Assembly (NCBI RefSeq): GCF_011039135.1
Contig: NZ_JAAKEJ010000003.1
Location: 1-64,000, forward strand
DNA: 64,000 bases
DNA from: Desulfovibrio sp. ZJ209
GTDB taxonomy: Bacteria > Desulfobacterota > Desulfovibrionia > Desulfovibrionales > Desulfovibrionaceae
Direction of reading: 5' to 3'
A program made the position numbers and the translations under genes. The first letter of the stretch is position 1, and each line of letters opens with the position of its first letter. Shown here piece after piece: positions 1 through 64,000 of the stretch. The notes beneath the pieces are model-generated. The model saw nothing but the letters and a program-made list of their open reading frames with translations, had not been told where the DNA came from and did no database searches.

Positions 1-49
1 CGCTATTCACTTGTCAATGAACCACCGCCGCCTTTTCGCGGCGCGACGC

Positions 50-80
50 GTTATATGCGTCCGATTCCCGCCCTTGTCAA
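50..80 (-). promoter_or_regulatory. Candidate sigma-70 promoter for a gene beyond the left edge
   Basis: On the minus strand there is a perfect -35 TTGACA (positions 80-75). It is followed by TATAAC (55-50) with a 19-base spacer, or CATATA (57-52) with a 17-base spacer. It points out of the window, so the target gene is not visible. The -35 match is strong and the spacing is uncertain. Confidence 0.4.
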
Positions 81-272
81 GGGGCCTTGCGAAAATTTTT
101 TCACTTGCCCCGGTTCTCGGCGCGGAGGGGGAAAGTAGCCACGCCCCCCGGGATTGTCAACAGGTTTTTTTCAAAAAAATATTCCGCCCACGGATGGGAG
201 CCCTTCCACCTTCCGGCTGGAGCGCAGCGACCGCCGGTGGCTGCGACCGGATGGCGGCGCGAAGCGCCGTGC

Positions 273-334
273 CCGTTGGCGAGCAAAGCGAGCCCTACGG
301 GCATCGACAGCAGCGATGGTGCCGGAAGAATCCT
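273..334 (-). repeat. Degenerate inverted copy of the dispersed intergenic repeat
   Basis: Read on the minus strand, positions 334-317 give the 18-mer AGGATTCTTCCGGCACCA, identical to 16897-16914 and 61884-61901. The neighbouring bases at 273-284 (CCGTTGGCGAGC on the plus strand) are the reverse complement of the GCTCGCCAACGG module found beside the repeats at 16.5 and 16.85 kb. The stretch between is diverged. It is a decayed or rearranged relative lying just past the 3' end of the UPF0126 gene. Confidence 0.6.
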
Positions 335-340
335 CCGCCG

Positions 341-1024
341 TTACTCCTCCCCCCTGCTGCCGCGCCAGAGGCGCAAGGCGAGGGCCACGGCCGCGCCGCC
401 GAAGATGCTGGCCCATGGCCAGAGCCAGCGCCAATCCTGTGGCAAGGGCCATGCGCCGCCAAAGCTCGGCGGCAGGATGAGCAGCAGGATGGTCGCCATG
501 GCGCCCAGCGCCGCGGCCGTGGCGTACCACGACTGCTCCACGAAGCGGGCGGTGTCGCCCAGGGCCGTGTCGCGCACGAAGCCCGGCGCGAGGCCGGCCA
601 GAAGGCCCAGCGCCAGCGCGCCCGTGGCGCCGATCTCGCGCAGGGCGCAGAACACGCCCAGTGAGGTGGCGAGGAAAAGCCCCAGGCTGTCCAGCCAGAA
701 AAAGAGGCCGCGCCCGCCGAGCGCCCCGGAAGCGCCCGTGCGCTTGCGCGCCAGCGCCGCGGCCCCGGCCGCTGCCAGCGCCCCGAGGAGCGCCCCGGCC
801 AGCGCCGGCCCGGGCAGCTCGCCCAAGACGAGGCGCGTGCCGGCTGTCCCGTGGAGCAGGGTCTCGCGCGTGAGGCCGGCCATGAGCCCGCAAAGACAGC
901 CCAGAACCACGGCCCCGGTGAAGTGCGCGCCGAAGCCCCGCGCCCGCCAGGCGGCGGCAGCGGAGAGAAGCACGGCGCAGGCCGCGTCCAGCAGCTCCAC
1001 CAGAAGGGCCGTCGCCTCGGTCAC
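341..1024 (-). CDS. UPF0126 / TRIC-like cation channel family membrane protein
   Basis: The 227-residue product is strongly hydrophobic with about seven predicted membrane segments. It has an internal repeat of the UPF0126 glycine-rich motif followed by an acidic pair: GLMAGLTRE near residue 50 and GLAPGFVRD near residue 148. Bacterial UPF0126 proteins are related to trimeric intracellular cation channels, so potassium or general cation permeation in the inner membrane is the family-based guess. It is not shown here. The start is GTG and overlaps the rny stop by four bases (GTGA), so it should be translated as the last gene of the zapB-zapA-rny train. The glycine motifs are looser than the family norm. 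Confidence 0.7.
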
Positions 1025-2580
1025 TTGGCGAGGCCCACGGCCCGGCGCTCGCGGATGACGGTCACGCGGATTTGCCCCGGATAGGTGAGGTTTTTCTCGA
1101 TCTTCTCGGCAATGTCCTTGCAGAGCAGGTAGGTGGCGTCGTCGTCCACGCTGTCCGCGTCCACCATGACGCGCACCTCGCGGCCGGCCTGGATGGCATA
1201 GGCCTTGGTGACGCCCTCGAAGCTGGTGGCGATGCCCTCAAGGTCTTCCAGGCGCTTGACGTAGTTCTCCAGAAGTTCCTTACGCGCGCCCGGTCTCGCG
1301 CCGGAGATGGAGTCGGCCGCCTGCACGAGCACGGCCAGCGCCGTGGAGGGCCGCTGGTCCTCGTGGTGGGCCGCGATGGCGTGCACGATGTCCGGGCTCT
1401 CGTTGTACTTCTTGGCGATGTCCGCGCCGATGAGGGCGTGCGGGCCCTCGACCTCGTGGTCCACGGCCTTGCCGATGTCGTGGAGCAGGCCCGCGCGCTT
1501 GGCCTTGCGCACGTCCATGCCGAGCTCGGCGGCCAGCATGCCGCACAGCGCCGAGACCTCCAGCGAGTGCTGGAGCACGTTCTGCGTGAACGAGGTGCGG
1601 TAGCGCAACTGGCCCAAGAGGCGCACGATTTCCGGGTGGATGCCGTGCACGCCCGCGTCGAAGGTGGCCTGTTCGCCCACCTCGCGCACCTGCACGTCGA
1701 GCTCCTGCTGGCATTTCTGGACCACGTCCTCGATGCGCGCCGGGTGGATGCGGCCGTCCTGGATGAGGCGCTCGAGCGCCATGCGCGCCACCTGCCGCCT
1801 GAGCGGGCTGTAGGCCGAGAGGATGACCGTCTCCGGGGTGTCGTCGATGATGAGGTCAACGCCGGTGGCGGCCTCCAGCGCGCGGATATTCCGCCCCTCG
1901 CGGCCGATGATGCGGCCCTTCATGTCCTCGCTCGGCAGGGTGACGGCGGTCACGGTCTGCTCGTTCACATAGTCGCCGGCATAGCGCTGGATGACATTGC
2001 AGAGAATGTCCTTGGCCTTGCGGTCGGCGGTCTCGCGGGCCTGGGTCTCGATCTGGCGGATCATCTTGGCGGATTCGTGGCGCGTGCGCGCCTCGATGTC
2101 GGCGAGCAGCCGCGCCCGGGCCTCGTCCGGCGTGAGGCCGGCGATCTCGGAAAGGCGCCGCTCCTGCTCGCTGATGCGCTCCTGCAAAAAGGTTTCGGAT
2201 TCGGAGAGCTCGCGCTCCTTGCGGGCCAGTTCCTTTTCCGCCGAGAGCAGGTCGAGCTCGCGGGCCGCGGCCTTTTCCAGCTTTTCCTCGAGGCGGCCGC
2301 CCATTTCGTCCAGCTTGCGCTCGCGCTGCTTGACATCGCGCTCCCGCTCGCGGAACTCGTTTTCCAGTTCGCGCTTCTGGTTGAAAAGATCGTCCTGGCC
2401 CTGGAGCAGGAGCTCCTTTTTCTGGGCCTGGGCCTCCTTGCGGGCCTCTTCCACGATACGCCGCGCGAGCTCGTCGGCGTCGCCGACGCGCTTGGCCGCG
2501 AGATGGCGCTGCACGAGCATGCCGGCCAGGCAACCGGCCAGCACGGCCCCGCAGAGCGCCGCGATGATGATTGGGTCCAT
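1021..2580 (-). CDS. rny: Ribonuclease Y
   Basis: RNase Y is a membrane-anchored endoribonuclease that starts mRNA decay. The 519-residue protein has the full family order: an N-terminal membrane helix (residues 2-22), a long charged coiled coil (about 30-190), a KH RNA-binding domain with [10 protein letters not shown] near 218-228, and an HD domain with the catalytic HD pair at 367-368 (LLHDIGK) and a later AAHHED motif. The ATG at 2580 is chosen over upstream in-frame starts because it begins directly with the membrane helix (MDPIIIAAL), is preceded by a GAGG site, and upstream codons run into the 6S RNA spacer. The UPF0126 gene overlaps its stop. Confidence 0.95.
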
Positions 2581-2894
2581 TGAAACCAGCCTCGCTTCGG
2601 TTCGGCGCCCGGGGCGCCGAAGGGACGGCGCAAAAATGCGCCGCACATCATGCCGGGGCGGCAAGCCCTTGCGGCCAAGGCCGGATGCGAACGGAAGCGC
2701 GTGTGAAGCCGGGCCGGAACCGGCCCGACAGAATGCCGTCATGCCCCGGGATGCGGGGCCAGCGCCGCCACAGGCGAAACGCCGGGCGGCACGGCACGAA
2801 AAACCAGCGCCAGCCGGCGAAAGGCGCCTGCGCCTGGCCTGGTTTTCCGGGGGCGCGGCAGGGCCGGCACCCCCGAAAGGAAATCCCGCGAACG

Positions 2895-3085
2895 TTCAAG
2901 AACCCCAGAGAACCGTGTCGCGCCTGCGGTGCAGAACCTGGTTTCCCAGGTCGGGCATCCGTATGCGGCCGTCAGGCTTCCCGCCCAAGGCGGGCTTGCA
3001 CACGGGCCGCAGAGACCGACGCCCTTTTGCATATGCTTGTCAGGTTAGCGCCGAGGCGCAAATCACGCGGACTCCAGGGAAAATG
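2895..3085 (-). ncRNA. ssrS: 6S RNA
   Basis: 6S RNA binds the sigma-70 holoenzyme by imitating an open promoter. On the minus strand the tract folds into the standard architecture. Closing-stem arm CCCTGGAG (3079-3072) pairs with CTCTGGGG (2910-2903), with wobble pairs. A central unpaired region follows. The terminal arm pairs GGGCGTC with GATGCCC and TGCGGCC with GGCCGCA. Local sequence resembles the Escherichia coli RNA in the block GAAGCC...GGTTC...CGCAGGCG. It lies directly downstream of zapA, the usual genomic neighbour of ssrS. Ends are estimated from the stem and could move by several bases. No separate promoter was identified with confidence. Confidence 0.85.
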
Positions 3086-3100
3086 TCTGCTCCTTGTGCG

Positions 3101-3133
3101 GGCCTTGGGGAGAATGCTGCGCCCCCCAAGGCC
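3101..3133 (-). terminator. Hairpin at the 3' end of zapA
   Basis: A perfect 10-bp stem, GGCCTTGGGG (3101-3110) with CCCCAAGGCC (3124-3133), closes a 13-base loop six bases after the zapA stop. It has no T-run on the minus strand, so it may be a processing or partial-termination hairpin between zapA and the 6S RNA rather than a classical terminator. Confidence 0.45.
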
Positions 3134-3138
3134 GCCGC

Positions 3139-3414
3139 CTATTCTTCGGAATTCTCTATCCGTGCAAGAAGCGCGGCAATGCGCCGCCGCGCGTCATTCT
3201 GCGTTTTCTTCAACTGCAACAGTTCATCCGCCAGGCCTAGGGCCAGAAAGGTGAGCAGGATCTCCCTGCCCTGGCCGCCCTGGGACCTCGTTTTTCCGCG
3301 CGCAAACCGTTCTTCCACCAGCCGGGCCGCTTCGCGGGCGCGCTCCATGTCGGCCCCGGCCCGGAAGGCGATGTCCACGCCAAGAACGGTAAGGTTGATG
3401 TTGGTATCACTCAC
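3139..3414 (-). CDS. zapA: Cell division protein ZapA
   Basis: ZapA binds FtsZ and cross-links protofilaments at the division ring. The 91-residue product starts VSDTNINLTVLG, with the short N-terminal FtsZ-binding domain followed from about residue 25 by a long helix (AREAARLVEERFARG and a C-terminal coiled coil) that forms the dimer. The GTG at 3414 is chosen because the family begins at this strand and the long upstream open frame is only the shadow of zapB. It follows the zapB stop by seven bases, so the two are translated together. Confidence 0.85.
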   Translation of the reverse strand: MSDTNINLTVLGVDIAFRAGADMERAREAARLVEERFARGKTRSQGGQGREILLTFLALGLADELLQLKKTQNDARRRIAALLARIENSEE

Positions 3415-3421
3415 AAATAGC

Positions 3422-3667
3422 CTACTCGACGCTGTCATGCTCCTGGATCTTGCGCAGCAGGGCGTCGATGCGCTGGAGCGCCTCGGCGCGCCGCCCTTCC
3501 TCGCGGGCGAGGGATTCATGCAGCCTGCGGTTTTCTTCTTCCAGCCCGGACGATTCCACGCCCTGAGCGGAAAGCTCGGCGCGCAGGTGCGCATTCTCGG
3601 CCCGCAGACGGTCCAGCCGGGCCAGGAGTTCGGCGACACGCGCCTCAAGCTGTTCCAGAAGTTCCAT
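3422..3667 (-). CDS. zapB: ZapB-like cell division coiled-coil protein
   Basis: The 81-residue product is almost entirely charged heptad coiled coil (MELLEQLEARVAELLARLD...), as in ZapB, the abundant ZapA partner that stabilises the Z-ring. Coiled coils are poorly diagnostic on sequence alone. The assignment rests on size, composition and placement seven bases upstream of zapA. The ATG at 3667 is preferred over an upstream in-frame methionine because it is preceded by a GGAAG site and opens the heptad pattern. Confidence 0.7.
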   Translation of the reverse strand: MELLEQLEARVAELLARLDRLRAENAHLRAELSAQGVESSGLEEENRRLHESLAREEGRRAEALQRIDALLRKIQEHDSVE

Positions 3668-3763
3668 GGCTTCCACACTAGCACCGGCACGCCCGTCTTG
3701 CAAGGCGCTTCTCCGGCGGGGCGCATTTTGCGCAAGGCCGGGGGGAAGGGCGGCCCGCGGGCC

Positions 3764-3793
3764 TTGCGCAAGCGGGGGAAAATCCTATATACT
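3764..3793 (+). promoter_or_regulatory. Candidate sigma-70 promoter for the Bax-inhibitor-1 gene
   Basis: TTGCGC (3764-3769) and TATACT (3788-3793) are separated by 18 bases. The transcript would begin about 110 bases upstream of the ATG at 3914. It lies in the divergent spacer between zapB and the BI-1 gene. Confidence 0.5.
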
Positions 3794-3913
3794 TAGAGAA
3801 GGCGGGGCATTTTCGCGCAGAGTGGCGCGGGCGCCCCTTTTCGGCACGCTCCGGCGGCCGTTCCGGGCTCGCGGCCCGGCCCACTACCTTATGGACTCCT
3901 ACGGAGGCTTTCC

Positions 3914-4621
3914 ATGGCACCCTTCCCCAATACCATCGCCCAAGGCCGCGTCTCGAGCGTGGCTTCCGTCTATATGCGCCACGTCTACCAGTGGATGACC
4001 GCGGGCCTCGCCGTCACCACGGTGGTGGCCTACGGCGTGGCCGGCACACCGGCCATCCGCGACGCCGTCCTCGGCAACAGCCTGGTCATGATTTTACTGG
4101 TGCTCGCCCAGTTCGGCCTCGTCATCGCGCTCTCGGCGGCCATCAACAAGCTCTCCGCCGGCGCGGCCACGGGGCTCTTCCTGCTCTATTCGGCGCTCAC
4201 CGGGGCCATGCTCTCGTCCATCTTCGTGGTCTATCCCATCGCGTCCATCGGCACGGCCTTCCTCGTGACCACGGGCACCTTCCTCGCCATGTCGGTCTAC
4301 GGCACCGTGACCAAGCGCGACCTCACGGGCTTCGGCAACTTCCTCTTCATGGGCCTCATCGGCATCCTCATCGCCATGGTGGTGAACTTCTTTTTGAAGA
4401 GCACCATGATGAACTTCATCGTGAGCTGCCTCGGGGTGCTCATCTTCACCGGGCTCACCGCCTATGACACCCAGAAGCTGCGCCGCTTCGGCGAGGGCGC
4501 GCCCCTCGAGGACGGCACGGCCGTGCGCCGCGGGGCCATCTTGGGCGCGCTGACCCTCTACCTCGACTTCATCAACATCTTCCTCATGCTGCTCCAGCTT
4601 TTCGGCGGCAACCGCGACTAG
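3914..4621 (+). CDS. Bax inhibitor-1 (YccA/YbhL) family membrane protein
   Basis: The 235-residue protein is an inner-membrane protein with seven hydrophobic segments and the family ending, an acidic-residue membrane helix (LTLYLDFINIFLMLLQLFGG). Bacterial members of this family are pH-sensitive calcium leak channels or interact with the FtsH protease (YccA). Which applies here cannot be told from sequence. A strong GGAGG site sits before the ATG. The gene is monocistronic: a promoter candidate precedes it and an intrinsic terminator follows within 60 bases. Confidence 0.88.
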   Translation: MAPFPNTIAQGRVSSVASVYMRHVYQWMTAGLAVTTVVAYGVAGTPAIRDAVLGNSLVMILLVLAQFGLVIALSAAINKLSAGAATGLFLLYSALTGAMLSSIFVVYPIASIGTAFLVTTGTFLAMSVYGTVTKRDLTGFGNFLFMGLIGILIAMVVNFFLKSTMMNFIVSCLGVLIFTGLTAYDTQKLRRFGEGAPLEDGTAVRRGAILGALTLYLDFINIFLMLLQLFGGNRD

Positions 4622-4645
4622 CCGGCGCAAAAACCTCAACGGACG

Positions 4646-4680
4646 CAGGGGCAAAGGGCTCGCCTTTTGCCCCTGTTTTC
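4646..4680 (+). terminator. Rho-independent terminator after the BI-1 gene
   Basis: The stem CAGGGGCAAA (4646-4655) pairs with TTTGCCCCTG (4666-4675) and is followed by TTTTC. It ends 12 bases before the rnr start, so rnr is likely transcribed from a separate or overlapping promoter. Confidence 0.75.
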
Positions 4681-4692
4681 TATTTCCACGCC

Positions 4693-7287
4693 ATGAAAAA
4701 ACCCAAGAAACACCGCACTGACAGCCGCGCCGGCGCCGTTCCGGCCGGCGACGAGCTCCTGGCCATCTTCGACCGCCAGGCGCGCCCCCTGCGCTTGGAC
4801 GCGCTTTTGCGGGCCGCGCGCGTCCCGCGCCAAGGGAAACGGCAGCTCGAGGCGGAGCTCGCGGCCCTCGCCCGCGAGGGGCGCCTCCTGCGCCTCGCCG
4901 GCGGCCTGTGGACGCGGCCCGAAAGCCTGCGCCAGGTCACGGGCCGTTACCGCGCCCTGCGCGACGGCGGCGGCTTCGTGACGCCCGTGCGCGAGGACGG
5001 CGCGGCGGCCGGCCCCGAGCTCTTCATCCATCCGGCCCAGCGCGGGGGCGCCTGGCACGGCGACCTCGTGAGCGCCGTGGCCGTGCCCGGCAGGGAGGGC
5101 CGCGGCCACGGCCTTTCGCGCGCGCCCGAAGGCCGCGTGACCCACATCCTCGAGCGGGCGAACAAGGAAGTGCCGGTGCATCTGGTGCGCCGCACCGGGG
5201 TGACGCTCTTCTGCCGCCCGGCGGACAGCCGCATCCCGGTGAATTTCAGCGTTTCCCTGCCCGAAGGCGGGGTACCGGGCCTGCCCCAGGGGGGGCGCCT
5301 GGAGGCGGGGACGCTCCTCCTTGTCACCCCCGAGGCGGAGCTGGCCTCGGACCTCTGGAGCGCGCGGCTCGCGGGCGCCTATGGCCGCGAGGACGACGTG
5401 GCCGTGCAGGAGGAGCTCGTCAAGCTCAACCACGAGGCGCCGCGCGAATTTCCCCCGGCCGCGCTCGCCGAGGCCGCGGCCCTCCCCGCCGGGCCCACCC
5501 CCGAAGACGTGGCCGGCCGCGAGGATGTGCGCCATCTCCCGCTCGTGACCATCGACGGCGCGGACGCGCGCGACTTTGACGACGCCGTGCACGTGGAGAA
5601 GCGCGGCAAGGGCTGGCTTTTGCGCGTGGCCATCGCCGACGTGAGCCACTACGTGCGGCCCGGGCGCGGCGGCCAGGGCGGCGCGGGAGCCACCGGGGCG
5701 CTCGACGCAGAGGCGCTTGCCCGCGGCAATTCCTGGTATTTTCCGCGCTCGGTGGAGCCCATGCTGCCGCCCGCGCTCTCCAACGGCCTGTGCAGCCTGA
5801 AGCCCGGGGAAGACCGGCTCGCCATGATGGTGGAGCTGCCCCTTGACGAAAGGGGGCGTCCGGGCGAGCCGCGCTTTGCGCCGGTGGTCATGCGCTCGGC
5901 CGCGCGCCTCACGTATGACGCGGTGCGCGACGCCGTGCTCGACCGGGACGAGGCGGCGCGGCGCGCCATCCGCGAACAGCCGCGCGGGGAAGCGGTGCTC
6001 GCCATGCTGGACGAGGCCTTCGCCCTGTACCGCGTGTTGCGGGAGGCGCGCAGGGCGCGGGGCAGCCTCGATTTCGACCTGCCCGAGGCCCGCTACCAGT
6101 TCGGGCAGGACGGCCGCGTGACCGGCGTGGGCGTGGCCGAGCGCCACGACGCGCACCGGCTCATCGAGGAATTCATGATTGCAGCCAACGAGGCCGTGGC
6201 CCGCTGGCTCGGCGCCCGGGGCACGCCGGAATTTCTCTACCGCGTCCACCCCGAGCCGGATGCGGAGCGCCTGGAGGCGCTGTTCACCACCCTCGAGGCC
6301 ACGGCGCTGGAGAGCCTGCCGCCGCGCCTTCGGGTGAACGGCAAGCCGAACGCCGCGGCCCTGCGCGAGATCCTGGCCCGCGCCCAGGGCTCGCCGCAGG
6401 AATATGTGGTCAACCGCCTCTGCCTGCGGGCGCTGCCCCAGGCCCGGTACCAGCCGGAGAACCAGGGCCATTTCGGGCTGGCCTCCACCGACTATTGCCA
6501 CTTCACCTCGCCCATCCGCCGTTATGCGGACCTGCTCGTGCACCGGGCGCTCAAGGCGGCGCTGGGCAAGCCGTGCGGCGAGATCCCGGCCGGGCAGCGC
6601 CTTTTGCGCATCGGCGACCAGCTCAACCGCCGCGAGCGCGCGGCCATGGAGTGCGAGCGCGAAATGGCGCGCCGCCTCGCCTGCCTGAGTCTCTCGGGGC
6701 GAGAGGGCGAGCGGCTTGACGGCGTCATCAGCGGCGTCACGCCCTTCGGCATCTTCGTGGAGCTCGACGGCATGCCTGTTGAAGGTATGATCCGCCTCGA
6801 AGACCTCACGGACGACTGGTACGTGTACGCCCCCGACCGCCTCAGCCTCACGGGCGAGCGCCTGGGCCGCGTCTGGAAGCTGGGCGAGCCCGTGAAGGTG
6901 CGCCTTGAAGAGGTGGACATGGGCAGGCTCGAGATCCGCCTGTTGCCACTCACGCTGCCCGCGCAGGGGAGAGCCCCGCGCAAGGGGGGCCCGGCGCGCG
7001 GCAAGGGCCGGCCCCCGAAGCCCGGAGGCCCCAAGGACAGGCGGGACGGCCGGCGCCCGGGTGCCGGCAAAGGCCGGAAGCGGAAAGGCCCGGCGCCCGG
7101 GGGGCGGAACTCCCGTTCCGGGAGCGGCGCCGGCGAGGAGCGGAAAAGGCCCGCCAGGCCCGCAAGCTCCGGCCGGCGCGGACAGCCCGAGCGGGACGGC
7201 AAGCCCGCAAGCGCCGGCAAGGCACCCCGGCGGGAGCGCCCCCGCACTTCCGCAGGGCGGCACCGGCGCGGGGACAAGGCCCGCTGA
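4693..7287 (+). CDS. rnr: Ribonuclease R
   Basis: RNase R is a processive 3'-5' exoribonuclease that degrades structured RNA. The 864-residue protein has N-terminal RNA-binding/helix-turn-helix and cold-shock regions, an RNB catalytic domain with the metal-binding motif IDGADARDFDDA near 286-298, the conserved HFTSPIRRYADL segment, and an S1 domain near 675-755 (GVISGVTPFGIFVELDGMPVEG). Residues from about 757 to the end are an unusually long, low-complexity basic tail made mostly of G, P, R, K and A. No clear Shine-Dalgarno precedes the ATG at 4693, but the next in-frame ATG would cut the N-terminal domain. Its stop overlaps the murJ start. Confidence 0.93.
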   Translation: MKKPKKHRTDSRAGAVPAGDELLAIFDRQARPLRLDALLRAARVPRQGKRQLEAELAALAREGRLLRLAGGLWTRPESLRQVTGRYRALRDGGGFVTPVREDGAAAGPELFIHPAQRGGAWHGDLVSAVAVPGREGRGHGLSRAPEGRVTHILERANKEVPVHLVRRTGVTLFCRPADSRIPVNFSVSLPEGGVPGLPQGGRLEAGTLLLVTPEAELASDLWSARLAGAYGREDDVAVQEELVKLNHEAPREFPPAALAEAAALPAGPTPEDVAGREDVRHLPLVTIDGADARDFDDAVHVEKRGKGWLLRVAIADVSHYVRPGRGGQGGAGATGALDAEALARGNSWYFPRSVEPMLPPALSNGLCSLKPGEDRLAMMVELPLDERGRPGEPRFAPVVMRSAARLTYDAVRDAVLDRDEAARRAIREQPRGEAVLAMLDEAFALYRVLREARRARGSLDFDLPEARYQFGQDGRVTGVGVAERHDAHRLIEEFMIAANEAVARWLGARGTPEFLYRVHPEPDAERLEALFTTLEATALESLPPRLRVNGKPNAAALREILARAQGSPQEYVVNRLCLRALPQARYQPENQGHFGLASTDYCHFTSPIRRYADLLVHRALKAALGKPCGEIPAGQRLLRIGDQLNRRERAAMECEREMARRLACLSLSGREGERLDGVISGVTPFGIFVELDGMPVEGMIRLEDLTDDWYVYAPDRLSLTGERLGRVWKLGEPVKVRLEEVDMGRLEIRLLPLTLPAQGRAPRKGGPARGKGRPPKPGGPKDRRDGRRPGAGKGRKRKGPAPGGRNSRSGSGAGEERKRPARPASSGRRGQPERDGKPASAGKAPRRERPRTSAGRHRRGDKAR

Positions 7288-8951
7288 TGCCCCTGCTCAC
7301 CGCCCGCCAGCGCATGGGCGCTGCCGCGCTCATCCTCGCGGCCAGCGCCGTGCTCTCGCGCCTCATGGGCCTTGTGCGCGACAAGGTCATCTCCTGGCAG
7401 TTCGGCGCGGGCGGCGAGGCCGACCTCTATTTCGCGGCCTTCGTGGTGCCGGACATCATCAATTACCTCTTGGCCGGCGGCTTCATGTCCATCACCATCA
7501 TCCCGCTCCTCGCGGCGCGCTTCCGCGAGGACGAGGCCGACGCGTGGCGGTTTTTCTCCTGCGTGTTCTTCTGGATGCTCGTATCCTCGCTGGCGCTCAC
7601 GGGCGCGGGCATGATCTGGGCCGAGCAGCTCGCGCGGCTCACCGCGCCGGGCTTCAGCCCCGAGGCCCTGGGACGCCTCGCCTTTTTCATGCGCATCATC
7701 CTGCCGGCGCAGGTGTTCTTTCTCGCCGGGGCGTGCTTCACGGCGCTCTTGCTGCTCAGGCGGCAGTTCAGCGTGCCCGCGCTCACGCCGCTCATCTATA
7801 ACGGCGCCATCATCGCCATGGGCCTGCTGTTGCCGCTTTTGCCGGGGGCCGGGGCACTGTTCGGCAAGGGCGGGCATCTTGGCCCCGGTCATCTCGGCAT
7901 GACAGGGTATTGCGTGGGCGTGACCCTGGGCGCCGGGCTCGGGGCTTTCCTCCTGCCTTTCCAGGCCGCGCGGGCCGGGGGCCTCAGGCTCTCCTTCGTG
8001 TGGCGGCATCCGCTGATCCTGCGCTTCCTCTTCATCGCGCTGCCGCTCATGCTCGGGCAGACCGTGGTCATGCTCGACGAGCAGTTTTTGCGCGTCTTCG
8101 GGAGCCTCGTGGGCGACGGCGCCGTGAGCCTGCTGAACTATGGCCGGCGCATCGCGCAGGTGCCCGTGGGCCTCGTGGGGCAGGCCGCGGCCGTGGCCTC
8201 CTATCCCTTTCTCGTGCGCCTTTTGTCCGATGGCGAGAACGAGCGCTTCGCCGCGACGTTGCGCACGGCCCTTGCCGCGAGCCTGGGCCTCATCATCCCC
8301 TGCGCGCTCTGGATGATGGCGGCATCGTGGCCCATCCTCGGCATCATCTTCCAGGGCGGGCGCTTCGGGCCGGAGGAGACGCTGGCGGCGCTGCCGCTGA
8401 CGAGGCTCATGCTCGCGCCGGCGCCCTTCTGGATCTTTTACATGGTGCTCGTGCGCGCCTATTACGCCCACGGCGACACCCTCACCCCGGCGCTCACGGG
8501 CACGGCGGTGACCATCGCCTGCATTCCCCTCCAGTATTTCCTCGCCGTGCCGCTGGGCGCCTGGGCCGTGGCCGCGCTGTCGGGCCTCGGCGTCAGCGCC
8601 TATGTTGTCTGGCTCATCCTCATCTGGGCGCGCCGCCACGGGGGGGCGGCCTTTGCGGGCCTTGCGCCGCTCACGGGCCGCTGTCTCGCCTGCTCGCTGC
8701 CGGCCGCGGGCGTGGCGTGGCTAGTGGCCGACGCCACGCTCGCGCGGCTTACGATTGCGCCCTTTTTCGCCGCCTGCGTGGCGCTCACGGCGAGCGGCGC
8801 GGCCTTCGCGCTGGTGGGCGTGCCGCTGGCGCGCCTTGTGGCGCCGGAACTGCTCGACATGGCGGCGAGGCCCGTCCGGCAGCGCCTGGCCCGGCACAAA
8901 GACAGGCCCACGGCGCCCGAGGACGCTTGCCAAAACGACAAAGATACATGA
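7287..8951 (+). CDS. murJ: Lipid II flippase MurJ
   Basis: MurJ flips the peptidoglycan precursor lipid II across the inner membrane. The 554-residue protein has about 14 hydrophobic helices and the MurJ signature near the N-terminus (GLVRDKVISWQFGAG, then ADLYFAAFVVPD and an arginine-rich loop). The start overlaps the rnr stop by one base (TGATG), showing translational coupling. The same RNase R-MurJ order gives no functional link beyond shared expression. The downstream transporter genes begin 90 bases later. Confidence 0.93.
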   Translation: MPLLTARQRMGAAALILAASAVLSRLMGLVRDKVISWQFGAGGEADLYFAAFVVPDIINYLLAGGFMSITIIPLLAARFREDEADAWRFFSCVFFWMLVSSLALTGAGMIWAEQLARLTAPGFSPEALGRLAFFMRIILPAQVFFLAGACFTALLLLRRQFSVPALTPLIYNGAIIAMGLLLPLLPGAGALFGKGGHLGPGHLGMTGYCVGVTLGAGLGAFLLPFQAARAGGLRLSFVWRHPLILRFLFIALPLMLGQTVVMLDEQFLRVFGSLVGDGAVSLLNYGRRIAQVPVGLVGQAAAVASYPFLVRLLSDGENERFAATLRTALAASLGLIIPCALWMMAASWPILGIIFQGGRFGPEETLAALPLTRLMLAPAPFWIFYMVLVRAYYAHGDTLTPALTGTAVTIACIPLQYFLAVPLGAWAVAALSGLGVSAYVVWLILIWARRHGGAAFAGLAPLTGRCLACSLPAAGVAWLVADATLARLTIAPFFAACVALTASGAAFALVGVPLARLVAPELLDMAARPVRQRLARHKDRPTAPEDACQNDKDT

Positions 8952-9041
8952 GAATCCCTGCATCGCACCAACGCCGGGCGCGGCGCCCGGCGCCGGCTTC
9001 GCCACTTTTTTCCGGCCACTTTATTTCCGGGAGGATGCTCC

Positions 9042-9998
9042 ATGAAAAAATGTCTCGTCCTGCTCGCCCTTGCCCTGCTGCTGACCCCGGCCCTCGTTTC
9101 CGCCGCCGACTGGAAGCCCACGGGCGACGTGAACGTCATCGTGGCCTACAAGGCCGGCTCCGGCACGGACACGGGCGCGCGCCTGCTCGCCTCCGAAGCG
9201 GAGAAGCATGTGGGCAAGACGCTCGTCATCAACAACCTGCCCGGCGCTGACGGCAAGATCGGCTGGACCCAGCTTGTGAACGCCAAGCCCGACGGCCAGA
9301 CCATCGGCTTCATCAACCTGCCCACCTTCACCACGCTCGCCACCATGCCCGACTCCACCTTCAGCGTGGCCGACGTGGTGCCCATCGCCAACCATCTTTC
9401 CGAGACCGGCGTGGTGGTGGTCAAGGCCGACAGCCCGTGGAAGAGCCTCAAGGACCTCGTGGAGGCCTGCAAGGCCAAGCCCACCTACCGCGCCTCCACC
9501 AACGGCGTGGAAGCCTCCAACCACACCGCGGCCCAGCTGCTCGCCAAGAGCGCGGGCTTCGACTACAAGGCCATCCCCTACGGCGGCACGGCCGATCAGC
9601 TGCTCGCCCTGCGCCAGGGCGAGGTGGACTTCTCCTGCGCCAAGGTGGCGGACGTGGCCCAGCTCATCAAGGGCGACAAGCCCGAGCTGCGCGTGCTCGG
9701 CGTGTTCTCCGAAAAGCGCCTGCCCGAGATGCCCGACGTGCCCACCCTGGGCGAGCAGGGCTACTATGACAAGTGGTACGGCGCGGCGCGCGGCCTCGTG
9801 GCCCCCAAGGGCACGCCCCCGGAGATCATCGAGTTCTATGTGGACGCCTTCCGCAAGACCATGGAAGACCCGGAAAACATCGCGGCCCATGAAAAGGCCG
9901 GCATGACCATCGACTTCAAGGACAACAAGGCCTACGCGGACCTCATCGCCGACCAGGAGAAGTTCTGCAAGGACGTGGTTTCCAACCTCTACAAGTAG
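9042..9998 (+). CDS. tctC: Tripartite tricarboxylate transporter substrate-binding protein
   Basis: This is the periplasmic receptor (Bug/TctC family) of a secondary TTT carboxylate importer. The 318-residue protein has a Sec signal peptide (residues 1-21, cleavage after VSAA) and the family's two-lobed binding fold, with the early motif VIVAYKAGSGTDTGAR and the later YGGTADQL. A GGGAGGATG site precedes the ATG. It heads a tctC-tctB-tctA operon. The substrate (citrate, other tricarboxylates, or another acid) cannot be inferred because this receptor family is very broad. Confidence 0.9.
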   Translation: MKKCLVLLALALLLTPALVSAADWKPTGDVNVIVAYKAGSGTDTGARLLASEAEKHVGKTLVINNLPGADGKIGWTQLVNAKPDGQTIGFINLPTFTTLATMPDSTFSVADVVPIANHLSETGVVVVKADSPWKSLKDLVEACKAKPTYRASTNGVEASNHTAAQLLAKSAGFDYKAIPYGGTADQLLALRQGEVDFSCAKVADVAQLIKGDKPELRVLGVFSEKRLPEMPDVPTLGEQGYYDKWYGAARGLVAPKGTPPEIIEFYVDAFRKTMEDPENIAAHEKAGMTIDFKDNKAYADLIADQEKFCKDVVSNLYK

Positions 9999-10088
9999 CC
10001 TTTCCAAGCAGCCTTGCCGCAAGGCCCGGACGGGACAGCTTCCGTCCGGGCCCGCGGCGTCGCACAGCGCCCAACACGAGGAGCCAAG

Positions 10089-10586
10089 ATGACCCGCTCC
10101 GACATCGGCGTGGTGGCCATCATCTACGCCACCTGCCTGCTCTTCCTTGTGATGACCCTCGAACTCAAAGCCGCGGCGCAAATCTATCCGCTCTGCCTCA
10201 TCGCCGGGCTGGCCGGGCTGAACACGCTCTATCTCGCCTCGCGCCTCTGGCGGCTCTTCACCGGGCGACCGGCCATCGAGGAGGCCGGCATCCCGGCGCC
10301 CACGCCCGAAAAGCCCGGCCTCGTCAACGACCTGCCCGAGATTTTCAAGGGCTTTTTGCCCGGCCAGTTCTTCTTTGTGGTCATCGCCTCGGTGGCCTAT
10401 CTCGCGCTCATGCACTATGTGGGCTTTTACCCGGCCGGGCTCATATACATGGTGGCGGTCATGTGGCGCCTCAAGGTGCCGCTCCTGCACATGGCCATCA
10501 CGCTGGCCGTGCTCGGCATCCTCATTTACTCGGTGTTCACGCTCTTTCTCAAGGTGCCGCTGCCGCGCGGCATCCTGTTCGGCTAG
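10089..10586 (+). CDS. tctB: TTT transporter small membrane subunit TctB
   Basis: The 165-residue protein has four hydrophobic segments typical of the small membrane subunit that partners TctA. The ATG at 10089 is chosen because it is preceded by GAGGAGCC and starts directly with a short charged stretch before the first helix (MTRSDIGVVAIIYATCL). An upstream in-frame ATG at 10014 would add a non-hydrophobic leader unlike the family. It lies between tctC and tctA in the same direction. Confidence 0.85.
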   Translation: MTRSDIGVVAIIYATCLLFLVMTLELKAAAQIYPLCLIAGLAGLNTLYLASRLWRLFTGRPAIEEAGIPAPTPEKPGLVNDLPEIFKGFLPGQFFFVVIASVAYLALMHYVGFYPAGLIYMVAVMWRLKVPLLHMAITLAVLGILIYSVFTLFLKVPLPRGILFG

Positions 10587-10626
10587 GCCCGATTTTCGCC
10601 ACGCCCACCTCACATAAGGACGACGC

Positions 10627-12135
10627 ATGGACACTCTGGCGCTCATGGGCACGGGCTTCCTGCAAGCCTTAAGCCCGCTCAACCTCCTGCTCATGGCCGC
10701 GGCCACGGCCGTGGGCGTGACCATCGGCTGCCTGCCCGGCCTTTCCGCCGCCATGGGCGTGGCCCTGCTCTTGCCCGTGACCTTCGGCATGGACCCGGCC
10801 ACGGGCCTGATCATCCTGGGCGGCATCTATTGCGGCGCCATCTTCGGCGGCTCCATCAGCGCCATCCTTATCCACACCCCCGGCACGCCGGCCTCGGCGG
10901 CCACGGCCATCGAGGGCTACCAGCTCACCTTGCGCGGGCAGGCGGCCAAGGCGCTCACCGTGGCCTGCTTCGCCTCCTTCTGCGGCGGCCTTTTGAGCTG
11001 CATCTCGCTCTATTTCTTCGCGCCGCCCCTGGCGCAGCTCGCCATGAAGTTCAAGAGCCCGGAATATTTCTGGCTCTCGCTCTTCGGGCTGACCATCATC
11101 GCGGGCGTGTCGTCCAAGTCCATGATCAAGGGCCTCATGAGCGGCGTGCTCGGGCTGCTCATCTCCACGGTGGGCATGGACCCCATGGAGGGCGTGCCGC
11201 GCTTCATGTTCGGCCAGAGCACGCTCTACAACGGCGTGGACGTGACCTGCGCGCTCATCGGCCTCTTTTCCATGTCGCAGGTGCTCATCCTGGCGGAAAA
11301 GCGCATCCAGGCCAGGCCCGCGGCGGCCAAGTTCAAGGACCGCTTCAGCCTGAGCCGCGGCGAGCTGAAAAAAATCTCGCCGACCATCATCCGCTCGTGG
11401 ATCATCGGCAACATCGTGGGCATCCTGCCCGGCGCGGGCGCCTCCATCGCCTGTTTCATCGGCTATAATGAGGCGCGGCGCTTCTCCAAGACCAAGCAGG
11501 AGTTCGGCAAGGGCTCCATCGAGGGCGTGGCCGGCTCCGAGGCGGCCAACAACGCGGTCACGGGCGGCTCGCTCATTCCCATGCTCACCTTGGGCATCCC
11601 GGGCGAGTCGGTGACGGCCGTGCTCATGGGCGGGCTCATCATTCACGGCCTCCAGCCCGGGCCCGAGCTCTTCACCACCTATGCCGGCATGACCTACACC
11701 TTCTTCGCGGGCTTCGTGCTCGTGCAGTTCTTCATGCTCGGCATCGGCATGCTCGGGTGCAAGGGCTTCGCCAATATCGCGCGCCTTTCGGACGCCATCC
11801 TCATCCCGTCCATCTTCCTGCTGTGCGTGGTGGGCTCCTACGCCATCCACAACAATGTGGTGGAGGTGGCCATCATGCTCATCTTCGGCGGTGTGGGCTA
11901 CCTCGTGCGCAAGTTCGACATGAACGCCACGGCCATCGTGCTCGGGCTCATCCTCGGGCCCATCGGCGAGCGCGGGCTTCGGCGCTCGCTCATGCTGAGC
12001 GACGGCGACCCGTCCATCCTCTTTTCCACGCCGCTCTGCTGGGCGCTCATCGCGCTCTGCGTGCTCGGGCTGCTCTCGCCCATCTTCATGAACCGCATGG
12101 AGCGCAAGCTCAGGGAGAAGCACGGCGCGGCCTAG
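10627..12135 (+). CDS. tctA: TTT transporter large membrane subunit TctA
   Basis: The 502-residue, roughly 12-helix permease carries the TctA family hallmarks: [20 protein letters not shown] near the N-terminus, repeated at the middle as [20 protein letters not shown], then [22 protein letters not shown]. It forms the carboxylate channel with TctB and is fed by TctC, using an ion gradient. An AAGGACG site precedes the ATG. The operon ends at a strong hairpin at 12160-12200. Confidence 0.92.
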
Positions 12136-12159
12136 GCAAGAAAACGCCTGAACAACAGA

Positions 12160-12200
12160 AAGCCGCGGCGCCCCCGCAAGGGAGGTGCCGCGGCTTTTCG
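12160..12200. terminator. Intrinsic terminator between tctA and the ferritin gene
   Basis: The stem AGCCGCGGCGCC (12161-12172) pairs with GGTGCCGCGGCT (12184-12195, one mismatch-type wobble) and is followed by TTTTCG on the plus strand. It lies between the convergent ends of tctA (plus) and the ferritin gene (minus) and may serve both. Confidence 0.75.
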
Positions 12201-12221
12201 TATATCCGGGAAGGGCGGGTA

Positions 12222-12734
12222 CTAGGCCTGCGTATCCGTGGCGGTGGTGTCCACGCGGCCCATGAGCTCGGAGTTCAGCAGGTAAAGGCCCTTGGGGTCG
12301 GAGGCGTAGAGATCGTACTTGGCGATAAGGTCGCTCGTGTTCTTCTCCTCCTCGCCCTGCTCGGCGATGAACCAGTCGAGGAACTGGCAGGTGCGGTAGT
12401 CGTCCACCTCGCGCGCCTCGCGGTAGATGGTGTTGATGAGCGAGGTGACGTACTTTTCATGCTTGAGGGCGGCGTCCAGCGGCTCCTTGTGGTCGTTGAA
12501 CACAGCGTCGGGCGCGTCGATGGTGCCGAGCTTCACCTTTTCGTTGTTGTCCTGAAGGTACTTCAGGAACTTCATGGCGTGCTGCTGCTCTTCCCGCGCC
12601 TGCACCTCGAACCAGTGGCCGAAACCGTCCAGGCTCACCTCGTAGTAGTAGTTGGAAAAGGCGAGGTAGAGATAGGCGGAGTAAAATTCCTTGGTGACCT
12701 GTTCGCGGATCAGGTCGGCGACTTTCTTGTCCAT
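12222..12734 (-). CDS. ftnA: Non-heme bacterial ferritin
   Basis: Ferritin stores iron and detoxifies ferrous iron and oxygen species in the cytoplasm. The 170-residue four-helix-bundle protein carries ferroxidase ligands: E16, then E49 with H52 (REEQQHA), and a later glutamate/glutamine set (WFIAEQGEEEK). The ATG at 12734 is chosen because a strong AAAGGAG site precedes it and the family starts here; the upstream extension is promoter DNA. It is monocistronic, with a good promoter upstream and a terminator downstream. Confidence 0.93.
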   Translation of the reverse strand: MDKKVADLIREQVTKEFYSAYLYLAFSNYYYEVSLDGFGHWFEVQAREEQQHAMKFLKYLQDNNEKVKLGTIDAPDAVFNDHKEPLDAALKHEKYVTSLINTIYREAREVDDYRTCQFLDWFIAEQGEEEKNTSDLIAKYDLYASDPKGLYLLNSELMGRVDTTATDTQA

Positions 12735-12829
12735 GGGGTTTCTCCTTTGGCGCAGATAGCTGCGTTTTTTTGCGTCATTCGTGGATCGCACATCCGCGCC
12801 CCCCGCAGGGGAGCGGACAGCGCGGACGC

Positions 12830-12858
12830 AGCATAGGGCCAAGCGGCCGTCTTGACAA
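12830..12858 (-). promoter_or_regulatory. Sigma-70 promoter of the ferritin gene
   Basis: On the minus strand TTGTCA (12858-12853) and TATGCT (12835-12830) are spaced by exactly 17 bases, about 95 bases upstream of the ferritin ATG. The leader between contains a run of seven T/A bases but no clear Fur box that I can see. Confidence 0.65.
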
Positions 12859-12894
12859 GTGCGCCGGGGGAGGCCCGGGGCGCGACAGGCCGGC

Positions 12895-13548
12895 TCAGAG
12901 GCTCCTGCCCAGTTCGTAGGCCGCCCGCGGATAGGGCGTATTGCTCACCGAGCCCTCCACCCAGACGCCGGGCGCGATGACGCGGCCCGCGTCCTCCCAG
13001 CCGAGATAGTCGAGCAAAACGTCATAATGCGCGGCGATGGGCGCGGCCTGTTCCGCCGCCGTGTTGGCGTAGGTCATGAGCAGGGCGGCCTTCTTGGGCA
13101 CGTGGATCTGGCCGTTGATGGCGTAGAAGCGGTCGATGACCGCCTTGAGCTGCGCGGAGATGCCGAAATAATACATGGGCGTGGCAAAGACCACCATGTC
13201 CGCCGGGACGATATGCTCGCGCACGGTCTCGAAATCGTCCTTGAAGATGCAGGGGCCGTCCATGCCGCAGGAATTGCAGGCGATGCAGGGATGCACGTCG
13301 CTTTGCGCCGCGTCAAAGCGCGTGACGCTGTGCCCGGCCTCCTTGGCGCCCTCGATGAAGCGGATCGCAAGGTGGTTGGAATTGCCGTTCTTCCGGGGGC
13401 TGCCCGTGAGCACCAGTATCTTCATGGCCTTGTCCTTTGCTTCCGCCTCCGCGGCGGCGACGCCCGGGGCGCCCAGCGGCGCCGCAACGCCCGCCAGCGC
13501 GCCCAGGGCCAGCGGGCCGGCTGTCTTTAAAAAATCCCGCCTGTCCAT
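12895..13548 (-). CDS. Tat-exported iron-sulfur flavoprotein (NADPH-dependent FMN reductase fold)
   Basis: The 217-residue protein begins with a twin-arginine signal (MDRRDFLKTAGPLALGALAG), followed by a flavodoxin-like FMN-binding domain (ILVLTGSPRKNGNSN at about 34-48). After it comes the compact cysteine motif CIACNSCGMDGPC, which in iron-sulfur flavoproteins holds a [4Fe-4S] cluster next to FMN. Most relatives are cytoplasmic, so a Tat leader is notable. The signal starts exactly at the ATG at 13548; a longer in-frame start would bury it. It lies 11 bases after the Fe-S aldo/keto reductase, which has a very similar Tat leader. The likely role is electron transfer or reduction of a small molecule in the periplasm; the substrate is unknown. 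Confidence 0.75.
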   Translation of the reverse strand: MDRRDFLKTAGPLALGALAGVAAPLGAPGVAAAEAEAKDKAMKILVLTGSPRKNGNSNHLAIRFIEGAKEAGHSVTRFDAAQSDVHPCIACNSCGMDGPCIFKDDFETVREHIVPADMVVFATPMYYFGISAQLKAVIDRFYAINGQIHVPKKAALLMTYANTAAEQAAPIAAHYDVLLDYLGWEDAGRVIAPGVWVEGSVSNTPYPRAAYELGRSL

Positions 13549-13559
13549 GCCATCCCCGC

Positions 13560-14840
13560 CTAGAGGTCCAGTTCCCTGCGGATGCGCCCAAGCTCCGCCG
13601 GGATGTCGATGCCCTGCGGGCATTTGGGCAGGCAGAGGCCGCAGCCGTTGCAGGCATCGGGCTTGTCGCCGCGCTGCACGGGCGACATGGAGTAGTTGAC
13701 GAGCCGGTGCGCCCGCGCCTTGTCGCCGTCGGCCTTGTACTGGTTGTAGACCATGTTGAAGAGGTAGCCGATGGCCACGTTTTGCGGGCAGGGGATGCAG
13801 TTGTAGCAGCCCGTGCAGGGGATGGCCCCGGGCGCCGCGCGATAGGCCCGCGCCGCGCGGCCGATGACGGCCCGCTCCTCCGCGTCCAGCATGCCCGGCG
13901 CCGAGCGCCCGGCATAGGCGAGGTTGTCGCGCACATTGTCCATGGACGACATGCCGCTCACCACCACGCTCACCTCGGGCTTGTTCCAGAGGTAATCAAA
14001 GGCCCACTCCACGGGGTGCCGCTTCTTGGGCGCCTTGTCGAGCTCGGCCTGCACAAAGGCCGGCGGCTTCACGAGGAAGCCGTTGCGCAAGGGCTCCATG
14101 ATGGACACGCCCATGCCGTTGGCGGCCGCGTAGTTGAGGCCCACGAGCCCGGCCTCGTGCTCGGTGTCGAGATAGTTCTGCTGGATGAGGCAGAAATCCC
14201 ACGGGGCGGCGTCCACCACGCGCTTGAAGAGCGGCACCCCGTCATGGAAGGAAAAGCCCGCGAAACGGATCTTGCCCTGCGCCTTCAGGTCCTGCATTTT
14301 CTCGGCGAGGCGGAAGGGCACCACCTTGTCCTTCCAGCCCCGGTGCATAATCATGTGGATGTGGTAGAAGTCGATGACATCCGTGTTGAGGCGCCGGCGC
14401 GACTCGTCGAAGAATTTGTGGAAGTCTTCGGGCCGCTCCATGATCCACCACGGCGACTTGGAGGTCAGCCACACGCGGTCCCGGTAGCCGTCCGCCAGCG
14501 CCTTGCCGGTGACGGCCTCGCTCTGGCCACCGAGATAGACATAGCCCGTGTCCACATAGTTGAGGCCGTGCTCGATGGCGTGGCGCAGCATGGGGATGGT
14601 TTTGGCCTCGTCCACGGTCTTGCGGTCCTCGAGCATGGGCAGGCGCAGCATGCCGAAGCCGAGCGCGGACACGCCCACGCCGGTGAGCCCGTGCGGCCGG
14701 TAGCGCATGTCCGGGTGCCAGTTGCGGATAGTGGCCGGGTCCTGGGCCGCGGCCCAGGACGGAGAGAGCCCCGCCACGGCGCCCAGCGCCGGTGCGGCCG
14801 CGAGGGCCGCGCCGCCCTTGAGAAAGGAACGCCTGTCCAT
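13560..14840 (-). CDS. Tat-exported aldo/keto reductase with C-terminal Fe-S domain
   Basis: The 426-residue protein has a Tat signal (MDRRSFLKGGAALAAAPALG), an aldo/keto reductase barrel from about 45 to 320 (YVDTGYVYLGGQSE, then VSGMSSMDNVRDNL), and a C-terminal ferredoxin-like region. That region has two cysteine groups: CTGCYNCIPCP and CNGCGLCLPKCP. Family members of this Fe-S type are predicted oxidoreductases of unknown substrate. The Fe-S domain suggests electrons come from a ferredoxin-like donor rather than, or as well as, NADPH. That would suit a periplasmic site where NADPH is absent. A clear AAGGAG site precedes the ATG. It is upstream of, and probably co-transcribed with, the exported iron-sulfur flavoprotein. 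Confidence 0.82.
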   Translation of the reverse strand: MDRRSFLKGGAALAAAPALGAVAGLSPSWAAAQDPATIRNWHPDMRYRPHGLTGVGVSALGFGMLRLPMLEDRKTVDEAKTIPMLRHAIEHGLNYVDTGYVYLGGQSEAVTGKALADGYRDRVWLTSKSPWWIMERPEDFHKFFDESRRRLNTDVIDFYHIHMIMHRGWKDKVVPFRLAEKMQDLKAQGKIRFAGFSFHDGVPLFKRVVDAAPWDFCLIQQNYLDTEHEAGLVGLNYAAANGMGVSIMEPLRNGFLVKPPAFVQAELDKAPKKRHPVEWAFDYLWNKPEVSVVVSGMSSMDNVRDNLAYAGRSAPGMLDAEERAVIGRAARAYRAAPGAIPCTGCYNCIPCPQNVAIGYLFNMVYNQYKADGDKARAHRLVNYSMSPVQRGDKPDACNGCGLCLPKCPQGIDIPAELGRIRRELDL

Positions 14841-14890
14841 GAAGTCTCCTTAGCGAAGGCTTGGTTCTGCTTGCGCGTGGTTGTGCACCT

Positions 14891-14923
14891 GTCTTCCGCT
14901 TCGCTCCAGACGGAATGAAGGAA
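14891..14923. repeat. Short fragment of the dispersed repeat
   Basis: The hairpin segment GTCTTCCGCTTCGCTCC (14891-14907) plus AGACGGAAT and AAGGAA is shared with 16921-16953 apart from one or two bases, and its first 24 bases with 61908-61931. It sits alone in the 126-base gap between the aldo/keto reductase start and the CMD gene stop. The arms TCT...AGA form the inner part of the stem seen complete at 61905-61931. Confidence 0.65.
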
Positions 14924-14966
14924 TATCCAATCCCCCTATTGCGTTACAGCCAGACACAAAAGCGGT

Positions 14967-15863
14967 CTAGCGCGCTTCCTCCGGCAACGCCGCGTTGACC
15001 GCGGCGAGGCCGTTGAGCGTGCGCGGGAAGCCGATGATCGGCAACATCACCGCGAGCGCGTCCACGAGGTTCTGCTTCGTGTTGCCCACGCTCACGTTGG
15101 CGCCGGCGTGCGCCTTGGCCTGCGGGTCGCAGCCGCCCAGGGCCACGATGGCGCTGAAGGTAATGAGCTCGCGCAGCTTGAGGTCAAGCACCTTGCGCGT
15201 GTAGAGGTCGCCGAAGCAATACGCGCTGAGGTAATTGGCGACGATGGCCTTCTGCCCGGCCGGGGCGTTCTCCCGCATGGCGTCGATGCCCTTGGCGCCG
15301 AAGATCTGGCGCTGCACGGCGAGGCCGTCGGCAAGGCGCGTATTTTCGTCCACAGTGGCCTCGGGGGGCAGGGGCAGCGTGGCGCCGTGCTTTGTGAGCA
15401 CGGGGTTCACCACGCGAAGGGCCGCCTCCACCCGGGGAAAGCCCACATAAGCCGCGCACTGGTAGAGCGCCTCGCGGATATCCGCCGCGCTTGCGCCCAC
15501 GCGCAGGGCCGCCTCGGCCCGCGCGGCAAGCGCGTCAATGCCCTGGCTCGCCGTGAGCGCGGCCAGCGTCACCAGCGCGGCCTGGCGGTCAGTGAGCGTG
15601 CCTTCGTTGAGGATCTCGCCATAAACCAGGCGGTCGCGCATGGCCGCGAGCTCCGGGTCGGTGTCCGCCAGCGGGGATGGGCCTTGGCCCAGCCATTTCT
15701 GCCGGTTCTTTTCCGCCGCCTGTACCCTGTCCATGACCTGTCCTCCCGTATCTTTCGTCGCGGCCGCGGCCGCGCCCGCCATGCCGAACCACAAAAGCGC
15801 GGCCAGCGCCAGCGCCACGCCCGGCCGCAGCAGGTTTTCCGCCTTCCTGTACATGCCTTTCAT
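14967..15863 (-). CDS. Secreted carboxymuconolactone decarboxylase-like protein (double domain)
   Basis: The 298-residue protein has an N-terminal signal peptide (hydrophobic 14-34, AAAAAT cleavage region) and two tandem CMD/AhpD-like helical domains. The first contains EALYQCAAYVGFPRVEAALRV near 130-150. The second contains ALGGCDPQAKAHAGANVSVG and LPIIGFPRTLNGLAAV near 240-290. The single cysteines in each domain match the CMD subgroup rather than the AhpD CxxC peroxidase type. Its catalytic role is uncertain. Its ATG overlaps the flavodoxin stop by one base, so the two are coupled. Related CMD-flavodoxin-aldo/keto reductase groupings suggest a shared redox or detoxification role, which is inference. 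Confidence 0.8.
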   Translation of the reverse strand: MKGMYRKAENLLRPGVALALAALLWFGMAGAAAAATKDTGGQVMDRVQAAEKNRQKWLGQGPSPLADTDPELAAMRDRLVYGEILNEGTLTDRQAALVTLAALTASQGIDALAARAEAALRVGASAADIREALYQCAAYVGFPRVEAALRVVNPVLTKHGATLPLPPEATVDENTRLADGLAVQRQIFGAKGIDAMRENAPAGQKAIVANYLSAYCFGDLYTRKVLDLKLRELITFSAIVALGGCDPQAKAHAGANVSVGNTKQNLVDALAVMLPIIGFPRTLNGLAAVNAALPEEAR

Positions 15864-16354
15864 CAGCGCCCCTCCCCGAGGCCCAGTTGCTTCAGCCAGC
15901 CGGCCAGTTCGCGCTCCGTGACGCCCGCGTTGAGGCGCCTGCCCGCGAGCCAGCGGCTGCCGGGACAGAGCTTTTCAAGAATGGCCCCGCTCTCGCCAAG
16001 GGGGCTGCCGCCCGAAGTGGCAAAGGGGACCAAGGTCTTGCCGCTGAAGTCGCGGCCCTCAACAAAGGTCTCGATGATGCGCGGCGCCTGGTACCACCAG
16101 ATGGGAAAGCCCACGAAGATGACGCCATAGGCCGCCACGTCCGGCAATTCCCCGGCGATGGCCGGGCGCGAGGCGGGGTCGGCCATTTCGAGGCTCGAGC
16201 GGCTCTTCTTGTCGTGCCAGTTGAGGTCTGCCGCCGTGTAGGGCACGGCCGGGGTGATGGCGTAGAGGTCCGCGCCGGCGGCGCCGGCCAGCGCGTGGGC
16301 CACGCGCGCGGTGGTGCCGGTGGCGGAAAAGTAGGCGACGAGTGTTTTGTTCAA
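15863..16354 (-). CDS. Flavodoxin
   Basis: The 163-residue protein has the FMN phosphate loop SATGTTARVA at about 11-20, followed by the aromatic flavin-facing segments (FVGFPIWWYQAP, then FATSGGSPLGES) of a long-chain-like flavodoxin with DUF-type relatives. It is cytoplasmic. I choose a TTG start at 16354 (rendering MNKTLVAYFSATG) because it is preceded by AAAGGAG at good spacing and starts at the first beta strand. The longer frame to 16474 would read into the intergenic repeat. It leads the CMD gene, overlapping it by one base. Confidence 0.8.
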   Translation of the reverse strand: MNKTLVAYFSATGTTARVAHALAGAAGADLYAITPAVPYTAADLNWHDKKSRSSLEMADPASRPAIAGELPDVAAYGVIFVGFPIWWYQAPRIIETFVEGRDFSGKTLVPFATSGGSPLGESGAILEKLCPGSRWLAGRRLNAGVTERELAGWLKQLGLGEGR

Positions 16355-16430
16355 CGCAGGCTCCTTTGGAAGCAGTGTTGATGCTGTCGTGCCGCTCTTA
16401 ATGCCGAAATTATCCGTCAAAAACAGCCTT

Positions 16431-16520
16431 GCTCCAGCCGTTGCGACGAAGGAAGCTACGGATGGAGACAGCAATTAGTTACCCCTGCAGCCCGTCAACC
16501 CAGCCGCTGTCGCTATCCGT
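16431..16520 (+). repeat. 90-base hairpin unit, copy 1
   Basis: It starts GCTCCAGCCGTTGCGACGAA and ends CTGTCGCTATCCGT. ACGGATGG and CTATCCGT form one helix and GACAGC with GCTGTC a second. The loop between (about 30 bases) is variable among copies. It is inserted after the first 32 bases of the core element. Confidence 0.8.
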
Positions 16521-16630
16521 AAGGCTCGCAAGCTCGCCAACGGCTAGCGCTTCGGCGCTGGCTGCGTCAGAGAAAAATTTCCTCGGTCGAGTACTTAAGT
16601 ACACTCCCTTCGGAAATTTTTATCTTCCTT

Positions 16631-16720
16631 GCTTCAGCCGTTGCGACGAAGGACGCTACGGATGAAGACAGCGGTTAGTTACCGCGCTGGTCAGCCAACG
16701 CTGCCACTGTCGCTATCCGT
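16631..16720 (+). repeat. 90-base hairpin unit, copy 2
   Basis: It has the same length and conserved ends as copy 1, with ACGGAT/ATCCGT and GACAG/CTGTC helices, but a different loop sequence. It abuts copy 3 without spacer. Confidence 0.8.
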
Positions 16721-16810
16721 GCTCCAGCCGTTGCGACGCAGGAAGCTACGGATGGAGACAGCAGTTAGGTAACGCGGCAATCATTCAACGAAACCGCTGT
16801 CGCCATCCGT
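16721..16810 (+). repeat. 90-base hairpin unit, copy 3
   Basis: It directly follows copy 2 in tandem. The basal helix is fully paired here (ACGGATGG with CCATCCGT), where copy 1 has a G-T wobble. The loop differs from copies 1 and 2. It is followed by two GGCTCGC-type modules. Confidence 0.8.
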
Positions 16811-17010
16811 ATGGCTCGCAAGCTCGCCGACGGCTGGCGCAAGGCTCGCAGCCTCGCCAACGGCTAGCGCGCCAGCGCCGAAAAATCTTATTTTTTAGGA
16901 TTCTTCCGGCACCAGCACCCGTCTTCCGCTTCGCTCCAGACGGAATTAAGGAAGGTCTCTTAACTGCTTTGTATAACGTAACCTCGCAAAAAACCGTGCG
17001 AAAAATCCAC

Positions 17011-18021
17011 TTACTTTCCGAGCTTCAGACCCGGGGCGAAGGCCGGCGCGGTGAAGATCACGGCGTCGGCGCTGGCGCTCTCCGCCGGGTTGCTCGAGAC
17101 GATGCGCACTTCCTTTTTCTCCGGGTGGATGGCGAGGCTCGTGGAGAGCAGGTTCTGCCCCTCGTCCCGCCCGGGCAACAGGATCTGCCCGATGGGGAAG
17201 CCGTTGGGGTTGAAGATGAGCACGCGCCCCTGCGACATCATGGCCACATAGACATTGCCGTCCGCGTCCACGCGCATGGAGTCCGGCCCGCGCCCGGTGA
17301 ACCGGTAGGGGATGTGCGAGCGGAAGGGCACGATCTTGGTGGCGTCCTTCACCGTGGTCTTGTGGAGCTGCTCGCGGGCGTATTCCGTGGCCCAGATGAC
17401 GGAATCGTCCGGGGAGAGGGCCACGCCGTTGGCCTGCGCCATGTCCGGGATGACCAGGGTGAGCGCGCCGTCGGGCGCGCGGTAGACGATGCCGCCGCCA
17501 GTGACGGTGCTCGAGCCCTTGCAGTCGCTGAAATAGAGGCCGCCCTTGCCGTCAAAGACAAGGTCATTGGGGAGATACCCCTGCTCCGCGCCCACGATGA
17601 CCTCGGGCCGCCCCCCGGCGTCGGCAACGGCGAGGATGGAGCCGGCGCTCCCCTCGGGGTTTTTCACCGCCATGAAGAGACGGCCGTCCGGCCCGAAGGC
17701 CAGCCCGCACGGGGCGAGGCCGTCCAGCACCACATGGTCGGAGAGCTCGTTTTCCGGCGTGAGCTTCCGCACCTTGCCGCCGGTGACATCGCAGAAATAG
17801 AGGTTGCCCTCGCGGTCGAACACCGCCCCCTCGAGGATGTGGCGATCGCTGTTCACCACCTTGAGCGGGCTGGCCTCCACGCTTTGCAGGCCCTGCTCGG
17901 GGAGCGGGATGGGGGCCGGCGTTGCCGCGCGGCCCTCGTAGCTGAAGGCGTCCGCGGCGCGGGCCGGGGGGGCAAAGGCGATCAGGACGAGACAGGAAAA
18001 TGCGGCACAGAAGAGCTTCAT
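17011..18021 (-). CDS. Secreted SMP-30/gluconolactonase-like beta-propeller protein
   Basis: The 336-residue protein has a Sec signal peptide (residues 1-23, cleavage after PARAA) and an SMP-30/NHL-type six-bladed propeller with repeated strands such as GAVFDREGNLYFCDVTGGKVRKL, cut here into NLYFCD, GLYFSD, VIWATE and NVYVAM. Propeller family residues for metal binding are plausible (E near the first blade, N/D in PNDLVFD and MRVDADGN). Family members hydrolyse sugar lactones. The substrate here is unknown, and it should act in the periplasm. The ATG at 18021 is chosen for the signal peptide and a GGGGGAA site. It lies 107 bases after the cytochrome gene, possibly the last gene of that train. 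Confidence 0.8.
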   Translation of the reverse strand: MKLFCAAFSCLVLIAFAPPARAADAFSYEGRAATPAPIPLPEQGLQSVEASPLKVVNSDRHILEGAVFDREGNLYFCDVTGGKVRKLTPENELSDHVVLDGLAPCGLAFGPDGRLFMAVKNPEGSAGSILAVADAGGRPEVIVGAEQGYLPNDLVFDGKGGLYFSDCKGSSTVTGGGIVYRAPDGALTLVIPDMAQANGVALSPDDSVIWATEYAREQLHKTTVKDATKIVPFRSHIPYRFTGRGPDSMRVDADGNVYVAMMSQGRVLIFNPNGFPIGQILLPGRDEGQNLLSTSLAIHPEKKEVRIVSSNPAESASADAVIFTAPAFAPGLKLGK

Positions 18022-18128
18022 CGGTTCCCCCGAAGGTGCGGTCTTGGATATATCAGCATGGGGCCGGGCCCCGGCAAGGACCAAAATATGCAATCAATGG
18101 CCCTTTTCGTTCAAATGCCGGGCGCCCG

Positions 18129-18602
18129 TCAGCGGCGCCGGCCCCCGGAAAGCGGCAGGACGCAGCGGCCGCGCCCCAATAAGCGCAGAGAGCCGCGGAT
18201 GATCAGGAAGACGGCGAACAGCACGGCGCAGAAGAGATGGCAGAGCTTGAAGCCGGCGTAGGCGCCGCCGTAGATGGAAACATCCTCGAGGTTGTGCAGG
18301 ATGAGGATGAGGCCGCTCACGCCGAGCAGGGTCACGAGCAGGCAGCGCAGGCGCCCCCAGCGGCTCAGGCGGAAGCGGCCCGCGCTCTCCGCGAACCAGA
18401 TGACCCCGGCATAGGCCGCCAGCAGGAGCAGCGCGGCCGCCGCCCAGTAGTGGATGACCGTGGGCGAGGTGTTCCAGGTGTCGATGAGCCCGTAGCGGTA
18501 GGCCACGGGCAGGTGCGCGAAGCCGCTCACAAGGGCCGTGAGCACGGCCGCGTTCCAGAGAAAGAGGATGAAGGTGGAAAAGAGCGGGCCGCGGTCTTTC
18601 AT
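18129..18602 (-). CDS. Four-helix b-type cytochrome-like membrane protein
   Basis: The 157-residue protein has four membrane helices with one histidine each at or near the helix ends (H30, H51, H103, H122). That pattern suits two b hemes, as in cytochrome-b subunits that anchor periplasmic Fe-S proteins to the quinone pool. It is shorter than FdnI-type subunits and I cannot assign a named family. Its start overlaps the upstream Tat ferredoxin stop by four bases, so the two should form a membrane-bound electron transfer module. An AAAGGACGG site precedes the ATG at 18602; the longer frame adds a charged leader without support. Confidence 0.65.
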   Translation of the reverse strand: MKDRGPLFSTFILFLWNAAVLTALVSGFAHLPVAYRYGLIDTWNTSPTVIHYWAAAALLLLAAYAGVIWFAESAGRFRLSRWGRLRCLLVTLLGVSGLILILHNLEDVSIYGGAYAGFKLCHLFCAVLFAVFLIIRGSLRLLGRGRCVLPLSGGRRR

Positions 18603-19576
18603 GGGCGCCGTCCTTTCTGGCGGTCGCGCCAGAGGCGCAGGCACGCGAGCCCGGCCCCGGCCAGCGGCGCGGCCAGCACCCAGCCGAGCAGGTCATTCTC
18701 CTTCGTCATGGTCGCGCCGGGGGGGCGCAAGCTCGGGCGCCCCACGCCGATCTGGTCCTGCCTGAGCAATTCCACCTCGATGTCGCGGAAGGTGAGCTCC
18801 GACACATAGAGGGTATTGGTGCCGCCGTTGATGGTGCGGCCATAGATGTCGCCCTTGCGCTCGGCCGCGAGCTTTTCGGCCAGGGCGAACATCTTGGCCC
18901 TGGGGCCGAAATGCTGCGCCTTGCGCGGGCAGGCGCTCACGCAGGCCGGAGGCTGGCCCTCGGCCAGCAGGTCCTGGCAATAGTCGCACTTGAAGACCTG
19001 GCCATTGCCGAGATAGCGCGGCGCGAGGTCGAGATAGATGCCCACGCCCGACTGCCGGCGCGGGATCATCCACGGGCAGAAACGGATACAGCGGCCGTCG
19101 CCGATGCAGAAATTTTCATCCACATAGACCGCGCCCGTGGCCCGCTGGCGCGCGGCGCCGGCCGGGCAGAGGTTGACGCAGGGCGGGTTCACGCACTGCA
19201 TGCAGCGCCGCGGCAGGAAGACCCGCCGCGTGGCCCCGCCGGTGCGGATGGTGCACGACTGGATGTAGAGCCAGTTGTAGGGCGTGAGGCAATCGGTGAC
19301 ATCACGCCGGTCGGACCAGTCCTGGATGCGCACCGAGGGCGGATAGGGCTGCGGGATGGGATGCACGGGCAGCGGCACCCGGGCGAGGTTGCGCGCCCGG
19401 CAGGCGCTCACGCAGGCCCCGCAGCCGTTGCAGGCGTCCACGTCGATGACGGTGGCCATGGTGGCCGGCCCCGCCGCCGCGCGGGCCGGTGCAGGAGCTG
19501 CGGCCAATGCGCCCGCCGCAAGGGCGGCCGCGCCCTGAAGAAAACGGCGGCGCAGGGGCTGGAAGGGGCTGTGCAT
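18599..19576 (-). CDS. Tat-exported four-cluster ferredoxin-type electron transfer subunit
   Basis: The 325-residue protein has a Tat signal (PLRRRFLQGAAAL), four cysteine groups of the FdhB/HybA/NrfC type, and a C-terminal membrane helix near 295-312. The groups are CNGCGACVSAC (49-59), CMQCVNPPCVNLC (125-137), CIGDGRCIRFC (157-167), and CDYC with CVSAC (197-216). In the third group the second cysteine is Asp160, which in other ferredoxins gives a [3Fe-4S] or Asp-ligated cluster. It likely passes electrons between a periplasmic partner and the adjacent b-type cytochrome. It begins nine bases after the flippase stop, so it may be co-transcribed with the export genes. The Shine-Dalgarno is weak. 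Confidence 0.8.
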   Translation of the reverse strand: MHSPFQPLRRRFLQGAAALAAGALAAAPAPARAAAGPATMATVIDVDACNGCGACVSACRARNLARVPLPVHPIPQPYPPSVRIQDWSDRRDVTDCLTPYNWLYIQSCTIRTGGATRRVFLPRRCMQCVNPPCVNLCPAGAARQRATGAVYVDENFCIGDGRCIRFCPWMIPRRQSGVGIYLDLAPRYLGNGQVFKCDYCQDLLAEGQPPACVSACPRKAQHFGPRAKMFALAEKLAAERKGDIYGRTINGGTNTLYVSELTFRDIEVELLRQDQIGVGRPSLRPPGATMTKENDLLGWVLAAPLAGAGLACLRLWRDRQKGRRP

Positions 19577-19585
19577 GCTTGGAGC

Positions 19586-21046
19586 CTAGCCGGTGGGGCC
19601 GCCAGCGTCAATGCCGGGCCGGGCGCCCGTGTCTTCCTCGAGCTCCCGCGCCGTCTCAAAGGGCGGCGGCGGCCGCCAGCGCCAGAAGAGCGCCAGCAGG
19701 GGCACAAGGCCCGCGAGCTCGGCCGCTTCGCGCGGGAGCATGAGCCCCACGCCCCACCACAGGCCCACGCTGAGTGCGGCGCACGCGCCCATGAGCAGCC
19801 ACTGTGCGGCTGTCATGGGCCTGGCGGCCCACTGGAAATAGCTCACCGTGAGCACCGCCACCCAGACCTTGGTGATGGTCAGCGAAAGCGCCGCGCCCGT
19901 GAGCGGGCTCGCCGGGATGAGGGTGCAGCAGCAGATGAGGTTGACCACAAGCCCGCTCAGGTAGAAGCCGAAGAGCAGCGTGTGCTTGCGCATGCCGATC
20001 ATGGCATAGGCCGCAAGATTGTGCAGGAAGGCCGTGGCGAGGCAGGGCGTGAGCAATTGCTGCGCGGTCACGGCGCTGGCGTAGTCGGGCCCGTAGATGA
20101 AGGGCAGGAAGCGGTCGCTCTCCACGCAGATGAGGAAGATGATGGGCAGCGACGCGGCCCAGAGCGACCGCGCCGTCTGGCCGGCGAGGCGCCTGAAGGC
20201 CGCGCGGCTCTCCTGCCAGAGCTTCGCCAGCAGCGGAAAGATGACCTTGCCGAGCAGCGCGCTCGAGACGAGCACCGAGAGGCCCTCCACGGTCTCCCAG
20301 GCCACCCCGTAGCCGCCCACGTCCGCATTGCCGCCGTAGTTTTTCAGGAAGATGACGTTGACCTTGTTGTAGAACATGGCGCAGGCCGCCATGCCCGTGA
20401 AGATGAGGCCGTGCCGCATCTGGCGGGCGAGGTGCCCCATGCCGGCGAGGCCCACGCCCCGAAGCGGGTTGCGGCCGAGGGCGGCGAGCGAAAAGCCGAT
20501 GGCGAGCAGGGCCTCCAGCGGCTTGAAAAGCGCGATGGCGAGCGGCGGCGCGCCCACGAGCACGCACAGGATGCCGTAGCCCAGGCCGGCGAGCGCCGAG
20601 GGCACGCGGATGCGCATCTCCACATCCTGCCGGCCGCGCGCCTGGCAGAGATTGAAAAAGGAGTCGGCCACGGCGTCGAGCCCGAGGCCCGCGGCGATGG
20701 CGAGCACCACGAGCCGGAGCTCGGGGCTGTAGCCCTGCCAGCCGGTGACGAGCCATGTGACCGCAAGCGCCGCCGCGAGCACGGCGAGCTTGAGCCAGCT
20801 CACCTCGCCGAGCAGCGCCCGCGGGCGCGCCTCGCGCCGGGCAAAGGTGGAAAGGAGGAAGTCGTTGAGGCCCACGTCGGCCACGGTCTTGACGAGGTAG
20901 CCGAAGGTCAGCGCAAGGACGATCTGGCCGAGGATGTCCGGGCTTGCCCGGGCGAGCAGGATGGTGAACGCGGTCCAGGCGAGGTCGCGCGTCCACTGGG
21001 CGCCCAGGATGTAGCCGAGGCGCCGCGGTATGCTCTTCAGCTTCAT
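19586..21046 (-). CDS. MOP-superfamily (Wzx-like) polysaccharide flippase
   Basis: The 486-residue protein has about 12-14 hydrophobic helices and the polysaccharide-synthesis/oligosaccharide-flippase layout (GYLVKTVADVGLNDFLLS near 50, VFL and TFGYL-type motifs, FMFYNKVNVIFLKNYGG-like segment near 225). Wzx-type proteins move lipid-linked glycans across the inner membrane. Its ATG overlaps the stop of the periplasmic adaptor gene by four bases, an unusual partner for a flippase. It ends in an acidic, proline-rich cytoplasmic tail. It lacks the MurJ signature present in the murJ gene elsewhere in this window. Confidence 0.82.
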   Translation of the reverse strand: MKLKSIPRRLGYILGAQWTRDLAWTAFTILLARASPDILGQIVLALTFGYLVKTVADVGLNDFLLSTFARREARPRALLGEVSWLKLAVLAAALAVTWLVTGWQGYSPELRLVVLAIAAGLGLDAVADSFFNLCQARGRQDVEMRIRVPSALAGLGYGILCVLVGAPPLAIALFKPLEALLAIGFSLAALGRNPLRGVGLAGMGHLARQMRHGLIFTGMAACAMFYNKVNVIFLKNYGGNADVGGYGVAWETVEGLSVLVSSALLGKVIFPLLAKLWQESRAAFRRLAGQTARSLWAASLPIIFLICVESDRFLPFIYGPDYASAVTAQQLLTPCLATAFLHNLAAYAMIGMRKHTLLFGFYLSGLVVNLICCCTLIPASPLTGAALSLTITKVWVAVLTVSYFQWAARPMTAAQWLLMGACAALSVGLWWGVGLMLPREAAELAGLVPLLALFWRWRPPPPFETARELEEDTGARPGIDAGGPTG

Positions 21047-21984
21047 TTGGCGGCCGCTTGCCCGCCTCCGCCAAAGCGCACCACCGCCTTGAAGCCCGGC
21101 TTAAGCACAAGGTCGGGGTTGGCCACGGTGAGCTCCACCGTGTAATAGGAGGGGTTTGCCACGTTCATGTCCGTGGAGAGCCAGGAGATCTCGCTCACAA
21201 GGCCGGTGAACTTGCGGTCGCCCAGGGAGGGGATCTCCACCTGCGCCTTGTCGCCCACCTTGATGGTGTTCACGTCCGCCTCATAGACCGGCACCTGGAT
21301 GAGCACCGGGTTGAGCTGCCCCACCTGGATGGGCGCGGAATTGGCGGCCATGAGGTTGCCCGGGTTGAGGTTCGAGGCAAGCGACAGCACATAGCCCTTG
21401 ATGGGCGAGGTGAGCACGAGGGTCCGGGGCAGCTCCTCCCCTTCCCTGATGGGCTGCCCGAAGTAGCCCGAGAGCTCCTTGAGGCGCGCCGCGAAATTGC
21501 TCTCGGTCTTGCGGATGGTGGATTGCAAAAGTGCGATACGGTCGCGCACCGAGGCGACACTGCTTTCCAGCCGCGCCAGCGCCTGCTTGGAGCCCAGGCC
21601 CGAGGCCACCAGCTGCCGGGCCTTGTTGCGCTCCGCCGTGACCTGGGCGAGCTGGCGCTCCATGTCCAGCAGCTGGCTCTTGGAGCCCTCGGTGCCGGCG
21701 CCGGTGGTCACTTCGCGCTGGAGGATGCGCTCGGCCTCGTCCTGCAGGTGGTAGCGCAGAAGCGGCGAGCCGTCTTCCACGGCGTCGCCGGGCTTCACGA
21801 GCACCTCGTCCACCACGGAGTTGAAGGGGACGGGCACGGCGCGCGTGACCGTGGTCACCACCTTGCCCGTGAGGATGATGGCCTCCGCGGCGCGGGCCTC
21901 CCCGGCGAGCCAGAGGGAGGCCGCGCACACAAGCGCGGCCAGCGGCCACAGGAGGCCGCGCGGAAGGAGGGTTGCGCGATACAT
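21043..21984 (-). CDS. HlyD-family periplasmic adaptor (membrane fusion) protein
   Basis: The 313-residue protein has a signal peptide (MYRATLLPRGLLWPLAALVC, cleaved near AEARAAEA), then a lipoyl half-motif (VPVPFNSVVDEVLVKPGDAV), an alpha-helical hairpin (about 80-165), the second lipoyl half (IKGYVLSLASNLNPGNLM) and a beta-barrel domain. This is the layout of tripartite-system adaptors. The ATG at 21984 overlaps the outer-membrane factor stop by one base (TGATG) and is preceded by AAGGAGATCC. Downstream it overlaps the flippase. No RND or ABC pump is next to it, so the inner-membrane partner is probably the flippase, which is inference. Confidence 0.83.
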   Translation of the reverse strand: MYRATLLPRGLLWPLAALVCAASLWLAGEARAAEAIILTGKVVTTVTRAVPVPFNSVVDEVLVKPGDAVEDGSPLLRYHLQDEAERILQREVTTGAGTEGSKSQLLDMERQLAQVTAERNKARQLVASGLGSKQALARLESSVASVRDRIALLQSTIRKTESNFAARLKELSGYFGQPIREGEELPRTLVLTSPIKGYVLSLASNLNPGNLMAANSAPIQVGQLNPVLIQVPVYEADVNTIKVGDKAQVEIPSLGDRKFTGLVSEISWLSTDMNVANPSYYTVELTVANPDLVLKPGFKAVVRFGGGGQAAAK

Positions 21985-23501
21985 CAGAGGATCTCCTTGG
22001 CGGGCGGTCCGAGAAAGCGCTCCTGAAGCACAGTGGCCAGGTACATCCATTCGAGCTGGGCGAGCCTGTGTTCCAGTTCTGACTTGATGTAGGAAATGCG
22101 CGCGTTGACGGCCGCTTCCTCACGCTCGACAAGGGCCGGCAGCTCCACGGTGCCCTCGTCAAAGGCGATGCGCGCCTCGGTGAAGCGCATTTCCGCGGTG
22201 TCGAGGCGGATCTTCTGCAGCTTGAGGTCAGTTTCGGCAACACTCACGCGCTGCTCGGCCTGAAGCCATTTGTAGGAATACTCGGTGCGCCTGCGCGCCA
22301 TGTCGTGGAAGGCCTGGGCCTTCTTCATGCGCGCCGTCTGCACGCCGCGGTAGCGCCGCCCCCAGTCGAGCAGCGGGAAGTCGAAGTTCCAGTGGAGGAA
22401 GTAGTCTTCCTGGCCGTGGGGCGGCTGGTACTGGCCGGCCGGCGGCGTGTGGTTGACGTAGAACGACATGTTGGGCACATACTGCGCCCAGGCGAGCATG
22501 ATGTTGTAGTCGCCGAGCTTGAACTGGGCGCGGAGGAGCAGGTCGTCCTCGGTGGTGGTCCAGCGGTCTTCCCACTTGAGGGCGCGGCCGTCGAAGCCTT
22601 CCAGGATGGTATTGGCGCTCTCCGCGTCCACGTTGAGGCGCTGCTCCGGCTGCACCCCGGAGATGAGCTTGATGCGCGTACGGTCGATGGTTTCTTCCTG
22701 GCTGGACTTTTCCACGTTGAGTTCGCGGGCGCGCTGTTCCTGCCGGGCCACGTCCAGCGCCACGCCCTGGCGCCCCTCCACCGCCTCCACCTGCTGCCAG
22801 TAGCCCACAAGGTTGTCGCCCAGGGGCAAAAGGCTCTTTTGGGCCTCGAGGATGCGGCGTTTCGCCTCCAGCCTGAGATAACTCTGGGCAAGCTCGTAAA
22901 TCACGTCGCCCACGGCCTTGCGGTGCGTGGAAATGGCCACGTTGACCATGCCCTGCTGCACCTTGTTCTCAAAATAGGTGGCCACCGGGTTGGGGAAGGG
23001 CGCGTAGAAGTTGGTGCGCATCCTGGTGCGCCCGTAATCGCTCGGCGTGTTGCGCATGTCCATGTTGTAGCGCGTCAGGTTGTTGGACACGGTGAGGGTC
23101 ATGCGCGGCTCGGGCAGATACTTCCACGCCGCGTTGGTGCGCGCGAGCCGGTTGATTTCCAGTTCCACCGCGCTGTTCACGAGCAGGGGCGACTGCTGGA
23201 TGGTGAGGAAGACGCAATCCTCAAAGGTGAAGCGCTTGTCGGGGTCGTAGAGATTGGGGACGGCCTCCTCCAGCTTCTGCTTGTTCTCCACGGGCACGCC
23301 CGGGGCTTCGTCCAGCCAGTGCCTGGGCGGCAGCTCCGGCGACTTCATGCCCGCCTTGTTGGAGGAACAGGCCACGGCGAACAGCGCGAGGAGGAGAACC
23401 AGCAGGAGGGGCGCCGCGCGGCGCGGGCCGGCCGCCGTGGTGCGCCGGCTGCCGGCGGCTGCACGACCTTTGGCACGGGATACAGGAAAAATGTGCTTCA
23501 T
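21984..23501 (-). CDS. TolC-like outer-membrane-factor lipoprotein
   Basis: The 505-residue protein has an unusually long basic leader, a hydrophobic stretch and a lipobox ending at C45 (LLALFAVAC-SSNK). The body has the two long coiled-coil repeats of outer-membrane efflux proteins (about 115-280 and 330-495). It should form the trimeric outer-membrane channel. The MKHIFPV start at 23501 is chosen because AAGGA lies five bases upstream; the MSM start two codons earlier would overlap that site. The order outer-membrane factor, adaptor, flippase with overlaps indicates one export complex. Confidence 0.83.
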   Translation of the reverse strand: MKHIFPVSRAKGRAAAGSRRTTAAGPRRAAPLLLVLLLALFAVACSSNKAGMKSPELPPRHWLDEAPGVPVENKQKLEEAVPNLYDPDKRFTFEDCVFLTIQQSPLLVNSAVELEINRLARTNAAWKYLPEPRMTLTVSNNLTRYNMDMRNTPSDYGRTRMRTNFYAPFPNPVATYFENKVQQGMVNVAISTHRKAVGDVIYELAQSYLRLEAKRRILEAQKSLLPLGDNLVGYWQQVEAVEGRQGVALDVARQEQRARELNVEKSSQEETIDRTRIKLISGVQPEQRLNVDAESANTILEGFDGRALKWEDRWTTTEDDLLLRAQFKLGDYNIMLAWAQYVPNMSFYVNHTPPAGQYQPPHGQEDYFLHWNFDFPLLDWGRRYRGVQTARMKKAQAFHDMARRRTEYSYKWLQAEQRVSVAETDLKLQKIRLDTAEMRFTEARIAFDEGTVELPALVEREEAAVNARISYIKSELEHRLAQLEWMYLATVLQERFLGPPAKEIL

Positions 23502-23585
23502 GGACATCCTTGGGGCCGCATGAAGGCGGCCATGGTTCAAGCCCAGCCTGCCTTGGGCGCAGCGGGGGACCCGCTCGCGCACGCT

Positions 23586-26500
23586 TCAGGCGGTGCCAGC
23601 CTGCCGGGGCGTGGCCGGGCGCTCGAACTCCAGATGGTGCACGGTCAGCAGGGTCTCCCCGGCGGGGCCGGACACCTGGGCGTCAAAGCGCACCCGGGCG
23701 CCGTCATCCCAGGTGCGGCGCACCTCCAGCGTGCGGGCGCCTTCGGCCGCCCCCGGGCCAGCCCCCGGAAGCCCGAAGCGGATATAGCCCACGCCCTCAC
23801 AACGCCAGCCCGGAGCCGGGACCGCCGCCTCGGGCGCAGGGGCCGAAGTTTCCGCCTTGAGCACCAGAAGGGCGCCCTGCATGACCGCGGCCGTGAGCTG
23901 CAATGCGGAAGCATAGCCCCAATCCGCCTGCGGAGCAATGGGAAAGGCCGCGGCCGTGCCGGGCGCGAGGAGGCCCGTGTGGACGGCGAGCACATCGCCA
24001 TCCGCCGTGAAGGTGCGCGGCGCAAGCGCCGAGATGAGGCGCCAGTCCGGCCCAAGGCCGAGGCGCGCATAGAGCGCAGGGAGCGGCAGGGGGGCGCCGC
24101 CCTCACCGGGGGGAACGGGCAGCGGGGCCAGCGGCGGCGCGGGCCGCGGGCCCGGGGCCAAAAGGGCCATGGCCTCGGCGAAGGGCGCGAAGGTGTCCGT
24201 GTGCCGGCCATTGGGCGTGAGCTCGCGGATATCGAGGGCCGTGCGGCACATGCGCGTCATGGCCCCGTCGTGCATGATCCACGGCCGCCCGCGCGCGGTC
24301 ACGCGGCCCTCGCGGGTGATGCCCGGAGGAAGGGCGGGGGGCGCGAAAAAGCGCACATCGGAAAAGCCCGTCACCGTGAGCCACGGCAGGAGCAGCCGCG
24401 CGCCCTGCAAGAGGGCCAGCAGCGCGCGGGAGAAAGGCAGCCACGGCGCGCCCTCCGGGAGATTCCAGCCGCCATGCTGCAGCAGCGCCGGGTCCGAAAA
24501 GGCGGAAAACTGGCAGCCGCCCTGAAAAAGGCCGCTTTCCGCCGCAAGCGGGGGCTGCGAGCCCGCCCATGGCTCGGGGTACACGGGCGCGGATATTTCG
24601 GGCCTGTCCACAAGGGGCGCGTGCGCCGGGCGAAACCCCTCTTCGGCAACACTCCAGAGGACGGTCTCGCCCTTGCCGCGGAAAAGCTCGGCGGCGCAGC
24701 GGTCGCCGAGGGCGTCGCGCCCCAGGGGGCGCCCGTCGTCCAAAAGCGCCAGGACGGGCGCGGCCCCGGCGCCGGCCATGGCCTGTATCCAGCCGGAGAG
24801 GGGCGCCCCCGCCCCGCCGGCACGGACGGCCTCCGCCTGTTCCCTCGTGGCGCGAAAGCGGCGCAGGCAGGCGAACCATGGGCGGGCCCCCACATGCCCG
24901 GCGCGCCACGCGCCCAGGGCGACGGCGAGATCCGCGTCCGGCGCCGCGTCCTCATCGGCCAAAGCCCCGGCTGCGGGCACGAAAAGAATCCCATCCAGCC
25001 GGCCTTTGGCGGCCAGCAGGGCGTCCAGCGCCTCGGCAAGCGCCCCGGAGCTTTTCAGGGCGTCTTCCGCCAGCGGCAGGACGCTGCTCCCGGCCTTTTG
25101 GAGCGGCGCGCAGTCCGCCACAAGGCCCTGCGGCACGGCGAGCGTGGCCCCGAACGCGGCCGCGCCGTTCCAAAGCTCCGGCAAAAGCTCCCCGTCCAGC
25201 ACGCAGAGCACATAGACGCCGGCCGCCTCCACGCCGGGGCCCGAGCCCCCCGGGTCCAGCGGCAGGAGCGGAAGCGGGGCGCCGTCGCCCGCGGGCGGCG
25301 CAAGGCGCAGCAGGGGCGCAAAAGTCCCGCGCCGGGGGGGCCTCCGCGCGCTCCCTGCCTGCGGAACGCCCGGCGAGTTTTTGCGGCCCAGCAGGACGCG
25401 CACAAGGTCGCCCACGGTGCTTACCTGAAGCAGGTCTTCAAATTCCGCATGCACGCCGAGGCGGCGCTCCGCCTCCTGCAGGAGGAGCGGAAAGCGGCTG
25501 GAGCGCAGGGCGAGGTCATAGCGCAAATCCTGCTCCGGCCTGAGCGCGGCCGCGGGCCGGCCGCAGGCCTCGGCCAGAAGCTCCAGCACCTGCCGGGCCT
25601 TCTCCGCATCCTCCCCGAAAAAGGGTTCGGCGGGGGCGGCTTGCGGCACCGGCGCTGACGCCGGTTCGGGCGCGGGCCCCGGGGCCGCCCCTGCCTCCGC
25701 CGGCCGGAGCCGCGCGCCCACCTGGCGGATGGCGGGGAGGGGGAGATGCCCGAGCGCGTAGAGCCGTGCGCAGGCCTCGCGCATGGCCGTGACCTCGGCG
25801 CCCTTGCGGCCCGCGGAAAGGCAGAGCGCGCGGGGCTCGCAGTCGGCCACGAGGCCACAGAGCGTGTCCTGCGGCCCGAGCTCCAGGAATTGCCGGATGC
25901 CGTCGCGCCGCCACATGGCGTCCACGCAGTCCGTCCAGGCCACGGTGTTCTCGTCCAAATCGGTGATATAGCGGCAGATGGAGGGCTGGTCGCCGGGATA
26001 ATAGCCCGCGGTGATGCCGCTCAGCATGGGCACCCTGGCCGCGTGCATCTCGAGCGCCCCGAGCCTGCGCTGCGAGAGGTCGCGCAGGATGCGCATGCCC
26101 GGATGGTGGAAGGCGAGGCTCACATTGAGCACCATGGAGGGCACCCGGCGCTTGCGCAAGGCGGCGCGCGCCTCCTTGAGGGCCTCACGCGGGCCGCTCA
26201 GGATGAACTGGCGCGGCGTGTTGCGGTTGGAGACATAGAGGTCGGGCCACGCGGCGAGGGTCTCGTCGATGACGGCCGCTTCGGCATGCACGGCCATCAT
26301 GCCCGTGTCGCGCGTGGACGAAGCCTCGAGCTCGGCCATGTGCTCGGCGCGTGTGTCGAGGATGTACCAGGCTTCGGAAAGGCCGTAGATGCCGGAGAGC
26401 GAGAGCGCGATGAGCTCCCCAAGGCTGTGGCCGCAGAAGAGCGCCGGCGAGAGCCCCAGGGAGGCGAACTGGCACCACTGCGCGTATTCGAGGAGGAACA

Positions 26501-26945
26501 GGTAGGGGATTTGCCGCCGCGTATTGCCGATGGCCTCCATGTCGGTCTCGTCCATGAGGCCAAGGATGTCCCAGTCGGCGAGGGCGGCCACGCGGTCCAT
26601 GCCTTCGCGCGCGGCGGGAAAGTTGTCGTAGAGCTCGCGGCCCATGCCGGGCCAGAAGGAGCCCAGGCCGCAGCACATGACTGCCAGCGGCTGCGCCGGG
26701 GTTTCGGGCGCGAGCCAGATCCCGCGGGAGGCGAGGCCCTTGAGCGCTTCGGCGTCCGGCCCTGGCGGGAGGGCCGCCACCTCCTCGCGCCAGAGCGGCG
26801 ACAGGCTGCCGAGCCGCCAGAAAGCCCCGTTCTGGGAAAGGCGCGCATAACGCACGCCGTCGAGCGCCACGTCCTGCGCGGCGCCGGGGACGGCGGCCGG
26901 GTCACGGGAAGCGTCGGGCGGGCTGGGCTGTTCGTCCCTGGGCAT
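23586..26945 (-). CDS. Acyltransferase / acyl carrier / ketoreductase-like / dehydratase-like megasynthase without ketosynthase
   Basis: The 1119-residue protein resembles part of a type I polyketide or polyunsaturated fatty acid synthase. Residues 85-395 are a malonyl-CoA-type acyltransferase with GHSLGE (S174) and the second catalytic residue in AFHHPGM (H280). Residues 445-520 are a carrier domain. Its DLALRSSRF places S482 where the phosphopantetheine serine belongs, with Arg instead of the usual Asp before it. Residues 575-770 look like a ketoreductase-fold remnant (LDGILFVPAAG) without an obvious catalytic tyrosine. Residues 805-1110 resemble a double hot-dog dehydratase. No ketosynthase domain is present. 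The ATG at 26945 follows AGGA and starts a plausible protein; the much longer upstream frame is antisense to the divergent synthase. It heads the leftward export train. Confidence 0.75.
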   Translation of the reverse strand: MPRDEQPSPPDASRDPAAVPGAAQDVALDGVRYARLSQNGAFWRLGSLSPLWREEVAALPPGPDAEALKGLASRGIWLAPETPAQPLAVMCCGLGSFWPGMGRELYDNFPAAREGMDRVAALADWDILGLMDETDMEAIGNTRRQIPYLFLLEYAQWCQFASLGLSPALFCGHSLGELIALSLSGIYGLSEAWYILDTRAEHMAELEASSTRDTGMMAVHAEAAVIDETLAAWPDLYVSNRNTPRQFILSGPREALKEARAALRKRRVPSMVLNVSLAFHHPGMRILRDLSQRRLGALEMHAARVPMLSGITAGYYPGDQPSICRYITDLDENTVAWTDCVDAMWRRDGIRQFLELGPQDTLCGLVADCEPRALCLSAGRKGAEVTAMREACARLYALGHLPLPAIRQVGARLRPAEAGAAPGPAPEPASAPVPQAAPAEPFFGEDAEKARQVLELLAEACGRPAAALRPEQDLRYDLALRSSRFPLLLQEAERRLGVHAEFEDLLQVSTVGDLVRVLLGRKNSPGVPQAGSARRPPRRGTFAPLLRLAPPAGDGAPLPLLPLDPGGSGPGVEAAGVYVLCVLDGELLPELWNGAAAFGATLAVPQGLVADCAPLQKAGSSVLPLAEDALKSSGALAEALDALLAAKGRLDGILFVPAAGALADEDAAPDADLAVALGAWRAGHVGARPWFACLRRFRATREQAEAVRAGGAGAPLSGWIQAMAGAGAAPVLALLDDGRPLGRDALGDRCAAELFRGKGETVLWSVAEEGFRPAHAPLVDRPEISAPVYPEPWAGSQPPLAAESGLFQGGCQFSAFSDPALLQHGGWNLPEGAPWLPFSRALLALLQGARLLLPWLTVTGFSDVRFFAPPALPPGITREGRVTARGRPWIMHDGAMTRMCRTALDIRELTPNGRHTDTFAPFAEAMALLAPGPRPAPPLAPLPVPPGEGGAPLPLPALYARLGLGPDWRLISALAPRTFTADGDVLAVHTGLLAPGTAAAFPIAPQADWGYASALQLTAAVMQGALLVLKAETSAPAPEAAVPAPGWRCEGVGYIRFGLPGAGPGAAEGARTLEVRRTWDDGARVRFDAQVSGPAGETLLTVHHLEFERPATPRQAGTA

Positions 26946-27227
26946 GGGCGGGTCCTGCACAAAATTTTCCTGGCGGTGAAAAATCGCGGCGGAAAATCGT
27001 AGGCCGTATCCGGGCGCATGTCCAGCCCGGGCGCGCGGCCGGCGTCCCGGAAAGGCCCGGCACGCGTGCGGCGATGCCGTTCCGGGCACAACGGGCTTGC
27101 CTTGCGGGAGTGCTTGCGCTAGACATAAAGCGTCTATCGCCGTGGGTATTTCCCCCCGCGCTCCCCGACAAAAATCGTGCGCGGGGCGCCTCCCGTGCCG
27201 CACATAGTCATTTTTAAGGGAAAAGGC
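26946..27227. promoter_or_regulatory. Divergent intergenic control region
   Basis: This 282-base spacer separates the leftward megasynthase from the rightward alpha-oxoamine synthase, so both transcription units must start here or nearby. On the plus strand there is a weak candidate of TTGCCT (27097-27102) with TAGACA (27120-27125), 17-base spacer. A TTTTTAAGGG stretch just before the rightward ATG supplies the ribosome site. I see no palindromic operator with confidence. Confidence 0.4.
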
Positions 27228-28517
27228 ATGAAGAACGAGCACTCCGCCGCGCACGCGGCCGGGCAGCAAGACGCCAAGGGCGGCTTCAACCGCATGCGCT
27301 CCAAGCTCTCCTTCGAGCGCATGGTGGACCTCGCCGAAAGCATGGGCCTCGAAAATCCGCTCTTCGCCTGCCACGACCAGGCGGCCAAGGCCACCACCCT
27401 GATCAACGGCAAGGAATATATCAATTTTTCCACCTATGACTATCTCGACATCAATGCCCATCCCGAAATCACGGCCGCCGTGGCGGAAACCGCGGCGCGC
27501 TACGGCACCTCGGCCGGCGCGAGCCGCCTTGTGGGCGGCGAAAGGCCCCCGCACCGCGAGCTCGAGCGCGCCTTCGCCGACCTTTACGACGTTGAGGACG
27601 CCATCGTCTATGTGAGCGGCCACGCCACCAATGTGTCCACTCTGGGCTTCATGTTCGGCTCGCGCGACGCCATTTTCCATGACGGCCTCGCGCACAATTC
27701 CCTCGTGCAGGGGGCGCGCCTCTCCGGCGCCACCCGCTATTCCTACGAGCACAACGACTGCGACTCCCTCGAGGAGATGCTCAAGGCCCACCGCGCGGAG
27801 CACCGCTACGCCGTCATCGTCACCGAGGGCCTGTTCAGCATGGACGGCAACATCCCGGACCTGCCGCGCATCATCGAGCTCAAGAAAAAGTACGACTGCA
27901 TGCTCCTCGTGGACGAGGCCCACTCCCTCGGCGTGCTCGGCAAGACGGGCCGCGGCGTGCGCGAGTATTTCGGCATCGACCCCACGGACGTGGACATGTG
28001 GATGAGCACGCTCTCCAAGTCCATGTGCGGCTGCGGCGGCTTCATCGCCGGCCGCGCCGAGCTCGTGCGCTTCCTTAAATACGGCTCGCCGGGCTTCGTC
28101 TTCAGCGTGGGCATGCCGCCGGTCATCGCCACGGCCTGCCACAAGGCGCTCGAGATCATGCTGCGCGAGCCGGAGCGCGTGCACCGCCTCCAGAACATCA
28201 GCCAGTATTTCCTGCACTACGCCCAGGGCAAGGGCCTTGATACCGGCGCGGCCCAGGGCTATGCGGTGCTCCCGGTCATCGTGGGCGATTCGCTCGTCTC
28301 CGGCTTCCTCTCGCAGGCGCTCTTCAAGCGCGGCATCTATGTTATGCCCATCTCCTTCCCGGCGGTGAAGGAGGGCACGGCGCGCCTTCGCTTCTTTATC
28401 TCCGCCTCGCACACCGAGGAGCATGTGCGCGCCGCCGTGGACGCCGTGGCCGAAGAGTTGCCCCGGGCCAAGGCGCTGGTGGCGGAATACCAGGCGGCGC
28501 AGGGGGCCGCGAGCTGA
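27228..28517 (+). CDS. Alpha-oxoamine synthase (PLP-dependent, BioF/SPT/KBL-like)
   Basis: Enzymes of this family condense an acyl thioester with an amino acid, losing carbon dioxide, to give an aminoketone. The 429-residue protein shows the fold-type I features: TSAGASRLVGGE near 94-105, EGLFSMDG near 200, the PLP ring pair DEAHS (D229, H232), and the PLP lysine K264 in STLSKSMCGCGG. The surrounding STLSKS resembles serine palmitoyltransferase and acyl-carrier-dependent members more than BioF (usually TLGKA). The neighbour opposite encodes acyltransferase and carrier domains, so the donor may be a carrier-bound acyl group; this is inference. The ATG at 27228 follows AAGGGAAAAGG. It starts a five-gene train with overlapping genes. 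Confidence 0.85.
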   Translation: MKNEHSAAHAAGQQDAKGGFNRMRSKLSFERMVDLAESMGLENPLFACHDQAAKATTLINGKEYINFSTYDYLDINAHPEITAAVAETAARYGTSAGASRLVGGERPPHRELERAFADLYDVEDAIVYVSGHATNVSTLGFMFGSRDAIFHDGLAHNSLVQGARLSGATRYSYEHNDCDSLEEMLKAHRAEHRYAVIVTEGLFSMDGNIPDLPRIIELKKKYDCMLLVDEAHSLGVLGKTGRGVREYFGIDPTDVDMWMSTLSKSMCGCGGFIAGRAELVRFLKYGSPGFVFSVGMPPVIATACHKALEIMLREPERVHRLQNISQYFLHYAQGKGLDTGAAQGYAVLPVIVGDSLVSGFLSQALFKRGIYVMPISFPAVKEGTARLRFFISASHTEEHVRAAVDAVAEELPRAKALVAEYQAAQGAAS

Positions 28518-28525
28518 AGGCCGGC

Positions 28526-29860
28526 ATGCCCGCCCCAAAGATTCCCCCCGCCAGTGCCACGGCGACCGGCGCTGCCGGCGTCTGCGCCCCGGACGCGGCG
28601 CCCGCGCCCCCCCCGGTGGGCGCGCCCGTCATCGCCTACGTCCTCCTCTGGTTCCCCCTTTCCTCCGAGACCTTCATCTTCCGCGAGGTCGTGGAGCTTG
28701 GCGAGCTCGGCCTCGATATCCGCGTCTATACCATGTACGGGGCGGCGCTCAAGGGCTGCTCGCGCGAGATGCGCGAATACCCGGGGCCGGTCACGCGCAT
28801 GGGCGTGGCCGCGTTTTTCCGCATCTTCGGGGCCTTTTTCCGCGCGCTTGGCAAGAGCCCGCGCCTCGTCTGGCGGCTCCTGCGCGAGGGCTTTTTCCGC
28901 CGCATGCGCAATGTGGAGGCGCTTGGCGAGAACCTCTGGTGCTTCATGGCCGGCTTCCTGCTCGCCGAGGACTGCGCGCGCGACGGCGTGACGCTCATCC
29001 ACTCCTCCTGGGCCAACGGGCCGGCCACGGCGGCCTGGGTGGCCTCGCGCCTCACCGGCATCCCCTTCGCCTTCACGGGCCGCGCCGGCGACATCTATCC
29101 CGAAGACGGCCTCTTGCGCGAGAAATCGCGCGATGCGCTCTTCGTCCGCACCAACAATGCGGCCAACGTGGCGTGGCTTGCGCGCTTCTGCCCGCCCGAC
29201 GCCGAGGGCAAGGTGCGCCTTGTCTACAACAGCCTCACCTTCACCGAGCGCGAGCCCGGCGCGCTCCCCATGCAGCCGCCTTACAGGCTGCTCGCCGTGG
29301 GGCGCTTCGCCCGCACCAAGGGCTTTCCCGAGCTCATCACCGCGCTCGCCCGGCTTCGGCGCGAGCGCGTGCCCATGCGCCTCACCCTCGTGGGCGACGG
29401 CGCGTGGCGCGGGCGCCTCGTGCGCCAGATCCGCCGGCTCGGCCTCGAAAGCTGCGTCGACCTCCCGGGCTTCGTGCCCCATGACGAATTGCGCCGCTAC
29501 ATGCAGACCCACGACATGCTCGTGGTGCCGAGCGTGGTCCACAGCAATGGCGACCGCGACGGCATCCCCAATGTGATCATGGAGGCCCTGTCCATGGGCC
29601 TGCCCGTGGTGGCCACCGATGTCTGCGGCATCGCCGAGGTCATCCGCGACGGCGAGACCGGGCTGCTCGTGCCTGAGCGCGACCCCGCGGCGCTGGCCTG
29701 CGCCGTGCGCCGCCTGCTGGCCGACCGCGACCGCGCCCGGGCCATGGCGCTCGCCGGCCGCGATTTGGTGGAGGCCATGTTCGACCGCGCCCGCAATATC
29801 GCGGCCCTGCGCAATCTCTATGCGGAGGCTTCCGCCCCCGCGACGGAGGGCGCGCCATGA
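28526..29860 (+). CDS. GT4-family glycosyltransferase (first paralogue)
   Basis: The 444-residue protein has a GT-B fold. The N-terminal half starts IAYVLLWFPLSSETFIFREV, typical of glycosyltransferases in exported-polysaccharide loci. The C-terminal half carries AVGRFARTKGFPEL and the nucleotide-sugar-binding E-x7-E region (GIPNVIMEALSMGLPVVATD). It adds a sugar to a lipid-linked or other acceptor on the cytoplasmic side; donor and acceptor are unknown. It starts eight bases after the synthase stop. Its stop overlaps the deacetylase start by four bases (ATGA). It is clearly paralogous to the gene at 31008. Confidence 0.85.
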   Translation: MPAPKIPPASATATGAAGVCAPDAAPAPPPVGAPVIAYVLLWFPLSSETFIFREVVELGELGLDIRVYTMYGAALKGCSREMREYPGPVTRMGVAAFFRIFGAFFRALGKSPRLVWRLLREGFFRRMRNVEALGENLWCFMAGFLLAEDCARDGVTLIHSSWANGPATAAWVASRLTGIPFAFTGRAGDIYPEDGLLREKSRDALFVRTNNAANVAWLARFCPPDAEGKVRLVYNSLTFTEREPGALPMQPPYRLLAVGRFARTKGFPELITALARLRRERVPMRLTLVGDGAWRGRLVRQIRRLGLESCVDLPGFVPHDELRRYMQTHDMLVVPSVVHSNGDRDGIPNVIMEALSMGLPVVATDVCGIAEVIRDGETGLLVPERDPAALACAVRRLLADRDRARAMALAGRDLVEAMFDRARNIAALRNLYAEASAPATEGAP

Positions 29861-31011
29861 CGGCCCGGGCGCCGGCCCCGCGCCCCCCCGTCTCCCCGGA
29901 GCCGGGGGCGAAGCGCCCGCTGACGCTCGTCCTGAGCCTCGACGTGGAGGAGGAAGGGCTCTTCGGCGGCCGCTATGCCTGCCGCGCCCCGGGCGTGCGC
30001 AACACGGCGGCGCTCATGCGGCTCGCCCCGCTGCTCGGGCGCGGGGTGAGGCCCACCCTGTTCTGCGCGCACAGCGTCCTCACGGACGCGGCCTCCCGCC
30101 GGGTGCTCGCCCGCTTGCGCGACGACCACGGCGCGGAGATCGGCGCCCATCTCCACCACTGGAACACGCCCCCGCTCACGCCCGAAGCGGCGGCCGCGCC
30201 CGGCGGCATGCTCACGCGGGTGCCGGCGGCGGCCGTGCCGCGGGAGCGCATGGCCGCCAAGCTGGCCACGCTTTTTCAGGCGGCCGAGGTCTTTCAGGGC
30301 GCGCCCGTGACTTCCTTCCGCATGGGCCGCTGGGACTTGCACGCGCCGCTCTGGCCACTCCTCGCCGAACTCGGCGTGCGCTGCGACGCCTCGGTCAGGC
30401 CGCTCCACCGAGGCAAGGACAGCGTGGCCGGCCCCGACCATTTCGACGCCCCGGCCGATCCCTACTGGGTGGACGCGGGCCGGGCCCGTATCCTCGAGAT
30501 GCCGCTCACGGTGACGCCGCTCTTCCCCTGGCTGCCCGGGCTCTCGCGGGAGCTGCCCGCGGGGGCCGGCGCGGCCATGCAGGCCGGGCTCAGGCACTGG
30601 GGGGCGCTGGCGCTCCTGCCGGTGGAGCATCCGCTTGCGCTCCTCAAGCTCACCACCCTGCTCCACGCCGCACGCGGGGGCCGGGTGCTCTCGCTCACCT
30701 GGCATTCGTCCGAGCTCTTCCCCGGCGGCGCCCCGCATGTGCCGGACGAGGCCACGGTCACGCGCTTTCTCGACAAGATGTGCGCCTATGCGGACTGGCT
30801 TGCCGAGAGCTTCGACCTGCGCTTCCGCACGCTCGAAGAATTGCGCCGCGACGCCGAAGCCGGGGAACTCCGCGTGGATGAGGCCCCCGCCGACTCCGGC
30901 GACTGGACGGCGCCCGCGACGGGCGAAAACCGCGCCGCCGGCACCGCGAGGCCGGCCATGGAACGCGCGGGCGTCCCCTGGGAGCGCCCCGCCGGGGAGG
31001 GCCGGCCATGA
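29857..31011 (+). CDS. WalW-like polysaccharide deacetylase
   Basis: The 384-residue protein has a NodB-type deacetylase core. The general-base aspartate motif is SLDVEEEGLF (D29), and the zinc-binding segment is GAEIGAHLHHWNTPP (H98, H100, H101), followed by a RMGRWDLHAP motif and a late WHSSELFPGG. WalW-type members usually read HLHPW; here a histidine replaces proline. It should remove acetyl from an N-acetylated sugar and expose an amine. There is no signal peptide, so it probably acts in the cytoplasm before export. It overlaps both neighbours by four bases. The 55-residue tail after 330 is low-complexity and rich in A, G, P, E. Confidence 0.78.
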   Translation: MTARAPAPRPPVSPEPGAKRPLTLVLSLDVEEEGLFGGRYACRAPGVRNTAALMRLAPLLGRGVRPTLFCAHSVLTDAASRRVLARLRDDHGAEIGAHLHHWNTPPLTPEAAAAPGGMLTRVPAAAVPRERMAAKLATLFQAAEVFQGAPVTSFRMGRWDLHAPLWPLLAELGVRCDASVRPLHRGKDSVAGPDHFDAPADPYWVDAGRARILEMPLTVTPLFPWLPGLSRELPAGAGAAMQAGLRHWGALALLPVEHPLALLKLTTLLHAARGGRVLSLTWHSSELFPGGAPHVPDEATVTRFLDKMCAYADWLAESFDLRFRTLEELRRDAEAGELRVDEAPADSGDWTAPATGENRAAGTARPAMERAGVPWERPAGEGRP

Positions 31012-32399
31012 GCCTTTTCCCGCGCCTCACCAGGCCCGCGCCGGGCTGCGCCTGCGCCGACCCGGGGCTGGCGCCCCTGCCGCCGGGCCTGCCCCATGTG
31101 GCCTATGTGCTGCTCTGGTATCCGCTCTTCACGCAGCCCTTTATTTTCCGCGAGGTGGAGGCCCTGCGCGAGCGGCTGCCGCTCACGGTCCACACGCTCT
31201 ACGGCCGCAATCTCCGCCACTGCTCCGATGAGATGCAGGCCCGGGGCGCCCACGCGCGGCCGGGCGGCATCCGGGCGCTGCCGCGCTACTGCCTCGAACT
31301 TCTGCGCCAGCTGTGCACCCATCCCGTGCGGCTCTGGCGCCTGTTCCGCCGCAGTTGCTGGCGCCGCTGGCAGAGCTGGGAAGTGCTGGGCGAAAATCTC
31401 TGGGCCTTCCTGGCCGGCCTTTCGCTGGGGCGCGAGTTCCGCGAGGGCGGCATCGACCTTGTGTACGCCCCTTGGCCGCGCGGCGCGGCCACAGCGGCCT
31501 GGGTGGCCGCGAGCGTGGCGAATCTTCCCTTTGCCACGGCCGCGCGCGGCGACAATCTCGCCCCGGCCGACCCGGACCTCGCCGACAAGTTCGCGGCCGC
31601 GGTGCTCGTGCGGGCCAACAACGCCGCGGACAAGGCCCGCATCGAGGCCTTCGGCGCCGGCGAGGCCGCGGGCAAGACCGCCCTTGTGTACAACGGCCTC
31701 ACCCTGCCCGCGCCCGGCCCCGAGGTGACGGACGGTTCCGCCCGCTTCCTCCCCGGGCCGCTGCGCCTGCTGGCCGTGGGCCGCTTCGACGTGACCAAGG
31801 GCTTTGACGTACTCCTGCGCGCCTGCGCCCTGCTCAAGCAGCGCGGGCTCGACTTCCGCCTCACCCTCGCCGGCGGGGGCGGCAAGGTCATGGGCCTCGG
31901 CAACATGGAAGACCAGCTCCGCCGGCTGCGCACCGAGCTCGGCCTCGCGCAGGATGTGGACATGCCGGGCCTCATCTCGCACAACGAGCTCCCGGGCCTG
32001 CTCGCCGGGCACGACATCTTTCTCGCGCCCTGCGTGGTGCACGCCTCTGGCCGGCGCGACGGCATCCCCAACACGGTCATCGAGGCCATGGCCTACGGCC
32101 TCCCGGTGGTGGGGACCACGGTCAACGCGCTCCCCGAGGTCATCCGCCACGGCGTGACCGGCCTTGCGGTGCCCCCCGACGATGCCGAAGCACTCGCCGA
32201 CGCGGTGCTGGAGCTCGCGGAGGACCCTGCCCGCGCCCGGGCCATGGGGCGCGCGGGCGCGCGCCTGGCGAAGGAAATGTTCGACGCGGAGGCCAACGCG
32301 GACCGGCTGGCGCACCTTTTCCGCACGGCCTGTGAAGACTGGCGGCGGGAGCAGGGGAAGGACGCCGGACGCAAAGGAGCGGACACATGTGCGGTATAG
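31008..32399 (+). CDS. GT4-family glycosyltransferase (second paralogue)
   Basis: The 463-residue protein shares its order and many motifs with the gene at 28526: AYVLLWYPLFTQPFIFREVE at the N-terminus, LLAVGRFDVTKGFDVLL in the middle and the E-x7-E region GIPNTVIEAMAYGLPVVGTT. An added loop (GGGGKVMGLGNMEDQ) is present in the C-terminal half. The two genes probably arose by duplication and add different sugars. It overlaps the deacetylase by four bases and runs 13 bases into the asparagine synthase-like gene. Nothing indicates a signal peptide, so it should act at the cytoplasmic face. Confidence 0.85.
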   Translation: MSLFPRLTRPAPGCACADPGLAPLPPGLPHVAYVLLWYPLFTQPFIFREVEALRERLPLTVHTLYGRNLRHCSDEMQARGAHARPGGIRALPRYCLELLRQLCTHPVRLWRLFRRSCWRRWQSWEVLGENLWAFLAGLSLGREFREGGIDLVYAPWPRGAATAAWVAASVANLPFATAARGDNLAPADPDLADKFAAAVLVRANNAADKARIEAFGAGEAAGKTALVYNGLTLPAPGPEVTDGSARFLPGPLRLLAVGRFDVTKGFDVLLRACALLKQRGLDFRLTLAGGGGKVMGLGNMEDQLRRLRTELGLAQDVDMPGLISHNELPGLLAGHDIFLAPCVVHASGRRDGIPNTVIEAMAYGLPVVGTTVNALPEVIRHGVTGLAVPPDDAEALADAVLELAEDPARARAMGRAGARLAKEMFDAEANADRLAHLFRTACEDWRREQGKDAGRKGADTCAV

Positions 32400-34393
32400 C
32401 GGGCATGGTGCGCCTTGACGGCGGCGCCCTTGCGCCGGGCGCGCTCAGGGCGCTCAAGGCCATGACCGACAGCATGATCTCGCGCGGGCCCGACGGCGAG
32501 GGCTTCTGGCGCGAGGGCCCGGTGGCGCTCGGGCACCGGCGCCTCTCCATCATCGACCTCGCGGGGGGCAGTCAGCCCATGCGGAGCGCGGACGGCCGCT
32601 TCTGCGTGGTGCACAACGGCGAGATTTACAATTTCCGCGAGCTTCGGCGCGAGCTCGAAGCCGGCGGCGCCCGCTTCCGCACCGACTCGGACACCGAAGT
32701 GGTGCTCGAGGCCTATGCCGCATGGGGCGAGGAGTGCCTTTCGCGCCTCGAGGGCATGTTCGCCTTTGCCGTGTGGGACGGTCCCAGGCGGCGCCTTTTC
32801 TGCGCGCGTGACCGCTTCGGCAAGAAGCCCTTTTTCTCCACCCTCCAGAACGGCGTGTTCTGCTTCGCCTCCGAGCTTTCCGCGCTCTCCCTGCTCGCGC
32901 GACCGCTCCCCGCAAACGCGTCCGCGCCGTCTGGCGTGCCCGAAGGGGCCGCGCCCTCGGACTTCCTGCCCTTCCGCTTCCATCTCGACCCCGCGGCGCT
33001 CATGCGCTACCTCGCGTATGAATATGTGCCCACGCCCGGCACCATGTATAGCGAGGTCAAAAGCCTCGAGCCCGCGCATTATTGTATGGTGGAGACGGGA
33101 AAGGACGCGGAGCCCGCGCCCGTGCGCTACTGGGACCTGCCCATGCCCGCGGGCCGGCAGCCCGCTGACGAGGCGGAGCTCTGCCTTGAGCTCGAACGGC
33201 TCATGGCGCAGGCCGTGCGCCGGCGCCTCGTGAGCGACGTGCCGCTGGGGGTCTTTCTGTCGGGCGGCATCGACTCCTCCATCGTGGCCGGGCTCATGGC
33301 GCGCGAGTCGTCCACGCCGGTGATGAGCTTTTCCATCGGCTTTACCGAGGCGAGCTACGACGAGTCGCGCTATGCGCGCATCGCGGCCACGGCCTTCGGC
33401 ACCGAGCATCATGAGCGCATCCTCTCGGCCGAAGAATGCGCCGACGAGCTGCCCGGCATCGTGAGCCGCATGGACGTGCCCATGGCCGACGCCTCCTGCG
33501 CGCCCACCTGGCTGCTCTCGGGCGTGGCGCGCGAGCGCGTCACCGTGGCCCTCGGCGGGGACGGCGCGGACGAGCTCTGGGCCGGCTACGAGCACTACAT
33601 CGGCTACCGCATCGCGCAAAAGTACAATGCCCTCCCGGCATGGCTCAGGCGCGGGGTCATCGAGCCCATCGTGCGGCATTTGCCCGAATCCTCGGGCTAT
33701 ATCAATCCGCGCCTCGCCTGCGAGACCTTCCTGCGCGGCGCGGCCGCGCCGGACTGGCTGCGCGTGCAGACCATGCTCACGGCGCTCGGGCCGGACATGC
33801 AGCGCGAGGTGCTGGCGCCGGCGTGGCTCGCGGCCCACGGCGGCGAGGCGGCGCTGGCGCCAGAGGCGCTGTTCGCGCCCACCCGCGCCCAGTACGGGCA
33901 CTGGCTGCCCAAGGGCGCTGCGGCGCCGCTCTCCCGCGCCTTCCATGTGTATGTGCGCCAGTTCATGCTCGACGACATCCTCGTCAAGGTGGACCGCTGC
34001 TCCATGCTGCACTCGCTGGAGGTGCGCGCGCCCTTCCTCGACCGCGAAGTGGCCGAATTCGCCGCCAGGCTCCCCGTGAGCCTGCGCCTCCACGGGTTCA
34101 AGCGCAAGTACCTGCTCAAGAAGGCCTTTGCCGGGCTGTTGCCGCCGGAGATATTGCACCGCAACAAGCGCGGCTTCCAGATCCCGGTGGCGGAATGGCT
34201 CAGGGGCAAGCTCAGGCCGCTCATGGACGAGCTGCTCGGCGAGCGGGCCTTGAAAGAACAGGGCCTGTTCGACCCGGCGGCGGTGCGCCGCCTCGTGGAG
34301 GCCCACTGCGCCGGGCGGGCCGACCTGCGCAAGCCCCTGTGGACGCTCATGGTGCTTGAGCTCTGGCTTAGGGCCAACCCGGCGGAGTTCTGA
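32387..34393 (+). CDS. asnB: AsnB-type glutamine-dependent amidotransferase
   Basis: The 668-residue protein has an N-terminal glutaminase domain with the nucleophile Cys2 (MCGIAGMV) and the SRGPDGEG motif, then a C-terminal synthetase domain with the ATP pyrophosphatase loop VFLSGGIDSS near 292. It is longer than ordinary AsnB and has a proline/alanine-rich insertion near residues 170-190. Homologues in exopolysaccharide loci (for example the exosortase-associated amidotransferase group) amidate unknown acids rather than make asparagine. Here it follows two glycosyltransferases with a 13-base overlap, so a modification of the exported molecule is likely. An AAAGGAGCGG site precedes its ATG. 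No exosortase or PEP-CTERM protein is seen in the window. Confidence 0.85.
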   Translation: MCGIAGMVRLDGGALAPGALRALKAMTDSMISRGPDGEGFWREGPVALGHRRLSIIDLAGGSQPMRSADGRFCVVHNGEIYNFRELRRELEAGGARFRTDSDTEVVLEAYAAWGEECLSRLEGMFAFAVWDGPRRRLFCARDRFGKKPFFSTLQNGVFCFASELSALSLLARPLPANASAPSGVPEGAAPSDFLPFRFHLDPAALMRYLAYEYVPTPGTMYSEVKSLEPAHYCMVETGKDAEPAPVRYWDLPMPAGRQPADEAELCLELERLMAQAVRRRLVSDVPLGVFLSGGIDSSIVAGLMARESSTPVMSFSIGFTEASYDESRYARIAATAFGTEHHERILSAEECADELPGIVSRMDVPMADASCAPTWLLSGVARERVTVALGGDGADELWAGYEHYIGYRIAQKYNALPAWLRRGVIEPIVRHLPESSGYINPRLACETFLRGAAAPDWLRVQTMLTALGPDMQREVLAPAWLAAHGGEAALAPEALFAPTRAQYGHWLPKGAAAPLSRAFHVYVRQFMLDDILVKVDRCSMLHSLEVRAPFLDREVAEFAARLPVSLRLHGFKRKYLLKKAFAGLLPPEILHRNKRGFQIPVAEWLRGKLRPLMDELLGERALKEQGLFDPAAVRRLVEAHCAGRADLRKPLWTLMVLELWLRANPAEF

Positions 34394-34418
34394 GGCTCCC
34401 GTCTTCCGCCGTCGCGCC

Positions 34419-34446
34419 TTGCCACGGGCCGGCCTGTGCCTATATT
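34419..34446 (+). promoter_or_regulatory. Candidate sigma-70 promoter for htpX
   Basis: TTGCCA (34419-34424) and TATATT (34441-34446) are separated by 16 bases and lie about 52 bases upstream of the htpX ATG, in the only substantial gap after the amidotransferase gene. It suggests that htpX and the two following genes can be transcribed apart from the glycan train. Confidence 0.55.
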
Positions 34447-34497
34447 CCCCGAAGCGGCCCGGCGCCGCAGTCCATCCACCCCCGCAAGGAGGCTCGC

Positions 34498-35355
34498 ATG
34501 ACCAGCCAGCTCAAGACCATGTTCCTGCTGGCCCTGCTTTCCGGCATCATCATCGTCCTCGGCGGCCTGCTCGGCGGCCGGAGCGGCGTCATCCTCGCCT
34601 TCGGGCTCGCCATCGTGATGAATGTCGGCAGTTACTGGTATTCGGACAAGATCGTGCTCTCCATGTACCACGCGCGGGAATTGACGCCCGAGGAGGCGCC
34701 CTATTTGCACGACATCGTGGGCGAGCTCGCCCGCAACGCGGGCGTTCCGAAGCCCCGCGTCTGCGTCATCCCCGAGGAGGCGCCCAACGCCTTCGCCACC
34801 GGGCGCGACCCCGCGCATGCCGTCATCGCCGTCACCGAGGGCATTTTGCGCCTCCTCTCCCCCACGGAGCTGCGCGGCGTGGTGGCCCACGAAATGGGCC
34901 ATGTGGTCAACCGCGACATCCTCATCCAGACCGTGGCCGGGGTCATGGCCTCGGCCATCGTGACGCTGGCCAATATCTTCCAGTTCACGGCCCTCTTCGG
35001 CGGCCACCGCGACGGCGAGGGCGGCGGCAACCCCATCGGCGCGCTGGTGCTGGCCCTGCTGGCTCCCATGGCGGCCGGCCTCATCCAGATGGCCATCTCG
35101 CGCTCGCGCGAATTCCTCGCGGACGAGACCGGCGCCCGGCTCTGCGGGCAGCCCCTGGCGCTGGCCGGCGCGCTCTACAAGCTCGGCCAGGCGAGCGGCA
35201 GCATCCCCATGCGCTCCGGCAACCCGAGCACGGCCGAGATGTTCGTCGTGGCGCCGCTCTTCGGGCGCGACGGCGGCGTGGCCAAGCTCTTCAGCACCCA
35301 CCCGCCGCTTGAGGAACGCATCGAGCGCCTGCGCGTCATGGCCGAGCATGGCTAG
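34498..35355 (+). CDS. htpX: Membrane zinc metalloprotease HtpX
   Basis: HtpX degrades misfolded inner-membrane proteins and is part of envelope quality control. The 285-residue protein has two N-terminal helices, the zinc motif HEMGH at 131-135, two more hydrophobic segments, the third ligand region SREFLADETGA, and a late STHPPLEERIERL typical of the family. A strong AAGGAGG site precedes the ATG, and a promoter candidate lies 50 bases upstream. Its last eight bases overlap the start of the small lipoprotein gene, so they are translated in coupled fashion. Confidence 0.93.
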   Translation: MTSQLKTMFLLALLSGIIIVLGGLLGGRSGVILAFGLAIVMNVGSYWYSDKIVLSMYHARELTPEEAPYLHDIVGELARNAGVPKPRVCVIPEEAPNAFATGRDPAHAVIAVTEGILRLLSPTELRGVVAHEMGHVVNRDILIQTVAGVMASAIVTLANIFQFTALFGGHRDGEGGGNPIGALVLALLAPMAAGLIQMAISRSREFLADETGARLCGQPLALAGALYKLGQASGSIPMRSGNPSTAEMFVVAPLFGRDGGVAKLFSTHPPLEERIERLRVMAEHG

Positions 35356-35779
35356 GCCGCTGCGCTGCGCCAAACTGGCCGCGCCGCTTGCGCTTGCCCT
35401 CGCGCTCGCGGGCTGCGGCGGGGGCCGTCAGGAGCCGCCCCTCCAAGCCCCGGTTCCCCCGGAGGACTGCGCCGCGCTCTACGTCGTGGCGCCGGGCAAC
35501 TATATCGTCGACCTCGCCGGGGGCGCGGCCGTGGTGCTGGACCCCTCGGTGCGGGAATTTCCGCTCTTTTGCGCGCCCGAAACCGCCGCAAGGGCCCTTC
35601 AGGCCGGGCAGGATGCCGGGCGCCTCCCGGCTGGCGACTGGCGCGTCTACCGCCTTGAAGGCGGCTTCGCGGAGCTCGTGCAGCCGGCCGAGGCCGGCGG
35701 CCCCAGCCCCTATGCGCTGGCCCGGCGGGCGCGCCTCGCCGACTGGGTGAGCGCCGACGGAAGCGAGGAGGGAAGATGA
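35348..35779 (+). CDS. Small lipoprotein of unknown function
   Basis: The 143-residue protein starts MARPLRCAKLAAPLALALAL and has a lipobox ending at C23 (LALAGC-GGG). The mature part contains two further cysteines (in PPEDCAALY and FPLFCAPE) that could form a disulfide, and no family I recognise. The ATG at 35348 overlaps htpX by eight bases. Upstream in-frame starts lie deep inside htpX and would bury the signal. Its stop overlaps the FkbM gene start (ATGA). Residues after Gly24 have +2 Gly, so the lipoprotein may be sorted to the outer membrane. Confidence 0.7.
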   Translation: MARPLRCAKLAAPLALALALAGCGGGRQEPPLQAPVPPEDCAALYVVAPGNYIVDLAGGAAVVLDPSVREFPLFCAPETAARALQAGQDAGRLPAGDWRVYRLEGGFAELVQPAEAGGPSPYALARRARLADWVSADGSEEGR

Positions 35780-36933
35780 CAGCCAACGCACTGCCCCTGC
35801 TGGAACGCCTCAACGCCGCGCCCCTGCTCAGGCCCTGGGGCCTGCCGCGCTCCGTGCGGGAGGCCTGCTGCATCGTCTGCCACGAGCATCTCGGGTTCGT
35901 GGCGCAGTTCTGCGCCGCGTATCCCAAGCTGGACATCCCGCTCATCGTGGTGCCCGACCTTCCCGAGGGCGCGCCGCGCCGGCTCACGCTGCCCGGCCCC
36001 AGGGCGCGGGAGATACCGCTGCGCGGGGTGGAGCGCCTCGGCACCACGCCCCAGTGGCCGAAAGTCTTTCTCGTGCCCGACCCGGTGATGCTGGCCGCGG
36101 TGTGCCGCCTCATGGCCGCCTATGGCGGGGGCATGCTCTATCTGGAAGGCTTCCGCGAGCCGCCCTTCGGGCTGCGCAAGCCCCTGCCGGACTTTTTCGC
36201 CCGCCACGCGGCGCGGCTCGAGCAGGTGTGCGGCATGCTCGCCGACGAGGCGAGCCGCACCACCTACGCCGCGCGCGTCAAGGCCATCCTCACCGGCGAC
36301 GCGGGTTACCTGCCCGTCACCACGCACGCCGAATACGAGCATCCGCGCATCCGCCCCAAGGCGGGCGACATCATGATCGACGGCGGCGTGTCGGACATGG
36401 TGGGCGCGCAGGTGGCCTTTGCCGAGGCCGTTGGCCCCGAAGGGCGAATCCACGGCTTCGAGCCCATCCCCTGGATGGCGGAAAAGGCGGCCGGGGCGCT
36501 GGCGAAATGGCCGTGGTATACGCTGCACACGGCGGGCCTTGCGGAAAAGCGGGGGCAGGCGGCCTTCGCCTCGTTGCGCGACTCCTCGCATATCTGCGCG
36601 GATCAAGGGGCGGATCAAGGGGGCGCCGGCGAAGGCACGGTACGTTGCGAGCTTGTGAGCATCGACGAGGTGGTGCGAGAGGAGGGGCTTTCGCGCGTGG
36701 ACTGCATCAAGCTGGACGTGGAGGGCGCGGAACTCGACGCCCTGCGCGGCGCCGAAGAGACCATCCGCCGTTTTCGGCCGAGGCTCATCATCTGCCTCTA
36801 CCACAAGCCGGAAGACCTCGTGGCCCTGCCGCTTTTCGTGAAAAGCCTGGTGCCGGACTACCGCCTCGAGGTGGCGCACGCCTCCTGCGGCTTCACGGAC
36901 ACCATCCTTTATGCGGAGGCCCCGGGGGCCTGA
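35776..36933 (+). CDS. FkbM-family SAM-dependent methyltransferase
   Basis: The 385-residue protein has about 190 residues of unassigned N-terminal domain. From there it carries a class I methyltransferase fold of the FkbM type: GDIMIDGGVSDMVGAQ near 196-211 (SAM binding), HGFEPIPWMAEK, a VSIDEVVREEGL strand and the FkbM hallmark DCIKLDVEGAELDALRGAEE. FkbM enzymes methylate hydroxyl groups of sugars or polyketides. A short near-repeat DQGADQGGAG sits near 275. It is coupled to the lipoprotein by a four-base overlap. Proximity to the glycan/megasynthase cluster makes a role in that product possible. Confidence 0.82.
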   Translation: MTANALPLLERLNAAPLLRPWGLPRSVREACCIVCHEHLGFVAQFCAAYPKLDIPLIVVPDLPEGAPRRLTLPGPRAREIPLRGVERLGTTPQWPKVFLVPDPVMLAAVCRLMAAYGGGMLYLEGFREPPFGLRKPLPDFFARHAARLEQVCGMLADEASRTTYAARVKAILTGDAGYLPVTTHAEYEHPRIRPKAGDIMIDGGVSDMVGAQVAFAEAVGPEGRIHGFEPIPWMAEKAAGALAKWPWYTLHTAGLAEKRGQAAFASLRDSSHICADQGADQGGAGEGTVRCELVSIDEVVREEGLSRVDCIKLDVEGAELDALRGAEETIRRFRPRLIICLYHKPEDLVALPLFVKSLVPDYRLEVAHASCGFTDTILYAEAPGA

Positions 36934-36943
36934 ACGGGCTCCG

Positions 36944-38125
36944 CTACCCCGCCAGCTTCGCAAGCGCCTCGCCCACGCGGCCGAGGGCGTCGGCGAGCGT
37001 GTCGTCGGCCACGGCATAGGAGAGGCGCACGCAATTGTCGTCGCCAAAGGCCGCGCCGGGCACGAGCGCCACATGCGCCTCGTCCAGCAGGTAGGAACAG
37101 AGGGCCGTGGAATCGTTGATGGCCCCGCCGTAGAGCGCGCTCACATCCACAAAGAGGTAGAAGGCGCCGTCGGGCCTGGGGCAGACGGCCCTGGGCCAGC
37201 GGGCCACGATGTCCATGGCGAGGTCGCGGCGGCGGCGGAAGGCCTCGCGCATCTCGATGACGCAGTCGTCCGGTCCTTCCAGCGCGGCCAGCGCGGCCTT
37301 TTGCGCCACGGAGCAGACATTGGAGAGGCTGTGCCCCTGGAGCATGGCCATCTTCTTGATGATTTCCGGGTGCGCGGCCAGAAAGCCCACGCGCCAGCCT
37401 GTCATGGCGTAGCTCTTGGCGAGGCCGTTGGCCACGGCCACGAGCTCGGGGCAGTGGGCGAACCATGTGATGGCGCTCGTCATCTGCGCGGGCGGATAGA
37501 CAAGCTGGTCATAGATCTCGTCGGAGAGGACGAAGATATTGCGCGCCAGCGCCCAGCGCATGATCTGCATGAATTCCCGGTCGGCATAGACCGCGCCCGT
37601 GGGATTGTTGGGCGTGTTCAAGATGAGCATGCGCGTCTTTTCCGTGACCGCGTTTTCGAGCATGAGCGGCGTCACCTTGAAGCCCTGGGCCGCGCCGGCA
37701 TGCACTGTCACGGGCACGCCGCCCGCCAGCCGCACCATGTCGGGATAACTCACCCAGTAGGGCGACGGGATAAGCACCTCGTCGCCGGGGTTGATGGTGG
37801 TCTGGATGAGGGTGTAGAGGCATTGCTTGCCGCCCGCGCCGATGATGATGGATTCCGGCGCCACGGGGGTCGCGTAGTGGCGCTCGAAATAGCGGCCGGC
37901 CGCGCGCCTGAGCTCCGGGATGCCGGCCACGGCCGTGTAGCGGGTGAAATTGGCGTCAATGGCGGCCTTGGCCGCTTCCTTGATGTGCCCGGGCGTGGGA
38001 AAGTCCGGCTCGCCCACGGCGAGGCTCGTCACCGCCACGCCCTGCGCCCTGAGCTCCTGCGCCCGGGTGTTGATGGCAAGGGTCAGGGAAGGCTGGATCT
38101 GGCTCAGGCGTTCGGCGATCTGCAT
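36944..38125 (-). CDS. Class I/II pyridoxal-phosphate aminotransferase (aspartate aminotransferase-like)
   Basis: The 393-residue protein has the full class I aminotransferase set: SLAVGEPDFPTPGHIKEA, NTPNNPTGAVY, SDEIYDQLVY, the PLP lysine K237 in ANGLAKSYAMTGWRVGF, and a late R in VRLSYAVADDTL. The subgroup resembles the thermophile/Rhizobium AatA aspartate or multi-substrate aminotransferases. The exact substrate is not decided by sequence. An AGGAG site precedes the ATG. It is convergent with the FkbM gene (11 bases between stops) and divergent from sfsA. Confidence 0.85.
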   Translation of the reverse strand: MQIAERLSQIQPSLTLAINTRAQELRAQGVAVTSLAVGEPDFPTPGHIKEAAKAAIDANFTRYTAVAGIPELRRAAGRYFERHYATPVAPESIIIGAGGKQCLYTLIQTTINPGDEVLIPSPYWVSYPDMVRLAGGVPVTVHAGAAQGFKVTPLMLENAVTEKTRMLILNTPNNPTGAVYADREFMQIMRWALARNIFVLSDEIYDQLVYPPAQMTSAITWFAHCPELVAVANGLAKSYAMTGWRVGFLAAHPEIIKKMAMLQGHSLSNVCSVAQKAALAALEGPDDCVIEMREAFRRRRDLAMDIVARWPRAVCPRPDGAFYLFVDVSALYGGAINDSTALCSYLLDEAHVALVPGAAFGDDNCVRLSYAVADDTLADALGRVGEALAKLAG

Positions 38126-38201
38126 GGCGGGCTCCTGTGGGGATGGGCGGCCAAGGCCGCGCGGATGCCGGTATTTTTAGCAGCTTCATCGGGGGGTGTA
38201 A

Positions 38202-39044
38202 ATGCGGGATGACGCACGCGCAAGCCGCGGGCAGGCGGCGCCGCTCCTGCCGCTTGCGGCCTCGTGCCGCGTGGCGGCTTTCGTGCGGCGGGTCAAGCGC
38301 TTCAGCGTGGAGCTGGACACCGTGAACGGCCCGATCTGGGCGCACAGCAACAATTCCGGCTCCATGCTCGGGCTCACGCGGCCCGGGGCGCCGGTGCTCG
38401 TGTCGCCGGCGGCCGCTCCGGGCCGCAAGCTCCCGTATACGCAGGAGGCGGTCTGGCTCGCCGAGCGCGGCGCGCCCGGCGCAAAGGACGCTTGCGCCAT
38501 GGAAGCCGCCGCGCGCGCCGGGGCGCTCCCCACGGGGCGCGGCTGCTGGGTGGGCGTCAACACCTCAACGCCCAACAGGATGCTGGAAGCGGCCTTCCGC
38601 GCGGGGCGCCTCCCCTTTGCGGCCGGCTATACCCAGCTCCGGCGCGAGGCCAAACGTGGCCAGAGCCGCCTTGACGGCCTTTTCACCGGCCCGGGCCTTG
38701 CGCCGCTGTGGGTGGAGTGCAAAAACGTGACCATGGTGGAGGACGACGCCGCCTGCTTCCCCGATGCGGCGAGCGAGCGCGGCCGCAAGCATTTGCGCGA
38801 GCTCATGGACATCGTGGCCCAGGGGGAACGCGCGGCCATGTTCTACCTCGTGCAGCGGCCCGACGGCCGCTGTTTCGCCCCGGCGGACTTCATCGACCCC
38901 GACTATGCGGCGCTTTTCGCCGAGGCTCTGGCCGCGGGCGTGGAGGTGTATCCCTTCCGCGCGGTGGTGACGCCGGCCGGCATCGACCTCGGGGGCGAGC
39001 TCCCCCTCTTGCCGCGCCTTGCCCTTGGCGCCAAAGCGGGATAG
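38202..39044 (+). CDS. sfsA: SfsA family protein
   Basis: The 280-residue protein has the SfsA pattern: an N-terminal OB-like half ([20 protein letters not shown], then NNSGSMLGL) and a C-terminal restriction-endonuclease-like half ([36 protein letters not shown] and [15 protein letters not shown]). The conserved E-x-K (VECKN) suggests a nucleic-acid enzyme. Its cellular role is not settled; the name comes from sugar fermentation stimulation in Escherichia coli. A GGGGGTG site precedes the ATG. It is followed by paaK 44 bases later. Confidence 0.88.
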
Positions 39045-39088
39045 CCTGCGCTTTCTCCGCACCGGCCCCCAACCTCCCGGAAGCCGCC

Positions 39089-40390
39089 ATGCCCGACGCC
39101 AAAAGCTCCCGCTTCATCCCCGACCACTCCCCGGAACGCCTGCGCGAGATCCAGCTCCACGGCCTGCGCTGGACACTGGCCCAGGCGCAAAAATCCCCGC
39201 AATACCGCGCCATCCTCGACGGCTGCGGCGTGGGGCCGCTGGACATCAGGAGCCTCGAGGACCTCAGGCGCCTGCCGCTCACCGACGTGGAAGACCTGCG
39301 CCGCGGCTATCCCCTGCCCCTCGTCTGCGTGCCCGAGGAAGAGATCGTGCGCATCCACGCCTCCAGCGGCACCACGGGCAAGCGCAAGATCCTCGCCTAC
39401 ACCAAGGCCGACACCGAGACCTTCAGCCTCCAGATGGCGCGCTGCTACGAGCTCGCCGGGCTCACCCCGGCCGACCGCATGCAGGTGGCCGTGGGTTACG
39501 GCCTGTGGACCGCGGGCGCGGGTTTCCAGCTCGGGAGCGAGCTCTTCGGCATGCTCACCGTGCCGGTGGGCCCGGGCAACCTCGAGATGCACCTCCAGCT
39601 CCTCGCCGACATGGGCGCCACCTGCTTCGGGGCCACGGCCTCCATGGCGCTCCTGCTCGCCGAGGAGGCCGAGCGCGCGGGCCTCACCAAGAAGCTCAGG
39701 CTGCGCAAGGTCATCTGCGGCGCCGAGACGCGCAGCGAGAAGATGCGCCTCGCCATCGAGGAGAAGCTGGGCCTCGAGGGGAGCTACGACATCGCGGGCA
39801 TGACGGAAATGTACGGGCCGGGCACGGCCATCGACTGCGACGCGCATGACGGGCTGCACTACTGGGCGGACCTCTTCATCATCGAAGTGCTCGACCCGCG
39901 GACCCTCGAGCCCGTGCCCGAAGGCGAGGTGGGGGAAATGGTGGTGACGAGCCTCCGCAAGGAGGCCGTGCCGCTCATCCGCTACCGCACGCACGACCTG
40001 ACGCGGCTCATCCCCGGCGAATGCGCCTGCGGGCTTGCCATGCCGAGGCATGACCGCATCCTCGGCCGCTCGGACGACATGATCATCTATCGCGGGGTGA
40101 ACATCTACCCCGGGCAGATCATGGATGTCATCGGGGAATTCCCCGAGCTCGGCGGCGAGTACCAGGTCGAGCTCACGCGCGATGAACGCGGCGTCGACCA
40201 CCTCGCGCTCACCGTGGAGCGGGCCGGCGACGCCACTGCCGGCGGCGACGCGGCGCTGGCCGAGGCCGTGGCCGCGCGCCTGCGCAGCCGCATCCTCGCG
40301 CGCATGGACGTGAAAGTGGCGGATTATGCCAGCCTGCCGCGCACCTTCAGCAAGTCCAAGCGCGTGCTGGACAGGCGCTACGGGAGCTAG
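39089..40390 (+). CDS. paaK: Phenylacetate-CoA ligase family (PaaK-type AMP-forming ligase)
   Basis: The 433-residue ANL-family ligase activates an aryl or other carboxylic acid to its CoA thioester through an adenylate. Visible motifs are SSGTTGKRKI (phosphate loop), AGMTEMYGPGTAIDCD, and the C-terminal RSDDMIIYRGVNIYPGQI with the late catalytic lysine region TFSKSKRVLDRR. In anaerobes related PaaK proteins handle phenylacetate or indoleacetate from amino-acid oxidation. Which one applies cannot be told. The ATG at 39089 is chosen over the very long upstream frame, which overlaps sfsA. Confidence 0.85.
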   Translation: MPDAKSSRFIPDHSPERLREIQLHGLRWTLAQAQKSPQYRAILDGCGVGPLDIRSLEDLRRLPLTDVEDLRRGYPLPLVCVPEEEIVRIHASSGTTGKRKILAYTKADTETFSLQMARCYELAGLTPADRMQVAVGYGLWTAGAGFQLGSELFGMLTVPVGPGNLEMHLQLLADMGATCFGATASMALLLAEEAERAGLTKKLRLRKVICGAETRSEKMRLAIEEKLGLEGSYDIAGMTEMYGPGTAIDCDAHDGLHYWADLFIIEVLDPRTLEPVPEGEVGEMVVTSLRKEAVPLIRYRTHDLTRLIPGECACGLAMPRHDRILGRSDDMIIYRGVNIYPGQIMDVIGEFPELGGEYQVELTRDERGVDHLALTVERAGDATAGGDAALAEAVAARLRSRILARMDVKVADYASLPRTFSKSKRVLDRRYGS

Positions 40391-40453
40391 CGGCAGGGGG
40401 GTTTTCGCGGTGCGGGGCATCATGCCCCCCAGCCGAGCAACCATGGGTGGGCC

Positions 40454-40894
40454 ATGTCCTCTTCGTCATTCGCGCTCTACTGGCCGCTGGCGCTCGTCGT
40501 TTTCGCCAACGTCCTCTACAATCTCTCGGCCAAGTCCGTCCCCCGGGGGTGTTCGCCGTGGACGGTGCTGGTGGTCACCTATCTCACGGCCTCCTTCCTG
40601 TCCTTCGTCTCGTATTTCCTGTTTGAAAAGGACAGGGATTTTCTCGCTTCGCTCGCGCACACGAACTGGACAGGCTTTGTGCTCGGCCTCTCCATGGTGG
40701 GCCTCGAAGTGGGCTATATCTTTATATACAGGACGGGCTGGAAGATCAGCGTGGCCTCGCTGCTCGTGAACGTGCTGCTCGCCGTGCTCCTGCTCTTCAT
40801 CGGGCTCGTTTTCTACCGGGAGCACCTGAATATGCGCCAGCTCGCGGGAATCTGCCTCTGCCTGCTCGGGAGCTTCCTCATCATGCAGGAGTAG
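40454..40894 (+). CDS. Small DMT/EamA-like four-helix membrane protein
   Basis: The 146-residue protein has four to five hydrophobic helices with the layout of half-size drug/metabolite transporters. The first helix contains YNLSAKSVP and the last ends in LAGICLCLLGSFLIMQE, a typical EamA end. Such half-size proteins usually act as dimers. The substrate is unknown. The ribosome site GGTGGG is modest. It stands alone, 63 bases after paaK and 230 bases before the RND genes. Confidence 0.65.
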   Translation: MSSSSFALYWPLALVVFANVLYNLSAKSVPRGCSPWTVLVVTYLTASFLSFVSYFLFEKDRDFLASLAHTNWTGFVLGLSMVGLEVGYIFIYRTGWKISVASLLVNVLLAVLLLFIGLVFYREHLNMRQLAGICLCLLGSFLIMQE

Positions 40895-41000
40895 CGGCGG
40901 CGGGCGTCCCGCCTGATTGCCTCCTCCACCTCCCCGCTCCCCACCCACGCCTGCGCCCGCAATGGCGGGTGCTTCCTCGGGCTTTGCCATTAATCCCGGC

Positions 41001-41017
41001 TTAAGAGTGCATTAAGA
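41001..41017 (+). promoter_or_regulatory. TTAAGA direct repeat upstream of the RND operon
   Basis: TTAAGA occurs at 41001-41006 and 41012-41017, an exact 11-base period typical of tandem sites for OmpR/PhoB-type response regulators. It lies about 110 bases upstream of the adaptor ATG in an otherwise GC-rich spacer. Two repeats are weak evidence. Confidence 0.3.
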
Positions 41018-41124
41018 TTTTATGGCCTTCAGCAGAGCGCGCGGCCTGTGCTAACCTGCGGGAAAATTTCCCGTGGCGGCGCTCGCTCCGCGCGCGGCCG
41101 TCCCCGCAAAGGAAAGGATCGGCC

Positions 41125-42288
41125 ATGAAGCTCCCTGCTGCGTTCATCTCCCTCATGTGTTCCGGGCTGGCCCTCACCCTGGCCGCGTGCGACAGCGCGG
41201 GCCCGGCGCCAGCTGGCGCACCCACTGTGGTCTATAGCCGCCTGACGCCGGAAAGGGTGGAGCTCACCCGGGAATTTCCCGGGCGCGTGACGGCGCGCCG
41301 CATGGCGGAAGTCCGGCCGCAGGTGGGCGGCATCCTGCGCCAAAGGCTGTTTGAGGAGGGGGAGGAAGTCGTCAGGGGGCAGCCGCTCTACAAAATCGAC
41401 GAGGCGCCTTTCCTCGCCGCCTACAAGGAAGCGACCGCGAGGCTGGCCCGGGCCGAATCGCGGGAGGAGGCCGCCCGCAAGCACATGGAGCGCTGCATCC
41501 TGCTCGCGCAAAAGCACGCCGTGCGCCTCAAGGAGCGCGACGACGCCATTGCCGCCTACAGGGAGGTGGAGGCCGAAATAGCGGCAAGCAGGGAGCTTGT
41601 GGAAAAGGCCGCCATCGAGCTTGGCTACGCCACCGTGCGAGCGCCGTTTTCCGGGGTCATCGGCAGGTCGCTCGTCAAAGAGGGCGCGCTGCTCGCAGAA
41701 AATCAGGCTGAGCCGCTTGCCGTCATCACCCAGCTTGACCCGGTCTATGTGGATGTAGCGGTCTCCGCCGCGGACAGGGCCGTGCTTCAGGAGGCGGCGC
41801 GCACGGATAGCCCCGGTGAGGCCGCAAAAACCCTTGCGCGCATCCTGCCTGAAGCCGGGGCGGCGCCTGTGGCACCCGGCGGCAAAACGCTCACCGGGGA
41901 ACTGCTCTTTTCCGAGGCGGAGGTGGATGAGGCGACCGGCACTGTCATAACGCGCGTCCGCTGCTACAACCCGCAGCGGCTGCTCCTGCCCGGCATGTTT
42001 GTGCGGGCGCGCCTGCCCCTGGGCACGCTGGAGGAGGCCCTTGTGATCCCCCAGCGCAGCGTCGCCCGGGATACCCGCAACCGCCCCGTGGTCTTTGTGC
42101 TGGTGCCGGAACAGGAGGGCCTCTTCCGCCTTGAGGAGCGCCATGTGGATCTGCAAACGGCCCATGAGGGGAAGTGGCTGGTCACGGGCGGCCTCAAGGC
42201 GGGGGAGCTGCTGCTTGTGGAGGGCCTGCACAACGCGCGGCACGGGCGTCTCGTAAGGGGGGAACCCCGCAAAGGAGCCGGAGGCTAG
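41125..42288 (+). CDS. RND efflux periplasmic adaptor lipoprotein (MexA/AcrA-like)
   Basis: The 387-residue protein has a lipobox ending at C22 (LALTLAAC-DSAG), first lipoyl half GRVTARRMAEVRPQVGGIL, a helical hairpin (about 95-155), second half GYATVRAPFSGVIGRS, and the barrel and membrane-proximal domains (GKTLTGELLFSEAEVDEATGTV). It links the RND pump to an outer-membrane channel. The pump gene starts two bases after its stop. No outer-membrane factor follows; the TolC-like gene at 21984 or one outside the window may serve. Confidence 0.9.
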   Translation: MKLPAAFISLMCSGLALTLAACDSAGPAPAGAPTVVYSRLTPERVELTREFPGRVTARRMAEVRPQVGGILRQRLFEEGEEVVRGQPLYKIDEAPFLAAYKEATARLARAESREEAARKHMERCILLAQKHAVRLKERDDAIAAYREVEAEIAASRELVEKAAIELGYATVRAPFSGVIGRSLVKEGALLAENQAEPLAVITQLDPVYVDVAVSAADRAVLQEAARTDSPGEAAKTLARILPEAGAAPVAPGGKTLTGELLFSEAEVDEATGTVITRVRCYNPQRLLLPGMFVRARLPLGTLEEALVIPQRSVARDTRNRPVVFVLVPEQEGLFRLEERHVDLQTAHEGKWLVTGGLKAGELLLVEGLHNARHGRLVRGEPRKGAGG

Positions 42289-42289
42289 C

Positions 42290-45200
42290 ATGGATATTTC
42301 GAGTTTCTTCATCCGGCGCCCCATCGTGGCCTGGGTGGGCGCCATCCTCGTGATGCTCGCGGGCGGCCTCGCCTTCTGGCGCCTCCCGGTGGCGCAATTT
42401 CCCGAAATTGCCCTGCCGCAGGTCATCGTCACGGCCTCCTGGCCCGGGGCCTCGGCCAAGACCATGGAGGACACCGTCACCCAGGTCATCGAGCAGCAGA
42501 TCAGCGGCATCGACGGGCTGCTCTACATGGAATCCACCAGCGACGCCATGGGCACGGCCAGCCTCGCCTTTACCTTTGCGCACGGCACGGATGTGGACAT
42601 CGCCCAGGTGCAGATCCAGAACAAGGTGCAGCTGGCGCTGCCCATGCTGCCCGAACAGGTACAGCGGCTCGGGGTGCGCGTGACCAAGTCCTCGGCGGGC
42701 ATCCTGATGATCATGGCCCTCATTTCCACGGCGAACCTCGATTCCGCGGACCTCGCCGACTATCTCGCCACGCATTTGCAGGAGCCCCTGAGCCGGGTGC
42801 CCGGCGTGGGCCAGGTGACGACGGTCACGACCCAGTTCGCCATGCGCATCTGGCTCGACCCCCTGCGCATGGCGCACTACAGGCTCAACCCGTCGGATGT
42901 GGCGGCCGCCGTGCGCCAGCAGAACGCCCAGGGCACGGCGGGCCAGACGGCAGCGTATCCCGTCGCGGGCAGCCAGGAAATCAATGTCATGGTCAACGCC
43001 TCGTCACGGCTCAGGACCGTGGAGGAATTTGAAAATATCCTCCTGAGAAGCGGCAGCGACGGCCAGGCCCTGCGGCTCAGGGACGTGGCCCGGGTGGAGC
43101 TTGGTGCGGAACGGGAGGGCCGGGTCATCCGCATCAACGGGCACAACGCCGCCTCGCTCATCTTCGGGCTGGCCCCGGGGGCCAACGCCCTCGCGACCGC
43201 AGGCCGCATCCGCGCGAAACTTGAGGAACTGGCGGCCTTCTTCCCCGCGGGCATGAGCTATGTCATCACCTATGACACCACCCCCTTCGTGGAAATTTCC
43301 ATCCACGAGGTCTACAAGACCCTTCTTGAAGCCATCGTCCTTGTCTGCGGGGTGATCTTTCTCTTTCTGCAAAACGTGCGCGCCACGCTCATTCCCGTGC
43401 TTGCCATCCCGGTGGTCCTGCTCGGCACTTTCGCGGTGCTGGCCGCCGCGGGCTTCAGCATCAACACCCTCACCATGTTCGGCATCGTGCTCGCCATCGG
43501 CCTTTTGGTGGATGACGCCATCGTGGTGGTGGAAAATGTGGAGCGCCTGATGGATGCGCAGGGGCTTTCCCCCTTCGACGCCACCGTGGCCTCCATGCGC
43601 GAGATCGGCGGCGCACTCGTGGGCGTGGCGCTGGTCATTGGCTCCATTTTTACGCCCATGGCCTTCATGGCCGGCTCGGCAGGCATCATCTACCGCCAGT
43701 TTTCTCTCACCATCGTTTCCGCCATGCTGCTTTCGGCCCTGGTGGCCCTGACCTTCACGCCCTCCCTGTGCGCCTCGTTCCTGCGTCCCGGGGGCCGACC
43801 TGGCAGGGCTTTCGCCTGGTTCAACCGCCAGTTCGGAAAACTGACCCTCGGCTATGCCCGCGGCGTGCGGGCCGCGCTGAAACGGCAATGGCCTGTCTGG
43901 GCGGCCTATGGCACGGGAATGCTCGCCACGGTGTATCTTTTTGCCGCGCTGCCCACGTCCTTCGTGCCCGACGAGGACCAGGGGGCTTTTTATGGCATGG
44001 TGCAACTGCCGCCCACAGCTTCCATGGAGCGCACGGAAGCCCTGCTCGCCGACATCCGCGACCATATCCTGACCCACGAAAAAGCCACGGTGAAAAATGT
44101 CCTCACCGTGGCGGGCTATTCGTTTTTCGGCGCGGGCCAGAATGTGGGGCAGCTCTATATCGTCCTTCGGGACTGGAACGAACGCCAGGCACCCGAGGCG
44201 CAGGTGGGCGCCATCCTCGGGCGCCTGCGCGAACGCTTTGCGGACACGCCGCAAGGCAGTGTCGTGTTCTTCCGTCCCGCGACCATCCGCGAAATGGCCA
44301 ATTCGGCGGGCTTTGAATTTGAGCTCATGGACATGGACGGCCGTGGGCACGAGGCGCTGATGGCCGCGCGCGATGCCCTGCTCGAAAGCGCCAGGGCGCG
44401 GGACGACCTGTTCAATGTCCGCGGCGGCGGCCTTGAGGATGTTTTCCAGTATGACATCAGGGTGGATGTGGAAAAGGCCATGGCGCACGGGCTGGACAAG
44501 GGCACGGTGGACGATGCCGTGGCGGCCTATTGGGGCTCGGCCTATATCAACGATTTTTCCGACCGTGGCCGGACCAAGCGCGTCTATATGCAGGCCGACG
44601 CCCCCTTCCGCATGTCCATCGGGGACATGGCGCACTATCGCCTGCGCAATGCCGACGGGGAGATGGCGCCGCTTTCCGTTTTCGCGAGCATTGACGAGAG
44701 CCGGGGCTCGCCGCGCCTGGAGCGCTATCAGGGTGTTCCCGCCGTCAAGATCCTCGGCGAAGCCGCCCCGGGCAAAAGCAGTGGCAACGCCATGGACGCC
44801 ATGCAGGAACTGGCCACGGAGCTGCCCGACGGCTTCGGCACCTCCTGGACGGGCATCTCGCTGCAAGAGCGCGAATCCGGCTCCTCCACGGCCCTGCTCT
44901 ATGCCATCTCCCTTGTGGCTGTCTTTCTTTGCCTTGCCGCCCTGTATGAAAGCTGGAGCATCCCCTTTGCGGTGCTGCTCTGCATGCCCTGCGGCCTTCT
45001 GGGCGCGGCCTGCGCCATCTGGCTCGCCGGCATGAGCAACGGCATCTATTTCCAGATCGGCGTCATCGCCATCATGGGCCTTACCGCAAAAAACTCCATC
45101 CTGATTATTGTGTTCGCGCGGGAACTGCTGGCGGCGGGCAGGAATGTGCGCCAGGCACTGATGCTGGCGGTGCGCAGGCGCTTCCGGCCCATCGTCATGA

Positions 45201-45415
45201 CCTCGCTCGCCTTCGTGCTCGGCGTCACCCCGCTGGCCCTCAATTCGGGGGCGGGCTCGGGCGCGCAAAACCTGGTGGGGGTGACCGTCGTTTTCGGCGT
45301 GCTGTCAGCGACGGTTTTCGGGCTCTTTCTCACGCCGCTGTTCTTCCTCGGCGTCCACAGCCTGGCGCACAAGATCAAAAACCGCAAAAGAAGGGCCGCA
45401 ACAGCCCAAAACTGA
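42290..45415 (+). CDS. RND multidrug efflux pump (MexB/AcrB family)
   Basis: The 1041-residue inner-membrane transporter has the HAE1 layout: 12 helices, two large periplasmic loops and two halves. The start MDISSFFIRRPIVAWVGAIL matches the family. In TM4 the proton-relay pair is seen in GLLVDDAIVVVENVERLM (two aspartates). The end reads TAKNSILIIVFARELL and an NSGAGSGAQNLVGVTVVFGV stretch. It exports hydrophobic compounds using the proton gradient. GGAGG precedes the ATG. The substrate range is not predictable, and the C-terminus is short and basic (KNRKRRAAT). Confidence 0.93.
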   Translation: MDISSFFIRRPIVAWVGAILVMLAGGLAFWRLPVAQFPEIALPQVIVTASWPGASAKTMEDTVTQVIEQQISGIDGLLYMESTSDAMGTASLAFTFAHGTDVDIAQVQIQNKVQLALPMLPEQVQRLGVRVTKSSAGILMIMALISTANLDSADLADYLATHLQEPLSRVPGVGQVTTVTTQFAMRIWLDPLRMAHYRLNPSDVAAAVRQQNAQGTAGQTAAYPVAGSQEINVMVNASSRLRTVEEFENILLRSGSDGQALRLRDVARVELGAEREGRVIRINGHNAASLIFGLAPGANALATAGRIRAKLEELAAFFPAGMSYVITYDTTPFVEISIHEVYKTLLEAIVLVCGVIFLFLQNVRATLIPVLAIPVVLLGTFAVLAAAGFSINTLTMFGIVLAIGLLVDDAIVVVENVERLMDAQGLSPFDATVASMREIGGALVGVALVIGSIFTPMAFMAGSAGIIYRQFSLTIVSAMLLSALVALTFTPSLCASFLRPGGRPGRAFAWFNRQFGKLTLGYARGVRAALKRQWPVWAAYGTGMLATVYLFAALPTSFVPDEDQGAFYGMVQLPPTASMERTEALLADIRDHILTHEKATVKNVLTVAGYSFFGAGQNVGQLYIVLRDWNERQAPEAQVGAILGRLRERFADTPQGSVVFFRPATIREMANSAGFEFELMDMDGRGHEALMAARDALLESARARDDLFNVRGGGLEDVFQYDIRVDVEKAMAHGLDKGTVDDAVAAYWGSAYINDFSDRGRTKRVYMQADAPFRMSIGDMAHYRLRNADGEMAPLSVFASIDESRGSPRLERYQGVPAVKILGEAAPGKSSGNAMDAMQELATELPDGFGTSWTGISLQERESGSSTALLYAISLVAVFLCLAALYESWSIPFAVLLCMPCGLLGAACAIWLAGMSNGIYFQIGVIAIMGLTAKNSILIIVFARELLAAGRNVRQALMLAVRRRFRPIVMTSLAFVLGVTPLALNSGAGSGAQNLVGVTVVFGVLSATVFGLFLTPLFFLGVHSLAHKIKNRKRRAATAQN

Positions 45416-45456
45416 CAGTTGCGACCCGGCAGGTGCTTTTGCCCGGCGAAAGGCCC

Positions 45457-46497
45457 TTACTGGCCGCCCTCGGCGGGCGCATGGTCGCCGGCGAGGCCGC
45501 GCTCGCGGATGAGGGCAGCGGCGCGCTTGGCGAGCGTGCCCACCTCGGGCTTGGAGATCTGGCCGTCCGCGCCCACGCTGACGCCCTTGTGGCGGAGTTT
45601 TTCGGTGATCAGCGAGGAGAAGAGCAGCACCGGCAACTGCTTGAGGATGGAGTCGTTCTTGATGCGGCTCGTCAGGTTGAGGCCGTCCATCATGGGCATC
45701 TCGATGTCCGAGACCACCACCTGCACGAAGTCGCTCAAGGGCCGGCCTTCCTCCTCCACGCGGCGGCGGAAACTGGTGAGGCAGTCCCAGGCCTCGCGGC
45801 CGTTGGTGGTGACGATGACCTTGAAGCCCGCGCGCTCGAGCAGGTCGCGCTGCATCTCGCGCACCAGCGCGGAATCGTCCGCCACCAGGGCGCGGTAGCC
45901 CGTGGTGCCGTCCCAGTCGTCGCCGAGGTCGTCGAGCCGGAGGCTGAGCTTGGGGTTGAGGTTGGCGACCACCTTCTCAAGGTCGAGCAGGAAGATGATG
46001 CGCCCCTCGAGCTTGACCACGCCCACGATGGTGTTGCTCGACACCGCGGCCATGTAGGGATTGGGCTGGTCCACCTGTTCCCAGCTGATGCGGTGGATGC
46101 GGTTCACGCCCGAGACCATGAAGGCCGTGGTCACGTTGTTGAACTCGGTGACGATGGTCTTGGGCTCTTCGGTGCGCGCGGCTGGCGTCTTGCCGAGCCA
46201 GAGGGTGAGGTCGACCAGCGGGATGATGCGCGAGCGAAGGTTGAAGGCGCCGAGCACGCTCTCGTGCTGCACCTCGGGCAGCTCCGTGACCTTGGGCATG
46301 CGGATGATCTCCAGCACCTTGGCCACGTTGACGCCGTAATAGCCGCGATAGCTGGCGGCCTGGTCCGCGCCCACGGCCTGCGCCGTGAGGCCCTCCAGCA
46401 GCGCGTCCCCGGGCCCAAGCGTCTCGTCCAGGTAAAATTCCACCATTTCCAGCTCATTGGTGCCGGATTCCAGCAGAATATTGGTGATCTCGGCCAT
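45457..46497 (-). CDS. cheV: Chemotaxis protein CheV
   Basis: CheV couples chemoreceptors to CheA and is itself phosphorylated. The 346-residue protein has an N-terminal CheW-like domain (about 35-170, with GAFNLRSRIIPLVDLTLWLG) and a C-terminal receiver domain. The receiver has the acidic pair DDS (in LVADDSALVREM), the phosphorylation site in SDIEMPMMDG, and the switch lysine in SKPEVGTL. The ATG at 46497 follows GGAGG. It stands alone. The organism is therefore probably motile or has receptor arrays elsewhere. Confidence 0.92.
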   Translation of the reverse strand: MAEITNILLESGTNELEMVEFYLDETLGPGDALLEGLTAQAVGADQAASYRGYYGVNVAKVLEIIRMPKVTELPEVQHESVLGAFNLRSRIIPLVDLTLWLGKTPAARTEEPKTIVTEFNNVTTAFMVSGVNRIHRISWEQVDQPNPYMAAVSSNTIVGVVKLEGRIIFLLDLEKVVANLNPKLSLRLDDLGDDWDGTTGYRALVADDSALVREMQRDLLERAGFKVIVTTNGREAWDCLTSFRRRVEEEGRPLSDFVQVVVSDIEMPMMDGLNLTSRIKNDSILKQLPVLLFSSLITEKLRHKGVSVGADGQISKPEVGTLAKRAAALIRERGLAGDHAPAEGGQ

Positions 46498-46537
46498 GCT
46501 GCCTCCGTCCCGTGCTCCCGGGGCGCCCGCTAAAAGG

Positions 46538-47398
46538 CTAGAGCGACGCCAGCCATTCCTCGGCCGCGTCAATAAGGCTTTTCGGCGTGGATGCGCCAGC
46601 CGTTAGACCTGCGCGGGATTTTGTCGCAAATCTTTTGGCGGAAAGCTCCCCGGCGTGCTCCACATGGAAGGTCTCCACCCCGGCCTGCGCCGCCAGCGCG
46701 GCGAGGCGGCGCGTGTTGCCGCTCTCCCGGCCGCCCACCACCACCATCACGTCCACCCGGCCCGCGATCTCGCGCGCCTCTTCCTGCCGCTCGCGCGTGG
46801 CCCCGCAGATGGTGTTCAGCACCGTGAGCCCGGGAAGGCGCCCGCGAAGCCAGGCCTCGATGGCCGCGAAGGCGTCGCGGTCCTGCGTGGTCTGCGAGGC
46901 GAGCACATGGGGTTCGCCGGGCGAGAGGGAGAGCGCCATGAGCTCGTCGAGGCTGCCGAAGACCCGCGCCTCGCCGGCCGCGTAGGAAACGAGGCCCCGC
47001 ACCTCGGGGTGCTCCGCCTCGCCGAAGAGCAGGAGGGAGGCCCCGTCCCGCGTGGCGCGGGCGATGGCAAGCTGCGCGCCCTTGACGCGCGGGCAGGTGG
47101 CGTCCTCCACGCTGGCGCCGCTCGCGCGCACGCGCGCCTCCTCCTCCCGGGGGAGGCCGTGGGCGCGGATGAGCACATGGTCGCCGGCCCCGAGCTCGTC
47201 CGCGCTCGCCACGCAGGCCACGCCGCGGCCCGCGAAATGCTCGAGCACCTGCGGATTATGGATGATGGGCCCCAAGGTGCAGATGCGCTTCGGGGCCGGC
47301 GCGTCCGCGCCTTGCCTTGCCAGCGCGTTTTCGAGGTTTTGCAGGGCGAGGCTCACGCCCATGCAGAAGCCGGCGGTTTTTGCGCGAAGAACGTCCAT
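46538..47398 (-). CDS. ispH: 4-hydroxy-3-methylbut-2-enyl diphosphate reductase
   Basis: IspH makes isopentenyl and dimethylallyl diphosphate in the last step of the MEP pathway. The 286-residue protein has the three cluster-binding cysteines at C12 (TAGFCMGV), C102 (DATCPRVK) and C198 (NTICGATRERQEEA), plus HGLPREEE and the late ESGNTRRL motif. The ATG at 47398 begins the first strand (MDVLRAKTAGFC); the longer frame overlaps the dus gene. GGAGCC precedes it. It is 31 bases after the dus stop in the same direction. Confidence 0.93.
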   Translation of the reverse strand: MDVLRAKTAGFCMGVSLALQNLENALARQGADAPAPKRICTLGPIIHNPQVLEHFAGRGVACVASADELGAGDHVLIRAHGLPREEEARVRASGASVEDATCPRVKGAQLAIARATRDGASLLLFGEAEHPEVRGLVSYAAGEARVFGSLDELMALSLSPGEPHVLASQTTQDRDAFAAIEAWLRGRLPGLTVLNTICGATRERQEEAREIAGRVDVMVVVGGRESGNTRRLAALAAQAGVETFHVEHAGELSAKRFATKSRAGLTAGASTPKSLIDAAEEWLASL

Positions 47399-47429
47399 GC
47401 GGGGCTCCGGGCTCGGGTGGCAGGGATGG

Positions 47430-48437
47430 TCAGGAAAGGCCCTCGCCGTCGAGAAATTCGTCCAGCGCCGTTTCCAGATCCTGCCAATCAGTACAGCGGC
47501 ACAGGCGTTGGCGCAAGACCCGCACCCCGGGCAAAAACCGCACATAGCGCGGCACCAGCGAGCGCATCTTCCAGAGCGCGCCGTCACCCCCCGCATGCTC
47601 GCGCGCGAGCCGCACATGCAGGCGGATCATGGCGCGCAGGGACGCCGCCTCGGGCTGCGCCGGCGCCTCCCCGCGCAGGAGGGCGAGATGCGCGCCGAAG
47701 ACGGCCGGGTCATGCAGGGCGCCGCGCGCGTACATGAGGCCCGTGGCCCCGGTCTCGGCGAGGCAGCGGATGCCGTCCTCCGCGCTCAAAAGGTCGCCGC
47801 TCGCCAGGAGCGGGATGGAGAGGCGCTGCGCGAGGCGCGCGATGGCCTCCCAGTCGGCGCTGCCGCCAAAGCCCTGCCGGGCCGTGCGCGGGTGCAGGGT
47901 GAGCCACGCGGCGCCGGCGTCCTCGAGGCGCAGGGCGAGGTCCGGCATGACGAGGCGGTCGCGGTCGAGTCCGAGGCGCAGCTTGAAGCCCACGCGCCCC
48001 GGGGTCGCCCGGATCATGGCCCGGGCGCAGGCGAGCGCCCGTTCAAGGTCGCCCAGAAGGGCCGCGCCCGAGCCCTGGCGCATCACCTTGGGCACCGAGC
48101 AGCCCATGTTGCAGTCGAACCAGGCATAGCCGGCCCTGCGCAGGGTGAGCACGGCCTCGGCCAGCACTTCCGGCTCGGCCCCGAAAAGCTGGACCACGAG
48201 GGGCTGATCCTCGGGCAGGCTCATGAGCAGTTCGCCGGTGCCCGGGCTTTTGTAGATAAGGCCCTTGGCGCTGACCATCTCGGTCACGCAGACGGCCGCG
48301 CCGTAGTGGCGGCAGAGGAGGCGGAAGGGAAGGTCGCTGTAGCCGGCGAGCGGCGCGAGCCACGGGGCGTCGGCCGCGAAAGGGAGCGGCGAGGCGGCGC
48401 CGGCCGGGGCGGCGGGCAAAAAAAAGCGTTTACGCAT
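47430..48437 (-). CDS. tRNA-dihydrouridine synthase
   Basis: Dus reduces uridine to dihydrouridine in tRNA using FMN and NADPH. The protein (335 residues from this start) has WLAPLAGYSDLPFR at the barrel start, the catalytic cysteine segment DCNMGCSVPKV, FKLRLGLD, LHPRTARQGFGGSADW and SGDLLSAEDG, all family features. Which of DusA, B or C it is cannot be told from the motifs alone; the layout is DusB-like. The start is uncertain. MRKRFF at 48437 and the ATG five codons upstream (48452) both lack a clear ribosome site. It is followed by ispH. Confidence 0.88.
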   Translation of the reverse strand: MRKRFFLPAAPAGAASPLPFAADAPWLAPLAGYSDLPFRLLCRHYGAAVCVTEMVSAKGLIYKSPGTGELLMSLPEDQPLVVQLFGAEPEVLAEAVLTLRRAGYAWFDCNMGCSVPKVMRQGSGAALLGDLERALACARAMIRATPGRVGFKLRLGLDRDRLVMPDLALRLEDAGAAWLTLHPRTARQGFGGSADWEAIARLAQRLSIPLLASGDLLSAEDGIRCLAETGATGLMYARGALHDPAVFGAHLALLRGEAPAQPEAASLRAMIRLHVRLAREHAGGDGALWKMRSLVPRYVRFLPGVRVLRQRLCRCTDWQDLETALDEFLDGEGLS

Positions 48438-48689
48438 GGCCGGCCCGAGCATAGCAGCGGGGGGGCCAAGACGCCACGGCTTTTTTGCCGCCCCTTCCGC
48501 GCTGGCGTCCTTTTTTTGACCATAGAGGGAACAGCGGGAAAAAACCTGTTAATAACCTCCTTGCATCATAGCATTTTTCAGGATGGCAAGAAAATTGCTG
48601 CGTCTTCGGTGTCCCCAGCAGCGCCGGGCCGGAAGGCCCCGCATCAGGCGGTGACGTTTCACCGCAACCTGTGATAAAAGGAAGGCACC

Positions 48690-49895
48690 ATGCAACGCCG
48701 CAAGACCCTTGTCCTCAGTTCGCTCTGCCTCGCGGGCGCGGGGAGCGCCCTGCTCCTCGGCCTGTTGTCGGGCTTCGCGCCGCGGGGCGAGGGCTTCGAG
48801 ATCCGGCGGCGGGCCAGCGCCCAGGTGGTGAGCCTCCAGGCGCAGGATATGCCCGCGCCCATCTTCCAGGCGGGCGACGGCAGGCATGTGTGGGCCGTGC
48901 GCCGGCCCGTGCGGGACGCGGACTCCGGCCCCGGCGAGGCTACCCTCGCCGCCGCGCGGACGGTGTGCGACATGCTCGCGCAGCGCCGCAACGGGGAATT
49001 CATCAGCTTCGAGCCCGAGGGCATCCGCCTGAGCATGGCCTCCGCCGCGCCGCTCTTCGGCTTCGAGGGTGAAGGCGCCCGGGGCGCGGACGACGCCGCC
49101 CTCGCGCCGCTGGTGGCCCTTGACGGCGCCTCGGCGCCGCAGCTCCTCGCGGTGGAGCCCTTCCGCGCCAGCGACGCCCTGGACATGGAGGGGCGCCCCC
49201 TGCGCTGGCAGGATACCGGCGGCCTCATGGCGGCCTACCGGCCCCTGCCCCCGGCATCCGCCCGCGTGACGGCCCCCGCCGTACCCTCCGTGCTGACCGC
49301 GCCCGCGACGCCCTCGCCCCGGGCCTTCGCCTCCGGCGAGGCCTCGGCCAAGGCCCACCGCTACCAGGAGCTGGTGGAAAACTTCGCGCGCCGCTACAAC
49401 CTCAACACCGCGCTCATCTACGCCATCATCCACAGCGAGAGCGACTTTTCCCCCACCCTCGTGAGCGGCAAGTCGGCCATGGGGCTCATGCAGCTTCTGC
49501 CGAGCACGGCCAGCGGCGAGGTGCACCGCTTCCTCTACGGGCGGCGCGGCGACATCGGCTTCGACGACCTGCGCGTGCCCGAGATCAACATCCGCTACGG
49601 CACGGCCTATCTCCACATCCTGCTCACCCGCTATTTCCAGAACGTGACCGACCCCCTTTCGCGCGAGTACTGCACTGTCGCGGCCTACAACATGGGGCCC
49701 AACCGCTTCCTGCGCCTCTATGGCGCGACGAGCGAGGAGGCCGTGGCGCGCATCAACGCCATGAGCCCGGACGAGCTTTACGAAGACCTCACGCGGCGGC
49801 TGCCCGTGCGCGAGACCCGCGCCTATGTGGCCAAGGTGCGGCGCATGAAGCACCACTACGCCGCGCAGCTCGACCTGCCGGCGAAGCTCAACTGA
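48690..49895 (+). CDS. Lytic murein transglycosylase (SLT domain)
   Basis: The 401-residue protein has an N-terminal membrane anchor or signal (TLVLSSLCLAGAGSALLLGL), about 200 residues of unassigned region, and a C-terminal SLT domain. The catalytic glutamate is near residue 250 in IHSESDFSPTLVSGKSAMGL, followed by MQLLPSTA and TVAAYNMGPN. Such enzymes cleave peptidoglycan for growth or insertion of envelope machines. The domain is closest to MltC/Slt-type forms. AAAAGGAAGG precedes the ATG. The 250-base spacer upstream holds A/T-rich promoter-like sequence but no clear pair. Confidence 0.88.
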   Translation: MQRRKTLVLSSLCLAGAGSALLLGLLSGFAPRGEGFEIRRRASAQVVSLQAQDMPAPIFQAGDGRHVWAVRRPVRDADSGPGEATLAAARTVCDMLAQRRNGEFISFEPEGIRLSMASAAPLFGFEGEGARGADDAALAPLVALDGASAPQLLAVEPFRASDALDMEGRPLRWQDTGGLMAAYRPLPPASARVTAPAVPSVLTAPATPSPRAFASGEASAKAHRYQELVENFARRYNLNTALIYAIIHSESDFSPTLVSGKSAMGLMQLLPSTASGEVHRFLYGRRGDIGFDDLRVPEINIRYGTAYLHILLTRYFQNVTDPLSREYCTVAAYNMGPNRFLRLYGATSEEAVARINAMSPDELYEDLTRRLPVRETRAYVAKVRRMKHHYAAQLDLPAKLN

Positions 49896-49985
49896 ATCCC
49901 CGGGCGCCCCCTAAAAGGCGCCCTTTTCTTTTTCCTCCCGCCGGGTTAGCCTGCCCCATCGCGCATGCACGAGGGGGATGGCGCC

Positions 49986-51143
49986 ATGAAGAGTTCCGGG
50001 CTTCTCGCGCTCGCCTGCGGCACCTTTGCCCTGGGCGTGGCCGAATTTTCCATGATGGGCATCCTCTCGCCGCTGGCCCATGACATGGATGTCACCATCC
50101 CCCAGGCCGGGGACTTCATCTCCGCATACGCCCTCGGCGTGAGCCTCGGCGCGCCGCTCCCGCTTTTTTTCCGCAAGCATCCGCTCAAGCACATCCTGCT
50201 CGGCCTCTGCTGCCTCATCGTGCTCGGCAACGGCCTTGCCGCCCTGGCGCCCGGCTATGTGAGCCTCATCTGCGCGCGCTTTCTCGCCGGGCTGCCCCAC
50301 GGCGCCTATTTCGGCGTCGGCGCCATCGTGGCCGTGCAGCTCGTGCCGCCGGGCTACAAGGCCACGGCCGTGGCCATCATGGTGACGGGCATGACCGTGG
50401 CCAACGTGCTCGGCGTGCCGGCCGTAACGTGGCTCACCAATGTCTTTTCCTGGCGGCTCACCTTCGTGCTCGCGGCCCTGTGGGGCGCCATCGCCTTCGC
50501 GGGCATCCTCGGCTGCGTGCCGGCCGCCCCGGCGCCCAAGGAGCAGAGCCTGAGGCGGCAGGTGCGCTTCCTCAGGTGGCCCGCGCCGTGGCTCATCTTC
50601 GCGGCCACCTTTCTCGGCCAGGGCAGCGTCTATTGCTGGTACAGCTACATGGAGCCCATCCTGCAGCAGGTGACGCGCATCCCCGCCGACGACATGAAGT
50701 GGGTCATGGTGCTGGCGGGCCTCGGCATGTTCACTGGCGGCCTCCTCTGCGGGCGCCTCGCCGACCGCTTCCGGCCGGCGCTGGTCTCGGCCTGCACGGC
50801 CATGAGCATCGTGCCCATTTTGCTCGGCATCTACTTTTGCAGCGCCTGGGCGCCCGTGGCCGTGCCCCTGGTCTTTCTGGGCACGGCCGCGCTCTTCGGG
50901 CTGGGCGGCCCCATGCAGTACCTCATCGTGCGCTATTCGCGCGGCGGCGAGATATTGGGCGGCGCGGGCATCCAGATCGCCTTCAACATGTCCAACGCCT
51001 GTTCGGCCTATCTTGGGGGCGAGCTCATCCGCCACGGCTATGGCCTGCTTTCGCCGGCGCTGCTCGGCGTGCCCATGGCCCTTGTCTGCGCCGGGGTGCT
51101 CGTCTGGTTCTGGCGGCGCTATCCGGGCAATCCCGGGGATTAA
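49986..51143 (+). CDS. MFS transporter (DHA1 drug:H+ antiporter-like)
   Basis: The 385-residue, 12-helix protein belongs to the major facilitator superfamily, DHA1-like (AraJ/YdhP type). The start GTFALGVAEFSMMGILSPLA, the loop motif ARFLAGLPHGAYFGVGAIVA and GRLADRF in the central loop support this. The substrate is unknown. The ATG at 49986 follows a GGGGGATGG site; an upstream in-frame ATG lies before that site. It is 90 bases after the transglycosylase. Confidence 0.87.
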   Translation: MKSSGLLALACGTFALGVAEFSMMGILSPLAHDMDVTIPQAGDFISAYALGVSLGAPLPLFFRKHPLKHILLGLCCLIVLGNGLAALAPGYVSLICARFLAGLPHGAYFGVGAIVAVQLVPPGYKATAVAIMVTGMTVANVLGVPAVTWLTNVFSWRLTFVLAALWGAIAFAGILGCVPAAPAPKEQSLRRQVRFLRWPAPWLIFAATFLGQGSVYCWYSYMEPILQQVTRIPADDMKWVMVLAGLGMFTGGLLCGRLADRFRPALVSACTAMSIVPILLGIYFCSAWAPVAVPLVFLGTAALFGLGGPMQYLIVRYSRGGEILGGAGIQIAFNMSNACSAYLGGELIRHGYGLLSPALLGVPMALVCAGVLVWFWRRYPGNPGD

Positions 51144-55019
<3,876 letters not shown>

Positions 55020-55042
55020 GGCGAAAACTCCTGTCCCCGTTA

Positions 55043-55063
55043 CCGGGCCCCTGCGGGGCCCGG
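55043..55063. other. Perfect GC hairpin in the por-pta spacer
   Basis: CCGGGCCCC (55043-55051) pairs with GGGGCCCGG (55055-55063) around a TGC loop, just after the por stop. No T-run follows, so it looks more like an mRNA stabilising or processing hairpin than a terminator. Confidence 0.5.
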
Positions 55064-55148
55064 GCGGGCAAAGCCCTTCAGGGGCGCGGCGTATGGCCGC
55101 GCCCCATGGGGGGACGCCGGCACAGCACTCCGAAAACCGGGCACGGGC

Positions 55149-55183
55149 GCGCGAAGCCCCGCGCAGCCGGTTTTCGCGCTTTT
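55149..55183 (+). terminator. Possible weak terminator between por and pta
   Basis: GCGCGAA (55149-55155) pairs with TTCGCGC (55173-55179) across a 17-base loop and is followed by TTTT. It could partially end por transcripts or attenuate readthrough to pta. Confidence 0.4.
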
Positions 55184-55273
55184 GCCCCGGCAGGGTGAGA
55201 CCCTGGCGGGCCGGGCGGCAGGCGGCACCGGGCGCTGAAAGGCCCCGGCGCGTCCCGTCCGCAAGGAGGTTCC

Positions 55274-57391
55274 ATGAAACACAACGCCCTGTACATCACC
55301 GCCACCGGGCCCACCACGGGCAAGAGCGCCATCGCCCTGGGCGCCATGCAGATGCTCACGCGCACCATGCGCAACGTGGCCATCTTCCGCCCCATCATCA
55401 ACGAGCCGCAGCTGGACGACCGCGACCCGGACATCAACCTCATGCTCCAGCACTTCAAGCTGAACATGGACTATTCCGACACCTTCGCCTACACCCACGC
55501 CGAGGCCCGCGACATCATCAACCAGGGCTCGCGCAACCTGCTTCTGGAGAACATCATCCAGAAGTTCAAGAAAATCCTGGAACTGCACGATTTCGTGCTC
55601 TGCATCGGCACGGACTTTCTCGGGAAAGACCCGGTGTTCGAGTTCGAGCTCAACGCCGAGATCGCGGCCAACCTGGGCGCGCCTGTGATGCTCGTGACGA
55701 GCGGCGACAATGTGACGGCCAAGGACATCAGCGATTCCCTGCACCTCACCCTCGAGGCGCTGGAGCCCTACGCCATCGATATCATCGCCACCATCATCAA
55801 CCGCTCGAGCCTCTCCCAGACCGAGCTGGACGAACTGCGCAAGAGCCTCGGCAAGGACGACAAGAACGCCCTCGTCTACGCCGTGCCCAACGACCCCTCG
55901 CTGGGCCGCGCCACCATGAACGACGTGAAGAAGGGCCTCGACGCCGAGGTGCTCTTCGGCGGCAACCGCCTGGACGCCCTCGTGGGCGACTACCTCGTGG
56001 CGGCCATGCACATCGACAATTTCCTCAATTATATCGAGAAAGACCAGCTCATCATCACCCCCGGCGACCGCACGGACATCCTGCTCGCGGCCATTGCCTC
56101 GCGCCTCTCCTCGGCCACGCCGGACATCGCGGGCGTGCTGCTCACGGGCGGGCTCGAGCCCCCGGCCTCGGTGCGCAAGCTCATCGAGGGCTGGAGCGGC
56201 GCGCCGCTGCCCATCCTGCTCACCAAGGCGCACACCTACCGCACCATCACGGCCCTGCAGGAGATCTACGGCCTCATCGAGCCGGACGACACCCGCAAGA
56301 TCAACACCGTGCTCGGCCTCTACGAGCACCACGTCAACGGCAAGGAGATCGCCAACCGCCTGCTCTCCGGCCAGCGCAGCGGCCGCATGACGCCCATGAT
56401 GTTCGAGTTCGAGCTCATCGAGCGCGCCAAGAGCGACAAGATGCGCATCGTGCTCGCCGAGGGGCTGGACGAGCGCATCCTGCGCGCCACGGACATCCTG
56501 CTCCGCCGCGAGGTGGCCGACATCACCCTCTTGGGCGACATCGACGCCATCCACGCGAAAGCTCGCTCCCTGGGCCTCGACGTGGCCGGGGCGCGCCTCA
56601 TCGACCCGGTGAAGGCCGCGGATTTCGACAAGTACGCCGAGACCTACTACGAGCTGCGCAAGGCCAAGGGCATCACGCCCGAGCAGGCGCGCGACATCAT
56701 GAGCGACGCCACCTATTACGCCACCATGATGGTCAAGCTCGACGACGCGGACGGCATGGTCTCCGGCGCGGTGAACACCACGGCGCACACCATCCGCCCG
56801 GCCTTTGAGTTCATCAAGACGAGGCCCGGCTTCTCGGTGGTCTCGTCCGTGTTCCTCATGTGCCTCAAGGACCGCGTGCTCGTGTTCGGCGACTGCGCGG
56901 TGAACCCCAACCCCACGGCGCAGCAGCTCGCCGAGATCGCCATCGCCTCGGCGCATACGGCCAAGGTGTTCGGCATCGACCCGCGCGTGGCCATGCTCTC
57001 CTACTCCACGGGCACGTCCGGCAAGGGCGCGGACGTGGACGTGGTGGTGGAAGCCACCAAGATCGCCAAGGAAATGGCCCCGGACCTCGCGCTCGAGGGC
57101 CCGCTCCAGTATGACGCGGCCATCGACCCCATCGTCGCCAGGACCAAGATGCCCGACAGCCAGGTGGCCGGCCGGGCGACCGTGTTCATCTTCCCGGACC
57201 TCAACACCGGCAACAACACCTACAAGGCCGTGCAGCGGGCCGCGCAGGCCATCGCCATCGGCCCGGTGCTCCAGGGCCTCAACAAGCCGGTCAACGACCT
57301 CTCGCGCGGCTGCACGGTGCCCGACATCGTGAACACGGTGGCCATCACGGCCGTGCAGGCGGCAGCGGACAAGAAGAACGCCAAGAAATAA
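55274..57391 (+). CDS. pta: Phosphate acetyltransferase
   Basis: Pta converts acetyl-CoA and phosphate to acetyl phosphate and CoA. The 705-residue enzyme is the long type: an N-terminal P-loop/dethiobiotin-synthetase-like region (ITATGPTTGKSAIALG), a DRTGG-like middle (TPGDRTDILLAAI), and from about 385 the C-terminal catalytic PTA_PTB domain (LAEGLDERILRATDIL, DADGMVSGAVNTTAHT, GTSGKGADVD). A strong AAGGAGG site precedes the ATG. It is followed by ackA, with which it makes ATP from acetyl-CoA. Confidence 0.97.
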   Translation: MKHNALYITATGPTTGKSAIALGAMQMLTRTMRNVAIFRPIINEPQLDDRDPDINLMLQHFKLNMDYSDTFAYTHAEARDIINQGSRNLLLENIIQKFKKILELHDFVLCIGTDFLGKDPVFEFELNAEIAANLGAPVMLVTSGDNVTAKDISDSLHLTLEALEPYAIDIIATIINRSSLSQTELDELRKSLGKDDKNALVYAVPNDPSLGRATMNDVKKGLDAEVLFGGNRLDALVGDYLVAAMHIDNFLNYIEKDQLIITPGDRTDILLAAIASRLSSATPDIAGVLLTGGLEPPASVRKLIEGWSGAPLPILLTKAHTYRTITALQEIYGLIEPDDTRKINTVLGLYEHHVNGKEIANRLLSGQRSGRMTPMMFEFELIERAKSDKMRIVLAEGLDERILRATDILLRREVADITLLGDIDAIHAKARSLGLDVAGARLIDPVKAADFDKYAETYYELRKAKGITPEQARDIMSDATYYATMMVKLDDADGMVSGAVNTTAHTIRPAFEFIKTRPGFSVVSSVFLMCLKDRVLVFGDCAVNPNPTAQQLAEIAIASAHTAKVFGIDPRVAMLSYSTGTSGKGADVDVVVEATKIAKEMAPDLALEGPLQYDAAIDPIVARTKMPDSQVAGRATVFIFPDLNTGNNTYKAVQRAAQAIAIGPVLQGLNKPVNDLSRGCTVPDIVNTVAITAVQAAADKKNAKK

Positions 57392-57415
57392 GCAAAAACG
57401 CGCAACAACCATCTT

Positions 57416-57440
57416 CCGGCCGGGCATGGGGCCCGGCCGG
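57416..57440. other. Perfect GC hairpin in the pta-ackA spacer
   Basis: CCGGCCGGGC (57416-57425) pairs with GCCCGGCCGG (57431-57440) around ATGGG. It is not followed by a T-run and, like the hairpin at 55043-55063, lies within the transcription unit, suggesting mRNA processing or stability control. Confidence 0.5.
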
Positions 57441-57476
57441 GGCCGCATGTGGCGGACACGTCAAAGGGAGTGAGGG

Positions 57477-58691
57477 ATGAAAGTTCTGGTCATCAACGCT
57501 GGCTCTTCCTCGTGCAAGTACCAGCTTCTGGAAATGGACACCAAGACCGTGCTCTGCTCCGGCATCGCCGAGCGCATCGGCCAGCAGAACGGCCGCCTGA
57601 CGCACAAGATCGCGCCTGGCACCGACCGTGAGAATAAGATCATCCGCGACGAGGACTTCCCCACCCATGTGGAGGCCATGGAGCTCGTCATCGCGCTCCT
57701 CACCGACCCGGATGTGGGCGTCATCAAGGACAAGGGCGAGATCCACGCCATCGGCCACCGCGTGCTCCACGGCGGCGAGGCCATCACCCAGCCCGTGCTC
57801 GTGGACCGGCACGTCAAGGATGTCATCAAGGAGTGCTTCCTGCTCGGGCCCCTGCACAACCCGGCCAACCTCATGGGCATCGAGGTGGCGGAAAAGCTCT
57901 TCCCGGGCGTGCCCAATGTGGCGGTGTTCGACACGGCCTTCGGCATGGGCATGCCGCCGGACGCCTACATGTACGCGCTCCCCTATGAGTATTACGAGGA
58001 GCTCCAGCTCCGCCGCTACGGCTTCCACGGCACCTCGCACAAGTACATCGCGCGCAAGACGGCCGAATACCTCGGCAAGCCGCTGGACGAGCTCAATTCC
58101 GTCACCATGCACCTTGGCAACGGCTCGTCCATGACCTGCGTGAAGCACGGCAAGTGCTATGACACGAGCATGGGCCTGACGCCGCTGGAAGGCCTCATCA
58201 TGGGCACGCGCTGCGGCAGCATCGACCCGGCCATCGTGCCCTTCCTGCAGGAGAAAAAGGGCTACACCGCGCCGGAAGTGGACACCATCATGAACAAGAA
58301 GTCGGGCCTCCTGGGCATCTGCGGCTTCACGGACATGCGCGATGTCCACGCGGAAATCGAGAAGGGCAACGAGCGCGCCAGGCTGGCGCTGGAAATGCTC
58401 GTGCGCAGCATCCGCAAGATGCTCGGCGCCTATATCTTCCTTTTGGACGGCAAGCCGGACGCCATCGTGTTCACGGCCGGCATCGGCGAGAACGACCCCA
58501 TCGTGCGCGAAAAGGTGTGCGAAAACCTCGAGAGCGTGGGCATCAGGCTGGACGCCAAGGAAAACGACACCCGCAAGCCCGGCGCCCGCACCATCTCCGC
58601 GCCGGACAGCCGCATCCGCGTCTTGGTGATCCCCACCGACGAGGAGCTGGAAATCGCCGAAGCGACCGTGAAGGTGGTGGAAAAGAGATAG
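57477..58691 (+). CDS. ackA: Acetate kinase
   Basis: AckA forms ATP from acetyl phosphate and ADP. The 404-residue enzyme has the family motifs VLVINAGSSSCKYQLLEM at the start, GHRVLHGGEAIT, VFDTAFG, FHGTSHKYI, LGNGSSMTCVKHG, MGTRCGSIDPAI and FTAGIGENDP near the end. AAAGGGAGTGAGGG precedes the ATG. It is the last gene of the por-pta-ackA unit; a very strong terminator follows 29 bases after its stop. Confidence 0.97.
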   Translation: MKVLVINAGSSSCKYQLLEMDTKTVLCSGIAERIGQQNGRLTHKIAPGTDRENKIIRDEDFPTHVEAMELVIALLTDPDVGVIKDKGEIHAIGHRVLHGGEAITQPVLVDRHVKDVIKECFLLGPLHNPANLMGIEVAEKLFPGVPNVAVFDTAFGMGMPPDAYMYALPYEYYEELQLRRYGFHGTSHKYIARKTAEYLGKPLDELNSVTMHLGNGSSMTCVKHGKCYDTSMGLTPLEGLIMGTRCGSIDPAIVPFLQEKKGYTAPEVDTIMNKKSGLLGICGFTDMRDVHAEIEKGNERARLALEMLVRSIRKMLGAYIFLLDGKPDAIVFTAGIGENDPIVREKVCENLESVGIRLDAKENDTRKPGARTISAPDSRIRVLVIPTDEELEIAEATVKVVEKR

Positions 58692-58719
58692 AACTCTTCG
58701 AGACAAGTTCAGATATGAA

Positions 58720-58747
58720 GGCGGCTCCCTCAGGGAGCCGCCTTTTT
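58720..58747 (+). terminator. Strong intrinsic terminator of the acetate operon
   Basis: GGCGGCTCCC (58720-58729) pairs perfectly with GGGAGCCGCC (58733-58742) around TCA, followed by TTTTT. It ends the ackA transcript. The opposing methyltransferase gene ends inside the T-run. Confidence 0.92.
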
Positions 58748-59522
58748 ATGGATTCTCAGTTTTTTTGGGGTAGTGTGTCGGGAGCCACTCGGCAACATCC
58801 CTGACACTGTCCCAGGAAAAAGGCATATCGGCGATTTTTTGTCCAAGGTAGGCACTATGGCAATAGAGGCCCCCTACAGGTTGATATCGCAAATACGGAC
58901 TGGCGTATTCCGAAAAAAAGCCCACAATGGGATTGCTCACCCCGGCCTCAATGCACCTGAAGCCCATTTTTTCGGAAAACAGCACTTTCAATGCCTCTTC
59001 GCTGAACTGGAAAAAATGCCAGGGACGTTCATGGCTTGAATACGAATAATGGGTTTCTATGAACACATAGCCGCCGACTTTGAGGAGTTTTGCAATTTCC
59101 TGCGCGGCTATCCACGGCATCGCGAGGTGTTCAAAAACAGCCAGAGAAAGGATCAGGTCAAATTTCTTCGTAAAGTAGGAAGAGAGCATGTGTGCGTCGC
59201 CAACCACATCGACACCCACCCCGGGATAAATATCAAAACCCGTATAGTTTGCTTGAGGGAAAACCGCTCTTTGACCCCCGCCGAAGATGACGCTGCGTGA
59301 GCCAATCTCGAGGATATCGACCCCCGGTTTGTTGCATAGCGCCTGCAATGCCGGTTGCCATTTGTTATGTTCTATCTTGTTTGCGACTGTTACATCATGG
59401 GCGAGGAGGGCCGGAGACCATTGTTTTATGCATACTTCAAGGGGAGTCTTGGGCACATCTTGTACAGGTTTCCGGGCACGCTTCTCTGCCAGCGCCTTCA
59501 CCCTGTCCCGTAAACTCTTCAT
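58746..59522 (-). CDS. Class I SAM-dependent methyltransferase (low-GC)
   Basis: The 258-residue protein (from MKSLRDRVKALAEK) has a methyltransferase fold with DILEIGSRSVIFGGG (SAM loop), TGFDIYPG, a VGDAHML segment, FDLILSLAVFEHLAMP and KVGGYVFIETHYSYSS. The pattern resembles methyltransferases of glycan or nodulation-type loci, without a known substrate. I choose the ATG at 59522 because GGGGGAGAAG precedes it; the frame can be extended to a TTG at 59585 without a ribosome site. The gene is clearly less GC-rich than its neighbours and uses many A/T-ending codons, suggesting recent acquisition. No mobility gene lies beside it. Confidence 0.75.
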   Translation of the reverse strand: MKSLRDRVKALAEKRARKPVQDVPKTPLEVCIKQWSPALLAHDVTVANKIEHNKWQPALQALCNKPGVDILEIGSRSVIFGGGQRAVFPQANYTGFDIYPGVGVDVVGDAHMLSSYFTKKFDLILSLAVFEHLAMPWIAAQEIAKLLKVGGYVFIETHYSYSSHERPWHFFQFSEEALKVLFSEKMGFRCIEAGVSNPIVGFFSEYASPYLRYQPVGGLYCHSAYLGQKIADMPFSWDSVRDVAEWLPTHYPKKTENP

Positions 59523-59608
59523 CTTCTCCCCCTGCAATGCACACCACTCTGGCTCCTTCGAGTAGTCATAACTACTCGGAGGCAAATTGGCAAGCGTTAT
59601 GAGAGGGC

Positions 59609-59884
59609 ATGGAAAATGAAGAGCGCATCGCCAAAAAGCACATGCCCGGCATCGTCAGGCGCTATCGGGCCCTGGCGGGCTTGTCGCAGCAGCAGCTCGC
59701 CGACAGCATGGGCGTGAGCAAGGGCTTTATTTCGGCGCTGGAAGGGGGCAGGAGCGTGCCCAATCTCGACATGCTCGTGGTGCTCGCCTCGGCGCTCAAT
59801 GTGCGGCCAGGCGAGCTTGTGGACGCCATGGTGGAGGCGGCGGGAAAGGAGCACCGGGCGCCGGGGACTTGCCCCAAAAACTGA
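59609..59884 (+). CDS. XRE-family helix-turn-helix regulator
   Basis: The 91-residue protein is essentially one Cro/C1-type HTH domain (RYRALAGLSQQQLADSMGVSKGF, the recognition helix near ISALEGGRSVPNL) with a short polar tail. It is typical of small single-domain repressors and has no sensor domain. The GAGAGGG stretch before the ATG is the likely ribosome site. It diverges from the low-GC methyltransferase, so it may regulate that gene; this is inference from position. Confidence 0.85.
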   Translation: MENEERIAKKHMPGIVRRYRALAGLSQQQLADSMGVSKGFISALEGGRSVPNLDMLVVLASALNVRPGELVDAMVEAAGKEHRAPGTCPKN

Positions 59885-59922
59885 GCCCCGCCAGAAGGCC
59901 GGACGGCGCTCCTGGCGGGGCT
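59884..59922. other. Perfect hairpin between XRE gene and CoA-disulfide reductase gene
   Basis: AGCCCCGCCAG (59884-59894) pairs with CTGGCGGGGCT (59912-59922) around a 17-base loop. It lies between two convergent genes. There is no T-run on either strand, so it is at most a weak bidirectional terminator. Confidence 0.5.
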
Positions 59923-59948
59923 TGGTACGCGGGGTGAGGGGACGGGCT

Positions 59949-61658
59949 CTACGGCTTGAGGCCCATCTTGTTCACGGCCTGCATCCCGCCCATGGAGTTC
60001 ACCGTATCGGTGATGCCGTTATTGGCGAGGATGAGCAGGCTCTCATAGGCGCGCAGGCCCGAGTTGCAGATGAGGGCCACGGGCCGGTCGCGCGGGATTT
60101 CGCCCATGCGGGCCTTGAGCTCTTCCAGCGGGATGGAGTGCCAGTCGGGCTCGCGGTCCTGGATGGCCTTGCCGGCCTTGGGCGGGCGCGTGTCCATGAA
60201 GAAGATGTTGTTTTCCTTGCGGTGCTTCCAGAGTTCCATGAACTCGTCGCCCGTGACGGGCCGGAAGCGCCCGGAGAGCACGTTGTCCGCCACGTTGGCC
60301 ACCGTGTTCACCGCGTCCATGGCCGCGGCGAAGGGCGGCGCGTAGGCGACCTCGAGGTTGGAGATGTCCTCGAGCACGGGCCTGGCGTACTGGAGCACGC
60401 CGGCCACGGCGTCGATGCGGGCCTTGAGCGCGTCGCCGTCCACGCAGGCGCCCTGCAGGCCGAGCACGCGGCGCGTGCCCTTCTCCACCACGATCTCGAG
60501 GCTCATCATCTTCTTTTCCGGGTAGAAATGCGCCCGGTCCAGCTGCTCGATGGCCACGCCCACGGCGTCGAAGCCCGCGGCGCGCGCCTTGGCGGGCGTG
60601 AAGCCCGTGCCACAGAAGGACATGCCGAAGAGCTTCACCGCCCAGGTGCCCACATAGCCGGGGAAGGTGGCGTCCACGCCGGCCAGGTTGGAGCCGATGA
60701 CCCGGCCCTGGCGGTTGGCCTCGCTGCCCATGGGGATGTAGCCCGGCTTGCCGGTGATGATGTTGCGCACGGCCGCGCAGTCGCCGCCCGCGTAGATGAG
60801 CGGGTCATTGGTGCGCAAATGGTCGTCCACGAGGATGCCGCCGAAGGGCGCCACCTCAAGGCCGGCGGCCTTGGCGAGCTGGCCGTTGGGGATGAAGCCG
60901 GCCGCGAAGATGACGAGTTGCGCCGGGAGCTCGCGCTTGTCGGTGATGACCTTGGTGACGAGGCCGTTCTCGCCCTCGAGGCGAACGACCTTCTCCGAGG
61001 TGTAGACCGAGACCTTGTTGGCCTCGCACTCGTGCTGCGCCATGAGCGCCAGCGTGTGCGAGAGCGCGCCGGGGAGGATCTGGTCCATCATCTCGACCAC
61101 GCTCACCTTCACGCCCCACATGTCGGCCAGCGCCACGGCCGCCTCGAGGCCGATGAAGCCACCGCCCACGATGACGGCCTCGTTCACCTTGCGCGCCTCG
61201 CAGGCCTCGCGGATGGTGCGGGCCGCCTCCAGGCGCGTCAGCGAGAGCACGTGGCCCAGCTTGGCCCCTTCCACGTCAGGCATGCGCGGGGTGGCGCCGG
61301 TGGCGAGCACGAGCTTGTCATAGGGCAGCACTTCCTCGCGGTTCTCGTCCAGCTTCTGCACGAGCACGGTCTTGAGCTTGCGGTCGATGGAGACGGCGCG
61401 CGTGCGCGTGAGCACGTTGACGCCCTTGAGCGCGCGGAAAAATTCCGGGTCGCGCACCACGCCGGCATTGGTGGCCCGCAGCTCGTCAAGGTTCTGCACC
61501 TCGGCGGACACATAGTAGGGGATGCCGCAGCCGCCGTAAGAAATAAAGGTATTCTCGTCCACAAGGGTCACTTCGGCATCCGGCGCAAGGCGCTTGCAGC
61601 GGGCGGCCGCCTTGGGCCCCAGCGCAACGCCGCCGATGATCAGGATCTTTTCCGCCAT
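59949..61658 (-). CDS. CoA-disulfide reductase-like FAD enzyme fused to rhodanese domain
   Basis: The 569-residue protein has a pyridine nucleotide-disulfide oxidoreductase part: FAD-binding ILIIGGVALGPKAAARCKRL, the single redox cysteine C44 in SYGGCGIPYYV, NAD-binding EAVIVGGGFIGLEAAVALA, and YAGGDCAAV. Next comes the dimerisation domain, and after about 475 a C-terminal rhodanese domain with the active cysteine C531 (ALICNSGLR). This is the CoADR-RHD fusion known from anaerobes and Bacillus/Shewanella; members reduce CoA disulfide or CoA persulfide, or sulfur compounds. A role in zero-valent sulfur or thiol redox metabolism fits a sulfur-using anaerobe. The ATG at 61658 follows GGGAGGAC. 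The large intergenic repeat lies about 90 bases upstream of it. Confidence 0.88.
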   Translation of the reverse strand: MAEKILIIGGVALGPKAAARCKRLAPDAEVTLVDENTFISYGGCGIPYYVSAEVQNLDELRATNAGVVRDPEFFRALKGVNVLTRTRAVSIDRKLKTVLVQKLDENREEVLPYDKLVLATGATPRMPDVEGAKLGHVLSLTRLEAARTIREACEARKVNEAVIVGGGFIGLEAAVALADMWGVKVSVVEMMDQILPGALSHTLALMAQHECEANKVSVYTSEKVVRLEGENGLVTKVITDKRELPAQLVIFAAGFIPNGQLAKAAGLEVAPFGGILVDDHLRTNDPLIYAGGDCAAVRNIITGKPGYIPMGSEANRQGRVIGSNLAGVDATFPGYVGTWAVKLFGMSFCGTGFTPAKARAAGFDAVGVAIEQLDRAHFYPEKKMMSLEIVVEKGTRRVLGLQGACVDGDALKARIDAVAGVLQYARPVLEDISNLEVAYAPPFAAAMDAVNTVANVADNVLSGRFRPVTGDEFMELWKHRKENNIFFMDTRPPKAGKAIQDREPDWHSIPLEELKARMGEIPRDRPVALICNSGLRAYESLLILANNGITDTVNSMGGMQAVNKMGLKP

Positions 61659-61745
61659 TGAGTCCTCCCTTGGCTTGGATTTTGTAGGCATTGTTGTGCA
61701 GACACATGGAATTACGCTGTGCAGCCGCGTGTCCTGCTGCATCCG

Positions 61746-61931
61746 TAATGCCGAAATTATCCGTCAAAAACAGCCTTTTCGGTGCTGGCTGCGTCAGAGA
61801 AAAATTTCCTTGGTCGAGTACTTAAGTACACTCCCTGCGGAAATTTTTATCTTCCTTGCCAGCACCGAAAAATCTTATTTTTTAGGATTCTTCCGGCACC
61901 AGCATCCGTCTTCCGCTTCGCTCCAGACGGA
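61746..61931. repeat. Dispersed intergenic repeat, uninterrupted core copy
   Basis: This 186-base element is the compact form of the tract at 16399-16944. Parts in order: a 32-base block (61746-61777) identical to 16399-16430; stem arm TCGGTGCTGGC (61779-61789); an A/T-rich hairpin AAAAATTTCC...GGAAATTTTT with a central GTACTTAAGTAC palindrome; arm GCCAGCACCGA (61858-61868); the 18-mer AGGATTCTTCCGGCACCA (61884-61901); and the end hairpin TCCGTCT...AGACGGA (61905-61931). It lies upstream of the CoA-disulfide reductase-like gene and downstream of valS. No coding function is visible. Confidence 0.9.
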
Positions 61932-62022
61932 GCATGGGATGTCCCTACCCCCAGGACTAAGGCGCCCCTTTCGTATAGGCAGCGCTGCTCTAAAGGCACG
62001 GCTCGCAATTCACGCATTGCGG

Positions 62023-64000
62023 TCAGTTTGCGGGATTCCCCTCGGCTTCCCGGCTTTCCGCAAGGGCTTCCGTAAAAAGCTCGCGCCGCGCGGCCAGCTT
62101 GTCGCGCGCGTCGGTGATCTTTTCGGCGCGCTCGCGCTCGCGCGCCACCACTTCCGCGGGGGCGCGGCTCACAAAGCTCTCGTTGCGCAGCTTGCGGTTC
62201 ACCTCGACCATGTCTTTTTCCAGCTTGGCGAGCTCCTTGTCGAGGCGCGCCAGCTCGTCCGCAAGGTCCACGGCGCCGGCCAGCGGCACGATGACCTGGC
62301 AGCCGCCGGCCACGGCCGAGGCGGCCGCCTTGGGCGCGGGCTGGCCTGCGTCGATGACAAGCTCCTCGAGGCGAGCCAGCGTCTCGATGCAGACGCGGTT
62401 TTGCTCGAGGATGCGGGCCTGCGCCTCGTCCGCCGGGTGCAGCAAAAGGCGCACCTTGCGCGTGGGGCTGATGCCGAGCTCGGCCTTGATGGTGCGCACG
62501 GCCACGATGACGCCCTGCACGAATTCCATGGCCCGCGCCTCGCCCGGGCGCACGCAGCCGGGCCGCGCCGGCGGGTAGGCCTCAAGCGCGATGTCCGTGG
62601 GCGCGTCGCCCGCGGGCACGGGGAGCGCCTGCCAGATCTCGGCCGTCACAAAGGGCATGATGGGGTGAAGCAGCAGCAAAATCTCGCGCAGGGTCAGCCA
62701 GAGCACATATTGCGCCCGGGCGCGGACCGCCGGGTCCTCCGAGGCCATGTCCGGCTTGGAAAGCTCAAGGTACCAGTCGCAAAACTCGTTCCAGAGGAAC
62801 TTGTAACCGCATTGCGCGGCGTCGTTGAAGCGGTAGTCCTCCAGCGCCTGGTCCATGTCCAGCTTCACGGCCTCGAGCCGGTCCAGTATCCACGCCTCGT
62901 GCAGGCTCACCGGGCCGGAGAGGTCCACGGGCGCGGGCGCCGTCTCGGGCAGGTTCATGAGCACGAAGCGCGCCGCGTTCCAGAGCTTGTTGACGAAGTG
63001 GCGGTAGCCCTCGATGCGCTCCTCCGAGAGGCGGATGTCGCGCCCCATGGCCGCGAAGGCCGTGAGCGTGAAGCGCAATGCGTCGCACCCGTATTTTTCG
63101 ATCATGGCCAAGGGGTCGATGCCGTTGCCCTTGGACTTGGACATCTTCTGCCCCTGCGCGTCGCGCACGAGCGCATGGAGGTAGATGTCGCGGAAGGGCG
63201 GCTCGCCGAGGAAGTGCTGGCCCATCATCATCATGCGGGCCACCCAGAAAAAGAGGATGTCGAAGCCCGTCACGAGCACGCTGGTGGGGTACCAGCGCTT
63301 GAGCTCGGGCGTCATTTCCGGCCAGCCCAGGGTGGAGAAGGGCCAGAGCGCGGACGAGAACCATGTGTCGAGCACGTCCTCGTCCTGCGTTAGGTCGTGG
63401 CTTCCGCAGCGCGGGCAGGTCTCCGGCGCGGTCTCGGCCACGATGAGCTCGCCGCACCGCTGGCAGGTCCACGCTGGGATGCGGTGCCCCCACCAGATCT
63501 GGCGGCTGATGCACCAGTCGCGGATGGTGTCCAGCCAGTGATAATAGGTCTTGAGCCACGTCTCGGGGAAGAGGCGCGTGAGCGCGGGCACGGCGGCGCG
63601 CGCGGCCGGCGCCATCTTGGTGGTGGCCACGAACCACTGGCGCGACACATGCGGCTCGACCACGGTGTGGCAGCGGTAGCAGCGGCCCACGGCGTGGTTC
63701 AGCTCCTCCTCGCCGCGGGCGAGGCCGGCCTCCGCAATGTCCTCCACAATGCGCTTGCGGGCCTCATCCTTGGCCAGGCCCGCATAGGGGCCCGACTCCG
63801 GCTTCATGCGGCCGTCTTCGTCGATGACCTGGAGAAATTCCAGCCCGTGGCGCTGGCCGAGCAGCCAGTCGTTGTGGTCGTGCGAGGGCGTCACCTTGAG
63901 CGCGCCCGTGCCGAACTGGCGGTCCACATAGCTGTCCGCGATGACCGGGATCTCGCGGCCGAGCACGGGGACGACCACGCGGCGCCCCACAAGGCCGGCA
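62023..64000 (-). CDS. valS: Valyl-tRNA synthetase (3' part; 5' end beyond the right edge)
   Basis: About 658 C-terminal residues of a class Ia tRNA synthetase are visible. The frame runs unbroken to the window edge, so the start is outside. Visible features are the editing-domain end (SYVDRQFGTGALKVTPSHDHND), the zinc-finger-like CQRCGELIV...CPRCGS, the ATP-binding KMSKSKGN (in GQKMSKSKGNGIDPL), the tRNA-binding helical domain and a C-terminal coiled coil (LDKELAKLEKDMVEVNRKL). HIGH lies off-window. It charges valine to tRNA. A small hairpin (CGCAAT...ATTGCG) lies just past the stop. Confidence 0.95.
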   Translation of the reverse strand, partial: AGLVGRRVVVPVLGREIPVIADSYVDRQFGTGALKVTPSHDHNDWLLGQRHGLEFLQVIDEDGRMKPESGPYAGLAKDEARKRIVEDIAEAGLARGEEELNHAVGRCYRCHTVVEPHVSRQWFVATTKMAPAARAAVPALTRLFPETWLKTYYHWLDTIRDWCISRQIWWGHRIPAWTCQRCGELIVAETAPETCPRCGSHDLTQDEDVLDTWFSSALWPFSTLGWPEMTPELKRWYPTSVLVTGFDILFFWVARMMMMGQHFLGEPPFRDIYLHALVRDAQGQKMSKSKGNGIDPLAMIEKYGCDALRFTLTAFAAMGRDIRLSEERIEGYRHFVNKLWNAARFVLMNLPETAPAPVDLSGPVSLHEAWILDRLEAVKLDMDQALEDYRFNDAAQCGYKFLWNEFCDWYLELSKPDMASEDPAVRARAQYVLWLTLREILLLLHPIMPFVTAEIWQALPVPAGDAPTDIALEAYPPARPGCVRPGEARAMEFVQGVIVAVRTIKAELGISPTRKVRLLLHPADEAQARILEQNRVCIETLARLEELVIDAGQPAPKAAASAVAGGCQVIVPLAGAVDLADELARLDKELAKLEKDMVEVNRKLRNESFVSRAPAEVVARERERAEKITDARDKLAARRELFTEALAESREAEGNPAN

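Follow-up and report, generated by a model that had tools for sequence, protein, structure and literature searches.

A divergently oriented gene pair in the genome of Desulfovibrio sp. ZJ209 (2.70 Mb) encodes a synthase-like protein of 1119 residues without a ketosynthase (KS), here termed MEGA, and an alpha-oxoamine synthase (AOS). The pair was found in nearly all genomes of the genus, and we favour, with moderate confidence, its assignment to the initial stage of a pathway of sphingolipid type. Pairs of a polyketide synthase (PKS) and an AOS are already described (rkpA/rkpG, wcb and SgaAB). The initial annotation knew of no described pathway with such a pair; given these precedents, what is new is the KS-free form. 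Its observations were borne out, and its interpretation was supported in part.

Organization of the MEGA-AOS locus

The window analysed is a stretch of 64,000 nucleotides, in which the locus comprises the following features.

19586-21046, minus strand: MOP-superfamily (Wzx-like) flippase (domain search, locus comparison)
21043-22050, minus strand: HlyD-type periplasmic adaptor (domain search, locus comparison)
21984-23582, minus strand: outer-membrane efflux lipoprotein, OEP (PF02321; the true start may be further downstream)
23586-26945, minus strand: MEGA, a KS-free protein with acyltransferase (AT), acyl carrier (ACP), pseudo-ketoreductase (KR) and dehydratase (DH)-fold regions (Pfam, AlphaFold2 model, orthologues in 60 of 61 genus genomes)
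26946-27227, no strand: divergent spacer, 282 bases between the two ATGs (one sigma70-like match, on the minus strand)
27228-28517, plus strand: PLP alpha-oxoamine synthase, AOS (orthologues in 60 of 62 genus genomes; K264 counted from the ATG at 27228)
28526-29860, plus strand: GT4 glycosyltransferase, EpsE/WcaL-like (domain search, locus comparison)
29857-31011, plus strand: NodB-like polysaccharide deacetylase with SLDVEE and HLHHW (assigned by eye, weak DUF3473 match)
31008-32399, plus strand: second GT4 glycosyltransferase (domain search, locus comparison)
32387-34393, plus strand: asparagine-synthase-type amidotransferase, AsnB, of XrtA-EPS type (domain search, locus comparison)

The order is flippase-HlyD-OEP-MEGA, divergent from AOS-GT-deacetylase-GT-AsnB. 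The shared region between MEGA and AOS was confirmed to span 282 bases from ATG to ATG, with RBS-like sequences preceding both start codons; neither a terminator-like site nor KS coding sequence upstream of MEGA was found within it. The export genes noticed beside the pair proved to be the MOP flippase, HlyD and OEP. This trio (19586-23582) always followed MEGA in the examined loci, with the OEP gene always downstream of MEGA where the contig extends. No ABC or RND pump lay beside the trio, which may possibly form an unusual MOP-flippase/adaptor/outer-membrane-channel exporter. A gene for an HtpX protease and a small lipoprotein-like gene (34498-35779) followed AsnB in most species where the contig extends. 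Elsewhere in the window, a low-GC stretch (58746-59585) contained an ORF without the GC3 bias of the other genes.

Domain composition and residue conservation of MEGA

The following parts of MEGA were delimited, all on the minus strand.

26694-26876: remnant of the KS-AT linker subdomain, residues 24-84 (model against PKS KS-AT structures, alignable from residue 28)
25746-26693: malonyl-type AT, residues 85-400, with S174, R199 and H280 (PF00698, residue conservation)
25392-25616: ACP, residues 444-518, with the phosphopantetheine serine S482 in DLALRSS (PF00550, serine in 37 of 37 homologues, helical in the model)
24636-25325: pseudo-KR, Rossmann-like, without the NADPH motif (motif check, model)
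23610-24608: double-hotdog DH fold with a variable catalytic His (Z up to 24 against PKS dehydratases)

Pfam assigned only an AT (residues 91-358, E 2e-28) and a phosphopantetheine carrier (residues 452-517, E 3e-6) to MEGA and did not detect the KS models PF00109/PF02801, in agreement with the initial description of a KS-free protein carrying an AT with S174 and H280 and a carrier-like domain. The AlphaFold2 model of the full-length protein (pLDDT 83, pTM 0.82) consisted of an AT with the KS-AT linker retained, a helical carrier, a Rossmann-like region and a double hotdog. In structure alignment the N-terminal part matched PKS AT domains, KS-AT linker included, at Z up to 40, and the C-terminal part, modelled separately (pLDDT 87, pTM 0.89), aligned with PKS dehydratases. 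Among named relatives, the closest to emerge was a Desulfovibrio MAG, whose homologue is 83% identical. The reading of MEGA as a broken-off piece of an RkpA-type PKS was rejected, since AT similarity to such PKSs was just weak.

Residue conservation was scored over 37 aligned MEGA homologues. The AT serine S174 was conserved in all 36 homologues covering the position, the malonyl-type arginine R199 in 36 of 37, and both the AT histidine H280 and the carrier serine S482 in all 37. Relative to the window protein, mean identity reached 67% in the AT and 59% in the ACP and dropped to 28% in the KR-like and 38% in the DH-like region. The ketoreductase-like remnant proposed initially thus stands as a Rossmann-like region, but without the NADPH motif, which is present in the KS-containing homologue L061; in four species the region has shrunk to 48-74 residues. 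Likewise, the dehydratase proposal holds for the fold but not for the catalytic His: that of the KS-containing homologues (DHKPY/DHRPY) is substituted in many MEGA members, and MEGA was accordingly rejected as an active dehydratase. Compared with type I polyketide/fatty acid synthases of SgaA/RkpA type, MEGA has neither a KS nor a catalytic-type KR or DH, and its conserved S174, R199, H280 and S482 are those expected of an active-type AT and ACP. Because the AT and ACP residues are near-invariant, the KR NADPH motif is lost and the DH His is variable, only the AT-ACP part appears active, and the KR and DH regions are probably vestigial scaffolds rather than modifying enzymes. This persistence of the AT and ACP during decay of the remainder argues for the sphingolipid assignment, for which the malonyl-type arginine, conserved in a protein without a KS, is an odd feature that counts against it.

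Ketosynthase-containing homologues and the source of a ketosynthase

In a family-wide sample, MEGA was present in 38 of 38 genus members versus 9 of 209 other genomes. Five of these nine hits were frames of 2.4-2.7 kaa of a long, KS-containing type, as were most phylum-wide hits outside the family (2.4-2.7 kaa), two hits being in shorter frames. As homologues outside the genus are mostly of the long type, the absence of a KS is probably derived, having arisen in Desulfovibrio and its near relatives. Pfam resolved the long synthases of L061 and L064 as NMO-KS-AT-ACP-KR-DH. In the L061 cluster (5569-15704), which L062-L065 from other Desulfobacterota resemble, genes for a PPTase, a GNAT-like protein and an epimerase-type SDR come after the long synthase, with an AOS gene farther along. 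The neighbourhood is comparable at most of the other long-synthase loci of the family, where GT and AsnB homologues are close by, and in five genomes of the same family the long synthase sits with homologues of the ceramide synthase CerS and mostly also of the ceramide reductase CerR. These loci seem to be ceramide-type clusters with their own type I synthase. The L061-L065 synthases have an AT-ACP homologous to that of MEGA at 30-36% identity, including the RSS motif of the carrier, and their associated CerS-, CerR-, GT- and AsnB-like genes are mirrored in the window genome. Unlike MEGA, they have a KS and an intact KR motif, and their partner is an AOS of serine palmitoyltransferase (SPT) type rather than RkpG type. 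An SPT-type AOS was carried by 10 of the 11 long-synthase genomes tested. Both this association and the placement of a homologous AT-ACP beside PPTase, CerS- and CerR-like genes favour the sphingolipid assignment.

The proposal that a KS is supplied elsewhere did not survive in the form of a dedicated enzyme. The genomes G009 and G010 each encode just one PF00109 KS, apparently FabF, which ruled out a dedicated KS elsewhere in the genome; the window genome has two. Since no dedicated KS co-occurs with MEGA, any KS acting in trans would be a housekeeping one, most likely FabF.

Affiliation of the AOS

The AOS is intact, with K264, VDEAH and TARLRFF aligning with Kbl, BioF and Spt; the PLP lysine therefore stands as initially assigned. 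A PLP Lys, DxxH and carboxylate-binding Arg place it in fold type I, in agreement with its PDB matches. It is 48-54% identical to the AOSs of capsule-type PKS loci from Pseudomonas, Caballeronia, Sinorhizobium and Shinella, a range that also includes second loci of some Desulfovibrio, and ~31% identical to SPTs. In the phylogenetic tree it fell with full support inside the clade of PKS-partner AOSs, apart from the Spt proteins of E. coli and Pseudomonas. Among NCBIfam models it scored below every cut-off, SPT models included, the best score being that of BioF; a BioF or KBL identity was not supported by the tree. The AOS does not group with characterised-type SPTs by sequence, and its distance from them and its NCBIfam scores count against the sphingolipid assignment. 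On the other side, the AOS partner in one described PKS-AOS pair, PfSgaB, has been proven to be a serine palmitoyltransferase and prefers L-serine almost exclusively (PMC12134224). The tree was built without the PfSgaB sequence, whose place in the PKS-partner clade is presumed, and by this analogy the grouping would favour a sphingoid product.

The same distance from SPTs leaves some room for an AOS that uses alanine, glycine or cysteate and yields a 1-deoxy- or sulfono-type lipid instead of a serine-based ceramide. Work on the Black Sea ties 1-deoxyceramides and sulfono-1-deoxyceramides to Desulfobacterota and/or Bacteroidota (PMC11334938), and a cysteate fatty acyltransferase structure is among the PDB relatives of the window AOS. 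The near-exclusive serine preference of PfSgaB speaks for serine, and the AOS substrate is not readable from sequence here; we regard a different amino acid as possible but unlikely.

Like MEGA and its AOS, PfSgaA/PfSgaB of Pseudomonas fluorescens MYb115 combine a carrier-bearing type I synthase with an AOS, in that case with a proven sphingoid product (PMC12134224). SgaA is by description a complete iterative PKS. MEGA differs in lacking a KS and a functional KR and in its decayed DH, and a comparison with other PKS-AOS pairs showed no close relationship to PKSs of the SgaA type.

CerS and CerR homologues and the comparison with capsule loci

In the window genome, a CerS-like GNAT gene lies beside a CerR-like SDR gene next to pyrD, in the pyrD operon on another contig, so that both homologues expected of a bacterial ceramide pathway are present in the same genome. 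The CerS homologue was found in 47 of 47 MEGA-positive family genomes, and also in D. piger. The GNAT is 30-36% and the SDR 27-36% identical to cluster-defined CerS and CerR, and relatives of the GNAT are located in spt-acpR-cerR-aasR loci of Pseudomonas and E. coli, clusters that match the ceramide genes of Caulobacter (PMC11324152). CerS/CerR family membership rests on this homology to the spt clusters; no match to the CerS homologue was obtained from the PDB. Constant co-occurrence with MEGA supports the sphingolipid assignment, and low identity to the characterised type and lack of linkage to the pair weigh against it. The sphingoid-like aminoketone lipid proposed initially would fit both the AOS clade and these co-conserved homologues. 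As a separate observation, E. coli YghO (L197, 4754-5896), encoded near spt and annotated just as protein YghO, is 63% identical to a Pseudomonas sphingolipid-cluster CerS, and 4088 of the 5426 E. coli genomes had a match to the spt-acp region.

In the rhodobacterial Spt-AcpR-AasR-CerR-CerS system, the SPT is proposed to use a dedicated carrier, and CerS and CerR are homologous to those of Desulfovibrio (PMC9386255, PMC11324152). There, AasR loads AcpR, a small free-standing ACP, whereas the Desulfovibrio carrier resides inside MEGA together with an AT; no free AcpR or AasR was found among the genes around the AOS, which belongs to another clade than rhodobacterial Spt. Proteobacterial SPTs favour acyl-ACP, with chains held on a dedicated carrier (PMC9386255), and MEGA would play the role of such a carrier.

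The affiliation of the AOS also raises the alternative of a lipid product that anchors or primes a cell-surface polysaccharide, a role suspected for rkpA/rkpG and wcb (PMC3908369; L101-L105 here), with the CerS/CerR homologues serving something else. The AOSs of those loci belong to the same clade at 48-54% identity and have polysaccharide genes nearby, and the window AOS is adjacent to glycosyltransferase, deacetylase, amidotransferase and flippase genes. However, the rkpA/wcb-type PKS is a complete KS-AT-DH-ER-KR-ACP (Pfam on L101 and L103) accompanied by capsule-type genes, whereas MEGA is KS-free and no KpsM/KpsT or KpsC/KpsS capsule ABC-export genes were found among the window genes scanned, so that the pair does not lie in an ABC-type (group 2) capsule locus. 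Furthermore, CerS accompanies MEGA in all 47 family genomes, and certain species possess a distinct capsule locus with a PKS-AOS pair besides. We therefore consider a polysaccharide anchor rather improbable. Some Desulfovibrio carry an extra complete PKS with a second AOS (L092, L093, L094, L098, L099 and L100), the second AOSs being 50-58% identical to the window AOS; in L092 and L094 the additional pair adjoins capsule ABC-export-like genes.

Conservation and co-occurrence of the pair

MEGA was present in 60 of 61 Desulfovibrio genomes and an AOS orthologue (65-94% identity) in 60 of 62, the two genomes without one being 63% and 80% complete. The genes are usually divergently adjacent; in several species they lie on separate contigs or ~16 kb apart, both still present. 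The pair also occurs in D. piger ATCC 29098, and one genome (G007) has two copies of the MEGA-AOS-GT-deacetylase-GT-AsnB locus (L041 on C21 and L071 on C2). The expectation that the pair co-occurs in related genomes was thus borne out essentially genus-wide, and its retention even when unlinked argues for the sphingolipid assignment. That MEGA acts with the OEP-HlyD-flippase export genes and the AOS separately with the glycosyltransferases is very unlikely: MEGA-OEP-HlyD-flippase does stay intact in genomes with a relocated AOS, and AOS-GT-deacetylase holds together independently, but both genes occur in nearly all species, usually divergently adjacent, and long MEGA homologues share their genomes with an SPT-type AOS in 10 of 11 cases tested.

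Proposed pathway

In the sphingolipid-type pathway that we propose, MEGA would be a reduced descendant of a KS-AT-ACP-KR-DH synthase that lost its KS and whose KR and DH decayed. Its malonyl-type AT would charge the ACP, which would hold an acyl thioester for the divergently encoded AOS, the chain most likely coming from the housekeeping fatty-acid synthase. Either FabF would condense onto malonyl-ACP of MEGA, or the AT would directly transfer a finished acyl chain. The malonyl-type Arg suggests malonyl-CoA, in which case FabF would be needed in trans, as no other KS is conserved. The AOS would then condense the acyl chain with an amino acid, probably serine, to a 3-keto-sphingoid base, which the CerS-like and CerR-like enzymes may N-acylate and reduce to a ceramide-like lipid. 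A head group would probably be attached by the two GT4 enzymes, deacetylase and amidotransferase encoded next to the AOS, and export of the product would probably fall to the flippase-HlyD-OEP trio. Judged from gene content, Desulfovibrio probably make a sphingolipid-like, possibly sugar-bearing lipid. The full scheme is put forward more tentatively and may well not hold: a KS-less synthase skeleton, near-universal in Desulfovibrio including its gut species, that charges itself with acyl groups and carries them to an AOS, with a head-grouped ceramide exported by an ABC- and RND-free flippase-HlyD-OEP trio.

Implications

Sulfate reducers such as D. piger and D. desulfuricans are common in the gut, and sphingolipids of bacterial origin have known effects on hosts. 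The open literature searched yielded no account of sphingolipids made by Desulfovibrio. If the proposal is true, a widespread gut genus would join the sphingolipid producers, with specific genes to delete. The KS-less carrier would represent another feed into the formation of sphingoid bases, in addition to acyl-CoA, AcpR/AasR and complete iterative PKSs, and a synthase could lose its chain-building activity yet persist as a carrier.
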